The notes under the pieces are model-generated. The model made no database searches. It worked only from the letters and a program-made list of their open reading frames with translations, and was not told the DNA's origin. 64,000 nt of DNA, taken from positions 62,001 to 126,000 of the forward strand of contig NW_017264206.1 in assembly GCF_001619985.1 (NCBI RefSeq). The letters are read 5' to 3'. This stretch comes from Xylona heveae TC161 (taxonomy: Eukaryota; Ascomycota; Xylonomycetes; Xylonales; Xylonaceae). Shown here piece after piece: positions 1 to 64,000 of this stretch. The translations under genes and the position numbers were made by a program. Position 1 is the stretch's first letter. Every line of letters starts with the position of its first letter.

Positions 1-198
1 TCTTTGAATGCACTTGGGCAGTTCAGCAGTCGTGATCAAAGTAAATCAAGTACATTTTACTGTTAAACAACGCGCAATAAGCTACCGCTTCTACCGAAAC
101 AATCTAGTGATATACTCTAGAAAAAAAAGGATAAGATAAACGCTGCAATGGAGGATGGTTAAATGTGGAACAGTATAAACCAAAAGTTACGGAAAAGT

Positions 199-3100
199 CT
201 AGTTTGAACAAGGACATGTCTCGATCCAGTTCCAGATCCGCCGAAAATGCTCATCGTCTATCGGGTTGACAGTGCGCATCGTATGTGAGATCTTTTCTGC
301 GCAAAGGGTATCGAAGTGTGGAGTCTCCCGTGGTTCGGGGTGTTGAGGAGCGGCGTACTGGGTGTATTAGCTTCCACGACCCAGAAAGAAGTTTAGGGAT
401 AAATGTAGGGACAGGGACGGGAATAGAACAGGAAGAGGGAGAGGAATAGGAACAGGAATAGAAAAAGAAAATAAGGGTGGAAAGGAATAGGAATAGGGCA
501 GAAATACCAAAGATTTCCACAAAGGGAGCAGCTTCCGCGCTGGATGACTACCACGACGACTGGACTCTGTATGCTCATCACCCTGTTCTAGCCTACGCAC
601 CCATTCATCTGGCGGGAATGCTTCAAACACGACTCCAAACTTTTTCAGCCATGCTAAGAGATCGGACCAGCGCGGATGTTGATGTTTGTTGACGATGTGG
701 AATACAGGGACTTCTGTGCTCTGGGAAAGGCCGGTTGAGAAGGAGGAACTGATATTCACAATTGCCTTGGCGGCGGTGTCTAGGGGGAGCCAGTCTAGAG
801 GCTACAACATCCATGGTGGTTAACCGCGGGGAAATCATTTAGGAAGAAGCGCAGAAGATACATGGAAAATGGTCAGAGGAAGGAAGGGACATACCTGATC
901 AATAGCAGGCAAACCCCCCGTCACGGCGACAGAGCTGAGCATTAGCGGCCAGGCCTCGCTCATGTTCCATATCCCCTTGTCTGTATCACCGCATAGTTGG
1001 CCGATACGAAGAACGGATATCCTTCCGCGTAGACTCGTGTTTTCATGAGCACGATGGCAGATTTTCTCCGCTACCCATTTCGAGCGCGAGTATCCTAGCG
1101 GCGAGGCAGATGATGGCGTGTGGGAAAGGGTCTCCGGGATGATGCCTGTGCTTGGGCGGCTATTTGATACGCTTGCTGTCGAGGAGCAGAAGATGAATCT
1201 TGGTGGTTCAGGGCGTTGAGCTGCAAGTGCAAGAGTGATGAGGTTATGGAGACCTGGAAACGCATGAGCCCTAATGAAAAAGTTTAGGTAGTAGCAATGT
1301 TAGCGGGGTCTAACCGGAAATATGGTCATGAACAAAGCTTGATAGTCTGGCGTTGAAATTGACTGCCCATGCTGCGTGCACGATAAGGGTTGCGGTTTCA
1401 GCAAGTTCTTTATACTCCGGTTTGGACAGGCCAAGAGCTGTATCTGCGAGATCCGTCGGTATGCAGGAGATGCGTGTAACGGATGAATCTATTCGCTTCT
1501 TTGCATGCGCTTCTAGATTTTTGTTGACCCTTTCCAATGCTTTTTCTGGGGTTTTAGCTCGAACAAGGCAGATAATTCTGGATACGTTTTGCATTTGACG
1601 GAATGCATCAAGCAAGTGCGCGCCTAGTGCGCCCGTTGCGCCGGTAAGGATCTGGACTGGTTAGCAGAGAGCTGTGTGACGAGTTGAGGATGCTTACCAC
1701 GACCTCTCCATTTCTAGTGATATTATCATCTCTTCTAGAATGATGGCCAAGTTCAGTACTGGCGCAGCTAAAATCACCGTACTCATCAACTAATTGAAAC
1801 ATCAATTGCTCATCATCATGGGTATTGTCTTTGACAAGACCGTGGCGCCGATCGATAATGTAACTGGCAAGCCTGCAGCAATGTTAGTCCCTTGGACAAA
1901 TCTAGAGAGTACTGGTCTAACCTATCAATCGTGCCACAGTCATAGACTATATTCAGAGGTAAAGACTCTTCAATACCCGGAAGTAAATCCTGTAGATATT
2001 TAGCTTTCGAGTGTATCCAATCGAGACAAAGACTAACTCGCTGAATATAGCTTCTAATCTGGACACAAGCAATGGAATCAACGCCGATTGGAAAAAGATC
2101 GGTATCTACTGAAAGGCTCGGCTTATCGCCCATGATATTTGCAACTTTAGTGTACAGAGCTGTCTGGACGTCTTGGTCCTCAATATTCCCCATGGTGCCA
2201 GCTCTTGCAGAACTACCTGAATGAGAGTAGGCGCGTTCAATATTGACTTCAAACTGACGCTCAGCTTGTGCACGCAAGACTGTGCCTTTGCTGCTTTTTG
2301 GAATTGCAGAATGACCAGGAGATAATACGACAAGAGCTCCCTTAGCAATCCTCGTATGGGGTTGGGCCCCAGCGTTGATGCGTTCAATTTCGGGCCAAAT
2401 GCAGTCAACCAGCTGCGTCGAAGATAAACTTGCACTTTCCTTTGGAAGAAAAAGAAGTGCGCCAGGGTACTCGCGACCATTGCCAAAAACCAGAACGTCG
2501 TCCAACAAAGCGGAGGATGCAATGTCAGCTTCAATTGGCGCGGGATCAAACTTTTTGCCAGTAATCAGAGTTAACTGAGAGTCGGCTCGAGAATGATACC
2601 GCCATGCATTTTCGATAGCATGATGCTTTTCAAACAGGTCAGAAGTTGCAAAGCTACCGTCGGAGCGGTTTGTTTTTGCCTATCCTTGTTAACGACCACT
2701 CATCCATCCAGCTCAATAAATCACATACCATATGAGGCCATCCTTTCTTGATGATAAGTTCAAAGAGACTATTACCTTGTGGTTCGAACTGTAGGAGCTC
2801 TGAACCGTGGCCTGCACGGAGGTACTGCCATTCATCGTCATTCCTAAAGTCGCGAAAAGAGGAGAGTAGAACTATGTCGTCAGCGGAGTCTAGGCAAAGA
2901 TGCATCTGAAACTTACACCCGCACTCCGCGCTGCCAAATCTAGATATCAATCGAACTTTCTTTTGGACTAATTGATTACCCACTGAAGATGGCAATGCCG
3001 CGCCACCGACTCCAACAGTATCCATGGCCATCAGCATCTCCATACCAGCATCGTCGTTGGAAAGCATTTGTAAAACATATGGCACCGAGGAAAAGTATGC

Positions 3101-4197
3101 TACTTTTGACCCCTTGCCATCTGCGACTGCTTTCGCAGCACTCCTCAAAGACAAGAGAACATTTCTCGCCGTTATTGGCAGTTCGTTCCCTGGAAAGAGC
3201 CAGATCATTTCAGCGCTGGACCAAGAACGGAAAACATCAGCAACTCCGCCATGATAAAGCGGTGTTGTTGAGAAGGTTGCGCCAGAACTTTTATCTGAAA
3301 AGCTAGGCAATACCCCAACAGCAGCATGATGGGTCTGGGGTATCGGTTTTGGAAGATCTGAGGAAGTGCCTGAAGTATGATGTATATATGCAATATCGTA
3401 TCTCGAGACTTGGGATTGGAAGCGGAATTGGGCATTGTTTGAGCGGTGCTTGTAGTACTTGATAACATTGCCATTGAAAGGAATTTCTTGTATGAGATAC
3501 CTCAAAGCATCATCAACAACAAAATCAAGCGTTTCTTTGGCAGCATCTTCATATATCTTGTCGTAAAATAAGCAAGAGACTTTGCAAGAAGCACACAACG
3601 ATGCAATTGCTCGTGGTTGACATTGTGGACTTGGTTAACGTCAGAAATTTGAGATCGAAGTAGGAACATTGAACAACATACGCTATGAGTAAAACAGAAA
3701 ACCCCAATCTGATCAGCGCAAGCCAGGTCAAAAGAAAGTCAGCGGAACTCGGGCAGAAGAGCGCGACAGTGGGCAGCGTGTCATTGCTAGCATTATCAGC
3801 TCTGCAAAATTGAGGGAGAAACTTTTCAAGTTCATTTGCAACAAAATGTGTGTAATTTCGAAGATCGCAGAAAGCTGTACCATTCAGCAAAGATCTTCTT
3901 CTTGACCGTGCCAAACCTACTCAGTACCATGTATGACCAGGGCTCTGGCGTCTCCGAGACCTGAGGCGGAACCGGAAAGCCCACAGCGGGCCGAAGCGGA
4001 AACTTTTCTGCATATGCATCTATCAATTCGTTGATAGTGGAGAACTCAGTCGAATTTGCAGCATTAACCAATGCTGCCTGCCCAAGTGTGCAAGTAAAGT
4101 AGTTTGGTTGTACTCTGTCATGTTCAGGATCACGAGAGTCACGCATTTTCAGGCTATATTGTCGATGAATCGCTTGCGCGGAAGAATGCATTCGCAT
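199..4197 (-). CDS. NRPS-like carboxylate reductase (A-T-R)
   Basis: This enzyme is predicted to activate a carboxylic acid as AMP ester, load it on a carrier domain and release it by NADPH reduction as aldehyde or alcohol. The model has eleven exons: 199-357, 508-801, 895-1253, 1315-1651, 1698-1872, 1922-1989, 2038-2679, 2729-2871, 2917-3629, 3682-3874, 3921-4197. They give 1119 aa with every junction in frame, a usual length for single-module reductases. The adenylation domain fills about residues 60-560, with core motif HHTSGTSSDLPKP. The carrier Ser lies in GVDS near residue 644. The thioester-reductase domain starts near 738 with TGATGALG and has the SDR pair Tyr904/Lys908 in YSRSK. There is no condensation domain. 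The neighbouring divergent aldo-keto reductase could reduce the released aldehyde further (inference). The substrate cannot be read from the sequence. Confidence 0.9.
358..507 (-). repeat. pyrimidine-rich microsatellite intron
   Basis: This is the last intron of the NRPS-like gene, three times longer than its neighbours. On the coding strand it is almost pure pyrimidine, a degenerate TATTCC/CTGTTCC repeat, and ends in an AATACACCCAG acceptor. Removing it restores the frame into the conserved reductase C-terminus (RTVNPIDDEHFRRIW). Read without splicing, it gives a misleading low-complexity protein tail. Confidence 0.75.
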
Positions 4198-4526
4198 TCA
4201 TAATAATAAAGTCATCTTCATTGCTTTTCTAGTAGAATATAGACGTTGGGTAACCAGGGCATTGACTGAATTGGTGTTGTTGATGAGTCGTGACATTTGT
4301 GATGAGATCATCATTCAGTTTATTAATTGACGTCGATTAGCTATCGAAGCGACAACAATCCCCACAATTACGATAAACCCAAACATATAACATCATCCCC
4401 GCTTTACGACTCATTACTAGACACGTTTCTCTTATAGACTGCATAGACCTTGGCATTGAATACCTAAATCTCTTACTTTTCCAGCTTCATTCTCACAAAG
4501 TACAATTCCACTGAAGCATCGCAACA
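4198..4526. promoter_or_regulatory. shared divergent promoter region
   Basis: This 329-bp spacer separates the start codons of the NRPS-like reductase (leftward) and the aldo-keto reductase (rightward). It has no ORF. A CCCCGC hexamer at about 4397 resembles the core of a CreA site, but one such match is weak evidence. Head-to-head layout makes co-regulation plausible (inference). Confidence 0.5.
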
Positions 4527-5442
4527 ATGTCGAGCAGCGCCAAGTTCGCCATTACAGACCTCCTCCCTCTGCCAAACAGCTCGGTGAAGATCCCCCGTCT
4601 AGGATTTGGCGTCTATCGCTCGCCCAGAGACACCTGCATCAACTCTTGCGTTACTGCACTCAAAGCCGGCTACCGTCACATTGACACTGCTCAATTCTAC
4701 GCAAATGAGGCCGAAGTAGGAGAAGGCCTACGAAAGTCGGGCGTTGCTCGGTCGTCGATATTCGTCACCACCAAGATCATGTCTCCAAAGTCAAGCTTGG
4801 AGGCTACATATCAGAGTGCGCTAGACAGCGTCAAGAAAATTGACGGCGAGAATGGATACGTGGACCTCTTCTTGATTCACAGCCCTAGCTCTGGTTCTTC
4901 GGGAAGGAAGACGCTTTGGCAAGCATTGGAGAGACTGCATGAGGAGGGACGAGCGAAGAGCATCGGAGTCAGCAACTTTGGCAGAGGACACATTGAGGAA
5001 ATGAAGCCTTATGCTAAAGTCTGGCCGCCGCAGGTGAATCAAATTGAAGTATGTATTTCTTTCTCTTGGAAGGGCATCCGCCAGGCTGACCATTCTTGTG
5101 AAACCACAGCTCCACCCATGGAACCAGCAGAAAACTATCGATGCGTATTGCAAAGAACATGGTATCATAGTAGAGGCGTACTGTCCTCTTGTTCGCAACC
5201 GAAAGGCCGACGACCCGACTCTTAACGCAATCGCCAACAAATACCAGAAGACTACCGGCCAGGTGTTGATCAGATATGCTCTGCAAAAGGACTGGGTTCC
5301 GCTGCCAAAGAGTGATACGCCTTCACGCATTGAAGCGAATGCAGACGTCTTCAATTTTGATCTCGATGCTGGAGACATGAAGACACTAGATGATCTCGAC
5401 GAGGGCGGCGCAGGCGCAATCGTCATGGCTGTACAAAATTAA
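4527..5442 (+). CDS. aldo-keto reductase
   Basis: NADPH-dependent carbonyl reductase of the AKR superfamily, cytosolic, 284 aa from exons 4527-5048 and 5110-5442 (61-nt intron, phase 0). The catalytic tetrad is visible: Asp53 and Tyr58 in DTAQFYANE, Lys83 in FVTTKI, His118 in FLIHSP. The GxSNF strand (GVSNF) and the C-terminal cofactor segment LPKSDTPSRIEAN are also present. Length and motifs fit the yeast Gcy1/Ypr1 type. It stands head to head with the NRPS-like reductase, so an aldehyde made there is a reasonable substrate (inference). The start has no in-frame upstream alternative. Confidence 0.93.
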
Positions 5443-5805
5443 ACATTATCACGAAGCGCGATAGATTATGCCGGTCGAAGAATATATTTTGATAGATAAA
5501 GAATAGCGCTTGAAATAGAGCATTATGATATTATCGACTTCACGACGCATTCCTATCCATGATTTACGACGTCACCTGCACAGGAAAATAAATAGCAGCA
5601 GAGTCCAAGTGTGAAGAAATCCCACCATCTATCGCAAGGTCAGCAAGTGCAAGATCTCAGGAGGATATTATAGAAGGAATCGCATACGAGTAACTTCCGT
5701 CATCCTTTCCACTGATAGTGTTATTAGACTTTTTATTATGTCCTCGCGATCGGTGTGATCGATGGGATCGATGAGATTTGTACGGTTTCTATGAGAATTT
5801 AGATA
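5443..5805. other. intergenic, no gene seen
   Basis: This is the shared 3' region of the aldo-keto reductase and the small leftward ORF. It is A+T-rich and I see no ORF or clear repeat. Confidence 0.5.
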
Positions 5806-6105
5806 TTATTCTTGAACTACTTTATGAATCCGAGGCTTTCTCTTTCGGTTACAATTCGCCATTACTCTGTCGAATATGGATACTGAGGGGGAAAGATGGC
5901 AGCTTACCTCCAAAGAGTCATCGCTTCTATCATAATAATCTCTAGCGGTTCCATCATAGTTCATTACCGGTGCAGGCATGGCATAATGAGCAGGAACCAC
6001 AGCTTGAGGTCGAGCCGGGTATACAGGATGGCCCGGATATGCGGGATATCCCACTGGTCTCGTGTCTGCCACGTATGGCGTCTCCGGGGGTAATTGGTGA
6101 TTCAT
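5806..6105 (-). CDS. small Pro/Tyr-rich hypothetical protein
   Basis: Not recognised. The best model has two exons, 5908-6105 and 5841-5806, with a 66-nt intron (GTAAGC donor, CGAAAG acceptor). It gives 77 aa: a Pro/Tyr/Ala-rich N-terminal half (repeated YPAYPGHPVYP pattern) and a short basic tail RKPRIHKVVQE. Read unspliced, the frame stays open for 99 aa, so the intron is not proven. There is no signal peptide, membrane segment or Cys. The composition resembles fungal low-complexity cytosolic or cell-periphery proteins, but I cannot name a family. Confidence 0.4.
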   Translation of the reverse strand: MNHQLPPETPYVADTRPVGYPAYPGHPVYPARPQAVVPAHYAMPAPVMNYDGTARDYYDRSDDSLEVSCHLSPSVSIFDRVMANCNRKRKPRIHKVVQE

Positions 6106-7811
6106 TTCAGGTGTTGATAGAAAGTATTCCTTTTCATCTGCTTCGTCTTCTGTCTCCTCTGTTCGTGGGTCGTCCCACTCTGCCGTGATCTTGTTTCATT
6201 CACTCTTCCGTTTATTATTCTAGCAGAGGTATCCTGATGATTGAGTAGCGTAGCAAAGTAGCACCGGGTGTGGTGGCGGCTGATGATGTAAAAGCCTTGT
6301 GGTAAGTTTCGTAAATTAAAGGTAAGCACTCAGTTCATTGACAAGCTTGTTTGTGACAAGTCTTCGATTATATTCGTATGTTGTGATAAGCTCTAGCATA
6401 TATATAAAAGGAATATCCTGAAGGCAGCTTTGCCACCCGTCCAGGGTGCATATCAACAATTGAACCGCCAAGGCGATAACTAACGCATTCCCACGATTCT
6501 GACATGACTGACAGGCAGACTCGAACCCACAAGAGTTCATACAAAAAGCATGGGGAGGAGAGGGGTACTCCCTTGCTCGGGTTCATGTGCTCCATAGGAA
6601 GTCGCTAGGACGGCACAATTGGCCCCCAGGGATATTCCAAGGCTGAGCTCCGGCGCAGTCCGTTCCTTTCCCGATTGCGATGCCAACATGTCGATCATGG
6701 CGATATACAGTCGAACGTCAGCGTTGGGTGTTACCGTACCAAGTAACTTGCGGCAAGGGAGTTACAGGGAGCTGAGGATTGGTCAAGACGCCTGGTGACG
6801 CTGGCTGACACTTGGGACGGCCTCATGTCCTCCCGCTGGTGGTTAATTGCAACGCCATGAAGGGGGCCATGGCGGGGGGCCGTTCACGACGGGCACAACA
6901 TGACGCCTGCGGCTGTCTTTTATGTATGAATAGTGCAGGAATAGTGCAGCTTACCGAGTTCATATGCACAGCGAGGTGTTTTTGAACATGTCAGTGCTCT
7001 GGGAAAAGGCTGTGTGGCTGCCTGCCAGACAGTTATGGTGGGCTCAAGCAATATGACATGCATGGCAGAGTGCAGATTGTCTGGCTTCCAATGATAGACA
7101 GTCATGTCGTTATATGCCAATTCTTTTCCTCTCATGACAATTGCTTTGTTGAAGCCTCGCTTCCGATATCAAGCAGCACAACGGAATATGTATTGTAGCA
7201 CAGAACGCCAGAGTAAGAACCTCGAACCTCCTGCAAGACTGTCTGTACAGTCATCATCAAGCTTGCAGTGACAATGTTTAACATGAGTAAGAATGAATGC
7301 AAAACATGATTACACAGTGGAATAATATTTCCTCTGATTTATCCAGTCATATCTTATTGTCTGCTGAGTAAAAGGAGAACGAGAACGAGTACGAGTACGA
7401 CACGCTTGACCATATATGGAAAGTAGCGGAGAAGTGATTGGACTAAACTACAAATGGCGATTTAGTATTCAGATCTGTCCGAGTTTTAACCAATCAATTG
7501 CCGTTTTCAGTAAATTTCCCGCCGCCGACAGTCGGCATCTTATCGGGATAATCATCCTATGGATTCCACTTTTTTTTGTTTTGATACTCTTAACTTATGT
7601 GTCATAATTATAATCATCCTCTCAGGAGACTTGTATAAATAAATTCTCAATTTTCAATTTTCATTTTTTTGGTGACTGATTCAGGTTCATCAGAGTGCAG
7701 GAAACAAGCAATAATAGTCTATATACATATTCTACGTTGAAGATTACCCACGACCAAACGACAGTCATTGCAGCCGCCATAAACACCCACTTATCGACGA
7801 TATCCACGATA
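6106..7811. other. intergenic, no gene seen
   Basis: About 1.7 kb, including the upstream region of the sulfite-exporter gene. Only short ORFs in shifting frames are present, none with recognisable protein features. An A+T-rich stretch with several homopolymer T runs lies at about 7560-7680, before the exporter start. Confidence 0.45.
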
Positions 7812-9519
7812 ATGGACCCCTCGGCCGTTGGGTTGGGCAGTCCCATTACCGCTTCTCCGCGGGATGAGCATTTTCCACTGTTGACAGAAGATCGTGGAGC
7901 GATCAAGGTCATTAGGAACTTTACTCCGTCGTATGCATCCCTTTCTCCACCGCATTCATTATTATTCCGCTCTATCTACTCTGCTCCCCTGTCATTCGCT
8001 GCTCATTGATTAAGCTATTCGACGGCGCAACACTCAAGCCTGCAAGTCGATCCCTCCGCGCCCGTTGCATAGCTTAATCTATCGTCCCCCAAAGCTACAG
8101 ACCCACGTCCTAATCCACAAGACAAGAAGCAAACAAAGCTAATAATGACGTGCGTTGCAACAATGACAGATGGTTCTCCGTATGCATGGGCACAGGCATC
8201 GTGTCCATTTTGCTACACAACCTGCCGTACAATGGCGCCTGGCTGTACTGGCTCTCGGTCATTGTCTTCGCACTTAACGTCGTCTTATTCACCGTCTTCT
8301 GCGTCATCACCATACTAAGATACATTCTCTATCCCCAACTATGGAAAGCCATGCTGCTGCATCCAGCGCAGTCGTTGTTCATTGGCACTTTTCCCATGGC
8401 GCTCGCGACGATTGTGAATCTGATGGTCCTCATCTGCGTGCCGGCATGGGGCGAATGGGTGCTGACTTTTGCATGGACACTATGGATCATTGATGCGGTC
8501 ATTTCCATTGCTATCTGCTGTTACTTGCCATTCTTGATGTTCGTCCCCCTTATCCTATTCTTTTCGTCCCCACTTTATACTATACATCTCTGCTCCCCCT
8601 TTCTTTTTTCCACTCCAACATGTACACTCCAACTTACAAACAAAAAAACTAACCGACTCCCATGTGACAGCATGCACGTCCACGAGACCCAATTGTCCAC
8701 CATGACAGCCGCATGGCTTCTGCCCATCGTGACGACCATTGTCGCCGCAGCATCCGGCGGCATCGTGGCCGGGAGCTTAACCAACGCGCAGCACGCCCTT
8801 GGGACGCTCGTGGCGAGTTACATCCTCTGGGGCACCGGCGTGCCGCTCGCCATGGCCACGCTCGTCATCTACTTCCACCGTCTGACCGTACACAAGCTCC
8901 CTCCGCGCGAAGTCATGGTATCTGTCTTCCTCCCGCTCGGTCCGCTGGGCCAGGGCGCGTACGGCATCATGCAGCTTGGTAAAGTCGCTATGAAAATCAT
9001 GCCCAAGACACATACGCTGGTCGCGTCCGCGGGCGAGACTTTTTACACCGTGGGTTTCCTCGTTGCGATCATCATGTGGGGCTTCGGACTCGTGTGGTTC
9101 TTCTTCGCCCTCGCGTCCATTTCGCGCTCCAAGTTTCCCTTTAATATGGGCTGGTGGGGATTCGTCTTTCCCTTGGGTGTCTATACCAGTGCCACGTTGA
9201 GTTTTGGCCAGGAATTGCCTTCTCGATTCTTTGACATTCTTGGTAATGTACGTTTTTCTCCCCTTTTTTCATTTCATTTCCTCAACATATACTCTACCAC
9301 TTCCATGTTTACGTATCATCTCCCACTCTACACGTGTCGTTTCTGATCCGAATCTAGATCTTCACCGTCGCCGTCGTCCTCCTCTGGGTCGTCGTCTCCG
9401 TCACGACCGTTCGCAAGGCCTTGACCGGCGAAATCTTCTTCTCCCCGTGTCTTGAGAAACTACGACGTATCCAATTGGAAGAAAAGCAGCGTCTTCGTCA
9501 ACAACAGGCTCAAGTTTAG
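7812..9519 (+). CDS. Ssu1-like sulfite exporter (TDT family)
   Basis: Plasma-membrane transporter of the tellurite-resistance/dicarboxylate (TDT, SLAC1-fold) family, closest in motif to fungal Ssu1 sulfite efflux pumps. Exons 7812-7930, 8170-8538, 8671-9247 and 9358-9519 give 408 aa. The joins rebuild conserved segments: RNFTPS|WFSVCMGTGI across the 239-nt first intron and LPFLI|MHVHETQLSTM across the second. The family hallmark MGTGIVSILLHNLPYN opens the membrane domain, and roughly ten hydrophobic helices follow. The cytosolic C-terminus is basic and Gln-rich. The role would be export of sulfite made from cysteine or sulfur overload. A malate/C4-dicarboxylate role (Mae1) is the main alternative. 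Confidence 0.87.
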
Positions 9520-10277
9520 CTTTTTACTCCTTTTTTCTTTTTTTTTTTTTCTTTCGTTCTTTCTTTCCTTCCTTTTTTTTATTTTGACGTCTATGGTTTG
9601 ACGTCTATGTTATTGCATTATCCCATTCGCCTCTCTGTTACTATCATGTTACGGTATATCTATCATTGGCATTCAACATTTGCATATATCCGGCGTTATG
9701 CACATTGAACTTTTATTTTTATTTATTGATTTCTTTATTTATTCATTTATTTGGATTGATGGCCTTTCAACAGCGAGGAGTTTAAAAAGATTTGTTTTTT
9801 TCTGCCTGAAATAGTGGCGGCGACATGTGTACTAGTACAGTGTGCAATTCAACAAGAGGGAAGGGAAGCCGAAAAAAGGTTAATCCCATCTTTGGACCAA
9901 TATTGTACATCTATTTATTGTATTATATACGCAGCAGCGATGTAATTTACATACACTGTATATAATGCGTGTCTACCCATACGACTCCTCAAATGAAAAT
10001 GACAAGGGCAATGGCATAGGATAGACGGTCATTCAGCAATCTAAGTACGAGTCACATAGTCAAGCAATTCTGAGACTAAATAATGGCGGAAAACTCATGA
10101 TTATTTATTTCATGTACTGCAGGCTACACCTACACATCGCGCAACGTTTCCGCGCAACTCTGCCCTCTCAAATTAAAAAAAAAGAATGATTAAGAAAATT
10201 TTATTTCAAAGGTTGTTTTGCTCTGAAATAAGGAAAAAGAAGAGAAGTAAAAAGAGTATCAAACTGCATAATGACGT
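9520..10277. other. intergenic with T-rich tracts
   Basis: Shared 3' region of two convergent genes. A T/C homopurine-homopyrimidine tract lies at about 9524-9590 and an A+T-rich TTTATTTATT stretch at about 9712-9755. No gene is seen. Confidence 0.5.
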
Positions 10278-13200
10278 TTACTGCAATGTCAATGCAAAAG
10301 CACCCTTCAATGCGACATTGACGGTGACGGTGACGGATTGCGAGTTGGCATTGTAGGTATATTGGGCATTGTTGCCATTGACCTTGACATTCTTGGGCGC
10401 CTTATTGACCCCAAGAACGGTGACCTGGGACCACTGGAGGTTGCCGACATCGTAGCCTTGCACTCCGCTCACAGTCAGGGTCTTGCCAGCATAGTTGAAG
10501 TTGTATGTGGAAGATGCGGTCGTAACGAGCGAATCACCGTCATCAATGTAGAGACTGCCAGTAGCCTTGTTGTTGGTGCCGGGTGCAACAATAAGGTTAA
10601 AGTTGTTCTGACGGAGGGCAGTTGTGGTATTGGCACTCTGGGCGCGCATCGGAATGATGGATCCTCCGCGAATGTGGATAGGAATATCCGTGAGCTGAAG
10701 GTTCGACAGGGTAATGTACGAGCCAGTGCCAGTAACGGGAGCCAAAGTCCAGAAGTCATAGAACTGGTCATTGGGAAGGTAAATGCTGACGCTAGTGGCA
10801 CCCTCGTCGGTAACAGGGCTGATCAAGATCGATGGGCCAAAGAAATACTGCAGCTCAATGAGAGGAGCTGTAGTGTCCGTTGGGTACGGGAACCACATCG
10901 GGGAGATGGCTGGCACGCCCGAGACGCTTTGCTGCTGGAAGGCGGTGTAAAAGTAATCAAGAAGTTGATATCTGGCGTTGATGGCCTTCTTGGCTGCCGC
11001 AGTAACAGAAGCCCAGCGGTAGAATTCCTGCGGAGGAGAGTCGTTGGAATTGTGGTTGCGGTAGAAGCCACTAAACGCTCCCAGCATGGCCCATCGTGCG
11101 CAGAGTTCTTCTGTCGTATCCCCAGCATAGCCGCAAACATCACTTCCAACCTAAGATTCAATTAGCGAAAATAATTCAAGAGAACTTGTTGCTTCACGGT
11201 TCTGTTACATACCATAGGTACCTGGTAGAGCGAGGCGAATTGAAGCAATCCGGAGATGGAAATACGATACTTGTCCCAGGTGGAAACATTGTCACCCAAC
11301 CAATGACCAACCTTTGTTCCTGCTCCCGCATAAGTGCTTCGGGTGATAACCAACGGCCGATTATTGGGTCTCCGACTCAGCATGGCATTGTAACTTGTCG
11401 AGCTCATCACTGTGGAAAAACACACATTATCAGTCAATGAAAAGGAAAGATAGCGCAAACTATGATCAGAAGGGAATACTTACTGGTGCCATAAAGGTTA
11501 TGCACATCATAATCAGCATATCCACCAGAGTGGTACAGGTCGGTTCTGATCGTGTTCATGCTGAGCGCACCAGCGGCATTATGAATATAGTAGGGTGGAG
11601 TCAGCAAATCTCTTCCTGAGATTCCCAGCTTCGAGCCGTCAGCCTGCCGTTTCATGATCCGTGATGTTGTTGAGTTCGGAGGCTGGAAGTCTGCGGGGAA
11701 CCCAGGCAATGGCCGTGGGTTGGCACGGACAGGTGGCGGAGTCGGCGGATCGCTGTTGAAAACGGCAAAGGCAGCAGGGTTGGCGCAGGGGAACGGGCAA
11801 AAGTTTGACGCTTCGTTCATGTCAATCCAAAGCGCATCAATGTTGACACCGGTATCGGCATTAAAGAAGGAGTCAAATTCGGTGTTCCAGTATCCTTGCG
11901 TATTAGGATGGAACCAGTCAGGGAAGGCTGTGATTCCAGGCCATACCACTCCTAAACGCCATATCAGCATCTAAAGTGAGACGGATCGTATCATCACACT
12001 CAAAAGCTTACCTTGGAAAATGGTTCCGTTGGGGAATTCCATAAAGATACCTTCCTGCTGCCCGAGGTTGAATGGTGGGTAATCCATGTATGCCACTGCG
12101 GGGTCCACCATCAATACATAATGTTGATCGTGATCATGGAGATACGTAACAAGCTCCTGCATTTTCTCAAGCGGGAACCTCTCTGGATCGAGCGTGAAAA
12201 CTTGGCGAAGATTCATATAATCTGTACGAATTAAAAGACATTCTTTGCGGCTTGTGGGGCTGGGCTACGTACCGATATCTGTCCACATTGTCTCGAGGGG
12301 AATGCCGGCCTGGGAATAATTGTACACGACCGAGGCAACCTCATACACGTCCTGGTAGCCATATCTGCATTGATGGAACTTTTCGAGTGGTTAGCAGAAC
12401 ATCTTAAGCTTGGGCGACGATGTAGCTTACCCCGAATCCCCAGTAAGGCATCATAGTCGATTTACCGATAATTTCACTGTACTGGGTGGCCACATCTGTG
12501 GGATTAGGGCCAGAGAGGAAGTAAAAGTCAAGAACGCCTCCATTAGTATTGTACTCCAGGTATTGACCGTCTGTTGGGTCATTGTTGATTTTGATGTCCA
12601 TGCCATTGCTGTTGAGCAAAAAGACACCGTGCGTGCCACTCATCCGGTGGTCAAAGTAAATTGGATGATTTCCATACAGATTTGTGCCCGCAGGGATGGT
12701 GTACGCATCTCTTGACCATAGCGTTCTAATATAGTTGGTAGAATTGAGGCGGAAAGGATCAGAGTGCTCTCCCAAGCCGTAAATATTGGGGTCATTGGGC
12801 AAGGCAGTACGAAGGCCAAGATATTGCGACTCGAAGATCAAAGGCGCTCCCTTGGTATCAAAGAGCGTCTCCCCGGTGCTCTTGCGGCGAACAGCAAAAG
12901 AGAATGGGTTAGGTGTCAGGTCGAATTCGAGATCATTTTTCGCAGATGAGCCATCGGGCCGGGGCACAATAAAAGTTGGGACTTGATAGACCTGCTCATT
13001 GGGATCATAAATCATCACGTGTAGCCGCTCCGCTATATTCTCAATCAGCATGAACCCTTAAATGCTACAAAGAAAAGAGGCAATTGAATAAAACTCACTG
13101 CTCTGATATTCGACAAGCAATTTCAAGTAACCAAAGTCCCACCCGTATGCGTTACAATTTGGACCAGCCAGTTTCAGGTCTGCTGTCAAACCAACCTTGG

Positions 13201-13294
13201 ATTGGGCAACATTGTAGGCAATATAGCCCGGACAATCAGCCAATGCCAAAGTAACAATGCCCGAAAGGGCAAGAATCCCATGGAGGAACTTCAT
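10278..13294 (-). CDS. agdC: secreted GH31 alpha-glucosidase, agdC type
   Basis: Extracellular glycoside hydrolase family 31 enzyme releasing glucose from maltose-type and related glucosides. Seven exons (13099-13294, 12431-13032, 12273-12378, 12012-12221, 11484-11951, 11213-11409, 10278-11150) give 883 aa, matching Aspergillus agdC in length. A signal peptide ([19 protein letters not shown]) precedes CPGY. The catalytic nucleophile is Asp near 415 in WIDMNE. The acid/base Asp near 567 sits in GHWLGDN. The last 200 residues form the usual C-terminal beta domains. Introns are 51-74 nt and every splice restores a family motif, for example [13 protein letters not shown] and WTDID|YMNLR. The symbol rests on motif and length similarity, not on a search. 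Confidence 0.92.
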
Positions 13295-16200
13295 GCTGGC
13301 TAAACAGAGGCCTGATAATTGGTTTGTGTGGCCGTGCTCGGTGCATCAGTCGGAGAATTGGGATGATGCCCTTTTATACACATGACGTTGCCGCGTCCTG
13401 GCGAAAGCGGGGCATCGATTCCAGGGCCAAAAAAAAAGAGTCTGCATCACTCTCATTCCGTAACTTGTTATCCCAAACCCTTTGGCTCTAAGACAAAAAG
13501 GGTCAAGTTGTGGGGCAGAAGCCACTTTTCGACCATTCTCTTGGAGAGCGGAGCATTAGCAAAAGTTGATCAATGCCGGGGTAACATGCAATGAGATCAC
13601 CCGCGGAAACACAATGATCTAAACCATCTCACATATCCTCCGATGCGGACATGGACGCACAGGGGCTTTTTCCATTCCTGTCGTTGCTCTCTTGCATGGC
13701 TTCCCTGCCTTTCCCCGCACTCACCCCTCATACTAGCCCGCAGGCACCCCTGATCTCAGAGCGCCAATGCTTTGGTCTAGACGCAATCATCGCGTGAAGA
13801 GGTACGGCGAGGTCCTCTCTGGTTCCGACATGGATAGATCAATGGTGCACGAGCCTTTCGGGGGTCCCGTTGAGAGGAATACGTCGACGAAAATTTCTTC
13901 CCCATGGTGCCAAGCAGATATCACAGGCACACCTGATCGGCGCCGAGCAATTGCAATGGGATGCGTTCTTCCTGTCTGTCGTACTGTTAATTCTAGCCTA
14001 GCAGGAACACATCAAAAAATTTTGTTGCCATGCTTCGAGCCATGTCGCACCTAGTGTCAGCGTGGACATCGAACGCATCTGACCTGCAAAAGATCTCTTG
14101 AATATCATCGTCATCATTGTGAATTCTTTTCGTTCACGTGGACATATGGCCGAAGTAACCACCTCACGCGGACATCATTTGACACCGATGGCTAGGACGG
14201 CAAGATCCATGAAACCAGCCATAAACGTGCGACAAACGTTGAGAGGGGAGGGACGCCGAGTGCGGCGCAGTCATTGATCGTCATGGATGCAGAAGCTAGG
14301 GGTACCCTCACGCCGAGCTTCTCACTGGACAATTGTCAGTAATGTTCAATAGCTCCGCATTTCCCAGGCGACATCATATGATCCAAGACCAGAAGCATGT
14401 CCCTGTAGTCGCTGCATAAAATCCATGCTGTCCAGGTTTTAGACGAATCAAGCGAATCAACAACTTGTTCTGGATGGGTATAAACTTCCTGATCCAGCAA
14501 GTTCTCAGCGCTAAAATTGAATTGCTCTCACGGGAGGGAATGAATTGTGACAGGCGGGAAGCGGGGACCGACGGAGCTTGGGGGGAGGGGGGTTGGTGGA
14601 CGAGATGAGCAGACTGCTATGACCTAAACAGTTAGTTAGCCCTTGGACCCTAAACTTGAACCGAACGGGACAGCCCGCACCACGAGTTGGCATGTGGGGT
14701 AAATAAACGAGCCTGACCTATGAACGAAAATTGAGCCGTCACACCCCAAGTCCAATGGCGAAAAAGTCATTGGATCCGCCTTTGTGTATTTGACACTATT
14801 CCTCAAGTTACTCAAACGCAGCATGGCTCGCCCAGAGCACATTATGATGATGGCGCACAGACAAGGAGATTAGAAGATCCACCGCCAGCTGAACGGTAGC
14901 GATTGTGCTGCTGCAACCAATCGAGCAGATCCAAGGCTGCAGCCCCACTTGCAAAATGAGGAAAAGACCGTCAGAGCACCATAAGGGCCAGGGTGCGAGT
15001 GATTTTTCGAAAACCTCGGCTTAGACATTGACCGAAGAATCAAGGGACTCATCGTAAGTTGGAGTGAAATACTGGGAAACGCGTGATGCGACGCTCTGCA
15101 TTAGAGACAGAAATCATAACAATGGCCTGGACTGGCTAGCGTACTCTATTGAGCTTTCATTAGAGCTGCAAACCCCTTTATTGAATCACACACCTTTTCT
15201 ACCATCTGTTTGCTCCATTTCCATTGGTGCCAAGACAGGCAGGTTATACCGTTGAAGCCTAGATCTGGGGGCTTTGAAATATCTCCGAGCAAACGGCAGA
15301 CCACCAGGCCGTCAAGCGTCATTGGCGCCATAGATTTCCGTCATTCGAAACTGTTGCTTTCCAATAATGTAAAAATTTTGCTTTATTTCCTCTGTTTCAA
15401 AGAACAGGGAATCGTGCCGCAGCCACGAATGCGTCTCGTGCTTCTTGCACAGTTAGCCACTGGGGTTACGAGAAGCTTGAACGGCCTTTTCCTTCTCTCA
15501 AAGAAACTTTGATGCCTGTCGACTGTACTAGATAGAACCAGAGTTCTTTGCTAGTAGAAGAGTTGGAACCGAATTATCAGTGTGATCAAACAATGTCAAT
15601 ATCGAACAAAGGCAAATGAATCGTGCCGGAGCTTGTTTCCGAAAAGGAATCCCAAATTCCCTATCAATTTAATTCTATCCCTGATATTCTGTTTCTGGAA
15701 GGACATCGTTGGCTTCAATCTGCACTAGTCAGATTGGCATTCTTGGACGGAGAGATGGTGGCCTGAACTTCCACAATATGCCGCTGATGTCGAAGCTCGC
15801 AGACCTGATATGCCTTCCGATCTTCATTTCCGCAGACCCTATGGGCAAGTAGGAGGCATTTCATGGCCACTATACGTATTCTTAAGTCTTGCTTCTGATG
15901 TATGAAAGAAATCGTCATAAACTGATCTAGTAATGTGCATCATCGTCGTGCAGATAAGCTTTTGCGTCTCATCTGAGCTGCCCAGGGGCAACACCATCTC
16001 GAGTGCTGTAAGGTCTCATTATGATAATGGATGTCCCAGCGTTGAAGTAATCCAAGTCATGTCTGCACATGTATGGTGCACGGTAATCCCTGCGTCCCAA
16101 AGGATGCAGAGTGAATCACGCAAAATTCAGCAAGTCCGAGCCGCGTCCGTGGATGGGAGGCCATATCAGGAGGTTATATGCATAAGTGTGCCCTCCGAGC

Positions 16201-17115
16201 AGGGAGGATGGCTTCACTGGGAAACTTCGATGTAAAGGCCGCGTGGCTGGGCACCCACACTCAGTTCAGAAGCACAGCCGCTCGAGAGCCCAATCCATGT
16301 GTCAAAGTGTGAGCCTATATCCGTTTCAGACTGATCCACATATATCCCTTCCCTGTCAGTAAGTCAACTAACCAATAGAGGGGAGGAGGCGTTCTCTAGA
16401 ATAGCCAGGGAGAAGAGGTATCCGCACAGTCAACGCCCAGATGAGGAATAAGACGCGTTTGCAAGATGGAGTTGCCAAGTAGATTTAACGACCGACCTCC
16501 AAATTGATATGCTCCAAGATTGACAGCAAATACGCTTCGATGTCGATTCTCTGTGTGGATGTCTCTAGCCATCCTTTTCTTTTCGTAGAGTAAATGTGAG
16601 AACATGGCAGCTTACTTTAAGAAGCGGCACAGCTGGATGAAAAATCACTCAATGAGCGGTACTCGGTTCCCCAAAGCATAATGCCAGATAAGCGTAATGA
16701 CAAAGGCTGGACGCCGATGCTCGCTTTGCACCTTCGCTACATGGCTCTTGCTCCGCCGTAACCTCTAGATACTAGGAAAGTGCTGTTTTTCTCATTTCGG
16801 CTTGTTAAAGAAGAGCGAAAGCAATGATCTGAAGGTAATCAGGGATACTGGAGCGTTTATCGCAGGAAAATGATGCATTGGAAGAGCAGGGGCTTTATAG
16901 ACTACCTGAAACTCCTAAACTGGTTGTGCGAGCGGCCCCGTTGAAAATATAAAATAAAAATAGAACGATAATCAATTGGCACCGATGCGTTTATGTGTCG
17001 AGAGAAAAAGGCACCAAAAAGAGTGTCTATGCAGATAATTCGCTTCTGGGAATAGTGAACTGAAGAAACAACGGCTCTAAATGCGCAGAAATTGTCTAAA
17101 AAGCATTGAACAAAA
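13295..17115. other. 3.8-kb region without a supported gene
   Basis: Promoter of the alpha-glucosidase at the left, Rpa49 3' end at the right. Between them only ORFs under about 105 codons occur, none with protein features or neighbouring exons that extend them. No terminal repeats, tandem repeats or strong base bias stand out. It could hold non-coding transcripts or decayed genes, which sequence alone does not show. Confidence 0.5.
13371..13378 (-). promoter_or_regulatory. TATA box of the alpha-glucosidase gene
   Basis: TATAAAAG on the minus strand, about 77 nt upstream of the start codon and followed by a plausible leader. Such a clear TATA box fits a strongly regulated secreted-enzyme gene. 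Confidence 0.6.
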
Positions 17116-18678
17116 CTAACGACGTCTGGGGACGATCCTCGTCTTGGGGAAGTCCAAAGGCAATCGCAAAACAGCAATCCTATGTGCCTGTGCCTCCTCC
17201 TTTGTGATTTTCAGTTTATTACGGTCAGTGAGAGTGGGGTTCTTGATGCGGCATCCGATCTCATGATAATATTGGGAAATGCTATGGACGAGTCAGCGCC
17301 ACTTGGACTCCCTGTAAGATTTAGCTGTTTCTTATACGTACGCTTTTGGCTCAAGCTTCAAATCCTGCTTCAGATCATAGGTGTCAACCTCGAAGTTATC
17401 CACGATAAGGGAAAGCGCCGCAATGTGGGTATAAAGATTATCCATGTGCCATTTGTTGAGTTGACTATTGCCGTCAGCCGAAGTTTCCTCTTTAATTTGC
17501 AGATACGAGAATCATACCTTCCCTCCGCAAAACGTCGTCTAACGCCATCGATCCAAGAATCTTGAACACCCATGAACTTTCTCATTTCCTCCTTTTGGGG
17601 TAATTTCTTGACGCCTTTGGGTCCGGATTTCAGCGACAAGTGAAAATCAAGAAGCAAAAGAAGATATCGAAGTGCTTTGATCTTAGGGATGTCGCCGCTA
17701 GCCACAACCTTATTCAACCGTTTACTAACAAATCGACTCTTTGTTTCGATGTTCCTATTTGCCGAGACGGCATCTTGCCATTCCTTGACAGCGATCGTCC
17801 TCATCTCGTCGTGGCCGACCAGATAGTCAATTGGATACACCTCGGCAGGCGTGGTGGCATCCAGGTTCGCCTTTGGTCGGGGCTTAGCGTCGTCGATTGC
17901 GGCCTGCAATTCTTCTCGCGTAGCCATGTTTTGGGTGGATTCAGTCATGGAATCGAGCACGGCGTCAGCGACAGAGTTTGTGCTCTTCGCGTCTTCGCTG
18001 GCGGTGATGGCGTTCTCAGTAAGAGAAGCAATTGCTTTCTTCGCCTTCTTTGTACCGAACTCCATGCCAAGGGTGTTACGGAGGGCTTGTTTCTGATAGA
18101 TGTCAGTTGACGTCAAGGGGAATGCCAGCAATTATTCTTACCGTCTTTTGATTATCGCGCTGGACCTCCTGTGCCTCCGCTCTGAGCGTCCCACGGAGGA
18201 CAAGGTTGCGAGTCTCCATGACCTGGAGTTCGCCAGTCTTGGGGTCATAGACCCCGACATAGTGCTTCATCAGCCCATCTAAGGCTCCTAATCCTTCCTC
18301 GCGGCCAGTGTAGTCGATCTTAGGGTGCTCGGAGGAGTGCAGCAAAAGCTCAGATGATTGGATATGACCGCCACGGGCGGCAGGTCGAGCCTTTCGGTAT
18401 GGCTTGAAAGAAATGTTCGATGGCAGAGAGAGACCAGGTGTCGGTGCTATGTAATGATCAGGTTAATGTACTCTAATGTTTTCCTTGGAGCAATGCTTGG
18501 TTTGAGTATAAAATTAAACATCCATTCACATACCGGTGACTGGGCTCCATTCGTCGGTTTCAGGAACCACCGAAACTTTGACAGTCGGCGCAGGCAGGTC
18601 AATGGCAACTTTTTTGCCAGGCCTTGAGCCATCCTGTGAGGCTCTCTTTCTCTTCTTATCCGCCTTGGGATCCGACAT
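17116..18678 (-). CDS. RPA49: RNA polymerase I subunit Rpa49
   Basis: Subunit of nucleolar RNA polymerase I. With Rpa34 it forms the TFIIF-like module that supports initiation and elongation on rDNA. Exons 18534-18678, 18142-18446, 17518-18092, 17342-17464 and 17116-17281 give 437 aa (yeast 415). Visible features are a Lys-rich start (DKKRKR), the dimerisation region with KIDYTGRE and LVLRGTLRAE, a linker, and the tandem winged-helix C-terminus (YYHEIGCRI near residue 390). The fourth and fifth exons are missed if reading stops at the first in-frame stop. Both joins (R|SQLNKW, KA|ISQYYHE) restore the family sequence. The protein ends in a basic RIVPRRR. Confidence 0.92.
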
Positions 18679-20362
18679 GTTCAAAGGATTTGTGGCTGGA
18701 GTATGGATACTATTCGTTCCCGCTTTGCAAATTATTATTTTCATGATCCTGCGATTTTCGGGAACATTTTCGAGACCGCTTGTGCACGGACCATCTCACT
18801 CGCCAACTTTCATCTCTGTCGGCGCATCCCTCGCCGACTACCGAGGCACCCGACCATGCCAAAAGCCAGTTTCCTTCTCGAGGCCTGCGGGCATGAAGAG
18901 CATGGAATGGGAACTGCAATGCTTGGAGCAAGTATAAGAAAAAATTTCTGTAAGGCTGTAAGTATCAAACTCACCGGGAATTTGACTGATAGACAGCTCA
19001 GGGAGTCACTGAATTTTAAGGGTTGTTTTCGGATTTTATTGTATATTTTTATTTACTTTCTAATATTGCATCTGTTTTTACCATCCTACTTAATATTGTA
19101 CTAAATATCTTGCTGAGCAATCTGCCTGGACAATTTGCAAGAGCGAAATTCTTTTGCTCATAGATGCACGAACAAATGCTTGTAATGAATCATGGGGGAC
19201 GAACTGCGTTGATATGTACTGCATAACACGTACACATCTTACCTTGGGCAGGTACTTTAGGTATAGACGGGGAATGCAGCGCGGTTCCGCTCGTTTCTCT
19301 CCTACTCAGTACACCTGGGTCCAGGGCTGCAACCACCCGGCGTGTCTTAGGACTGTAGAGTTCGGAATAACAATCTCCTTTGGGGGCTTTGACAAATTAG
19401 ACTATACAGACTCTAAATCTCTCATCTTGAGAGTATTTCGTTACCTGTGGCGGTTCTACAGGAATATTATGCGCGCAAGGAACAGAGTATGGGCCTTGAC
19501 ATGGAATAATACATGTATAGTAGCTCAGGACTACGACAGTCCCGTGCATCATAAAGGAATGGCCATCCATCTGACCGATTGGCAGAATTTAGAAATCATC
19601 TCAATATAGAATCATTTCGAGCCGACATACATTGCATTTCGCGATCTCTTGAAGAACACCGTGCATAGACTCTGACCTAGCATGTCTTGTGATGATACCC
19701 CGCTCTTAGTCTTTCGTCCAAATGGTCAAAAGCTGAGGACCTTGTCTGTGCCCTGGAAGCCATTTAGGGCTACGCATGCATGGTCCAAGTGGTAAGCACA
19801 TTCGGGAGAATTACCTAGTCGAGGTAGCTCGCTCGTCACTATGATACCTTAGCTGGCGCTGCTACCCCGCGATTTTCCAGCCTGCTAACGATCAGACCAA
19901 CACCAGGATGATCAAATAGTGTGCAAGCATGGGCCATATTCACGTCACATTCAGCAAAACTATCAAATGCACAATTGTAATGATTTTGAGGAAGCAGAAC
20001 TGTATTCCTATGCTCTACTCCTCCTGGAGCGTTGATATCAAACGTCAGGCCGTAGCCATCGATCAACAGCTCCAACGAGGCAATGTAAACTCCCCGAAGT
20101 GAAAACCCGACAGTGCTTTTGACCGTCTTCCGCTAGCATTCAAACGACCAAACTCGCTGTGCTCTGCCAACATGAAAACAACCGGCGCTTGACCGGGGCT
20201 CCTACAGCACGATAACTGTTTCTGACCGCACAAAGCGATAGACGATACCCGCGGCAGTCAAGCTGATGAATTGGAAGTCTCCATAATGACCGAATGTGAT
20301 GTTTATAGCAAGTGGTCCTCAGGATGCCCAGGAAGGCGTGATCGAGTAGTCATTGAGATAGT
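18679..20362. other. intergenic, one orphan ORF
   Basis: Upstream of Rpa49 and downstream of eL41. The minus strand at about 19839-20132 is open for roughly 97 codons, but its first ATG is far inside (MAHACTL). It could be an exon of a decayed gene. I recognise no family. The rest shows nothing. Confidence 0.4.
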
Positions 20363-20497
20363 TTACTTGCTGTAAAAGATGTTAGCATATTATTCCTTGC
20401 AAAACGGATATCGAGTATGATCTTACCTTCTGGCTCTGGTCTTTCTTCTCTTACGCTTAAGGCGGCGAACGCGCTTCTTCCTCCACTTGGCTCTCAT
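20363..20497 (-). CDS. RPL41: ribosomal protein eL41, 25 residues
   Basis: Smallest protein of the 60S ribosomal subunit, sitting at the subunit bridge. Exon 20427-20497 encodes 23 residues plus two bases of the next codon. A 57-nt intron (20370-20426) follows. The terminal exon 20363-20369 is only 7 nt and supplies the last base of Ser, then Lys and stop. The peptide starts MRAKWRKKRV and ends TRARSK, nearly the yeast protein, and 17 of its 25 residues are Arg or Lys. A second intron, about 20515-20620, probably splits the 5' UTR (GTATGT donor, CTGCAG acceptor). It is far too short for usual ORF cut-offs. Confidence 0.95.
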
Positions 20498-20514
20498 CTT
20501 CGATAACAGAGAAC

Positions 20515-20620
20515 CTGCAGTTAAACATCAATGTTAGTTCAATCTATCATCTTCGCAACCATAATTGACTGATTTACTCTCCAATGAGAGCAATTCAAAA
20601 GCTATGAGGGGAGCACATAC
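20515..20620 (-). other. 5' UTR intron of the eL41 gene
   Basis: Minus-strand GTATGTGCTC donor, a branch-like CTAAC and a TAACTGCAG acceptor, 17 nt before the eL41 start codon. Leader introns are common in fungal ribosomal-protein genes. No transcript data confirm it. Confidence 0.6.
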
Positions 20621-20766
20621 TATTCCGAGGATGAGAAGGAAGTTGAAGAAGGAACGATGAAGCTGCGCCGACGGTTGTGTTAAGTGCGGTCTCGCTTAAT
20701 TGCGTTTCGCGTTAGTGTGACGCTAAGGGCTCCGCGAAAGGGCTCAGTAACGCCTCGGGCATACTC

Positions 20767-20786
20767 CGCGACAGGGTTCTGTCGCG
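20767..20786. repeat. 8-bp-stem inverted repeat
   Basis: Perfect stem CGCGACAG / CTGTCGCG around the loop GGTT, between the divergent eL41 and kinase genes. It could be a factor-binding palindrome or a hairpin. No function is shown. Confidence 0.55.
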
Positions 20787-21063
20787 TGTCAAGGCTGAAT
20801 AGCCAACGTCGTGACCATTAATTTGCATGTAAAAGCGTGTATATAAGCTCAGAATAGAGCTTTATTTGAATTCGTTTGACATTGAATCTGATTGTAGAAG
20901 TTGTGGAACAGCTCTTTCCCCTTCCTTCAAGCTCCAATGGATGCTTATGACGTAATACAGGACAGGGGTTTTACCCTAGTCTCCCGTCGTGCACTCATGT
21001 TGATCTGAAATGCTAAGAAACACATTCCCCATGCAAAAACATGAAAGCAAAAGCTCCAAAATC

Positions 21064-23581
21064 ATGGCAATGGAGCATGAGCCGATACTAGTTGGATGGC
21101 TGACAAAATCTGACACTGCGTCGGACTCAAAATCCAGTGGGATCCACCACGCTATACCTCGGACTTTCACTCATAGCTTATAGCCACATACGAGATTAAC
21201 ATAGAACATCGCATACTGATCGGAAGAGATACAAAACGGTGGTATGTCCAGCGCAGCTATTTATTGGCCATTTATTCTTACATGGACCAGTGAGATTCAT
21301 CTTGATGACCCGAGAGTCTCGAATTGGCATCTGCTTGTTTATACCGTCTTTCCTGACCCGGAGCTGGCTCCGCTTGTGTATGCTCGAGACCTGTCCAGAA
21401 ATGGGTCGGAATGGAACTCTCTACCTATTACAAAGAATCATGGCCCGATCCTCCTATGCGACGGCGACACCATCAGAGTGAGCAAAGATGTGACATTTAC
21501 ATTTCATGAGTGCCAAAATCCGATTACCATGGTCAAGGCATTTAGCCCTGTGCAAATCAAAGAGCAGCAGGTGAAATATCATGTAGCATTAAAATGTTTG
21601 CAGAAAGCTGAACATAACTTGCTAGCTCTTCTCCCACAGATATAAGGTCACTGATAGACGGCTTGGATGCGGGGGATTCGGCGCAATCCATCTTGCTTAC
21701 AATATGCAAACCCAAAGACAACTTGTTTGCAAGGTCATTGATGTCAACAAGCTTCGTGCAGCATCATATCAGCAGTCTTCTATCAACAACGCAAGTAATG
21801 GCAGAAATGCTAGATCGAAGAATGGACTTGGAGGGACCCTTGACCCCAAAGGCCTTCTCGAAAAGACAATCGCTACACAAATGCGGGAAGTTGATATTCT
21901 CAAGTCTCTGAATCATGTATGGCAAGCAACTCAGGAACCGATGGGCACTTGCTCACTCTTTTTCAAGCCAAATATCATTTCCATCGAAAAAGTCTTCGTC
22001 ACGGACAACACCATGTACGAGGACCGCCCAGTTTCTAACACCGTTTATTAAATAACCTGTGCAAACAGCTATATCTTCGAGGAACTTATAACAGCAGGAG
22101 ACCTATTCTACTACGTCGAACATCATGGCGGGCGACTGCACTCAATGGACGCGATGATAATTGTCTATCAAATCCTTCTAGCTCTCGAATACCTGCGTGA
22201 CAAAGGCATTGTGCACCGAGATGTGAAGCCCGAAAACGTTCTCATGACTTCTCTTGTAAGCGGCGGAAGGGTTGTTTTGACAGATTTTGGTGCAGCGCGG
22301 TGTCTGGATGGCGGAGGCACAAGCTCAACCCTAATGTTCTCGCAAGTTGGCACAAGCGGGTACACAGCTCCGTAAGTATCAACTCCCTCGATGTCCCAAA
22401 GATCAACATCACGTATGACCGCCGGACTTAACACATCAGATAAACACCACAGTGAGGTTAAAGAAGCCCAAGGGTATACCAAAGCAGTAGACCTCTGGTC
22501 TCTTGGAGCGCTCACCGTCGTTCTACTCACGGGCCAATCCATCATTCCCGACATTGACAGCAAACGCAATGAAGGAGACGATATGTCAATCGTCGAAACA
22601 GACCAGAGTTTGGAAGACCTAGAAGACCCTCTCGCAATCAGCTTTATAAAGCAGCTTCTCGTGAAGAATGAACACGAGCGAATGACAGCAAAGCAAGCGC
22701 TCCAACATCCGTGGATCAGCAACGAGTTTTACTGTGAAGAACTGCAAGCCGTTTACAAGAAGGCCATCAAAGATTGGGTTCCCCGGCGCAAAGTATGGAA
22801 GTGCGTAGAATACCTTAACATTGATAGTTCTGGGCCGAAACAAACCCATTCAGACCGAGATGCTCCAACGCATGTTTCAACTACTCACTCTGCAGACAAA
22901 GCATCGCCTTATTTTACTACTTCCGTATCCAACGCAGATACCCTTGGCAGCCAGCGGCACATGAGACTGTCCACTATACCCGAAGAAACAGACGGCTCTG
23001 CCATGGAAGAAAATACCTGCGCCTTCACAAGCTCTTTACCTTCATCAATCAGTGCTGCCGTCAGAACCGGAGAAGTACATGGCCATGACGATCCTATTGA
23101 CACGCTGAGAATAGAAAATCTCTCTGTGGCAGCAGACGTCGCTAAGGCCGATGTGGATATGGATACCGATAGCGATACCCAAGACAGAGACGCCAAGAGT
23201 TCATGTCGCTGCATCCCGGACAGTGTCGACGGAGACTCTGATATTGCTTTACCGGATCCAGTCTTCGAAGATTCTCCTCCTCCTCTTTCTCTTTCCCAAG
23301 CACCAGACTCGCCCATGAACCAAAAGCGGCTCACGACGTCCGAGCGTATCCGACAAGAAACAGAAACCTCCTGCAGCCTGAAACGCGGTTGCAGTTCGGC
23401 GACTCAGGATAGTCCCATTTTTCCGCATTCTGCAACATCTCAGACCAATGTCTCAGCGAAATGTTTCGGTCGCGAATCTAGGTATCCTCAGCGCCGTCGC
23501 GGTAATGGTGATGTCACCACCGAATCCGAGAAGGGACATGCTCCATCGAAAAAGCGACAGAAGATATATCGCGTGAAATGA
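21064..23581 (+). CDS. FHA plus Ser/Thr kinase, Mek1/Chk2 type
   Basis: Checkpoint-type kinase, probably the meiotic Mek1/Mre4 homologue, which phosphorylates targets at recombination sites. Exons 21064-21136, 21205-21241, 21291-21582, 21647-21916, 21968-22014, 22069-22371 and 22453-23581 give 716 aa. The FHA domain (about 10-110) becomes whole only with the 37-nt second exon, giving ILIGRDTKR then EIHLDDPRVSNWH. Kinase motifs are LGCGGFG (141-146), Lys163, HRDVKPEN (289-296), DFG (312-314) and APE at a splice join. The last 250 residues are Ser/Asp-rich and end in basic KKRQKIYRVK, a likely nuclear signal. The start is less sure: an in-frame ATG at 21031 adds 11 residues, and the first donor (GTGGGA) is weak. 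Cds1/Rad53 is the alternative assignment. Confidence 0.85.
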
Positions 23582-24425
23582 AGTTCTTTTTTTTTTGGGC
23601 CGTTGCACAGTACTACTGTGCTGTGAGGTCGTGCTTGGTGGATAGCTGACTTGCTTGATGTCTGGAAGAGAATACATCCTCTTCAACTTACCTTTGGTAG
23701 AGCTTGCTCAGACTGTGTTCGCTCAGATCTCTAGAATAATAGATTTAAGAGAAGGGGAAATATTGCATTTAATGATGGAATAGGAAGGGCTAGAATTGCA
23801 ATTTGTTATCTATCATTCTAGAAAATTAGTAGTATACTATTTGCCCTACAAGTGAGGGCATGCCGACTTCCGCATGCTTAGCCATGGCACAGAACGGCAG
23901 TATCAAGAGTAACGCAAGTTAACTCGGGAATCCCAAAAGGTCACAATCCACAAGAAATTCCGGACAAGTATCCGCATCAACTTCGTCGATTTCTCATCAC
24001 TTCGTTAACAATATGCTAGCGCTCCAAAAGCTAACCCTAGGCCTGTGCTTAACGTAGATACATACATGATATCAGATATTCTCACTAATGACACCATCAC
24101 ATCTCATAACGTCATATATGCCGTCTAGGCTTTCTTTCATGAATAAAAGAGGGAAAGGGGGTAACACCTCGTAAAAAAATCTTCCAATCAGAGCCAAAGC
24201 ACAATCTTGCCGCCAAAAAAACAACATATAAGCAAATCATCAATTTATGGAAGCGCTAGCAGGAAGAAAAAAGACTCCAATCAATCGTTGCACAAGAATA
24301 AGAGTTCTTCTATTAACCCATATGCGACACATATAACCAAGACCATTTCCGGATCCTGCTTTATATGTGTAAGACAAGGGCAGACTCGAGAACCCAATCC
24401 TTGTGAGACGCCGGGTAGGCGTCTT
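23582..24425. other. intergenic, no gene seen
   Basis: Shared 3' region of two convergent genes, A+T-rich with a T10 run just after the kinase stop. No supported feature. Confidence 0.5.
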
Positions 24426-27186
24426 TCACGATCCATTGTAGTAAATGTCGATTCTGCTTGAGCCACCGCAAATCTCCTTGCTATTTCCCGTGCAAACCAT
24501 GTTGCAGTCCGACGAGGAAGCAGGGGCGGCACCATTGGAAATGGTCGTGCCGCAGTAGCATTCCTGGGACCACTCCACGCCTGCATACGGGTAATTGGAC
24601 TTCTGGCAGAAAGCAATGCACGATTCGACTGTCATGCCTGTAGTGTCAACGTACGAGTTGCTAACGAGAGCGCGGCCAGTGGTTCCCTCTGAGTAGCAGC
24701 CCTTGAGCTGGTAGCTTCCAACGCCAGTCGGGCTCGATGGGGCGCTCGATGTGGTGCTGGAGCTCGAGCCGGAGCCGGAACCAGAGCCCGAAACGCTCCA
24801 GACGGTGAGGCGGTTAGGTCCACCGCAGATCTCGTTCTTGTTGCCAGTGCAGGCCATGGTGCAGCCAGTCTGACCGCCAACGGAGCCGGCATTGAATGAA
24901 TTACCGCAGTAGCATTCCTGACTATACTCAGTTCCGGCATATGTGAAGCCCTTGCCTTTACAGTAGCTCTCGCACGCCTCGTTGGTCATGCCAGTGGTAT
25001 CGACGTATGATGCGCCAGACAGGGCTCGCTGGTTGGTTGCCTCACTGTAGCAGCCGAGCGAGACCGCGCCTCCGCTTGGGGATGAAGTGGGCGAGGAAGT
25101 GGCGGAGGCCTTGGTGGACGAGGAGCTGGAGCTGGAGCCCGACCCAGAGCCAGAAACGTTCCAGACGGTAAGACGATTAGGTCCACCACAAATCTCGTTC
25201 TTGTTGCCAGTGCAGGCCATGGTACAGCCAGTCTGGCCGCCAACGGAGCCGGCATTGAATGAATTACCGCAGTAGCATTCCTGACTATACTCAGTGCCAG
25301 CATATGTGAAGCCCTTGCCTTTACAGTAGCTCTCGCACGCCTCGTTGGTCATGTCAGTGGTATCGACGTATGATGCGCCAGACAGGGCTCGCTGGTTGGT
25401 TGCCTCACTGTAACAGCCGAGCGAAACTGCGCCACCAGACCCGCCGGTAGGAGAAGAGGAAGGCGCGCTGCTGCTGCTGGAACTCTTGCTGGAAGAAGCG
25501 GAGGCCTTGCTGGACGAACTGGACGAAGCTGAGCTCTTGCTGGACGAAGGACCTGACGTCTGGGTTCCACGAGTTATTGGCGTGCAGGCGCCGATGGTGC
25601 TCCGAGCGGAGAGCCTAACAGTTGAGAGCGTAGTTCCAGAGGTTGAGCGCTTCAGATGCTGGGAGACTTCGGACTTCCACACGCTGAGGCGCCAGGCTCC
25701 ACCGCACTTCTCATAGCCGTTACCGGCGCAGTTTAGGTCGCAGTCAGTCTGGCCAAGAGTCGAGGCCGAATTCAGGGTATTATCACACCAACCTTGAGGG
25801 CGAAGTTAGCTAGGGGTCTCACGGAGTATTGGAGGGAAGAAGCTTCAAAGTCCTACATTCTTGTCCATTCTCGGTTCCGGCATAGATATAACCGTTGGTC
25901 AGGCAGAAACTCTGGCAGGATTCAGTGGTCATGCCTGTGGAATTAGTATACATGGTCCCAGAAAGGGAACGTGGTGAAAATGAATCGGTAGCGCAACCGA
26001 CGTAGGCCCAGTTGTTAACAGATTGTCCAGGAGTGGGAAGCAAAGTCGTGGTAGCAGTGCCGGTGGCTTTGGAAGGCTGGCGCAACGAAGGTTGTGGGAC
26101 ACCAGCAGCACAGACCATGTCACCAATGGGGGCATTTGCTGGGCCGTTGTCGACTTTGATGCAGCCGGGAAGCTTGCTGATTCTGCCCGAAACCGGCTCC
26201 TCGACGATCGACGGCTGCTCAGGGCAATTCCAAGCGGCATTGTCATCATTGGTTGCAGCAAGAATAGGGCAGTCAGAAATGTCCCCATCATTATCGGTAA
26301 AGGCGCATTCTTTTGTGGCATTTTTGATGGTTTTTTGGTCCCAGCCGTTGATGAAATCACCGTGAAAGCCATAGCCGGTCGGATCTCCTTGAGCGAAGAC
26401 GAAACGGCCACCGTCCTGGGTGACGCTGTCCATAGAATAGAGAACTTCGTAGAAGAGATGAACAAGTTGAACTGGATGAGTGGGCGGGCACTCGCCATTG
26501 TCAATGTCTGACATGTAGGCCACGTGGCTGTTGTCAGAGCGGTACAAGTCTCTGCCATTCCAGCAGGACTGGAAATGAATCTGGGCGCGCATGCCGTATT
26601 TACAAGAGGTGCGGAACATATAAGGTTGCTCGGCCATGGCCTGATCATCGAGACAAGCGAAAGAAACACGGTCCGCAACGGGACGAACATTGCCATAAGT
26701 CAAGGTTGTGTTATCGTAGGAGCGGGCAGACATGTCGCCCGAGAGCATTCGGAAGCCAGGAGGGAATGGGGTGGCACCAGTGGTGGCGTTTCCGCGGCCA
26801 AGGTAGTAGATGGCCATGCCGCCGGCATAAACCTCTTCAAAGGTACCATCTGCATGTTGATAGTAAAGGAGCGGGGTCCAATAGGCGGACTTGTCTGCTT
26901 GGACTGAGCAGGATGTGCAGCTAGCCTGCCTCAGCGTGTCGTAGGTGGAGCTTATATTAATATCTGGCCTTTGTTAGTGTTTCATACACTGACAGCCGTA
27001 CTGTGGACAGCACATACTTGAAGCTCCAACGAGTTTGTGGACATGGCTGGAGACCATTCCAGGGGACACGACCGGGTCGATACGTCCAGTCTGGACAGTG
27101 CTACAGCTCATGCGCCAGTAGGCATCGACATTGCTGAAAGCAAAAGCAAAGGAAAGAACGGCAAGCTTCACTTTCGTGAGAGCCAT
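24426..27186 (-). CDS. secreted DUF1996 protein with four WSC domains
   Basis: Extracellular or wall-associated protein. WSC domains bind polysaccharide; the DUF1996 role is not established. Exons 27018-27186, 25857-26963 and 24426-25792 give 880 aa. A signal peptide ends near NVDAYWRMSC. DUF1996 spans about 25-330, with the HVHKLVG, DKSAYWTPLLYYQHADGTF and SCWNGRD motifs. WSC1 lies about 365-460 and is split by the second intron at QEC|WCDN. A Ser/Ala linker of about 60 residues leads to WSC2, WSC3 and WSC4, separated by short Ser-rich linkers. WSC2 and WSC3 are nearly identical. Each WSC keeps its Cys pattern (GCY, CESYC, CYCG, CTMACTGN, CGG). No C-terminal membrane segment or GPI signal is seen, so it is probably released or bound through glycans. 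Confidence 0.9.
24798..25438. repeat. tandem duplication of a WSC-encoding unit
   Basis: Copies at about 24798-25075 and 25161-25438, period 363 bp (121 codons), differ at only about a dozen or so mostly silent sites by eye. The outer WSC units are clearly diverged. This indicates recent unequal crossing-over or gene conversion. Confidence 0.85.
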
Positions 27187-29024
27187 GCTGAAAGAGCGAA
27201 CAGCGCAAGGAACAAGAATGAATGAATGGCCGGCGAATGCAAATTGGCTGATGAAAGAGTAAGGGCAGACATGATTAGTTTTATAATCCTAGGAAACCCC
27301 TCAAGAGGCTCTCGTGATATCTGGGGCAGCTTCATAACAGGGACAGGAAAAATAGGTGAGATCCCGAAAGGGTGTTTGACCCTTCCCGTGCATGTTTTCC
27401 ATCCCCAAAGAAGAGTGTGGATGGAACATTGACTTGACACAAGACTTGTTAGGTAAAATGAAACTCGATCTCAATGAATCAGATTGGAAGCCCGTCACGA
27501 GTAAATGGGCAGTTCCAAAGACAGGAGGGGTGATTGCGGCTCGAATCATATCGAACCAACCGTTGAAAGCGGCTCTAGGTAGCAAAAACCAAAGCCAAAG
27601 GGGTGAAGCCAGCGTGTAAAGACGGGCACCGGAACAACTACTCAGTTGCCGGGACAAGCAGATTCTGCAAAGAGCTTATTCAAGGGAGACGACATCTCAG
27701 GAGAGAGCAGTGAAGGGGGCTCTGAAAGGGATAGCGCAGCCACTGCAAGGGGGGGTTATGACCCTCAAGGGCAATTTTGGCGACAGGTGACCCTTGAGTC
27801 TGACTTGATGTCCGGACGAGTTGGAGACGGCAAGGCCGGTAGACGATGTGATAGTGAAGAGCGATTCGTCTGCTAAGAGCTAGATGAAGCGGGGAAGGGA
27901 GACTATGTGCTGAGTGGCTAAGGCCATCTCTTCCCTCTTCTCACTCAAACATGAACAAAAACCTCGATGGAGGCAGAGAGGCGTCAAGGGGGCGGCGGTC
28001 AACGATCGAGCCCTGCGGACTCGATCTGCAAGATAAGCGCATCCCTTTGATAGAGATGGCTTGAAAGACGGAACGAAACTGGGGAGAGGAAGGACCGAGA
28101 CATGCATAACCCACGAGGCGGGCGCGTGCAAAAAGCCCTCGGCCCTCACCGACCGCCATCCCTGGTTCGGAGTAGCAGTCAGTTGCACTTGAAGAGGGAA
28201 AAGATGAACGGTTTATGTTGCCACAATGCAAGCCCTGAGGAGTTTTTTCGGGACGCGGCTCAGCGCTTCTGGTAATGGATCCTTGTCGAATACCGTCATG
28301 TCTTGATTCTGAAGATATTCAAAAGATAAATATGTACTGTTCGAAGCTCTTCCTTGACGCTCTTTCATCCATTTCTGACTGCCTCTGCATCATGTGGCGC
28401 CGAAAATGTTCGATTTCCATCACAAAGCGATCAAAAATTTCACGATAACTCCAAACATGATTCTTTCTGCAAAGCTTAGATCTAGTTGGCTAAGATGACG
28501 ACGCACTGCATCACCGCTCAACTTCTCTCTTGGTCAGAAGAGGAACATTTCTGCCGTGAGCGGGCTCCTACCCATCGACGATCAAATGACCGAGTCATAT
28601 CACCCCTCCAGGTCACTCTGAGGATGACCATCGGCAGTGACTGTGGTGGGAAGGGAAAGAATTCTTATCGAATCAAGGGCATAAGGGAAGATGTTTTGAG
28701 GGGATAGATGAGAAGGAAGGGGAGGGCAACTGGGACTGCTGACCAGGAGACGTCCCAAAGTGGCCCGTGCGTATAATGTCTGTTTTGCCCAATTGGGAAG
28801 GCGCCCGAGATGGATCTTTGGTTTGGCCAATCACAGGCCGCCATTGCCAACATCATGATGGCTGTCATTGTTCAGCGCTCTCTATGATCTCAACACCTCT
28901 TCTTTCAATCACATTGCACCCTCAAACCTTGTAGAATTGTTGTTGTGAAAAATTATGATCGATACACACGGAATGCTTTGACCTTTTCTCATTCATTTGT
29001 TCTTTTCGGTCTCCGTTTTTCAGC
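27187..29024. other. divergent intergenic region, no gene seen
   Basis: About 1.8 kb between the leftward WSC gene and the rightward acyltransferase gene. Short ORFs only. It probably holds both promoters. Confidence 0.5.
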
Positions 29025-30692
29025 ATGATGGATCTTTCATTGGCTTCATCATATCGGGATGTTGAACTGGCATATGTGCGTCATCAGCAAGCCGGCGTTC
29101 GTTCGGGGGAATGGGTTCCTTTTGTCTATCCTTTTCATGCATTAGGAATGATTATGCTCGGTGTCTATCTGCTTATTCCTCAGAGCGCTTTGAGATTCTC
29201 AGCATTTTCGATATTTTCTCGCTATTTTGTGTTTGCTCTTGTTTCTGCCCATTCAATATGGAGTATACGGAATATACGGTCAATTAGCACCGCCAACGGG
29301 TTCGGTGTTGGTCTAATTTCCTCCTGGACTATGCTCTGGGCCGCCACACTTCTCGTTTTCAATGATGTGCAGCGAGATTTTGCGCGGATTCAAAGAAAAA
29401 GTGACAGTGGCGTTCAAGTGGCCACGTCCGACCGTTCACACGATCATGTGGCGAATACCACCACCAGCGCCATTTCCGCGTCCAACGGCAGCCCCAGGCA
29501 GCGGAGCTCGATGCAGCTCGACAAAGCCGCCAACGGTCAAATTTCGACGGCAGCAAATGGTCATGCATCGGGACCCAAAAATTCTCGCACCGCCATTTAC
29601 TTCTGGCAGCCCTACCCCCAGGCTTTTACCGACCGCCTGTACTGGGTAACTGACTTAGTTCTCAATTACAGAGGCATTGCTTGGAATTGGCGGAGCTCAG
29701 GGCTGCCGCCGCCGCCGAAGCGAGTTCGAGAATCACTCGAGCACAATCATGGTGCGAGCGCTGCTTCGCCTCGTGATCGAGCAAGTCCGGATCACTCTCA
29801 TCATGGCCACAGCCGGGCTTCCATCACCTGGGAAGCTTTTCGACGCGTCTCATTCTGGTACTTTACTATTGATGCCATCAAGGTCATCATTATGCGAGAC
29901 CCTTATTTCTGGGGATTTATCGATGCACCTGCACCTTCCTACCTCCCGTCAACGATCGCTCAATCTCCGGTGCTGCTTGGTTGCTATCGCCAGATTTTGA
30001 GCTTGGCGAGCATTTGTGCTGCTCTGCAAGGAATCTACTCCCTTGGCCCTCTTGTTTTCGTCGGGATTCTCGGGAAATGGTTCAACGTCAACGGCGAGCC
30101 ATGGATGTACCCTGATGGCTATGGCAGCTACAGGCACGTCCTCGACAATGGCCTCGCCGGATGGTGGGGCGGTTGGTGGCATCAAACGTTTCGTACCATG
30201 TTCTCGGCGCCTTCACAGTGGCTCATTGAGAAGATGAATATGAATCGGAAATCACCCCTCGCGAAAATGTTGCAGCTCGTCATTGCATTTTCATTGTCTG
30301 GCGTGCTTCATGCCTGTGGATCGTACACAAACCTGCCGCCGTCAAGGCCCATGAGCGGCTCATTTCTCTTCTTTATCTTGCAGCCGGTGGGCATCATGGT
30401 TCAAATAGGGCTGAGTGCAGCATTGAAGAAAGCTGGCATCACGGCCAGGATGCCCAAATATGTGCGACAGGCCGGCAACTTTATCTACGTCCACGTTTGG
30501 CTCTACTATATCGCTCCACTGCTCACAGATGACTTTGCGCGACAGGGTCTCTGGCTGTTTGAACCAGTGCCTATCAGTCCTCTCCGGGGCCTTGGATTCG
30601 GGGCCGAGGGCGAGGGATGGGTTTGCTACAAGCAAGTGAACCCATATTGGTACCAAGGAGAGAAATGGTGGCAGAGTGGGGTTGCGATTTAG
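29025..30692 (+). CDS. wax-synthase-like membrane acyltransferase
   Basis: Integral membrane O-acyltransferase of the fungal wax-synthase-domain family, many members of which acetylate secondary metabolites or sterols. Single exon, 555 aa. Hydrophobic helices lie at about 35-60, 65-90 and 95-115. A polar, low-complexity loop (about 125-190) and the wax-synthase core follow. The core shows GGWWHQTFRTMFSAPSQW near 385 and the HACGSY motif near 428, with the likely catalytic His. Two ATGs occur in tandem at 29025 and 29028. The substrate is unknown. No biosynthetic partner adjoins it except the dioxygenase-like gene downstream, so a linked pathway is only a possibility. Confidence 0.8.
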   Translation: MMDLSLASSYRDVELAYVRHQQAGVRSGEWVPFVYPFHALGMIMLGVYLLIPQSALRFSAFSIFSRYFVFALVSAHSIWSIRNIRSISTANGFGVGLISSWTMLWAATLLVFNDVQRDFARIQRKSDSGVQVATSDRSHDHVANTTTSAISASNGSPRQRSSMQLDKAANGQISTAANGHASGPKNSRTAIYFWQPYPQAFTDRLYWVTDLVLNYRGIAWNWRSSGLPPPPKRVRESLEHNHGASAASPRDRASPDHSHHGHSRASITWEAFRRVSFWYFTIDAIKVIIMRDPYFWGFIDAPAPSYLPSTIAQSPVLLGCYRQILSLASICAALQGIYSLGPLVFVGILGKWFNVNGEPWMYPDGYGSYRHVLDNGLAGWWGGWWHQTFRTMFSAPSQWLIEKMNMNRKSPLAKMLQLVIAFSLSGVLHACGSYTNLPPSRPMSGSFLFFILQPVGIMVQIGLSAALKKAGITARMPKYVRQAGNFIYVHVWLYYIAPLLTDDFARQGLWLFEPVPISPLRGLGFGAEGEGWVCYKQVNPYWYQGEKWWQSGVAI

Positions 30693-31306
30693 GGAAAATG
30701 GAGGATTGATTATCACGTTACATTAAGGTAACATTTGTTTGACCGGGAGGATTAACCGGTCTTCTTGGCGGCGGCGGAGTGGTGGAGAAAAGGCGACGTT
30801 GAATGATTGTTGATGTTGCGGGCGAGGTAACCGTCGCTGTCCAGGGCGAGGGTTACGGGGCTAATTGAGCGGGGGCCATGTCACCTCCCCCACCATTATC
30901 GCCGCCATTAACCGGCTCTATAAAATGCTGATAGGCATGGGCCCCATCGTCTATCACCAATCCAACTACAACATAGAAGAATGAATGAACGAATATAGAA
31001 TGAGAATGTAGATAACCGGCGACATAGCTCTAGATTTCTTTTCTTATATATATATTCTCTCTCTTTACTTCAATACATTTTTCTTTTCTCTCTGAATCCT
31101 CAATTCAAGATCAGAACAATCCAAAGTCAATTAACCACTCCCCATCCACCACTAAACAACCTCATATCATCACCAGACACACCCGGCGCCTTCAGCCACA
31201 CTCCTCGCCTTTTAAAATACCCTCAGTCTTCGAAAAGGCCAGATATACAGTATCCAAACCAAACCACCACTACCAAGAATACGTACCTAAATTCGACTCG
31301 CCAATC
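30693..31306. promoter_or_regulatory. intergenic with a TATA-like box and long leader
   Basis: TATAAAA at 30919-30925 is about 380 nt before the next start codon, which suggests a long 5' UTR or an untranslated intron for the dioxygenase-like gene. CT-rich stretches occur at about 31040-31090. Confidence 0.45.
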
Positions 31307-32548
31307 ATGACCGCGACAGCGACCAGTACTACTACCGCCGACACTACCACCGCAGACACCACCACCTGGACCTCTAGCTTCTACACCTCCGCTCAAATCG
31401 CGCAGTACAAATCCTCCCTTCTACGCGACGGTTTCGTCCTGATCCCCTCTCTACTGAGCGAATCCGAGCTCTCGACTCTCCGGGGCGCAGCCGCATCCTC
31501 CATCGCCCGCGCACGCGCCGGCAAATGGCCATACATTCGGACCGTGCCGAAACAATTCCCGCCATGGCCGCCGACGCCTGGGCCCGAGGGGATCTGGGGC
31601 GTGCAGCACCTGCTGCACCCATCGCTGCCGCCCGAGGAGCAGCAAGTGTACGCGCACAGTTACTTTACGGGCAAAATCATGCATCTCATCATGGGCATAC
31701 TGGGGTGCAGAGAGGAGGACATGGTGATGGAGCTGTATAACATGCTGGTTACACCGCGGCCGTTGACCGAGGACGAAAAGCGGGCATCATCCCAACCTCA
31801 ATCCTCGTCTCCGTTTCAGCCTACCTCCTCTTTACCACTTTCCCGACAGCCCGAGCATGGCGAGGCAGTAAATAACCCCACACAGGAAGCAGCAACAACA
31901 ACAACGGCCAAAAAAGCATTCACATTGCGCTGGCACCGGGACGACATACCCGCGAGCGCGTCCGCCGAGGAAGAGCTCGCGCGGCTGTCGCAGCCCGCGC
32001 ACCACGCGCAGTGGAATCTGGCACTGTACCCAGACTCTGCGCTTGTCGTGGTTCCCGGGTCGCATAAACGCGCACGAACAGAAGCAGAGCGTCAAGCTGA
32101 CTTGTTCGATGGCGAGGACGAGACTGACGAGAGCGAGAGGGAAAGCCAGAAGAAGAAGAAGAAAATGCCCGGCCAGATTCCTGTGACCATGCAGCCCGGC
32201 GATGTCGTGTTTTATAACAATAACATTCTACATCGCGGCGTGTATGATCGCGATGCCGAGCGGGCTACGTTGCATGGCAGCGTGGGTGTCCTGGCGGGCG
32301 GGGACACGCGGGCGCGCAATGTCCTTCAGCATGGAGTGGGCGAGTGGGTTGATCGGATTTCGTTTGGGGGGTTGCCTACCAGTTCGAGTGCAGCGAGCAC
32401 GGCTGGTAAGAACGGGGCAAGTGCGAATGGCGCAGACGGTGGAAATGTTGATGACGAACGAAAGCGAGCAGAAACAATGCGTCGCAACCTCGTCATGCTC
32501 GGACGAGGGCGACGCGCAGAAGACGTGGGATTTTCGCTCGAGGGTTGA
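31307..32548 (+). CDS. phytanoyl-CoA dioxygenase-like protein
   Basis: Fe(II)/2-oxoglutarate oxygenase of the PhyH family, likely cytosolic. Single exon, 413 aa. The metal triad appears as His210 and Asp212 in WHRDD and His309 in ILHRGVYD. The cofactor strand follows at RATLHGSVG. The N-terminus is Thr-rich and dispensable-looking; the domain opens at YKSSLLRDGFVLIPSLLSE. Two inserts are unusual: a Ser/Pro/Thr-rich stretch at about 157-202 directly before the metal motif, and an acidic then Lys-rich stretch at about 266-288 (DGEDETDESERESQKKKKK). Both are probably surface loops. The substrate is unknown; relatives act on many small molecules besides phytanoyl-CoA. Confidence 0.85.
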   Translation: MTATATSTTTADTTTADTTTWTSSFYTSAQIAQYKSSLLRDGFVLIPSLLSESELSTLRGAAASSIARARAGKWPYIRTVPKQFPPWPPTPGPEGIWGVQHLLHPSLPPEEQQVYAHSYFTGKIMHLIMGILGCREEDMVMELYNMLVTPRPLTEDEKRASSQPQSSSPFQPTSSLPLSRQPEHGEAVNNPTQEAATTTTAKKAFTLRWHRDDIPASASAEEELARLSQPAHHAQWNLALYPDSALVVVPGSHKRARTEAERQADLFDGEDETDESERESQKKKKKMPGQIPVTMQPGDVVFYNNNILHRGVYDRDAERATLHGSVGVLAGGDTRARNVLQHGVGEWVDRISFGGLPTSSSAASTAGKNGASANGADGGNVDDERKRAETMRRNLVMLGRGRRAEDVGFSLEG

Positions 32549-33052
32549 GAGATGATTTAACCGTACGATAGTATATACACTTATTGTCCACCTCGTCTCG
32601 TCATTGTATCATACGGTTGCGGTGTTAGATATAACGTACATACTAACGTATATATTTTACCTTGCCTAGATGTCGAATGCAAATTGTACATCCGACGCTC
32701 ACGTCAGGAAGGGAGGTGTATATATCGCTCTCACGGTCAATATATTGTAGAAAGAGACTCAATCTATGCACACTCCCCTTTCTTATTATTTAACACTAAT
32801 CAGACCCCTTCTTCCAAGGGAAAAGAACGTACAATATTCCAAAACGAAGAAGAAACAGTCGTGTTGCTCCGTTGTATTGTCATGTTGACCTTTGACATTG
32901 AATAACATGACATACTGCAGTGGTTGTCAAAGCACCTGCATTCAATGGAACGTACACTGTATATTGTACATGAGCGAGAGTGCGATGTCAAACGAGAAGC
33001 GATGTCCTGAGTAAAAGACACGTAATATCTAAATAAAAATGACGGAAATATT

Positions 33053-33160
33053 GGAAATGAAAAGAAAAGGAGCGGGGAACAAAGAGAACTAAGGGAAAGG
33101 AATGGGACGAAAAAAGAAAACGAAAGAGAAGGGAACAAAAGAAAAATGAAAAGGAGAAAC
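33053..33160 (+). repeat. polypurine tract
   Basis: About 108 nt, almost entirely A and G on the plus strand (GAAAAGG-like units, few pyrimidines). It could form triplex DNA or mark a promoter-proximal nucleosome-free region. It codes for nothing convincing. Confidence 0.7.
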
Positions 33161-33181
33161 ATCTCCCAATAGCGCAGCTAG

Positions 33182-33236
33182 ATCTCAAATCTCAAATCCC
33201 AAATGTCAAATCTCGAATCTCGAATCTCACATCCCA
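33182..33236. repeat. 7-bp tandem repeat (ATCTCAA-like)
   Basis: Roughly eight degenerate copies of a heptamer ATCTCAA/ATCTCGA directly follow the polypurine tract. A minisatellite with no visible coding or regulatory role. Confidence 0.7.
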
Positions 33237-33986
33237 TTTAACCGTACGTGAGACAAGGCTGAGGGATCCGCTGACAAGTGAGAACGCACTAGTATGGTCT
33301 CGTGGCAACCCATGCCAATGGTGCTTGAGGTGAGAGGCGGGGGGAGGGGGACGGATCAACAGTAGTAACAAAATACGGTGTACTTGGCGGCGCGAGATAT
33401 ATCGTGACGCGGTTTCAAATGCCAACTGCCGCGCTCGTTTTCTCGACTCTAAGCTACGTCTAGTACTGTGCAAACAGTTATAGCATTTACCATACTTATT
33501 GCGAGGCAGTAAGGATACTTGAGGAGTGTGGACAGGACAGGGCAGGAAATACGGAAGTACCGGGCTGGATGAGTAGATAAGGTAGTTACACAGACAGTCA
33601 ATAGTAGAAAGGTAGAAAGCTACACAGACACTAAAAAAGATGGCATTACTCAGATAAAAAGTTTCAAAAAGGTTCTAGATGTATTGGATGGCTAAGTAGG
33701 ACAGCGCGCAAGATGCCAAGTGGTATAGGTACACTTTCAAAAGAGAGCAAGACAAAGGTATGGCTAGGTGGCCAGGCAGGTAGTCAAGCAGGCAGGCAGG
33801 CAGGGAACGAGAGGGGAAAACGCATGAAATGCAAGAAGCGCAGAACGCGCTGAGAAATGCGTAGATGATATCATCTAAAACGACAGATGACAAATCAATA
33901 AGAGCAAAGATTCGATGAAAATGAAAAAGAGATATGACAAGCAAGTGACAACACAACACAAGCAAGTGACATGACAACCTTCAAAT

Positions 33987-36900
33987 TCACAATACATATC
34001 CCCTGGGATTGACACAGTCCCACTTGCGAACTGCTCGGCTGTCTTCCAGCTCAACGCACCACCAGAGCACGCTCTTGGCCTTTTCAATCTGGCCGCTGAG
34101 TTCATGCGCTGTGGCAAGGGCGAACCATGCCTCGGAGTAGTCCCAGCCAGACCCCAGCTTGGTCAAAGATGACAACAGACCATATGCTCGGTCGCGAGCG
34201 GCTAGGCGATCGAGATCTTCGGGACTGATTTTTCGTTCAGGGTAGTGGTCGTTTGAGGAGGACGAGTTATCTTCCTCTGAAGCCTCCAGCGCAGGGAGGA
34301 TCGAATCGCGAAGGGCAAAGATGGAGTCAGGCGGAGGCGCGGTCACGCTTTCGGGAGCTTGAGCGGGCGCGAGTCCTGCAGCCGACGATAAGAGTGCTTT
34401 TAGAGGCACTTTTTGCGTGTAAATGTCCAACAGAATGTTGGATAGACCGACGGTTGCAGAAGGATGGTCGATGAACAAGAATAGAGCCTTTTCAAAGTAC
34501 ATAATAGCCAGGTGGTGGGAGCCTTGGGCTAGCGCGAGATATGCTTGCTGTAGACAGGCGTGTGGTTAGCAAATGTTTTATTCTATAGGGACAAACAGAA
34601 AAGAACCAGAGGAGGGAATATAAGGATTACGACATACTTCGGCGTAAACATCGGCCCAGAGCTCGTCAACGCTCTTGCGGCCAGCCCAATTACGTACTGA
34701 CAAAGCTCTGTTACTGGTATCCTCCTGCAAAACTTCAGTCTCAAGCTCCCTGACGAGCTTGGACGCTTCGTCGCTCGCCCCCTGAGCATCTTCGTGCATG
34801 TTTGCCCGCCGATAAAGGGCTCCAATGAGGAGCCAAATCTCCACCAGCACCGATCTCCTTCTCCGTTTCTCTTGTACAGTAGGTGGCCTGAGACGGTAGT
34901 TCGTTGCGTGAGTTGGTAATGAAGTGGGCAGCCGCAGATCTTGCATTGGAGGTTGCTTTCCGTGCCCGGCTGGCTCAGGCTCCTTTTTCGGGGGCATGTT
35001 GTGGACTATGGGTGAAGGCAGTGGTTGCGGGGAGAGATTCAAATCTTCGGCAGAGCCGGGAACATCGGGGGATACTGCGAGACCGACTTGGCTGGGAGAA
35101 GTGTATGTACTCCAGCGGCGGTCAGCAAATGAGCCTTGCTCTGAGCCTTGTCCATCGCCAGGTACTCCAAGAGAAAGAGCATTTTGGTTTGCGGAATCAT
35201 CTACTGCAGGCCTTGTGCCGTGGTCCTTTTTCTTTCTCAGACTACCAAGGCTTTTGCGACGTAGACCCTCGTCTTTCTTGGTTTGCTTTCCAGCATGATG
35301 TGTGCCATTGTGGAATAAGTGATGGTGATGATGTTGACGATCTTTTTCTGACTGCCGGCCATCATCGGTCGTGACCTGAATGGTAGGCGCATCTGATAAG
35401 CTCGGAGCAGCGGGTACGGGTGGCGCATCAGCGCTGGATACGGCAGAACTAGCCTCCCCGTAACGAACGCTCTTTCTTGAGCTCTTGGGCCGACCAAAGA
35501 TGGTCCCAACAGAGCTTTTGATAGTACCGCTCGAACTCTTTGGTGGCTCCAAAGATTCTTCTTTCTTCTCGACGGGCGGTTCACTATAAAGTCGACGATA
35601 GAGACCGAGAAGCTCATCACAAGAGTTCACAGCTACCTCTGCACCTTCCAGGATTTCCAGCAGAGCTAATTGAGTAATTTTGACTTGTATGATGCCCTCA
35701 CGTTCATAATCTTCCATATCGTCGACGATGCCCTTGCTAGCCTGGCTCTTTATCGAAGAAATTGCTACGGAGGAGTTGAGATGTTCGCTGCGAAATGGTG
35801 CATTGCTATCATGCTCTCCGAAAAGGACTTTGAGATTTCCGAATTGTTCGAATGCTGCCTCGGAAGTCTTGAGCGCACCGTTAAAATCATGTCGAGCGCT
35901 CTGTAGCAGAGCTAAGAGGTGCCAGAGGGGGATAGAGCGCCTTTGGAATGCGAAATCTGACGGACGGATTACTTCGATCGTGTCTCTGCTTGCCATAGAC
36001 GCAGCCAACCGACTTGATGCGCTGACGCCATGGCTGAGACTCAAAGCTGATTTCACAACTTCAACGGCGCCACTGACATCCCTAGTCTCGGCGAGCAGGA
36101 GGCCGAGTGTATAGCTAGCATCGAGCCTTTCCATTTCTTCTAGCTCGCCAGCGAGCGCCCGACGAAGGTTGGTGACAGCATTGGTTTGATACTCGGCGCG
36201 ACTCGCGACATCGTACGTATACTTTGCCCACTGAGCTTGACTAATACCTATTGCCAGGTATGAGATTGCAAGCGCATCCTGCGAGATAGGTCTGCCAACA
36301 AGCGGCCGCTGATCCTCGGCTTCAGACTCTGAAGGGACACCGTCTGGTTGCATCAAAGTCTCAGCTAAAGAACCTGGCTGGTGTTTCTGCAACCACTTTT
36401 CGATCATGATGCCGACTTCCTTGGCTTTCCCCGCAGCCCATCGATCTCCATAAGCGCATAAGACTTTGACGCCCTGGGCTGCCATGCGAAGGGCAGTGTC
36501 ATCATCATCCAAACCAGGATCTTCCACGCCTGATTTCTCATCTCGAGCCTTGCCCTTGGTGAATATTTCATAATATGTATCAAATGCCTTGAAAGCGAGC
36601 TCGTACTCAGCAAGAAATGTATGAACGGTGAAGAGGTGTCGCAGGATTGGAGTTGAGTGAAACGTCTTTGTGGCAGCACGGTAGAGAATCTTGACAAGAA
36701 ATTGGGTTAGTTTTCAATTGACTTAACTTTAATGGAATTAGTTTTGCGATCGTTCCAGCTTACATCCAACACCTTGCGTGCAAGGCCTTCCTTGGCCCCT
36801 TCAATGAGTACTTCGTCCGAATCTCTCCTGCTTAACATACTCCAATTCTTCATAACAGTCTCGACCCACTGTTCGACTTCCTGATTGATCTGGTCTGCGC

Positions 36901-37906
36901 GCGGGAAAGACACCTGTTTGAGCAGCAGGGTCTCGTATATGGTTTCGACGCGCTTTATTTCCGAGGAAAGATGGAACTTTAGCGTTTCTTGTTCCGTGTT
37001 CTTCAAGACAGATCCTTCCTGGGGCGGGATGTATGGTAGATCCTCCTGCAGAATCTTGGATAGCGTCTCGAAATAGGAGCGCCAAACCTGCCTCCGTGGT
37101 ATATCAACCCCAGAATTTGGTTCCTCGATGATAGCCAGAGCCTGACCGGGCCTCCCTTCCCACAATTTCGCCCAAGCGCGGAAACCCGACAGCGCTGTGG
37201 ACAAGGCTCCTCTTTCAGCGACGGGTTCTGCAGCGTATTGACCGGAAAGTGTACAGTAACTTGCCAGCAGCTGCTCCGACCAGAAGCGCAGCTGAGCTGA
37301 TTCCGATGTGCGGTACGTTGAGGTCTTTGTTAGAAGCGGAAGACCAGCTTGGAACGCATGAAGTGCGTCTCGGTCACGAGATGCCTTTCGAAGGGACGCG
37401 CCTCGAATGTAGATTCCCTTGATGGCGCAGACTGTTGTCCAACCCCTTATTATCTGCCCACCCGATGTGATTCGATTCCAGGATTCTTCAAAATCGGCTG
37501 GTAGTTGCGCCATGGCCGATTCAGGCTGTTTTAGTACCCAGTAGAGCCATGCCAGGCATGTGCGCGCCTGAAACACATCTTCGGGGTGCTCATTGGCATC
37601 TTCGATGGCGGCGAGAAGCGGCTGAGCTAGCTGGGAGAGATCTGAGGGCGGGGGGGATGTTGCAGAGGTTTTGCGGGAAAAGGATGCAATTTGACTTTCT
37701 GAGTTCGCCGTAAGTACGAGGCCTATTTTCATTACGGTCAGCGAATATTCAGCAGGTTGGGCGTAATAACACCGACATTTCCTATGTGGCGCATGTTTTG
37801 CTACTTTCCGCGCCAGCTCCGGGATATTGTGCCACTGGCCATCACAGCGAGCAACGTCAAGCTGATGGATATACCGAGACGCCTTTTCGGTTTCGTGATG
37901 CTGCAT
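33987..37906 (-). CDS. YPP1: Ypp1/TTC7-like TPR protein (Rhf1)
   Basis: Scaffold that, with Efr3, brings the phosphatidylinositol 4-kinase Stt4 to the plasma membrane. In Aspergilli the homologue is often named filamentation protein Rhf1. Exons 37777-37906, 36764-37722, 34638-36689 and 33987-34547 give 1233 aa. The N-terminal ARCDGQWHNIPELARKVAKHAPHRK matches the family start, and TPR-like helix pairs run through most of the chain. A disordered insert rich in Ser, Lys and His (HHHHH; about 690-880) sits before the C-terminal TPRs (AWFALATAHELSGQIEKAKSVLWW). The start at 37906 was chosen because upstream in-frame sequence has no ATG. The gene lies head to head with Rix1. Confidence 0.87.
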
Positions 37907-38389
37907 TGGCCCGTCAGTAAATTCCCCTGCTATCACTGTACAAGTAACCCGAACGACAGAGAGACAGTACACTCATGTTTGCCAATTTCCCTCTTTGGCG
38001 GAGGACGGTGTTTACGCTGATCTAGAAACGACAAAAGTTGAGGCAGAACCATTAACACATGTTGCATGGAACCTGTCAAATTAGAGACTTGTTGCAGCAA
38101 TCTCGACAATTATATTATTCAACGTGAAAAAGGGGAACTGGCCGCGCAAGTTGAGGGCGCAGTGTGGTCTAATGACGACGATGGCGGAGGTTCCAATCAC
38201 CGACCATTTTTAGTTTTCGAGATCCCTTTTTTTTCGGTTTGGCCATTTCACCTCAAAGTGCAAAAAGTTTCATTCTTCAACAACATTTGAAGATTTCGAC
38301 AGGAAATCTTTCTAGCGCAATAGCGCAAATCTGTTTATCTTCTCCCTCGGCGACTGCATTGAACTGTTCGTCAAAATTCTGTGCTCGCC
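37907..38389. promoter_or_regulatory. divergent promoter of Ypp1 and Rix1 genes
   Basis: 483 bp between two start codons pointing apart. A T9 run lies at about 38227. No TATA box is seen, as expected for housekeeping genes. Confidence 0.55.
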
Positions 38390-41055
38390 ATGCAGTCGCA
38401 TTCTTCAAACGCTGCTCCTCTGAGAGCACTCACGCACCGACTCTCTTCCATACCAACGAAGCAATTGCCCCAGACCTTGCCTCGACTCATACCCATTCTG
38501 ATCAGTTGCAAGCCGATATTATCTGCTCCGGCAAGCCATTCGCAGGGCCGGGATGCTTCTGAGGCCGCGGTTCTCACGCACAAGTTCAAGACGCAACTTA
38601 CGACGCTCTTGTCCGGAAAATCGCCCGAGGGGAGATGGACGGCCGTAGTATTGATCAAAGGGACAGTGGATATTGGTGGCTGGGAGATTCTACGTGCTTG
38701 TGAACCTTGGGTACGAGGTTTACTGGGAGTTTTGTCGGTATGTTTTTCACCAATGTCCTAATTGCGAAGAAGAAACCGGCCTGGACTAACTCTGCCCATA
38801 GAAACCCGACCCTCCTACGACCAAGCAGATATGCATTGTGACCTTGACCAAGATCTTCCTCCTAACACACGAGTACCCGACATTGATTCGAGAAATCACG
38901 ACGCCTTCGCTGCAGCCGTTTGTGACCTCGAGTCTCAACCTCATCGCAAAAGTAGCCACGACAGGGGACAACAGCGCTCTGATCGATACCATATTGAACG
39001 CCTTTTGCAGGCTTCTGCCGCGTCATCCGAACAGTTTCCGCTCCTTTGCAGCGCAAATCCAGACTTCTCTTCTCCCTCTAATTGCGCCGACCCCTTCAAG
39101 CCACACCGCAGATGGCGGCAGATCGGTCGCGCAGTCTACCTCTGAGGTTGCTCGGCGCGTATTCGTCTCTCTTCATCATTGTGCGCCTAAGAATACTTCT
39201 GGTCCAGAATGGGGAAATGCGCTCAGGGCCGTTCTAACTAACGTGCACTGCACTGCGGACCAAGTTTTCAGATCGGTCATTGAAGACTGGGAACCAGCAG
39301 GAGAACCGCTCAGTCGCGGAGCGAACCCCAAAACATTGAGCGAAGTCGTTAGCGATTTTGGATCTGACCCTATGAATCTACCCAAATGGGTAGGAATAGA
39401 TGCCGGCGTGGAGAGACTTGCAGGCCTCTTGGGAACTGTGAAAGCGTTCCTACTCACTCCCACATCCTCCGCAATCAACCTCCCTATCGGGTTAATCATG
39501 GACACCCTGGCTCGAATCTTTGCCATTGCTGCCCCCAGCAGTACAGGCAGCGATCACTCTACCATCCGATTTAACCCACAAATCGAGAGAATCGAGCGTG
39601 ACGGATTACTCGCCGGCCTGCCTCATGTCCACGTCTCATGCATGGAGATTCTAATGGCCATGACTGATCGACTCGAGAAAGCCTTTGGGCCAATGGTACA
39701 AGGCTGCGTGGAACAATTATGCTGGATTTACCAAGCCGAAAGATGGAGCAGGTTTGTGATCCTCTCACTCTCCCCAACTTCCTCTCTTTCTTATTAGCAC
39801 CGCAACTCACATGATATACAGTGACATTCGAACATCAACGTACACTCTCCTCGCCAAGCTCCTCCAAACAGGCGGTCCTGCTTTCAAGAAGAGCACAGTA
39901 TCATCACTCTCCAAGATCATTCTTGCCTGCTGCGACGACCTCCTTCCTCCCGCCGAACCCACCACTCCAGCTCAAGACACATCTGGATCTAAAAAGGGCA
40001 AAGGCAACGCCGCCAAGAACATGACAATTGTCAACGCAGATAAATTCCTGACGCCAGCTACGCACCAACAACAAGAATACGCATCCAAGACATCCATCGG
40101 CCTCGCTGGCTTGACTGCTGCCGCTTCACACCTACTCCCCATCCTTCTCACCCATCTACCCACCCACCTTGTTCCCTTCCCCGTGCGGACCAAGATTGAC
40201 CGTACCGCCATTCTCCTCCGGCACGAAGAAGCCATGTACGCGAGCGTTCTGAACCCGCCTCCCACGCGCAAGGGAGCCAAGACAGCTAGTAGCATCTTGC
40301 CGCTCCTTGCCCGCGCGTATCCGACAAACATGGACGTCGAGGCACTCATCCGGCCGCGCATGCCTGTCATTCGCACCTTACAAGGCGAACCGGGCGAGAG
40401 CGACGAAACCGGTGACGGTGCCGGGGCTGAAGCCGATGGGGATGAAGAAATGGAATCCGGCTCCGCGGGAGGCAAATCCACCGACGCAATCCAAAAGATC
40501 AATGCCCAAGCAACCAATGCATACCTCGCCGCCGCCAACAACGCCCAACAAGACGAGAGCACTAAATCAAATTACCGGCGAGAACCTACTCCTACGCCAT
40601 CAGAAACACGAGCCGAAGCCGTTGCCGCCGCCGCCATCACCTCAGAGCGGTCTTCCGCCACGACGGAAACACCCGCAGCGAAATCACCGGCCGCTTCTAC
40701 CTCGTTGAATAATGTGCCTGGTCTATATCCTGACGCTGCAGAGGGTAAGTCCACCAAGCGACCTTTTGCGCCAGAAGTTTCGCCTGAACGTCCAGAAGCT
40801 TCCGTTGCTACTCCAATTAGTAGTCGTATCACTGGTGGTAGCGGCGATACCAACAAGAAACCTCGTATCGAAGTCGCTCCCGCTCCTGTCCTCGTCCGCG
40901 ATGCGTCTTCCGAGCATGTTGCTACTGTTCCCGCAGGCGAAGTTCCTGGCGCGAAACAGGCCGCGACTACTGGTGACGATGTCGACGACGACGACGATGA
41001 TGATTTCGAGATACCCGAGCTTGTTATGGATGCAGATACGGATGAGGATGAATAA
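38390..41055 (+). CDS. RIX1: pre-rRNA processing protein Rix1 (Ipi2)
   Basis: Nuclear scaffold of the Rix1-Ipi1-Ipi3 complex, which acts in ITS2 processing and pre-60S remodelling with Rea1/Mdn1. Exons 38390-38737, 38802-39751 and 39822-41055 give 843 aa. The N-terminal helical Rix1 domain (about 10-430) contains WTAVVLIKGTVDIGGWEILR and the repeated helical segments after it. The C-terminal 300 residues are low-complexity, rich in Ala/Ser/Thr/Pro, with a bipartite-like basic patch (NKKPRIE) and an acidic end (DDDDDDDFEIPELVMDADTDEDE in shortened view), typical of this family. An in-frame CTG/GTG upstream is ignored; ATG 38390 is the first. Confidence 0.9.
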
Positions 41056-41515
41056 ATCAAAGGATATATGTGTCTGATCATTTTATATGTATAGTATACA
41101 ATATGCTATAGTAATGGATATACTATCCTCAACCCCCACTATGAAAAATACATTGAAATGCACATCCCCCGTGAAACATCGTGTCAAATATAGTGTCAAA
41201 CAAGAGAAAGTCTTGCATCAATCGATTGACCCTCACGTTGAGGAATGAAGGTCTTGCATGCAGCTCGATCATACAAGGAATAAAGATTGCCCCGGAATCT
41301 CACCATCCCCACGCTATGAACCGCTACCTTGAATACAAGCTTCTGAGCAAAAATCCGGAGTATAAACCACTGAAACTAATTTCTCAGATAATCGATCAGG
41401 CTAACCTTCCATCCGATCCCCGAGCATGTTAAACACCCAGGCTACGGACATTTAAACTTGTTGACTGCTAGCCAAATATACTTGTTTTCCCATTATACTT
41501 GACGACCATTCTTTT
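41056..41515. other. intergenic, no gene seen
   Basis: Shared 3' region of two convergent genes, A+T-rich near 41090-41130. Nothing else supported. Confidence 0.5.
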
Positions 41516-42513
41516 CTAAGAATACTTCGCCCGCTCTTCACGAGCGACATCTTCAACGTTTCTGGCGTATAGCCATTCAAACATCTCGGCGAGCGAGCGC
41601 AGTTCGGCTTTTCTAGCTTCGGCCTCTGCAATGCCCGCTTTCCTTGCTTCTTTAGTGCCGGCGTCTTGGGCCTTCTCGGCCTTTTCTTGTGCCTTTCCTT
41701 GCTCAAAGGCAAAGAGCACGGCAAATTCCTTCCCGGTCTCGTGGGCTGCCTCGTTTCGCGCCTCTATTTGCTGCTTTAGAAGCACTGTCAGCATTTGAAT
41801 GTTTTTCTGAATCGGAGAACGTTGCGTACCTTGTCCAGGCTCTTCAGGACGTCGAGACACTGGTGTTTCAATCCAGCTCTCTGTAAATCGTTGGACTTCA
41901 GCGTCTTTACATACTCGGCCCATCGATCTGAGGAGTGACCGTCGTGAGACCGCCCCGCCGCTGCCTTCTTCTTCCCCCCTTTGGACGTGGACAGCTCCGT
42001 CTTCAATTTCTTGGCCACCTCTACTAGGAGGTTGGCGGCAGAGACTGAAAATCTGACACCCTCGCTGTACTTGACATACTCCAGATGCCAGACAGTCTTC
42101 GCCGCTTTGGCCATGGTGGCATCGTGACCCTCGACATTTGCCGCGAGCTTCTCGTATGCAGCTTGTAGCAATTCGAGAGAGGTATTTTGTTCCTCCGCCT
42201 ATCTGATGTCAATATTATCATTTACATGCTTGCAACGCCACTCACCTTTTGCAATTCCACGCCCTCTTTTTTTCATGAGTTTCAGGTCCTGTCCTTTCAT
42301 CTCCACCCTGTTCTTGATACGATCCAGGGGGAGCGCGGATACTCGAGCATGGTAATCCGTCATTGATTTCTCGGACTCGAGTGGTCGCGGGTCCAGGCGT
42401 ACTGATTTGACCGCTGTATAAGAGGTGGCGTCTCCGGTCTTATCTTTCAGAACGTCCAATGTGGCTGGGCACCAGAGATAATTTTCCGGGTTCTCCGAGC
42501 CTTTTGATGACAT
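41516..42513 (-). CDS. coiled-coil hypothetical protein, frame break possible
   Basis: Not recognised. The model has three exons, 42246-42513, 41830-42198 and 41516-41773, with good GT-AG introns of 47 and 56 nt, about 297 aa. The last two exons join cleanly (SLDK|QQIEARNEAAHE). Exon 1 has 268 nt and reaches exon 2 one base out of frame. Within it a run of seven A (coding strand, 42267-42273) is the likely cause: with six A, KKEGVELQK continues straight into AEEQNTSLELL. The predicted protein is mostly helical, with a basic patch GGKKKAAAG and a Glu/Ala/Lys-rich C-terminal coiled coil. Sequencing error, a real indel allele or an unseen splice site are all possible. Confidence 0.6.
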
Positions 42514-44797
42514 TCAGCAGCCTAGGAATAGTTTAGTAGAGAAAAGTTCAATTTCTAAACGCAAACAGGCAACATGTTTAAAAACAGGCGAGGGCAACGT
42601 GCCAATATTTCGTGATAAGAAAACAACACGTATGCCATTCTCCTACATCATCCACATGAGCTTCAGCGCTTTCGCCACCTCCTTCTCATTCAAATACGTG
42701 TTGGTATGTTTGAATGTAGTAGTGTTCAAATTAGGACCAGCGGCACTCATTCCTCGTCGTGTATTATCTGTTTCACACGCATTTCTATTTTGTATAAGTT
42801 TTTCAGGTCAACGAGACCGCAGGATGCTCGCGAAGTAACCTCAATGGTTCGGTTTGGAAGTTGACCGTGGCATCGGTACTACTTTCCAGCAGGTAAAGGT
42901 TTCCCACTGCACTTCCCCGGCAGTATGCGGGTGGAAGGAAAGACCAACAATTGGCGTAGTCAAAGCTGACACAGAAACACGTGTTTTAATCTGGATCTCT
43001 AACAGAAAAATTTTACCCATCGCTCCTGCTTCGTTTGGAACGGACTAGAGAAATACATTCCGTAGAGCAAGTCAAGAACGTAAAGGGTCTACGGTTATTA
43101 TATGCAAGTCTTTTTACCCGTGAAATTCTGTAGATTGCAGAGAGAATACCATAATGAATCGGATTCGAGGGTAATACAGCCAGTTATGAATTCGGTAGGT
43201 GAAGTCTTCATTCGTATACACCATATTTACCAACTCCATTGCCCACAAAGCCTGCTATCTTGCTCTTGACTATTCATCGTGCGTAAGCAATGAAGATATT
43301 CAGTGAGACAAAGTGATTTGCCCCGAGGCAATCACTTCTCATGAAGTAATTATTTACTCAACCTCTTGTGAAGCGTACTTCGGCGTTTCCACGCTACGAT
43401 ATCCCGTCAATACTTTTGAAGGAAGGTTCCATCATGTGCGGTGGCACGGGCCCCCAAAATTTTCGGAGAAACTGCCAGCAAGACGCAGCTTCACATACCA
43501 GATCATGAGAACCTCTATACGTCCCGACAGCATATTGAACTTCAGCATGCGTGATTCATACAGCAGAAAACAGAGTAATATTAGTGTATCAAGAAGCTGC
43601 CATCAAGCTGTCGCTATTGCTGAATCAAATGGTCAGGATGGTGACAGGCATGAGGCAATTGAGCACAAGAGATAATCGGCGCCTCTGACGAGGTTTTAGC
43701 AAGATTCTACTTAAACGAATGAAGAGCATTGTACACCTTATCATTTTTGGATATAGAAGAGCAAGTTACTTTCACTAGCCGGAAGTAGAGCACTTCAGAT
43801 ATGCACGAGACAAAAGCAGCTGAGGTCGTTCAGCTGAGGCCGTTAAGCAAGGGTCCGCACTCTCTTCTGTTTTAGGTTATTGGACAGGGTATGAGATGGT
43901 AACTAACAGTTAAGCTACAGCGGCAGTGGCGCCACTATCTGCTTAGAAGTTAGATCTGCCGCTGTCGCCAGTTCGCGCAAAGTTGCCGCCGTTCCCGTAA
44001 GGCTCGGCTATTACCGGCCTAACGGCATCTAAAATGCCCAAATTTCAGGGGCCCATCGGGGTCTTACAACGGACGATTGGCGAGACATAGAAAGGAATAA
44101 CACAGCACAGTATTGCCAAATGTTCTCAAATTCCTCTTCGGCGGCATGATCCTATCTCTTGTTTCAGAATGATCTCTATTCCAGGTTGGAGCTTGTTTCG
44201 TACGGGAGCATACTGTGATGGATCATCTGAAACACACTTGAGCATCAGCAATATCATGGTCTGACGTAGCGGCATCAATCTACCCTCTCAGGGGCTTCAC
44301 TATATAGTGACGTTGGTCGCCTATCGATTTATTTCTGCTAATTATTTACGCATATCCCCGCAAAACGATCTCTATTTTGGTCCCCACTCCACCATTCAAG
44401 CATTTCTCCATATGCTGCACGAGACGATCCTTTGCTGATGCCGTCCGGCTGAACTGGGGGGCATCCCAGCCGTTGGCCCTGTCATCGGCCAGGCTCTGTT
44501 CTCACCAGAAAATGTTATGGCCGCGAATTGACAAATCCAGGCCGATTCGATGATGATTCGTGGCTGATCCGAACATCTATTGCGTGGATCTTGTAAACTC
44601 ATGCCGTCGAAGGGTAACTATGAGCAGAAACGACCTCAGGAGTGAGCAATTTGCTGCAGCAACTGGACACCTCAACGCTGCTGAAAATGTAGCAATGGCG
44701 CAATGGTTTTTACCAGGACGACAATATAAAGCAGCCCGATTTGACCTTCAAGAATCCAAATATTCAATCTTTAGACTTCAAACCAGCGAGCTACAAG
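42514..44797. other. 2.3-kb intergenic region
   Basis: No convincing gene. It has a 14-bp tandem duplication at 43817-43844 (CAGCTGAGGtCGTT), a perfect 12-bp palindrome at 43925-43936, and a TATA-like box (TATAAAG, 44725-44731) about 70 nt before the protease start. Confidence 0.5.
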
Positions 44798-46726
44798 ATG
44801 TGGCACTCCACTCCTTACTCGCAAAGCCGCTTTGCTTTGCTTTTCCATCTTTTCTTTGCTCTTTATCTTTCTCTCACAGCTGCGCTGCCTCTGTCTTCAG
44901 ACAGTTCTCCTTCATTTCACAACATATCTGACCCCCATACGCCTCCAGCGAATCTGACCAAAGTTCCTCTCGTTTATAACCCCAAATATGAAAAAAACGG
45001 CACAAAGTCCTATGTCTCTCTCTTGACAAAGTGTATGCCCTCTATTACGCCTTGGAGGCTTTGTGATTCAAACTAAACTTTTACGCAGACAGCTTTGCGC
45101 CAACCAAAGAGGGCCCATACTTTATCACCGACCAAGTCAACGAACAAGGCAAACATGGCGTGCTCAAAAAGGTTGGCGGTCGCGCCCAGGTTCGCAGAAA
45201 TGTCCTACGGAAGAGACAGGACAATGGCCAGGCCGGTGAAGTTCCTGCGGAAGACCAGCAGAATGATAGCATGTATCTCGCGCCGGTGAAAATTGGTACA
45301 CCTGGACAGAAATTCATGCTGGACTTTGATACCGGTTCTGCCGATCTCTGGGTACGCCTGCCGAGCGCTTTTGATTCGACTTGAAAATGGGCTAATGAAT
45401 CAATAGGTGTGGTCTACGGAGCTCCCTAGCTCACTTCAGTCTCAAAGCTCCAAACACAGAATCTTTAACCCTGACAAGTCTAGCACCTATAAGAATATGG
45501 ATGGATACACTTGGAAGATTCAGTACGGCGACTCGTCATCAGCCTCTGGTACTGTTGGAACAGACAATGTCAACCTTGGCGGTTTGGTCGTCAAGAACCA
45601 GGGCATCGAGCTGGCCAGCCAACTTTCTCAACAATTTGCGCAGGGCGTTGGTGATGGTCTTCTCGGCTTGGCCTTCGGCTCTATCAACACTGTTCGACCT
45701 CACCCTGTAAAGACCCCAGTCGAGAACATGATTGAACAAAAGGAAATTCCCCCGTCCGCGGAACTCTTCACCGCCAAACTTAGCTCCTACCGGGACAATG
45801 AAGATTCCTTTTACACCTTTGGCTATATTGATCAGGACACGGTTAAGGCTTCAGGCCAGGATGTCTATTACACGCCCGTCGACAACTCTCAGGGCTTTTG
45901 GATGTTTGGCTCTGGCTCGGCCACGGTTAACGGCAAGACTATCAACCGTAGCGGCAACACCGCTATTGCGGACACCGGAACCACACTGGCCCTCATTGAC
46001 GACAACACCTGTGAAGCCATTTACAATGCTATTCCCGGCGCGAAATACGACCAGACTCAGCAGGGCTATACTTTCCCAAAGAGCACTTCAGCCGATAAGC
46101 TTCCCACAGTTAGCTTTGCCGTTGGTGGCAAGCAATTTTATGTTCAGGTACGAGAATGACGCTTTGCTGCTATCAAGTGTGGCCTGCTGACCATTTTAAC
46201 AGAAGGAGGATCTTGCCTTTGCTGATATTGGTAACGGTTACGTCTATGGAGGCATTCAGTCGCGCGGAAGCATGTCCTTTGACATTCTTGGTGACACGTT
46301 TTTGAAGAGCATCTATGCTGTAAGTCTCTCCGTACCATAGACTTGTGCTTTAAGTCTTATGCATATTAATATGGCTTTTAGATTTTTGACCAGGGAAACA
46401 CCCGCTTTGGGGCAGTCCAGCGCGGTAGCTCTCCTGGTGGCGGCGATGGCGGTGATGGCGGGGACGGTGGTGACGGTGGTGACGGTGGCGACGGTGGCGA
46501 CGGTGGCGATGGTGGTGATGATGGCAATGACCCATGGTGGGACCCCTTTGGGGATGATCCATTTGGCTGGGGTAACGACGGCGACGACGGTGACAATGGC
46601 AATGGCAATGACCCGTGGTGGGACCCCTTTGGTTGGGGCAATGATGGCGGCGATGATTGTGATGATGACCCTTTTGGCTGGCTTGATCCTCACAATTGGG
46701 ATGCTACTCGCAAGAATCAGGAGTAG
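44798..46726 (+). CDS. pepsin-like aspartic protease with Gly/Asp-rich tail
   Basis: Secreted A1-family endopeptidase. Exons 44798-45032, 45089-45351, 45407-46147, 46203-46319 and 46382-46726 give 566 aa. A signal peptide (hydrophobic run [20 protein letters not shown]) leads into a propeptide with a dibasic LRKRQ maturation site. The two catalytic Asp are 159 ([10 protein letters not shown]) and 355 (IADTGTTLA). The flap YGDSSSASG and C-terminal [18 protein letters not shown] are canonical. What is odd is the last 100 residues: a (Gly-Gly-Asp)n run, then acidic aromatic blocks with DPWWDPFG twice. There is no GPI signal. The upstream in-frame TTG is not used as start. Confidence 0.92.
46430..46725 (+). 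repeat. GGTGAC minisatellite coding a protease tail
   Basis: Degenerate GGTGGCGAC/GATGGCGGT units at about 46434-46530 encode Gly-Gly-Asp repeats. They are followed by two copies of a segment encoding DPWWDPFG (about 46530-46560 and 46611-46635). The frame stays open to the protease stop codon, which argues for selection on the tail. Confidence 0.75.
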
Positions 46727-46944
46727 ATGTAGATTACCGTTTGCAGTCATTGTTTGCCTGCCGCTGAAGCAGTGCAAGATTCAGCAGTGGCGGTGTCAAA
46801 TGACATGGAGGACATGATTACTATTGTTCTCCGTGCAAACCAGGAAAATAGAAAAACGAAAAATAGGTGGATGACAATACAAATAGTGGTACAAGGAATA
46901 ACTCAAATACCACACAATTTCCACCAAAAAAGGGCAAAAAGTTA

Positions 46945-47054
46945 TGCGTCGACCGGAATCGAACCTGGGCTTCGTCGATGGCAACGACGAATTTCACCAT
47001 AATTCGCCTCAAATAAAAAGCGTTGATGGTTTAGTGGTAATAAACCATCAACGC
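46945..47054 (-). pseudogene. scrambled tRNA-Gly(GCC) copy
   Basis: On the minus strand the 3' two-thirds of tRNA-Gly lies at 46945-46999, with several base changes and one missing base against the intact copies. At 47020-47054 the first 14 bases of the tRNA occur as a perfect inverted repeat (arms 47020-47033 and 47041-47054, loop GTGGTAA). Read on the minus strand this is a tRNA gene broken by about 40 bases that include an inverted copy of its own 5' end. It cannot fold as a tRNA. Confidence 0.8.
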
Positions 47055-47521
47055 CACTTGCTGAGTAAGCACGTCTAAAATAATTCACTATATTCTACTT
47101 CAGAGCACTTGCAATATATTCCTTTCGTTGATGTTAATAAGAATCGTGAAATTTAATGTATTTTATGTACCATCACGTCCTAATTGCGAATTGAAAATAA
47201 TACAAAGAGGGCTTTTGAAGGAAAAACCACTCATGGTGCTACAGACTAGACAGAGTGAAATGACCTGTGAAGTACAATACGATGCCTCATTCACCCCATC
47301 ATTCGCTGACGGTCCATGTAAAATTTTATGTTGATGGTAAATTGTATCCTGAAATTTCTAACGGAAAAAATGGGTGATGAATAATCCAAAAAAAGAGTTT
47401 CATGCATGTTTGAAGTTCCGGGGTCTGCGTGTACCCGTACACTGTGCTATCATAAAACATCTCTACAACATTCTGTTGCTTTTTACAACAAAACTCTCTG
47501 TTACGCCGCGAAATGCAACAT
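47055..47521. other. intergenic, no gene seen
   Basis: A+T-rich, between the tRNA fragment and the kinase-like gene. Nothing supported. Confidence 0.5.
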
Positions 47522-48850
47522 CTAGGGCGCCTTGATTCCATTGCCACACGTGCGATCTTGAGTATTTTCGGGCGTCGATAGTGAAAGATGACGGTCATCT
47601 TGCGCTTCGAGAGAACTTGAGCAGGAGCGTTTTCGTTTAGTCCCGTTTGGAAGGGGACATGTAGGCTGTTGCGGAGGGCGTTCCCAGGAGATGATATTTT
47701 GATTACGATCTCTCAAGCTCCGTCTCGTCCTCATAATTCTGCCACGTTCGACGATTGGCGCTCCGTCTTCTCCGTGGCCTGTAATGACTGGCGAAGGTGG
47801 GGGTATCGTAGGTATGTCGAATGGCTTGGGTTCAGGTACAAAGGGAGCAACATCGCAAATTGCCTTGCGGCGTTGAACCCATTCATTCAGATGCTTGCGA
47901 AAGAGTGCGACATCGTTATCCAACTTGCATTTCACTGGCCATTCCTCGAGACTTTGTACTGACTCTGGGTTTTGCTCCTGAAATGGCACATGGCGATAGT
48001 GTTCGTCCTGCGTGATAATCTCGTACAACGTAAATATGACACCGGCGACGTCATTCCTCTGAGGAACACACCAAGGATGACCGACTGGGGCGGCTCGGTC
48101 AAAATCAAAGAGCAGTATATTTTGTGTCTTGGAGTCGAGTAGAATGTTTCGTGCTGCCACATCCTGGTGAATGATACCCAGCTCCAAGTTGAGATAGTCA
48201 ACTACGGAGGTAAGTTGTTGAAAGTACTCTAATCGAAATATACGACTCTTATTATCATCCAAACAACCGCCAGGAACGTAAGCTGTTGTAAAACCGAGGA
48301 CGCGGGACTCAACATCATCGACGACGACGCGGTCAAACGGAACCAGATTCGGGTGAGCAGGAAGGCTTTTTGTGATATGCAGTTCGTGCCATATTTTTGT
48401 CCGCCTCTGGAAAATCATGCTGTATTTGAAGACGACCTTTCTTTGCGCTTCGGGTTTGTCGCTATCGGAATAGCTTACCAAGTCAACGCCGGGCCCGAGT
48501 CGATCTAACTCGGCGAGTCGAGAAATCTCGATAGTAGAACAAGATTGTAGGGATGGAGACTTGGCGTAGCGTGGGTAATGGATAGTCAAGAGGGGGTCAT
48601 CTTCAGGAGCTGATGAAACTGAGGTGAGCAAACCGTCATCATCCACGGTGATCGAGTAAACACTTGGAGCAAGATGATCAATGTAGCGCTTCAGCACATC
48701 AATATCCTTATCCTCCTCGGGGGGGATGAACTTTATTGAGCCATTGATAGTATACCATCGACGTTGATCCCAATCAATGACGGTGCCGGCGTGCAAGTCT
48801 CCAGTAACACTCTCACTACAGACCCAGAATCTATCTTCTGGACGGATCAT
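47522..48850 (-). CDS. divergent protein-kinase-like protein
   Basis: Single exon, 442 aa. The N-terminal 125 residues are unassigned. The kinase fold spans about 128-330: beta-3 Lys142 (VVFKYSM), helix-C Glu156, hinge-like AYVPGGCL, then HQDVAARN (228-235) instead of HRD, and DFD (249-251) instead of DFG. The ATP-positioning Lys, catalytic Asp230, Asn235 and metal Asp249 remain, so activity is possible. The Arg and Gly changes mark it as a non-canonical member. A clear glycine loop is absent. The tail is Pro-rich with Arg/Lys clusters (RTRRSLRDR, KRKR) suggesting nuclear import. Lineage-specific kinase-like genes of this kind are common in fungal accessory regions. No substrate can be proposed. 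Confidence 0.75.
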   Translation of the reverse strand: MIRPEDRFWVCSESVTGDLHAGTVIDWDQRRWYTINGSIKFIPPEEDKDIDVLKRYIDHLAPSVYSITVDDDGLLTSVSSAPEDDPLLTIHYPRYAKSPSLQSCSTIEISRLAELDRLGPGVDLVSYSDSDKPEAQRKVVFKYSMIFQRRTKIWHELHITKSLPAHPNLVPFDRVVVDDVESRVLGFTTAYVPGGCLDDNKSRIFRLEYFQQLTSVVDYLNLELGIIHQDVAARNILLDSKTQNILLFDFDRAAPVGHPWCVPQRNDVAGVIFTLYEIITQDEHYRHVPFQEQNPESVQSLEEWPVKCKLDNDVALFRKHLNEWVQRRKAICDVAPFVPEPKPFDIPTIPPPSPVITGHGEDGAPIVERGRIMRTRRSLRDRNQNIISWERPPQQPTCPLPNGTKRKRSCSSSLEAQDDRHLSLSTPENTQDRTCGNGIKAP

Positions 48851-49610
48851 GATGAATAGAGTTCGTGACTGTCCAATCAGCCTGAGCGGGGAGCTATTTG
48901 GTACTCTAAGGAAGAGGAGGTATTCTTCACAAAGTCAAAGAGCAGAAGCGCTATTGGAATCTGTATGTAGAATAAGCTCCAGGCTTCGCGGCGGTTATGA
49001 ATCTCAAATAACCATGGTGGTGGTGGATTGATGGAGACGACACGCTAAAGGGGATAGGTGTTACCGCCGGACAGCCGGGCGGCTATACCCGAAGGGCCCG
49101 TGCATCCTTGATCTGGGGCTAAGTCGCCTCTCAGGTGTTTACTTCCAAAGCATCCTGAAACAGGTTACAGCTTTATATAGAGGTCCAAGAGCGCTTCTCT
49201 TAAAATAGAGTTTTATATTTAGGTATTTTCAGCTTTTTCTTCACATGTAAAACATGACCTTGTCGATGGCGCGCCAAAACGGCTTCTCAGAAAACTATAT
49301 ATTTTTCATTTCAGTCCTCTCTTATTTTTCTCTACGACAACGAATTTTCCTGAGTACAAACAGCGCCTCTCTTCTGCTATATATTCTCTCTAGAACATAT
49401 GCTCTAGGCTCTATGTATGCTTGTTGACTCATTGTTATACCCGTGACGGCCCGCGTGAACAAGCCTCTCAAATACGCTACTGAATCTCGACGCCGAAACC
49501 AAAGAAGGGAATTGATATACGAGGCTCTCAAAAAGCCGATTCGGCCTGGACGAAGAAAGATATCATTCAATTGTTTATATTTCCATTCGACTTCTTCAAA
49601 CACCAAAGTC
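48851..49610. other. divergent intergenic region
   Basis: Between the kinase-like gene and the Cys-rich ORF. The rightward frame is open from about 49443 to 49610 but has no ATG there. It could be an upstream exon or leader of the Cys-rich gene. Confidence 0.45.
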
Positions 49611-49865
49611 ATGCCTGTCATTATGCCTGGTGATATCGGCGACGATGTAGAACTTCAATTGGTCAATGACACTTCCAATCCTGGCAACTGTACCTGCGGT
49701 TGGTACATTTACTATTCGAGTGTGTGCAATCACGCATATACAAATTATAAATATACGTGTGGAGCGCGCACGACAAGATCGGGAGTAAGCGGCTTTTGCG
49801 GAAGCCCGGCCCCCAGACACATCGTGGTCGGTACGACCGTAGGAAGGTCTTGTCAGCTCTGTTAG
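49611..49865 (+). CDS. small Cys-rich protein, 84 residues
   Basis: Not assigned. Starting at the first ATG in frame, it carries seven Cys (27, 29, 39, 50, 63, 81, 84) and His41 and His70: C-x-C-GWYIYYSSVC-x-H, then single Cys, then CxxC at the very end. There is no signal peptide (MPVIMPGDIGDD is acidic and polar), so intracellular zinc binding is more likely than a disulfide-bonded effector. The pattern of paired Cys, aromatic WYxYY and terminal CxxC resembles small lineage-specific fungal proteins, but I cannot name a family. The same frame is open for 56 codons upstream without ATG, so a further exon is possible. Confidence 0.55.
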   Translation: MPVIMPGDIGDDVELQLVNDTSNPGNCTCGWYIYYSSVCNHAYTNYKYTCGARTTRSGVSGFCGSPAPRHIVVGTTVGRSCQLC

Positions 49866-50881
49866 CGGAGTCATTGAAGGTAAGAGGCTTGGTGTTTCTC
49901 TGACTTGGCCAAATGCTGATGATAGTACTAGTGTGATATTGCTATCTGCTCGTTATGTCATTTACCTGCTTCTCGCTTTGATATCTGAATTGCTAGGACT
50001 CTCAAGAACATATTCCCAGTACTGGTACTTTGGCATATATGGTTTTCAGATATAGAATCTTTTCTGTTTTGCGCTTTCTCATAGTTCTTTTGAGTACTGT
50101 TTACGGTCTTTCTTTCTTTCTTTTCCTTGTTTTTGGCCTTCTCTTTTGTTTCTATCATGACTATATATACTATCTTGTGCAAACGCAATGCAAACCTATA
50201 ATATGATGCAGAACAACAAATTGTCACTGAGTAGTGCTTTTTGGTAAACTACAGGCCTGTATACGCCGTATTAAAATGTTCCGTTGTATGTAGTATCACG
50301 GCCAAGAGTTTCCTGCAGGCCCGCCTTAGATATATATCGTTCCCTACTCTTTAGTCCAGGTTCCCCTGTCTTTACACCTCCTGATTTAATCTAATTTATT
50401 ACTTATAGTAATTCTATTCTTCCGTACATCTGAGTGAAGCACCTGAAGCATTATGACTTCATCATTTCTTACTTCTGCCCCGTTCCATCCCATTCCCCAC
50501 CAAACATTCCCAATCTACTTCCAGCCACGCCTTTATTTATCATGTTCCTACGCGTCTACGACAGTACTTTTTTACATAATTGATCCGTATACTTTCCCGA
50601 CAGAGCATCAAAATATTTATCAATGCCTATGCCCGCTTATTGTCGAAGTCTCAATAGGGTTGCGTAATTGTCTATCATTCTCCAGCTCAGCCAGTTAGCA
50701 TCTTTTTTTTTTTTTTGCCACAACGCTTTGAATTTATTACCAGATACAGTTGAGATCCTCTTCCTCCTCTATCCAATTCTTGCGTATGCTACATTTCCAA
50801 CCAAATCACATTCATAACGGTTGAGATAATTAGGCTAATATTGAACCGTCTCAGTGGTTGTTTAATTACTGGCTGCGAACA
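49866..50881. other. intergenic; one weak small ORF
   Basis: Rightward ATG ORF at 50453-50698 (81 aa, no features) is probably chance. T-rich runs lie at about 50105-50145 and 50703-50716 (T14). Likely promoter of the microprotein gene at the right end. Confidence 0.4.
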
Positions 50882-51091
50882 ATGGACTGGATAAAAAAGC
50901 TATTTACACCAAAAAGTCGTCACACTGGAGGCCACAATCAATATGCTCGTGCGCGAGAGCGAGAACTGAGACGTAAACGCAACGGTGGCAGGACGTCGAA
51001 GACGCCCTTTTTCTGGGGTTCGCCCGGGACGACGTTTGAGAATCAGGGTAAGGAAAATTGGAATGAGTATATGAAGAAGAACAGTGGGTGA
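50882..51091 (+). CDS. microprotein family member A, 69 residues
   Basis: Unknown function. It is supported as a gene because a second copy of exactly the same length lies at 57920-58129. It opens with an amphipathic MDWIKKLFT, a variable basic stretch (11-20), the strongly conserved RARERELRRKRNGG (23-36), then KTPFFWG (40-46), and ends in a variable polar tail. There is no Cys, signal peptide or membrane segment. The charge is strongly positive in the middle, compatible with nucleic-acid, acidic-membrane or partner binding. ATG 50882 is chosen because homology starts exactly there; an in-frame non-ATG extension upstream is ignored. By hand alignment about 29 of 69 residues are identical, without gaps. 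Confidence 0.65.
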   Translation: MDWIKKLFTPKSRHTGGHNQYARARERELRRKRNGGRTSKTPFFWGSPGTTFENQGKENWNEYMKKNSG

Positions 51092-51710
51092 TTCGAATCC
51101 TAAATCACCATGAAAAAATCCGGGGTGAAATCTGCAATCCTTAATGGAGGGTCCTAACGCTCTTGTGGAGATTATGGCGCGCGAAGTTAGTGGGGGGTCC
51201 GTCGTCTATCGGGGCGTTGTAGCCGCTGGATAGCCGCTGGATATAGTGGGCCGAGCTTAGAATAACGTACAACCTGCATTTTAAAAGAGATACAAAAAGA
51301 ATATTCATAAACGAATCCTAAAGTAAACCTGAAATTATTGGCACAATCTTTCGGAGCTATGCGTTAGCAGAGACATTTTGCGACCGTGCGATATTATCGC
51401 ATTATGGAGAGGAATTGGTGCAATTCCCAGCACGCGTAGATGTTTTAAACGTAAAATCCTTTGTTATCCATGACCCGAAACAAAGCCCGACACAGTCAAT
51501 AATACCTCTGACCCATTAGTCAGTCACATCCTTGCTGTTCGCACCGCAACGGGTGAGAATGATTGTCCAAGCTTGCTAAGCATATTTAGCACAGAATTTT
51601 TGGTAATTACAGATAGACGTCAGGTCTTACTACACAAAGTTCAAATCCGGAGAAGCTACCCCTCCAACGTTTGCATAGTACTCTGCCTCTCCCACCCATA
51701 TTTCTTTACA
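51092..51710. other. intergenic, no gene seen
   Basis: Includes the upstream region of the APH-like gene. The frame of that gene is open back to about 51573, without an earlier ATG. Nothing else. Confidence 0.5.
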
Positions 51711-52659
51711 ATGACGAACCCGTATGAAACGGACCCGGAAAAGATTCCATCAACCGACCCGTACGCTGATGTACCCTTTTATGGTCGATACCGCCCAAGA
51801 CCTGGTGACTTCCGCGTTGACCTCCAGCATGTCAACTCCCATAGTACAGACTCCCTGAGATACTGGGCATCGGTCGTTAGTCTCTGCACCGAAGAGAATC
51901 GCATTTATCCAGCTGACGAAGGCGGTCGTGACGTTTTTGCTCTCGGTAGCGTGATCGTGAAGTCCAGCCATCTCCACGCGCGAGCAGGTGCTCAATCTAC
52001 GGAGATTGACTTCTCCTATGCCGATGCAAATGAGCATCGGGCAATCACTCTGGCAAAGACCGTTTTGAAGGATGTCAAAGTTCCAGAAATTTACTTTGCT
52101 GGCAAGGTACTTATACTTGCTATTCGTTTATAAAACTCGATGACTCACATCCGCTCAGATAAATGGTCGCCAAGTGCTCGTCCAAGAAAGGCTTCCGGGA
52201 GTCGCATTATGCGTCGCGCGGCCATATTTATCCAGAGACCAGAGGGATTCCTATAAAGAACAGGCGAGGAAGATACTCCATCAACTTCACACTATCAAGC
52301 CTCCAGAGAATCTGCAAGCTCGATCTCACGTGGTATCGGACCCAAACATACTCAGTAACGGTCGGATCAACCCGTTAGAAGGGGACATCCTTTTTTCAGG
52401 CACCAATCATGATCCAGATATGAGCTTCATGCATAACGATCTTACGGAATCTAATTGCATTGTTGATAATGGCATAATTGTGGGGCTTATTGACTGGGAA
52501 ATGGCGGGCTTTTTTGGCTGGAAGACCGCCGGAGAGGTCCACCGTCGGATCAGAACCCCGCAACGAGAGCACTTTGTGAACGTCAATTTGAGGGAGGAAC
52601 AGCTTCAGGGTATTCTGTATTGGAATGATCTATATGATCAGGATGTGTCAAAGAATTAA
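51711..52659 (+). CDS. APH-like phosphotransferase
   Basis: Aminoglycoside-phosphotransferase/choline-kinase-fold protein of the large fungal APH family. Exons 51711-52106 and 52159-52659 (52-nt intron, join AGK|INGRQVLVQERLPG) give 298 aa. The nucleotide-binding Lys is probably in SVIVKSS, followed by EHRAITLAK (helix-C-like Glu) and the hinge VLVQERLPGVAL. The catalytic loop is MHNDLTESN with His224, Asp226 and Asn231. The metal motif is IDWE (Asp244). Such fungal proteins rarely act on antibiotics; small-molecule or peptide phosphorylation is unproven here. Length is typical for the family. It is the second kinase-fold gene of this island. Confidence 0.83.
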
Positions 52660-52973
52660 GCCTGTAGGGTCTCGAATTCCCAGGGACATTTTTGTACTAT
52701 CCTATTCACTTCTTTGAGGAATTGCAAAGACCCCTCCATGGCTTTGCCCCATCCATTGAGAGCGGCTGAAAACCTTCAATGACTTTTCGCGACACGAAAT
52801 ATAGCTCCTGCACTGGGAATAGCCAGCCATCGCCGAAGGAAAACAACTCCTAAAGATGTAAAGATTAGAATGGCGACGGCACTTCTCGGATACTATGGAA
52901 ATGCTGAAAAGCGGAAATTGGTCTTGGAATGGCGAATATATTAGGTAATAGTACTCGTTCCGAGTATCGCAAA
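52660..52973. other. short intergenic region before the first tRNA
   Basis: No gene seen. The immediate tRNA 5' flank has a 6-bp inverted repeat TACTCG/CGAGTA. Confidence 0.4.
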
Positions 52974-53044
52974 GCGTTGATGGTTTAGTGGTAAAATTCG
53001 TCGTTGCCATCGACGAGCCCCGGGTTCGATTCCCGGTCGACGCA
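52974..53044 (+). tRNA. tRNA-Gly (GCC), copy 1
   Basis: 71 nt, no intron. The acceptor stem GCGTTGA pairs with TCGACGC, discriminator A. A box TGGTTTAGTGG and B box GGTTCGATTCC are intact. The anticodon GCC is at 53006-53008 within loop TTGCCAT. A T-rich run just downstream (TTTTTTTT) is a Pol III terminator. Confidence 0.96.
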
Positions 53045-54057
53045 TATAATTTTTTTTCTTATATTTAGCCCTTCGCTTCAGGATGTGTTTCTAGGCATCA
53101 ATTTATTTTGCCTTGGTTTGGTTATTATAACCAACCTCAACGAGGTCTATAGCCATCCGCCTATTGACCTTAGTAGATAAATCAACTCGACTACCTTTAA
53201 TCATTCTAATGATTTTAATATTACTTTTTTGCCACTATATGCTTGATATCTTAATAACAAGATATTATAAAATACAGGGATGAAGAGGTTATAGAGCAGG
53301 TATTAGTATATGTTATGACTACTAGACGTTAATATAAAGGGAATTACAAAGAAAAATAAAGTTCTATCAAGCTATACTATAGGCTCCTTGCAAGATATCT
53401 TTCATAATAGCTGGTTCCAGACTCGACTAACCAGCTAGATGATAGAAGTACGAGGTTCAATAGCAGTTAGTCATATAGTCAGTGGGACCCTACCTTCTTC
53501 CTTGCCCATCTACGCATCCAATCCGGCCCCCATCACCTGACAAATTGACTGTATAGTTCTTTCCTACGCCGCATGATTTCAATGACGCCAGATTTGTCTG
53601 GTTTTTGTAATTGCTTATGTCATTTCTGTTGAGCCTTAGTCCAGTACTCCGATATACTATCCCAACAATTCATAGCAGTTCACACTGCACAACCATGACC
53701 CCCACGTCCCCTTGACTGTTGAAATCATATAACGAGTACGAGAAGCTATTGAAACGGCCAGACATGTCAACCATGTCTCTCGGATTACTAAACTTAGATA
53801 AGCACGTATACGGTATGCATGTATCTCATGCTCTAGATCTTTTGGGGTATATATGAGAATGCACGTGGCGATTGTGGGTTCGAGGTTTGTTCCGTTTGGT
53901 CAGACGAAATGGTTTGAGCAGTTCGTGTTTTGGCCTGGCATATCTCATATTTCTCTTTTCCAAGCTTCATACCAATACTACTTAATAGAAGGCGAAAATA
54001 GAGGGGAAAAGGGAACAAGGGCATAGCAAGCTAAAAAAAAAAAATCAATTCTGCAAA
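53045..54057. other. A+T-rich intergenic region
   Basis: No gene. A 15-base match (AACGAGGTCTATAGC) at 53139-53153 recurs inside the inverted-repeat element at 55058-55072, suggesting an eroded relative. Many TA-rich words at about 53200-53350 hint at old mutational decay. Confidence 0.45.
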
Positions 54058-54823
54058 ATGCATTTCAACCCATCAAGTCTCGTCATATTTGCCACGACGT
54101 TGCCACTACTCGCATCACTGTCGTCCGCATCGCCTGTACTGGACGTTGCTCAGCGCCGCGACACCGTTCCCTCTGGAAGCTACTACACTGTCGAGCGGCT
54201 GCCATGGGACGGCGTCACGCCTGTGCCGCATGAGGGCGAATACCTCTACCCGTACTCAACTGGCACAGGTCCAGGAACAACCGTGGCGGCGTTTACATCG
54301 GACAAGACGCTCGCAGTGAAGGGATACATAACCGAGACGACGACGTTTGAACTTGGCATTGCATTATCTGCATTCCCCTGGACGATGCAGATTCCGAGCA
54401 GTAACGTATCAGCTGCAGTGCCGGTAACGATTGAGGCGAACGCGACCACGCCTGGGACGGTAGGGTTTGGGTACAGTATTGGTGCAAAGCCGGGATTGTG
54501 GACGTCGGCCGTTGCTGGATTTGATGGGTTTTTCGCATGTGAGTCTACCGATTTTTATTCTTGTTTTCGGGGATGCTGCTCAAGAGGATATCTGTTGTGA
54601 GCTGCGTCTCGTCAGGTCAGGAAGGAGTACCCGCATAGGATGCTGTAAATTGAGAAGATTGCCATGGCCGATAAGAAATCGATGCTGACATTGAGTGAAT
54701 GGGGGGTTTTTTTTAGGCGACACATCGCTCAATATCACTCAGCTCTTTGGAATAATCAGATATGGAAGGAGCTATTCGATTCCAAGTGGGTGCGCAGAAA
54801 TTCAACTGGACAAAGCAAATTGA
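54058..54823 (+). CDS. small secreted hypothetical protein
   Basis: Not recognised. Exons 54058-54538 and 54717-54823 give 195 aa. The intron of 178 nt (GTGAGT donor, TTTTTTTTAG acceptor) is long for this genome. Read without splicing the frame ends after about 20 unlikely residues, while the spliced version continues as FFACDTSLNITQLFG. The signal peptide is about 24 residues (hydrophobic FATTLPLLASLSSA, then SPVLD). A dibasic RR follows soon. The mature part is rich in Thr, Gly, Pro and Tyr, with three N-glycosylation sequons (NVS, NAT, NIT) and two Cys in exon 2's reach. It may be a wall or extracellular protein. Confidence 0.6.
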
Positions 54824-54995
54824 AGGATTTAACCCAGTATAATGTCTTCTGGAGCCCTAGAGCAGAGGGGAAAGTGTGATGGGAAGGTGCAGACTGTTTT
54901 ACCGCTAGCGAGCTGCATGTTTTTTATAGACATGGGGGAGCAAAGACAGAGATGAAGTTGATGATTGAGGCAGTCAGGTTGATTCAGCTAGCAGA

Positions 54996-55137
54996 AAAAG
55001 TTATATGATTCTTATCCACAATACTCGTGAAATATTCGCTTTCGTTTAACCGACCCAAACGAGGTCTATAGCTAACTTATCTGCCCATCGAAAGGGAGTA
55101 TTTCACGAGTATTGGGGATAAGAATAATAACTTTTAT
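54996..55137. mobile_element. short inverted-repeat element (MITE-like)
   Basis: Two arms of about 49 nt (54996-55044 and 55089-55137) are imperfect inverted copies; the inner 34 bases differ at about three positions (core AATACTCGTGAAATA). A 44-nt centre separates them. No coding capacity. Flanking target duplication is not clear. It lies 22 bp upstream of the second tRNA gene. It may be a tiny non-autonomous DNA element or a stable hairpin. Confidence 0.6.
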
Positions 55138-55159
55138 GAGGCACATTCTTCAACAGGAA

Positions 55160-55230
55160 GCGTTGATGGTTTAGTGGTAAAATTCGTCGTTGCCATCGAC
55201 GAGCCCCGGGTTCGATTCCCGGTCGACGCA
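55160..55230 (+). tRNA. tRNA-Gly (GCC), copy 2
   Basis: The 71 nt are identical to copy 1, with a TTTTTTTT run soon after the 3' end as terminator. The flanks are unrelated to the other copies. Confidence 0.96.
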
Positions 55231-55363
55231 TCTCAAACATATTTTTTTTCCTTTTTATTTTTTTTTGCTTCAAAACTGCTTTCAAGGAGTGAAATTGTTT
55301 TCACTTGTTGGAATAGCGATAAATTCAATGTTATACCTTGTCAGGTCCGTTTGTTGTCTTAAG

Positions 55364-55855
55364 TCATTCAGAGACTCGCTCAGAGTAAAGAAAACAATTA
55401 AATATTATCATTGGTATAGTACATTGACGAAATGTCAGGGTATCGCAGATATTAAGCAAGAACTCGAAATTTTCACCCCTTCTCAAAGAATTGCCCCAGT
55501 TGATCTCTTGTATTTCCGAACCAAAAGGACCGCAGAAATATTTGGACGATGGTAGGATCGCATCGACTTGGTGCATTGAAGGCCGCAAACCCTCAGTCGC
55601 ACTCCGAGCAGGGGGATGCTTCGTGTACAGACCAGAGAATGACTGCAATTCGGCCGCTGGTGGATATTCGGGGTAAATAGAGACGACGAGGCCGGCCTTG
55701 TTATAGTTTCGAAAGATAAAAACGAAAATATCGTCGCAGAGTCCGTCCCTCGCAGACTGAAGGTTCATATCGAACAAAAAGGCAGTAAAGACGAAACAAG
55801 GTGATTGCCATGGGCCTTGGCTAATCGCGTGAAGTATATCGTACACAGAGCCCAA
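55364..55855 (-). CDS. uncertain ORF, 163 residues
   Basis: Open from ATG 55855 to the stop, overlapping the end of the small membrane-protein gene by 35 nt in another frame. No family features; several aromatic-rich stretches and scattered Cys. It could be a later exon of the upstream gene (a GTACGA donor and ACAAG acceptor would skip the overlap), a separate gene, or chance. Weakly supported. Confidence 0.25.
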   Translation of the reverse strand: MGSVYDILHAISQGPWQSPCFVFTAFLFDMNLQSARDGLCDDIFVFIFRNYNKAGLVVSIYPEYPPAAELQSFSGLYTKHPPARSATEGLRPSMHQVDAILPSSKYFCGPFGSEIQEINWGNSLRRGENFEFLLNICDTLTFRQCTIPMIIFNCFLYSERVSE

Positions 55856-56084
55856 TGATCATGCCGATGATGCCGCCCACAATGAACCCTAGTAGTGCCC
55901 ACAGAAGCATGTACTTGATCACTCGCCCCTTGGAGCCGTGCTTCCACTCCGTGGAAACGTCTTTGTTGGTCACAATAGGCCGCTTTCGCGGTTGGTAGGT
56001 CTGGTCCTCGAGATCCATGTCCGTTGCAGCGGGAGATCCATATGGTGCGTGGGTGCGCGCTTGCTCGGGCGCTGTTGGTTCCAT
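55821..56084 (-). CDS. small single-pass membrane protein, 87 residues
   Basis: Not recognised. The N-terminal 55 residues are polar and Pro-rich (TYQPRKRPIV). A basic WKHGSKGRVIKY then leads into one membrane helix of about 23 residues, MLLWALLGFIVGGIIGMIIGLCV. Its glycine spacing (GxxxGGxxG) suggests helix packing or oligomerisation. A very short RYTSRD tail follows. No signal peptide, so probably a tail-anchored topology. The frame begins at the only good ATG. An alternative spliced C-terminus is possible (see the overlapping ORF). Confidence 0.5.
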   Translation of the reverse strand: MEPTAPEQARTHAPYGSPAATDMDLEDQTYQPRKRPIVTNKDVSTEWKHGSKGRVIKYMLLWALLGFIVGGIIGMIIGLCVRYTSRD

Positions 56085-57919
56085 TTTGATGAACGGTTTA
56101 CGAGGTTTACGTTTCCGCGCCTGAATGTGTAGAATTGGCTAAGCCCTGAAGGTATTGGAAATGGTTGTTCTGCAGGAGCTATCAATATGGAGGAACGGCG
56201 ATATCTTGTACAGTGCAGAGACTAACCTTGTGAATGTTAAACGAGGGGAAATTGGAGAGGAAGGTCCTGGTTATCTTCAATGCTGTCCTATAAGGAGGGC
56301 GCACAGTCATTTAAATGCATATTTAAGCTTCTTCTACGGAGTACTCTGTATTCGAAATCTACAAGGGCCAGGATACACCCTGGGGTCCCCGAAGGTTTGA
56401 CATCTGACAAGACCGGCCATGCAGCGGCATCCCTGCCTTCGGCGGCCCTTTGTCCGAGAGTAAACGTCGAACCGAAGGGTAAGATGGTGGCATAGCCACG
56501 ATTTGATACCCTGATTACCAGCTTGAAGCCTTCTAGCGTGGTCCTGGTGGGTCAAAGAACAAGTGCCAAGATGGTTTCCCCTCGTCGCCGAAGAGGTTAA
56601 AATTCGTTTAGTCCACGCTTGGGGACCACAAGGGAAATCCTAGGTTCTTTTTTCTCTTCTGAAGGGATTGTTGATCGTCAAGTAGTTTCCTTGAGTAGCC
56701 AAAGATGAGAAATTGCTGCAATTCCAAGAAAAATGTTACCAAAGGAACCGTTAGTCAGTAACACCTTGGCAGAAAGTCAGTGGCGGAGTCAACAAAAAAT
56801 TCGTCTAACGTAGATAGTGATATCTCGCGAAGCAACTGGAAAGAGATGTGGGACACTGGAAACTGGAGACAGTGGGGGCCAAGCACGGCATGTGGGTATG
56901 GCATATGACAGGGACCGAAAAATCTCACTCCACAGATCTGACGGCGCAAACAGGAGATATGACACAGATGATGCACAAAAAGACCATTGACAACTTCAAT
57001 TGCAATAAATCAATAAAAACAGAAATAAAAAGAATATCATCCCGATTGCTGACGAGCATGAAAATGCAGCTGCTGCCTTGTTGACATTTCAACATTGACT
57101 CATCGTTCTCAATAGTATTATCTGCATATCATGTCAGTCAGATATCTTACGGAGTACAGGGCACACCGACCATGATGGTCGTAGCACTTCTCTTACTGTC
57201 AGGCTGTGTTGCTGTGCCGTATAAGTTTCTTCGCAGTCGTGATGTTAAGCGCTTGGCATTTCCCCTTTAGGAAAAATGTGTACGCCGTTCCAAGCGGTAT
57301 GATGTCATTTGACCAGTCTGACTCCCCTTCGCTCCTCGCTTTTTCCGACAACCCCCGGTTCAACCCGCAACCGAACTACGATGACCACACAAAGCTTACA
57401 CTTTACGGAGTAAGGCTCTACGGAGTAAGCCACACATTGCGCGCGCACGCAAGAGTTCCGCTCTTCTCTGCTAATTCGCAAAAGCCCACTATTATACTTA
57501 AAACGCTTGATGCGACAAGACCAATACAAGTGTATGCATTGTCGCACGTCATTTCCAAACACAGCCATTCCGAGCGCTGGAGTCCACAGTCTTGACCGAT
57601 ACTATGCCGCACGGCGGTACTACGAGGCATAGTCGCTTTTCCGGCCTCAGGTCATATATCTAAGAACAATCACCACAGTGTACTTTGCATACTCGAATTA
57701 AAGGTGATTTTGCCCTTTATGCGATAACATTGCACTTTTGTATAAATGTCCTGACACCATTTGTAGATATAGCAGTCAAGCATAAAGCTGCTCCTCTTTT
57801 TCGAACTTGCACAGTCTAGCCATTGAGCTCATCGCGTTGTACTTATCTTCAGTCGACAAGCTTTAGTCAAACGATATATTCCGTACATATCGAACGAGAC
57901 TTTTATTTTGGATAAAAAA
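56085..57919. other. intergenic with TACGGAGTA motifs
   Basis: No convincing gene in 1.8 kb. Four exact TACGGAGTA words at 56335, 57148, 57404 and 57419. The right end is the promoter of the second microprotein gene. Confidence 0.5.
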
Positions 57920-58129
57920 ATGGACTGGCTAAAAAGACTATTCACACGCGACAATTCGACAAGGTCAAAACGCAGCAAGAGTTCGCGCGCACGGGATCGG
58001 GAACTGAGACGGAAAAGAAACGGCGGCAGTTCATGGAAGTCGCCTTTCTTCTGGGGCCCGATTGGCATGACTTATAGGGATGAGGTCAACAGGGGTATGA
58101 ATCACCATGTGAACAGGGGAGGCAGATGA
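57920..58129 (+). CDS. microprotein family member B, 69 residues
   Basis: Paralogue of the ORF at 50882-51091, same strand, same length and gap-free alignment. Conserved blocks are MDWLKRLFT, RARDRELRRKRNGG and KSPFFWG; the linker (11-20) and last 20 residues are free to vary. The DNA also differs at many third positions and the flanks show no similarity, so the copies are old and the protein, not the DNA, is conserved. That is good evidence of real coding. Very basic (many Arg/Lys), no Cys, no membrane segment. Function unknown; I do not recognise the family. Confidence 0.68.
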   Translation: MDWLKRLFTRDNSTRSKRSKSSRARDRELRRKRNGGSSWKSPFFWGPIGMTYRDEVNRGMNHHVNRGGR

Positions 58130-58408
58130 GTTTGAAAATCCCCATACTCTGAAGAACGCACAGCTCCAACTGTAGCTCTTTTTTTTTAATTAGAGGCGGC
58201 TATAGTTGGTATTTATCACTGTCGAGGAAACTCACTATTCTAGAATAATGTATAATTATTAGTCACGAGGTTATGGCTCATATTTTTGATTAACGTGAGA
58301 AATTTTATCAACTGCGGGAAAAAGAGAGCCTGAAATTTCATTCGATCTAGAAAGCCATAGCAAAGCAAATTCGTAAACTCATAATTGAAGTGCAGAGACA
58401 AATGCCGC

Positions 58409-59656
58409 TCAAGCTTCCAGCGCGTTCAGTCTAGAGGCAACTTCAAGCTCGAATCGTAGTTTTCCTTGTTCGGAGCCTGAAATCTCCTTGACGCTGTCCA
58501 TACCTGGCGTAATATCCTCATCCCAATCGTATTCAGCGCCTCTGCCTTTCAAATTGCAGAGCACCGCCATTCGAAAATGATATTTGAGCAGCGCGCGGCT
58601 TGGCTGGTATTTTGCTGGATAATCTGGGTTCAGATACATTGGCTCACCATTACCAGGCATGCGAGTTTTCCGTTTGAAATATGTAATCTTGTAATTATTC
58701 TGAACATACAAAGCTATCAGAAAACCACATACCAAAAATAAATCAGATTGAGACTGGTTCATTGCACTTACGTCCGGGTCCATCGCAACGAGGTACTTGT
58801 CAAAGAGCGTGTGAATTGTTTGGTCCAAAAGTATACCATTCTGGACTGAGTGTATGCCACTTGAGCCGGGCATTTCATCGTCGGAAAGAACTGCTGCCCA
58901 ATTCCCTGTTCGCCACTGTCCATACAGTCAGAAGCAGAGATTTACAGATGGGTAGCGAGGCCCTCCACTCACTAGATCCAAATGCGCGAGAGGAAAGATA
59001 TGGGCTGCATGGAAGGTTACAAAGTCGTAATCAAAAACTTCCTCTCTCGACACGACGCAACGCATGTCCCGATTTCGAACGCGTCTTTGGAACGCCATTT
59101 GCTAATATTGGTTAGCAGTCGCCATCCATGAAGAAAATTTGGTACAAATGGGTGGTCAATCATTCAAGTATGGTCAAGATATATAATTTATACTTACACG
59201 AGGGTCGGGGTTTGACAGAGAAAATGAAACTGTTCTCGGCGGAACTCTTTCTTCGTTAATATTGACTTGAAGACAATCTCCTGTCATCAATGTTAAAGCA
59301 ACCCTAAGAAGACAATCGATTGCATTTTCTTCCCGTCAAAAGATGCATGCAAACATGAAGAAAATGGGCCGCGTACCTTCGGGTGAGAGAATAGAATAAA
59401 ATCCAGGTGCGATCACAGTGGGGTTGCCAGCCAAGGTTATCTGAGTTCCGTGCCTGTAACCAGTCTCTGCAACATGATCGTCCACACATGTCCAGACGCT
59501 GTATGCGGTTTCTGGCATGGAAATAACAATGTGCAGCCACTCATCCATCTCTCCCCACGTTACAGATCCGGTCTGCATGAATCCTAATATTTCATCGTCA
59601 CGGCCGTCGAGAAAATGCACATTGCGTGCTACTTGGTTGTTCCTAAACCCAGGCAT
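58409..59656 (-). CDS. HNH_2-type nuclease domain protein
   Basis: Fungal protein with a C-terminal HNH endonuclease domain (PF13391 type). Five exons, 59377-59656, 59198-59280, 58973-59101, 58772-58915 and 58409-58699, give 308 aa with all phases matching. The N-terminal 120 residues (RNVHFLDG..., PGFYSIL) match the unnamed N-domain usual in these proteins. The HNH core appears as RDMRCVVSREE, then the first His in AHIFPLAH, and the second half GIHSVQNGILLDQTIHTLFD with conserved Asn and His. KITYFKR follows. The cellular role of this expanded fungal family is unknown; some are assumed degenerate. Only splicing shows the domain: the unspliced ORFs are short fragments. Confidence 0.82.
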
Positions 59657-59889
59657 CTTTGTACCTTGTAGAGAGGGCCTAAACGCTGCCGTGGTAGAAA
59701 GCTTAGGTTAGATTGTAAAAGAGAAAAAATGAAAACCAGTACTTGAGTAATGTATCAAGGTTTAAACAGTATCTGTAAAAAGAAATGTAAGGAGGTGAAG
59801 AAGGTTACTTGGGCGTGGAGGGACATATGGTCCGTGCATGTAGAGTGGCCTGTGCTTTGCATTTAGGTTTTGACCTCGGGCTTAGTAAG
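59657..59889. other. upstream region of the HNH gene
   Basis: Short leader and promoter for the leftward nuclease gene. No further feature. Confidence 0.4.
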
Positions 59890-59891
59890 TA

Positions 59892-60283
59892 ACGTATTTC
59901 CCAAGCGACCCGGCCAGGCAGATATCTCATACAAATAATGTAATTTTACAAGATTTATATCTCAACATGAATGTGTTATTTTAAATTGAAATTGAGTAAC
60001 TTAATTTTCTTAGGGCAGATCTATACATAATAATCATTTTGAATATTTTTATGTTGTTTTGCATTTTATTTCTCAAATTACATATATTTGATACTAAAAA
60101 TAGTGCATGGATTTTTCTCTGAATGGAAAAATTGAGCAAAATTCCTATAAACAGGATAACCAGCTGACATAGTCTTCTAGACCCCATGATAGAAATATCC
60201 ATTTAAAAACTACAATTTTTGTTGAGATATAATCCCATTTTTTGTAAAGAATTCTGCCTGGCCGGGTCGCTTGGGAAATACGT
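59892..60283. mobile_element. 392-bp MITE with 31-bp perfect TIRs
   Basis: The ends ACGTATTTCCC... and ...GGGAAATACGT are perfect inverted repeats over 31 bp, and similarity continues imperfectly to about 75 bp (shared TTATATCTCAACA). It is flanked by TA on both sides (59890-59891 and 60284-60285), the target duplication of Tc1/mariner-type elements. The interior is very A+T-rich and non-coding. Perfect TIRs imply recent insertion or activity of an autonomous partner elsewhere. Confidence 0.9.
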
Positions 60284-60285
60284 TA

Positions 60286-60613
60286 GTAGTAGAGAGGACT
60301 GATCATGCTCAAGCTACTAAGGAATAGATTTAGGAGAATATTATAAAGAAACCGCTAGATCTATTATATAGACTTATCACTGGTCTAGCTCTCGGGGCGA
60401 CTTATTCAACTATAGGCTTGACTTCAACCCTATATGTGTGCCAATCACCATTTACCCTTGTACGTGGGACCCGATCGCGCCGGTCAGGTCCTAATGGGTC
60501 TCCGAATACGCCCAGCAACTTATAGTACTTCGTAGATACGGAAATCAACCAGGATGTATTTGTATAGATGAATTTCGTTATTATACAGGATTTCCTAACC
60601 CAATCTTTAACAA
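60286..60613. other. intergenic, no gene seen
   Basis: Between the MITE and the third tRNA gene. Nothing supported. Confidence 0.45.
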
Positions 60614-60684
60614 GCGTTGATGGTTTAGTGGTAAAATTCGTCGTTGCCATCGACGAGCCCCGGGTTCGATTCCCGGTCGACGCA
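60614..60684 (+). tRNA. tRNA-Gly (GCC), copy 3
   Basis: Again 71 nt identical to the other two copies, followed at once by a T6 terminator. The flanks are unrelated. Confidence 0.96.
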
Positions 60685-60756
60685 TCTTTTTTGCTCTTCC
60701 GTCCGCGACCCTTCCAGTTCTTTTTTTGCCCTTACAATTCAGCCCGTGATGTGGAT

Positions 60757-60954
60757 ATGGACGCCTTATGCGACTGGGATTTTTATGTTGTCGGCGCTTT
60801 AGAGCATAGAACGTTGGGATCGTTTTTCAGGATTTCGGGTTCGACGACAATTGTATTTACAATCATGCTGACAATGTTGATGGCCGTTGTGCCCGTACAG
60901 GATCTAGTAGACTGGCTTGGTCCCATTCGACGAGAACTATTGGGGCCTGTATGA
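60757..60954 (+). CDS. uncertain small membrane ORF, 65 residues
   Basis: ATG ORF with one hydrophobic segment (TTIVFTIMLTMLMAVVPV) and an amphipathic end (DWLGPIRRELL). It starts 72 nt after the third tRNA gene. No homology known to me; may be chance. Confidence 0.2.
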   Translation: MDALCDWDFYVVGALEHRTLGSFFRISGSTTIVFTIMLTMLMAVVPVQDLVDWLGPIRRELLGPV

Positions 60955-61279
60955 TCATATGGCGTGTCTAATTTGTCAGTCCGGCAACGAAATGTCATGG
61001 ATCATGATGGGCATCTTTTTTTGAAATATCTGTTGAACAACGCAGACAGATAAATATGACTTTGACTTTTCGAGCCCCCATAGGGCCATAGAGATCTCAT
61101 TATAAAGATTCTAAGATTGACGATCATGAATAGCGATGAAATCGATGAGTGCGAAGTAGCATCCAAAAGAAGCCGTGGAGACCAGCAGTAAGCACAACGA
61201 TAAGGATTTCTCTGCATATACTGTAAGAAGAATATTCCAAATGGTCCCAAGAAATCTCGAAAGAAAGAAAAGTATATCT

Positions 61280-62041
61280 TCAAACTGACACGCGCCGGTC
61301 CCCTTTCCACTCAGTTAGTCTCTTGCGCTGCATAATTAAACACAAAAGACAGTAAAAGTAGATTATATATCCCAAAAGAGCACATCCACCGGAAGAAACC
61401 AACCAGCGTTCTGAGTCAGAGTCGCCCGATTCAGCCGATTCGGATCCCTTTTCCAACCATTTGCACAAACCCCAGCCCACGACTCCAGTGACCGCAACAA
61501 TTAAAGTATATAGTGGCAAGGTTATTCGACAGAGCTTTTTAATTCTTCGCGTCAGCTATCTCTTGGTTAGTCCAAATTTTGCTATGGCTACTTCGCGACC
61601 ATCTGAATAAATGCCCAACAAAGAGAAACAGTGGGATGCAAAGATACCGGTGGGTTTTCAACTTACCTCATTATATTCTTTGAGAAGGTGTTTGACCCCT
61701 GCCCGTAAGTCGTCTATATAGTGATCCGGCAACCCATGCATTTGTCCAACTAGATCCATCGCAGGGTCGCGCGTCATGTCCACCATGTCGTGGCACCAAT
61801 AGTTTGCGATTCTTTTGGAGACCTGCCCTCTCAAGTATAACTTTATTACACAAAATGTAAACAAAAAGTCGCGGCACTCTTTCAGTGTTGCATTCTCTCT
61901 GGGTGGGACTAGGTTACGTTGCATCGTTCTTGTCTCGTCGTCGGTATTTGGGTTGCTGGTTTCAGCCATTGCTGCAGAGCTTTCAGGCTGCTCATTTCCA
62001 ACAACCTCCTCATCATTTTTATCGCAGCAAGTTTCGGCCAT
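61280..62041 (-). CDS. two-helix membrane hypothetical protein
   Basis: Not recognised. Exons 61667-62041 and 61280-61555, separated by a 111-nt intron, give 216 aa. The join KEYNE|LTRRIKKLCR keeps one frame, and exon 2 has no ATG of its own, which supports the splice. The N-terminal 125 residues are soluble: an acidic start, then a helical domain with FTFCVIKLYLRGQVSKRIANYW and DMVDMTRDPAMDLVG. Exon 2 has two hydrophobic helices (PLYTLIVAVTGVVGWGLC and ALLGYIIYFYCLLCLI) around an acidic Ser/Asp/Glu loop and a basic end. An in-frame Met 24 residues downstream is a possible alternative start. Confidence 0.5.
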
Positions 62042-63023
62042 TGAAATATTACCACTGACAACATTAGCTTCATAAAAAATAAAGGATGGGGTATTTCAGG
62101 CACAATGCTTGCAAGACAAGCAGAAACAGGTCTAAGGGTCCGGGTTCTCATAGATGAACATACCTAGAGACGGAAGCTTTGCGAGAGAACATCTTGAGAA
62201 TGGGAACCAAATAGTGCTAGAGAGGGAGAAAATTAACTATCAAGTTCGTTGTGTTGATTTCAGATACTAGAATGGATCTGTTTTTGCATTAATTCGGATG
62301 CTCAAATCTTCTAAGATGATTTTGCGTAGGAAAGGGATGTTCGTACTCTATACCTTATATCAATTGAGCACTTGGGTGAAGTAAGCCTTACTGAGTGTTG
62401 TAATGCAGATCAAGGGTTCCAGTCTTTTTATAGCATATCAGTGACCGGGCCACGTATCAAGTCCGATTACAAATTCAACACCTAGGAACAGGCCAAAGAA
62501 ATGGCAGCATAGACTGGATGGAAATTCCGGAAAAGGAAGGAGTTTTTGATTTATTAGTGTTTGCCGTAGCAAGTTCAGAGAGAACATTAATGCTGATGGA
62601 CGAGATTGCCTTCAAGTCTGGCGAGCTAAGGGAAAGCATTGATATCAGCCCTTTTGAAGCAGAAGCTTATGGCGATTTCTTATGAAGATATCGTACAGTG
62701 GACATAAAATGATAATCAAAGACAATATTATAAAACATGCCACCATTCTTGCTAATATTCGATGATGTACTCACAGTTCGTATTGTGTTTCGACTCCAAT
62801 ATATACCAACCCGTCTCACTCATACAAAAAGCAGAAAAGAAATTCGCTTCCCTATCCCACAATTGAATGTCAATTTCGAGACATCAAAATAAAATCTGGC
62901 AGAGGACTTGTGATTATTGTCATAATCACGATTGCCTTCAATCTGACTTGTTATACATTTTAGCACATGTCCCACTGACAACATGGTCAATGAAATCGTC
63001 GAGGAAATTCTCTGCAAGGTTAG
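62042..63023. other. intergenic; possible terminal exon
   Basis: Mostly A+T-rich without a gene. On the minus strand, after a good TTAACTAACCTTGCAG acceptor near 63017, a frame encoding NFLDDFIDHVVSG runs to a stop at 62938. It may be the last exon of the next ORF, but I found no donor that joins in frame. Confidence 0.35.
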
Positions 63024-63383
63024 TTAATGCTCCCATAGTTCCACGCCTACTCTGCCACATATTTCCCTCCCTTTTCTCTCGTGCTTGCTCTCGTTGACAA
63101 TACAACAAACTATCCCGCCTTGGGACCTGGTAGCAGCTTTCCTTTTGATATTATGGCTCTCGCCATCTGATGTATTGCATTTCTTTTCATCTTTCAGTCT
63201 TTTGCACGCTTCAGCGAGAATTTGATCAATTGATTCACCAAGGGACGGGGAACGAGGCTTAGCCTCTATTTTGACAGTCTCGCTGTCAGACTCTTCATTA
63301 TTTGATGTGAATAAGTCATCTTCAGCCAATTTGCCTCTCATTTTCTCTTTGCTCCTCTCAGCGGAAGCAATTTTTGACTTCAT
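63024..63383 (-). CDS. Lys/Glu-rich hypothetical ORF
   Basis: From ATG 63383 it is open for 119 codons: very basic N-terminus (SKIASAERSKEKMRGK), an acidic Ser/Glu stretch (SNNEESDSETVKIE), a helix SLGESIDQILAEACKRLKDEKK and basic NIKRKAATR. Predicted mostly disordered, possibly nuclear. The last 30 residues look unnatural and probably belong to an intron. The frame is open 29 codons further upstream without ATG. Weakly supported. Confidence 0.3.
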   Translation of the reverse strand: MKSKIASAERSKEKMRGKLAEDDLFTSNNEESDSETVKIEAKPRSPSLGESIDQILAEACKRLKDEKKCNTSDGESHNIKRKAATRSQGGIVCCIVNESKHERKGREICGRVGVELWEH

Positions 63384-63640
63384 TATGACTCTCAAGTATT
63401 TGATAAATTTTACTTGTAGCTCTTGTCCTTGTTTGAATTGATCGTGATAGAAATAATGTAAGATTGTCAAGGGCTGTTAGTACAGTTGAATATCCTGATG
63501 CATCTTTCCTGAACCAAGGTTAAAGCATTTAAATCTGTACTATTTTTGCTTTCTTGAATTGTTTTTGAAGAACATAGATTTGTACAAGCTAAAGACAGAT
63601 TCTCTTCAGATTTAGATCTAAATAAAAATTTCAAATCTCT

Positions 63641-64000
63641 TTAATGATTGACTAGTATAAGAATCATCTGTTCTGCTTCCTCCAAAAACTCTTCGAAAGA
63701 CTTTAACTTATACCCTATATCAGCTCTTTCAATTTCAGTCATTTTTAGTTGATATTGAGTTTTATAGACTTCACAAACAAAGGCTTTCAGTGTTTGGATC
63801 AATGCAAGTGTTGCTTTGATAATGAGCCCAAGTTCAGGTTCTTCTCTGACATCTAGATGTTCTCCAGAGAAAATATATCTCTCGAGATGCTCTAGAATTG
63901 CCTGAAAATTCTTCCTAAGGAACATAGGTAAGGCTTCCAAGCTATTGAGAATTCCTGAGAATATCCATACCTCATCCTTGAGGAATAATTGAATTTTGCA
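63641..64000 (-). CDS. partial ORF entering from the right edge
   Basis: Minus-strand frame is open from the window edge to a stop at 63641 (about 119 codons), so the start lies outside. It is mostly amphipathic helix: FQAILEHLERYIF, LGLIIKATLALIQTLKAFVCEVYK, KLKSFEEFLEEAEQMILIL. Such all-helical segments occur at the start of fungal STAND/NLR-like proteins, but no NTPase motif is inside the window. The family is therefore a guess. The internal methionines do not allow a start choice. Confidence 0.4.
   Translation of the reverse strand, partial: CKIQLFLKDEVWIFSGILNSLEALPMFLRKNFQAILEHLERYIFSGEHLDVREEPELGLIIKATLALIQTLKAFVCEVYKTQYQLKMTEIERADIGYKLKSFEEFLEEAEQMILILVNH

What the first reader, a model, noticed from the sequence alone, without database searches (positions are those of the whole stretch)
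50882..58129. A pair of 69-residue paralogous microproteins in an accessory island
ORFs 50882-51091 and 57920-58129 encode proteins of identical length that align without gaps, about 29 of 69 residues identical by hand. Conserved are an amphipathic start (MDW[IL]K[KR]LFT), a basic core (RAR[ED]RELRRKRNGG) and an aromatic motif (K[TS]PFFWG), while linker and tail vary. The flanks are unrelated, so selection on protein is the simplest explanation. I know no described family with this signature. Sitting among kinase-fold, Cys-rich and nuclease genes, it could be part of an undescribed system.
Basis: partly seen in the sequence, partly recalled or inferred. Interest (0 to 1): 0.8.

Follow-up and report, generated by a model that had tools for sequence, protein, structure and literature searches.

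The report
Two related fungal mini-proteins, function unknown
A fungal chromosome stretch carries two related genes for small, positively charged proteins of 69 amino acids whose three short motifs look preserved by natural selection; they match no family we could search, but whether other fungi have them and what they do could not be tested here.

Summary
Window 50882-51091 and 57920-58129 (+) each encode 69 residues, 29 identical without gaps. Among 250 ATG-started ORFs the pair scores E 1.4e-5; best pairs in 10 shuffled windows were E 0.001-0.022, though two tRNA-derived mock pairs in the real window reach about 2e-4. Selection on protein is supported: dN/dS 0.39, bootstrap 0.17-0.76; the antisense frame that shares the signal has stops in copy 1. 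Constraint sits in residues 1-9, 23-36 and 40-46; the linker is at chance, the tail near neutral. Flanks are unrelated. No relative was found in Pfam, NCBIfam, PHROGs, PDB sequences, IMG/VR, GTDB, phages (copy 2) or plasmids (copy 1), but none of these covers fungal genomes, so orphan status is untested. The neighbours found differ between copies, so "undescribed system" has no support. Best reading: an old duplicate pair of cysteine-free, mostly disordered basic proteins acting through docking motifs (amphipathic N-helix, Arg-rich helix, aromatic KxPFFWG). The coding claim is strong; the mechanism is inferred.

The parts
50882..51091 (+). Copy 1 (mp1), ORF, 69 aa, pI 10.8, no cysteine
57920..58129 (+). 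Copy 2 (mp2), ORF, 69 aa, pI 11.9, no cysteine
50882..50908 (+). Copy 1 residues 1-9, amphipathic N-terminal block MDWIKKLFT (7 of 9 identical in copy 2)
   Evidence: helix in both AF2 models
50948..50989 (+). Copy 1 residues 23-36, Arg-rich block RARERELRRKRNGG (13 of 14 identical in copy 2)
   Evidence: mostly helix in both AF2 models
50999..51019 (+). Copy 1 residues 40-46, aromatic block KTPFFWG (6 of 7 identical in copy 2)
57920..57946 (+). Copy 2 residues 1-9, MDWLKRLFT
57986..58027 (+). Copy 2 residues 23-36, RARDRELRRKRNGG
58037..58057 (+). Copy 2 residues 40-46, KSPFFWG
51048..51053 (+). Possible 5' splice site GTAAGG inside the copy 1 tail (rival gene model)
   Evidence: pattern scan; no convincing shared downstream exon found
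58095..58100 (+). Possible 5' splice site GTATGA inside the copy 2 tail (rival gene model)
   Evidence: pattern scan; no convincing shared downstream exon found

Best explanation
The two ORFs are an old pair of protein-coding duplicates in a fungal chromosome. Each makes a small, basic, cysteine-free, probably cytosolic or nuclear protein that is mostly disordered and works through three short contact motifs: a nine-residue amphipathic N-terminal helix (docking to a membrane or a hydrophobic groove), an arginine-rich helix RAR[ED]RELRRKRNGG (binding nucleic acid or an acidic partner, and also fitting a classical nuclear localisation signal) and an aromatic clamp K[ST]PFFWG. The linker is a free spacer and the tail is loosely constrained or specific to each copy. 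Shown: two intact ORFs, homology, protein-level constraint concentrated in the three blocks. Inferred: expression, disorder, location, and the binding partner of each motif.
For: Homology above chance. dN/dS 0.39 by NG86 and by ML, 0.61 by YN00; NG86 bootstrap 0.17-0.76 with 0 of 584 usable replicates (of 600) at or above 1. Differences by codon position 26, 22, 35 of 69 codons, third-position excess P 0.02; amino-acid identity above neutral simulation P 0.009 for the whole ORF and 0.0006 for residues 1-46; 0.056 of neutral simulations stay free of stops. dN/dS 0.07 for the three motif blocks against about 0.75 (bootstrap 0.29-1.93) for linker plus tail (the blocks were chosen after seeing the alignment, so this contrast is biased). 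The antisense frame that shares wobble positions has stops in copy 1. A at -3 of both ATGs; hydrophobic moment of residues 1-9 is 0.65 and 0.71, shuffle P 0.04 and 0.05. AF2 puts helices at 2-8, 20-33, 52-67 (copy 1, two-row alignment) and 4-8, 22-34, 52-61 (copy 2 alone), with low confidence.
Against: No transcript or orthologue was available. Synonymous codon usage of copy 1 is below that of all ten genes or ORF pieces compared (-0.09 against -0.03 to 0.09), copy 2 near zero (four of the ten were in the reference set, and 69 codons are few). The N-helix amphipathicity is marginal (0.04 and 0.08 for residues 2-8), and the two other predicted helices are not amphipathic above shuffles (P 0.11 to 0.50). 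AF2 models are poor (mean pLDDT 67.6 and 59.2, pTM 0.26 and 0.19), so disorder and mere lack of alignment depth cannot be told apart. The tail shows no protein-level constraint beyond a neutral simulation (BLOSUM P 0.23).
Confidence: 0.4

Rival explanations
1. The conserved block is the first exon of a larger spliced gene: an intron begins in the 'tail' (donor GTAAGG at 51048, GTATGA at 58095), so the 69-residue length is an accident and the real proteins continue.
For: Donor-like hexamers at nearly the same alignment position in both copies, and branch-like and acceptor-like sites downstream (copy 1: CTAAC 51154, TAG 51190; copy 2: TAG 58193). The tail lacks a third-position excess (14, 10, 11 changes); linker plus tail has dN/dS about 0.75. 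A gapped local alignment of tail plus 200 nt is no better than shuffles (P 0.33).
Against: Six-frame comparison of about 1 kb downstream of each copy shows no convincing shared exon; the best hit, E 0.003 over 14 residues, is a wrong-frame reading inside the antisense HNH ORF. Both ORFs stop at the same aligned codon. Ungapped nucleotide similarity reaches the stop (34 of 69, P 0.0006; for residues 53-69 alone P 0.04) and is not seen beyond it (P 0.95).
Confidence: 0.15
2. The proteins are imported into mitochondria: the basic amphipathic N-terminus acts as a presequence and the aromatic block docks to a mitochondrial partner.
For: Amphipathic basic start; 16 and 19 Lys+Arg against 6 and 6 Asp+Glu.
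Against: Asp at position 2 and Asp/Glu at 26 and 28 are unusual for a presequence (general knowledge); the most conserved block is the RRKR-type one, which fits nuclear import or nucleic-acid binding better. No predictor was on hand.
Confidence: 0.15
3. Relic or young genes without present function: the pair was duplicated long ago, is not or hardly expressed, and the conserved blocks are residual.
For: Poor codon-usage score of copy 1; no TATAAA or TATAWA within 300 nt upstream of copy 1; no relative found in the collections at hand, which hold no fungi.
Against: In neutral simulations at the observed divergence 0.056 stay open and 0.009 reach this amino-acid identity; dN/dS bootstrap stays below 1.
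Confidence: 0.15
4. Both are parts of an undescribed conflict or defence-like accessory module with the nearby kinase-fold, Cys-rich and HNH genes.
For: Pfam: protein kinase fold 47522-48850 (-) E 7.6e-9, APH phosphotransferase fold about 51711-52659 (+) E 4.8e-10, HNH_2 58409-58873 (-) E 4.6e-8.
Against: The genes found beside copy 1 (kinase, APH) and copy 2 (HNH_2) differ and lie on mixed strands; blastn of 49001-53800 against 56001-60800 gives only the small ORFs, a tRNA gene and three matches of 14-22 nt. The Cys-rich ORF reaches Pfam SWIM only below the curated cut-off.
Confidence: 0.06

Closest known systems
Conserved fungal small ORFs of 80 aa or less (Mat-Sharani and Firdaus-Raih 2019, PMC7394265; abstract and Results section read)
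   Same: Short complete ORF with start and stop; of 1986 conserved sORFs in 31 fungal genomes, 1059 had no characterised function and 1036 of these no homologue outside the 31 genomes: the same kind of object.
   Different: That set required conservation in at least two species after clustering at 70% identity; here only two paralogues in one window are known, 42% identical.
AHH nuclease family, Pfam PF14412 (only Pfam hit up to E 1)
   Same: Weak profile similarity over residues 5-40 of copy 1, E 0.085.
   Different: 13.3 bits against a cut-off of 22.3, partial profile, not seen with copy 2, no AHH in either sequence: taken as chance.
Pif1 helicase segment (PDB 6xzt and five more chains)
   Same: Profile of both copies aligns residues 29-58 to a KRNG...PFxW stretch, E 0.3.
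   Different: Not significant; 30 residues of a 446-residue enzyme, no helicase context.
Amphipathic membrane-targeting helices such as the tails of MinD and FtsA (recalled, no call)
   Same: Short basic-aromatic amphipathic stretch.
   Different: Different position in the protein, no homology tested; a likeness of mechanism only.

Membership tests
Conserved fungal sORF (criteria of PMC7394265) | 80 residues or less, with start and stop codon | tested here: met
   69 residues, ATG to TGA, both copies
[quoted passage not shown]
   No fungal genome collection; own genome not held. The two paralogues are 42% identical
AHH nuclease PF14412 | Score at or above the curated cut-off (22.3 bits) | tested here: not met
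   13.3 bits, copy 1 only
AHH nuclease PF14412 | AHH motif named in the family description | tested here: not met
   No AHH in either sequence
Secreted cysteine-rich small protein | Several cysteines for disulfide bonds | tested here: not met
   No cysteine in either sequence
Secreted cysteine-rich small protein | N-terminal signal peptide | tested here: inconclusive
   By inspection only, no hydrophobic run in residues 1-35; no predictor was run
Amphipathic-helix membrane-docking peptide | Amphipathic helix with a hydrophobic moment above shuffles | tested here: inconclusive
   0.65 and 0.71, shuffle P 0.04 and 0.05 over nine residues
Any Pfam, NCBIfam or PHROGs family | Curated or significant profile match | tested here: not met
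   both copies

The most novel reading that the evidence does not exclude
An undescribed family of fungal motif-only microproteins that tether a nucleic acid or a nuclear factor to a membrane through a fixed amphipathic helix, Arg-rich helix and FFWG clamp joined by freely evolving linkers, kept in duplicate for different targets set by the variable tails.
Probability: 0.08. Interest if true: 0.55.

Novelty: new member of a known kind. Interest (0 to 1): 0.3.

Why it matters
Small ORFs are easily missed in fungal annotation, and an old duplicate pair within one window is evidence of coding that needs no second genome. If relatives exist, the signature MDW[IL]K[KR]LFT - RAR[ED]RELRRKRNGG - K[ST]PFFWG should be specific enough to find them. 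As it stands the pair is a well-supported gene call without a function.

Tried and rejected
Tandem or segmental duplication with neighbours: not supported; blastn of 49001-53800 against 56001-60800 gives the ORF match (70.7% over 147 columns), a tRNA match (94% over 89 bp) and three matches of 14-22 nt at E 0.24. Coding on the other strand: rejected by stops in copy 1, two of them in the linker between the blocks. Further exons upstream or downstream: no convincing shared segment; best six-frame hits E 0.003 downstream and 0.002 upstream, the latter in a Phe/Leu-rich stretch. Mobile-element ends: the repeat finder gave four short inverted pairs in 49800-53200 and none in 56800-58600. Known RNA at the site: at gathering threshold Rfam finds only three tRNAs in the window. 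uORF of the APH-like gene: not favoured, since copy 1 ends about 620 nt before the first ATG of that gene, and none of the ORFs that I scanned after copy 2 is such a gene on its strand. Secreted effector or antimicrobial peptide: no cysteine, no signal-like start by eye. Fold search was not run because both models are of low confidence. Weak phage hits (9 Gordonia phage records, best E 2, residues 30-58, copy 2 only) were taken as chance. PADLOC was not searched; copy 1 was not run against phages nor copy 2 against plasmids.

Literature: the strings RRKRNGG, SPFFWG, TPFFWG and RELRRKRN occur in no held paper; that covers only open PMC texts. Five topic searches (listings only) gave one paper that I opened, PMC7394265.
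Full report
Observation. The two ORFs lie at 50882-51091 and 57920-58129 on the + strand, each ATG to TGA and 69 residues long. They align without gaps with 29 of 69 residues identical; the local BLASTP alignment has 29 of 66 identical and 44 of 66 positive. tblastn of both against the whole window finds no third place with E below 0.05 (next E 0.057). Among all ATG-started ORFs of at least 50 aa (250) the pair has E 1.4e-5 with low-complexity filtering; ten first-order Markov shuffles of the window gave best pairs of E 0.001 to 0.022. The real window also holds two mock pairs read through tRNA-like sequence at E 1.7e-4 and 2.3e-4, over 22 and 14 residues only, and a repeated Cys-rich domain with better E-values. 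So this is homology, not chance.

Strand and selection. Nucleotide differences fall 26, 22 and 35 on codon positions 1, 2 and 3 of 69 codons, a third-position excess with P 0.02; amino-acid identity exceeds neutral simulation (started from copy 1) with P 0.009 over the ORF and 0.0006 over residues 1-46; 0.056 of the neutral simulations keep the frame open. dN/dS is 0.39 by NG86 (0.47 / 1.21) and by ML (0.50 / 1.28); YN00 gives 0.61 (0.53 / 0.87). The codon bootstrap of the NG86 ratio runs from 0.17 to 0.76, 16 of 600 replicates failing. One antisense frame shows the same excess identity (26 of 45, P 0.0008), as expected for the frame that shares wobble positions, but it holds stops in copy 1, two of them in the linker between the blocks, so the sense frame is taken as the coding one.

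Where the constraint is. Residues 1-9 (7 of 9 identical), 23-36 (13 of 14) and 40-46 (6 of 7) are conserved; residues 10-22 are at chance in nucleotides (12 of 39) and share no residue; the tail 47-69 shares 34 of 69 nucleotides (codon-shuffle P 0.0006; residues 53-69 alone P 0.04) but 3 of 23 residues, with no third-position excess. BLOSUM similarity of the tail is above shuffled order (P 0.001; residues 53-69 alone P 0.06) but not above a neutral simulation (P 0.23). The three blocks have dN/dS 0.07, linker plus tail about 0.75 with a bootstrap of 0.29-1.93; as the blocks were picked from the alignment this contrast is biased and should be read as description. Outside the ORFs 200-nt flanks are no better than shuffles (5' P 0.49, 3' P 0.95), and neither is a gapped local alignment of the tail plus 200 nt (P 0.33).

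Gene model. A pattern scan shows donor-like GTAAGG at 51048 and GTATGA at 58095, within the tails. This allows a rival in which the conserved block is a first exon. No convincing shared coding segment was found downstream (best E 0.003, wrong frame inside the antisense HNH ORF) and the stops coincide, so a single-exon gene is preferred, in my judgement at about 85 to 15. Synonymous codon usage gives no help: -0.09 and -0.007 against -0.03 to 0.09 for ten other genes or ORF pieces of the window.

Anatomy. Both proteins are basic (16 and 19 Lys+Arg, 6 and 6 Asp+Glu, pI 10.8 and 11.9) and have no cysteine. Residues 1-9 form an amphipathic stretch, moment 0.65 and 0.71, shuffle P 0.04 and 0.05; the other predicted helices are not amphipathic above shuffles. 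AF2 predicts helices at 2-8, 20-33 and 52-67 in copy 1 (two-row alignment, mean pLDDT 67.6, pTM 0.26) and at 4-8, 22-34 and 52-61 in copy 2 alone (59.2, 0.19): the same plan in both, without a confident fold. The block RELRRKRN fits a monopartite nuclear localisation signal (recalled rule, no predictor run).

Relatives. Nothing significant in Pfam (best PF14412 AHH, E 0.085, below cut-off), NCBIfam, PHROGs, PDB sequences (copy 1 best E 0.7; profile of both best Pif1 helicase E 0.3), IMG/VR (207 and 78 pattern stretches, 0 confirmed), GTDB genomes (40 stretches, 0 confirmed), phages (copy 2 only, best E 2) or plasmids (copy 1 only, no match at E 1). The IMG/VR and GTDB scans see only places that hold one of a few exact peptide patterns. 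By its genes the window is from a fungus, probably a filamentous ascomycete (inference): RIX1 and RNA polymerase I A49 domains and an aspartic protease closest in the PDB to that of Trichoderma reesei.

Surroundings. Protein kinase fold at 47522-48850 (-), E 7.6e-9; APH fold at about 51711-52659 (+), E 4.8e-10; DUF7907 at 54058-54600 (+), E 1.6e-11; HNH_2 at 58409-58873 (-), E 4.6e-8; a Cys-rich ORF at 49443-49865 (+) matches SWIM below the cut-off. Pfam was run on 20 ORF queries (19 places) between 44 and 64 kb, of 81 ORFs of 60 aa or more listed there, many of them overlapping. The neighbours found differ between the copies; the only other repeated feature of the two neighbourhoods beyond 22 nt is a tRNA-Gly(GCC) gene, of which the window has three with equal Rfam scores. 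This argues against a conserved module, though two copies cannot settle it. The island itself is not shown: G+C of 0.38-0.49 in 42-64 kb is lower than in most of 24-42 kb but overlaps that of 1-24 kb.

Conclusion. A real, old pair of coding duplicates with a strong three-motif signature and no known function: at most a new family of a known kind, fungal small-ORF proteins (PMC7394265 counted 1036 fungi-specific conserved sORFs of uncharacterised function in 31 genomes). The mechanism offered, a disordered docking protein with membrane-type, nucleic-acid or NLS-type and aromatic motifs, is inferred from sequence.

Noticed in passing
52974-53044, 55160-55230, 60614-60684: Three tRNA-Gly(GCC) genes on the + strand with equal Rfam scores within 8 kb; readings through them give mock paralogous ORFs (52702-53010 and 60402-60650).
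   Followed up: partly
46821-47000: An ORF sharing 14 of 22 residues with an ORF at 60568-60954 that runs through a tRNA-Gly gene, although neither ARAGORN nor Rfam calls a tRNA there: possible tRNA-Gly fragment.
   Followed up: no
24426-26817: Minus-strand ORFs holding a Cys-rich domain repeated several times (80% over 50 residues between out-of-frame readings of neighbouring copies, 49% over 49 to a further copy), WSC-like by eye; Pfam not run on it.
   Followed up: no
49443-49865: Cys-rich ORF with a sub-threshold SWIM zinc-finger match (E 0.003 from an internal ATG), perhaps a piece of a larger or decayed gene.
   Followed up: partly
58409-59656: HNH_2 nuclease ORF with a sub-threshold DUF7881-like ORF upstream on the same strand (E 0.016), perhaps one spliced gene.
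   Followed up: partly
46350-46777: Low-complexity stretch that stays open in several frames (His/Arg-rich, Pro/Ser-rich and Val/Thr-rich readings).
   Followed up: no
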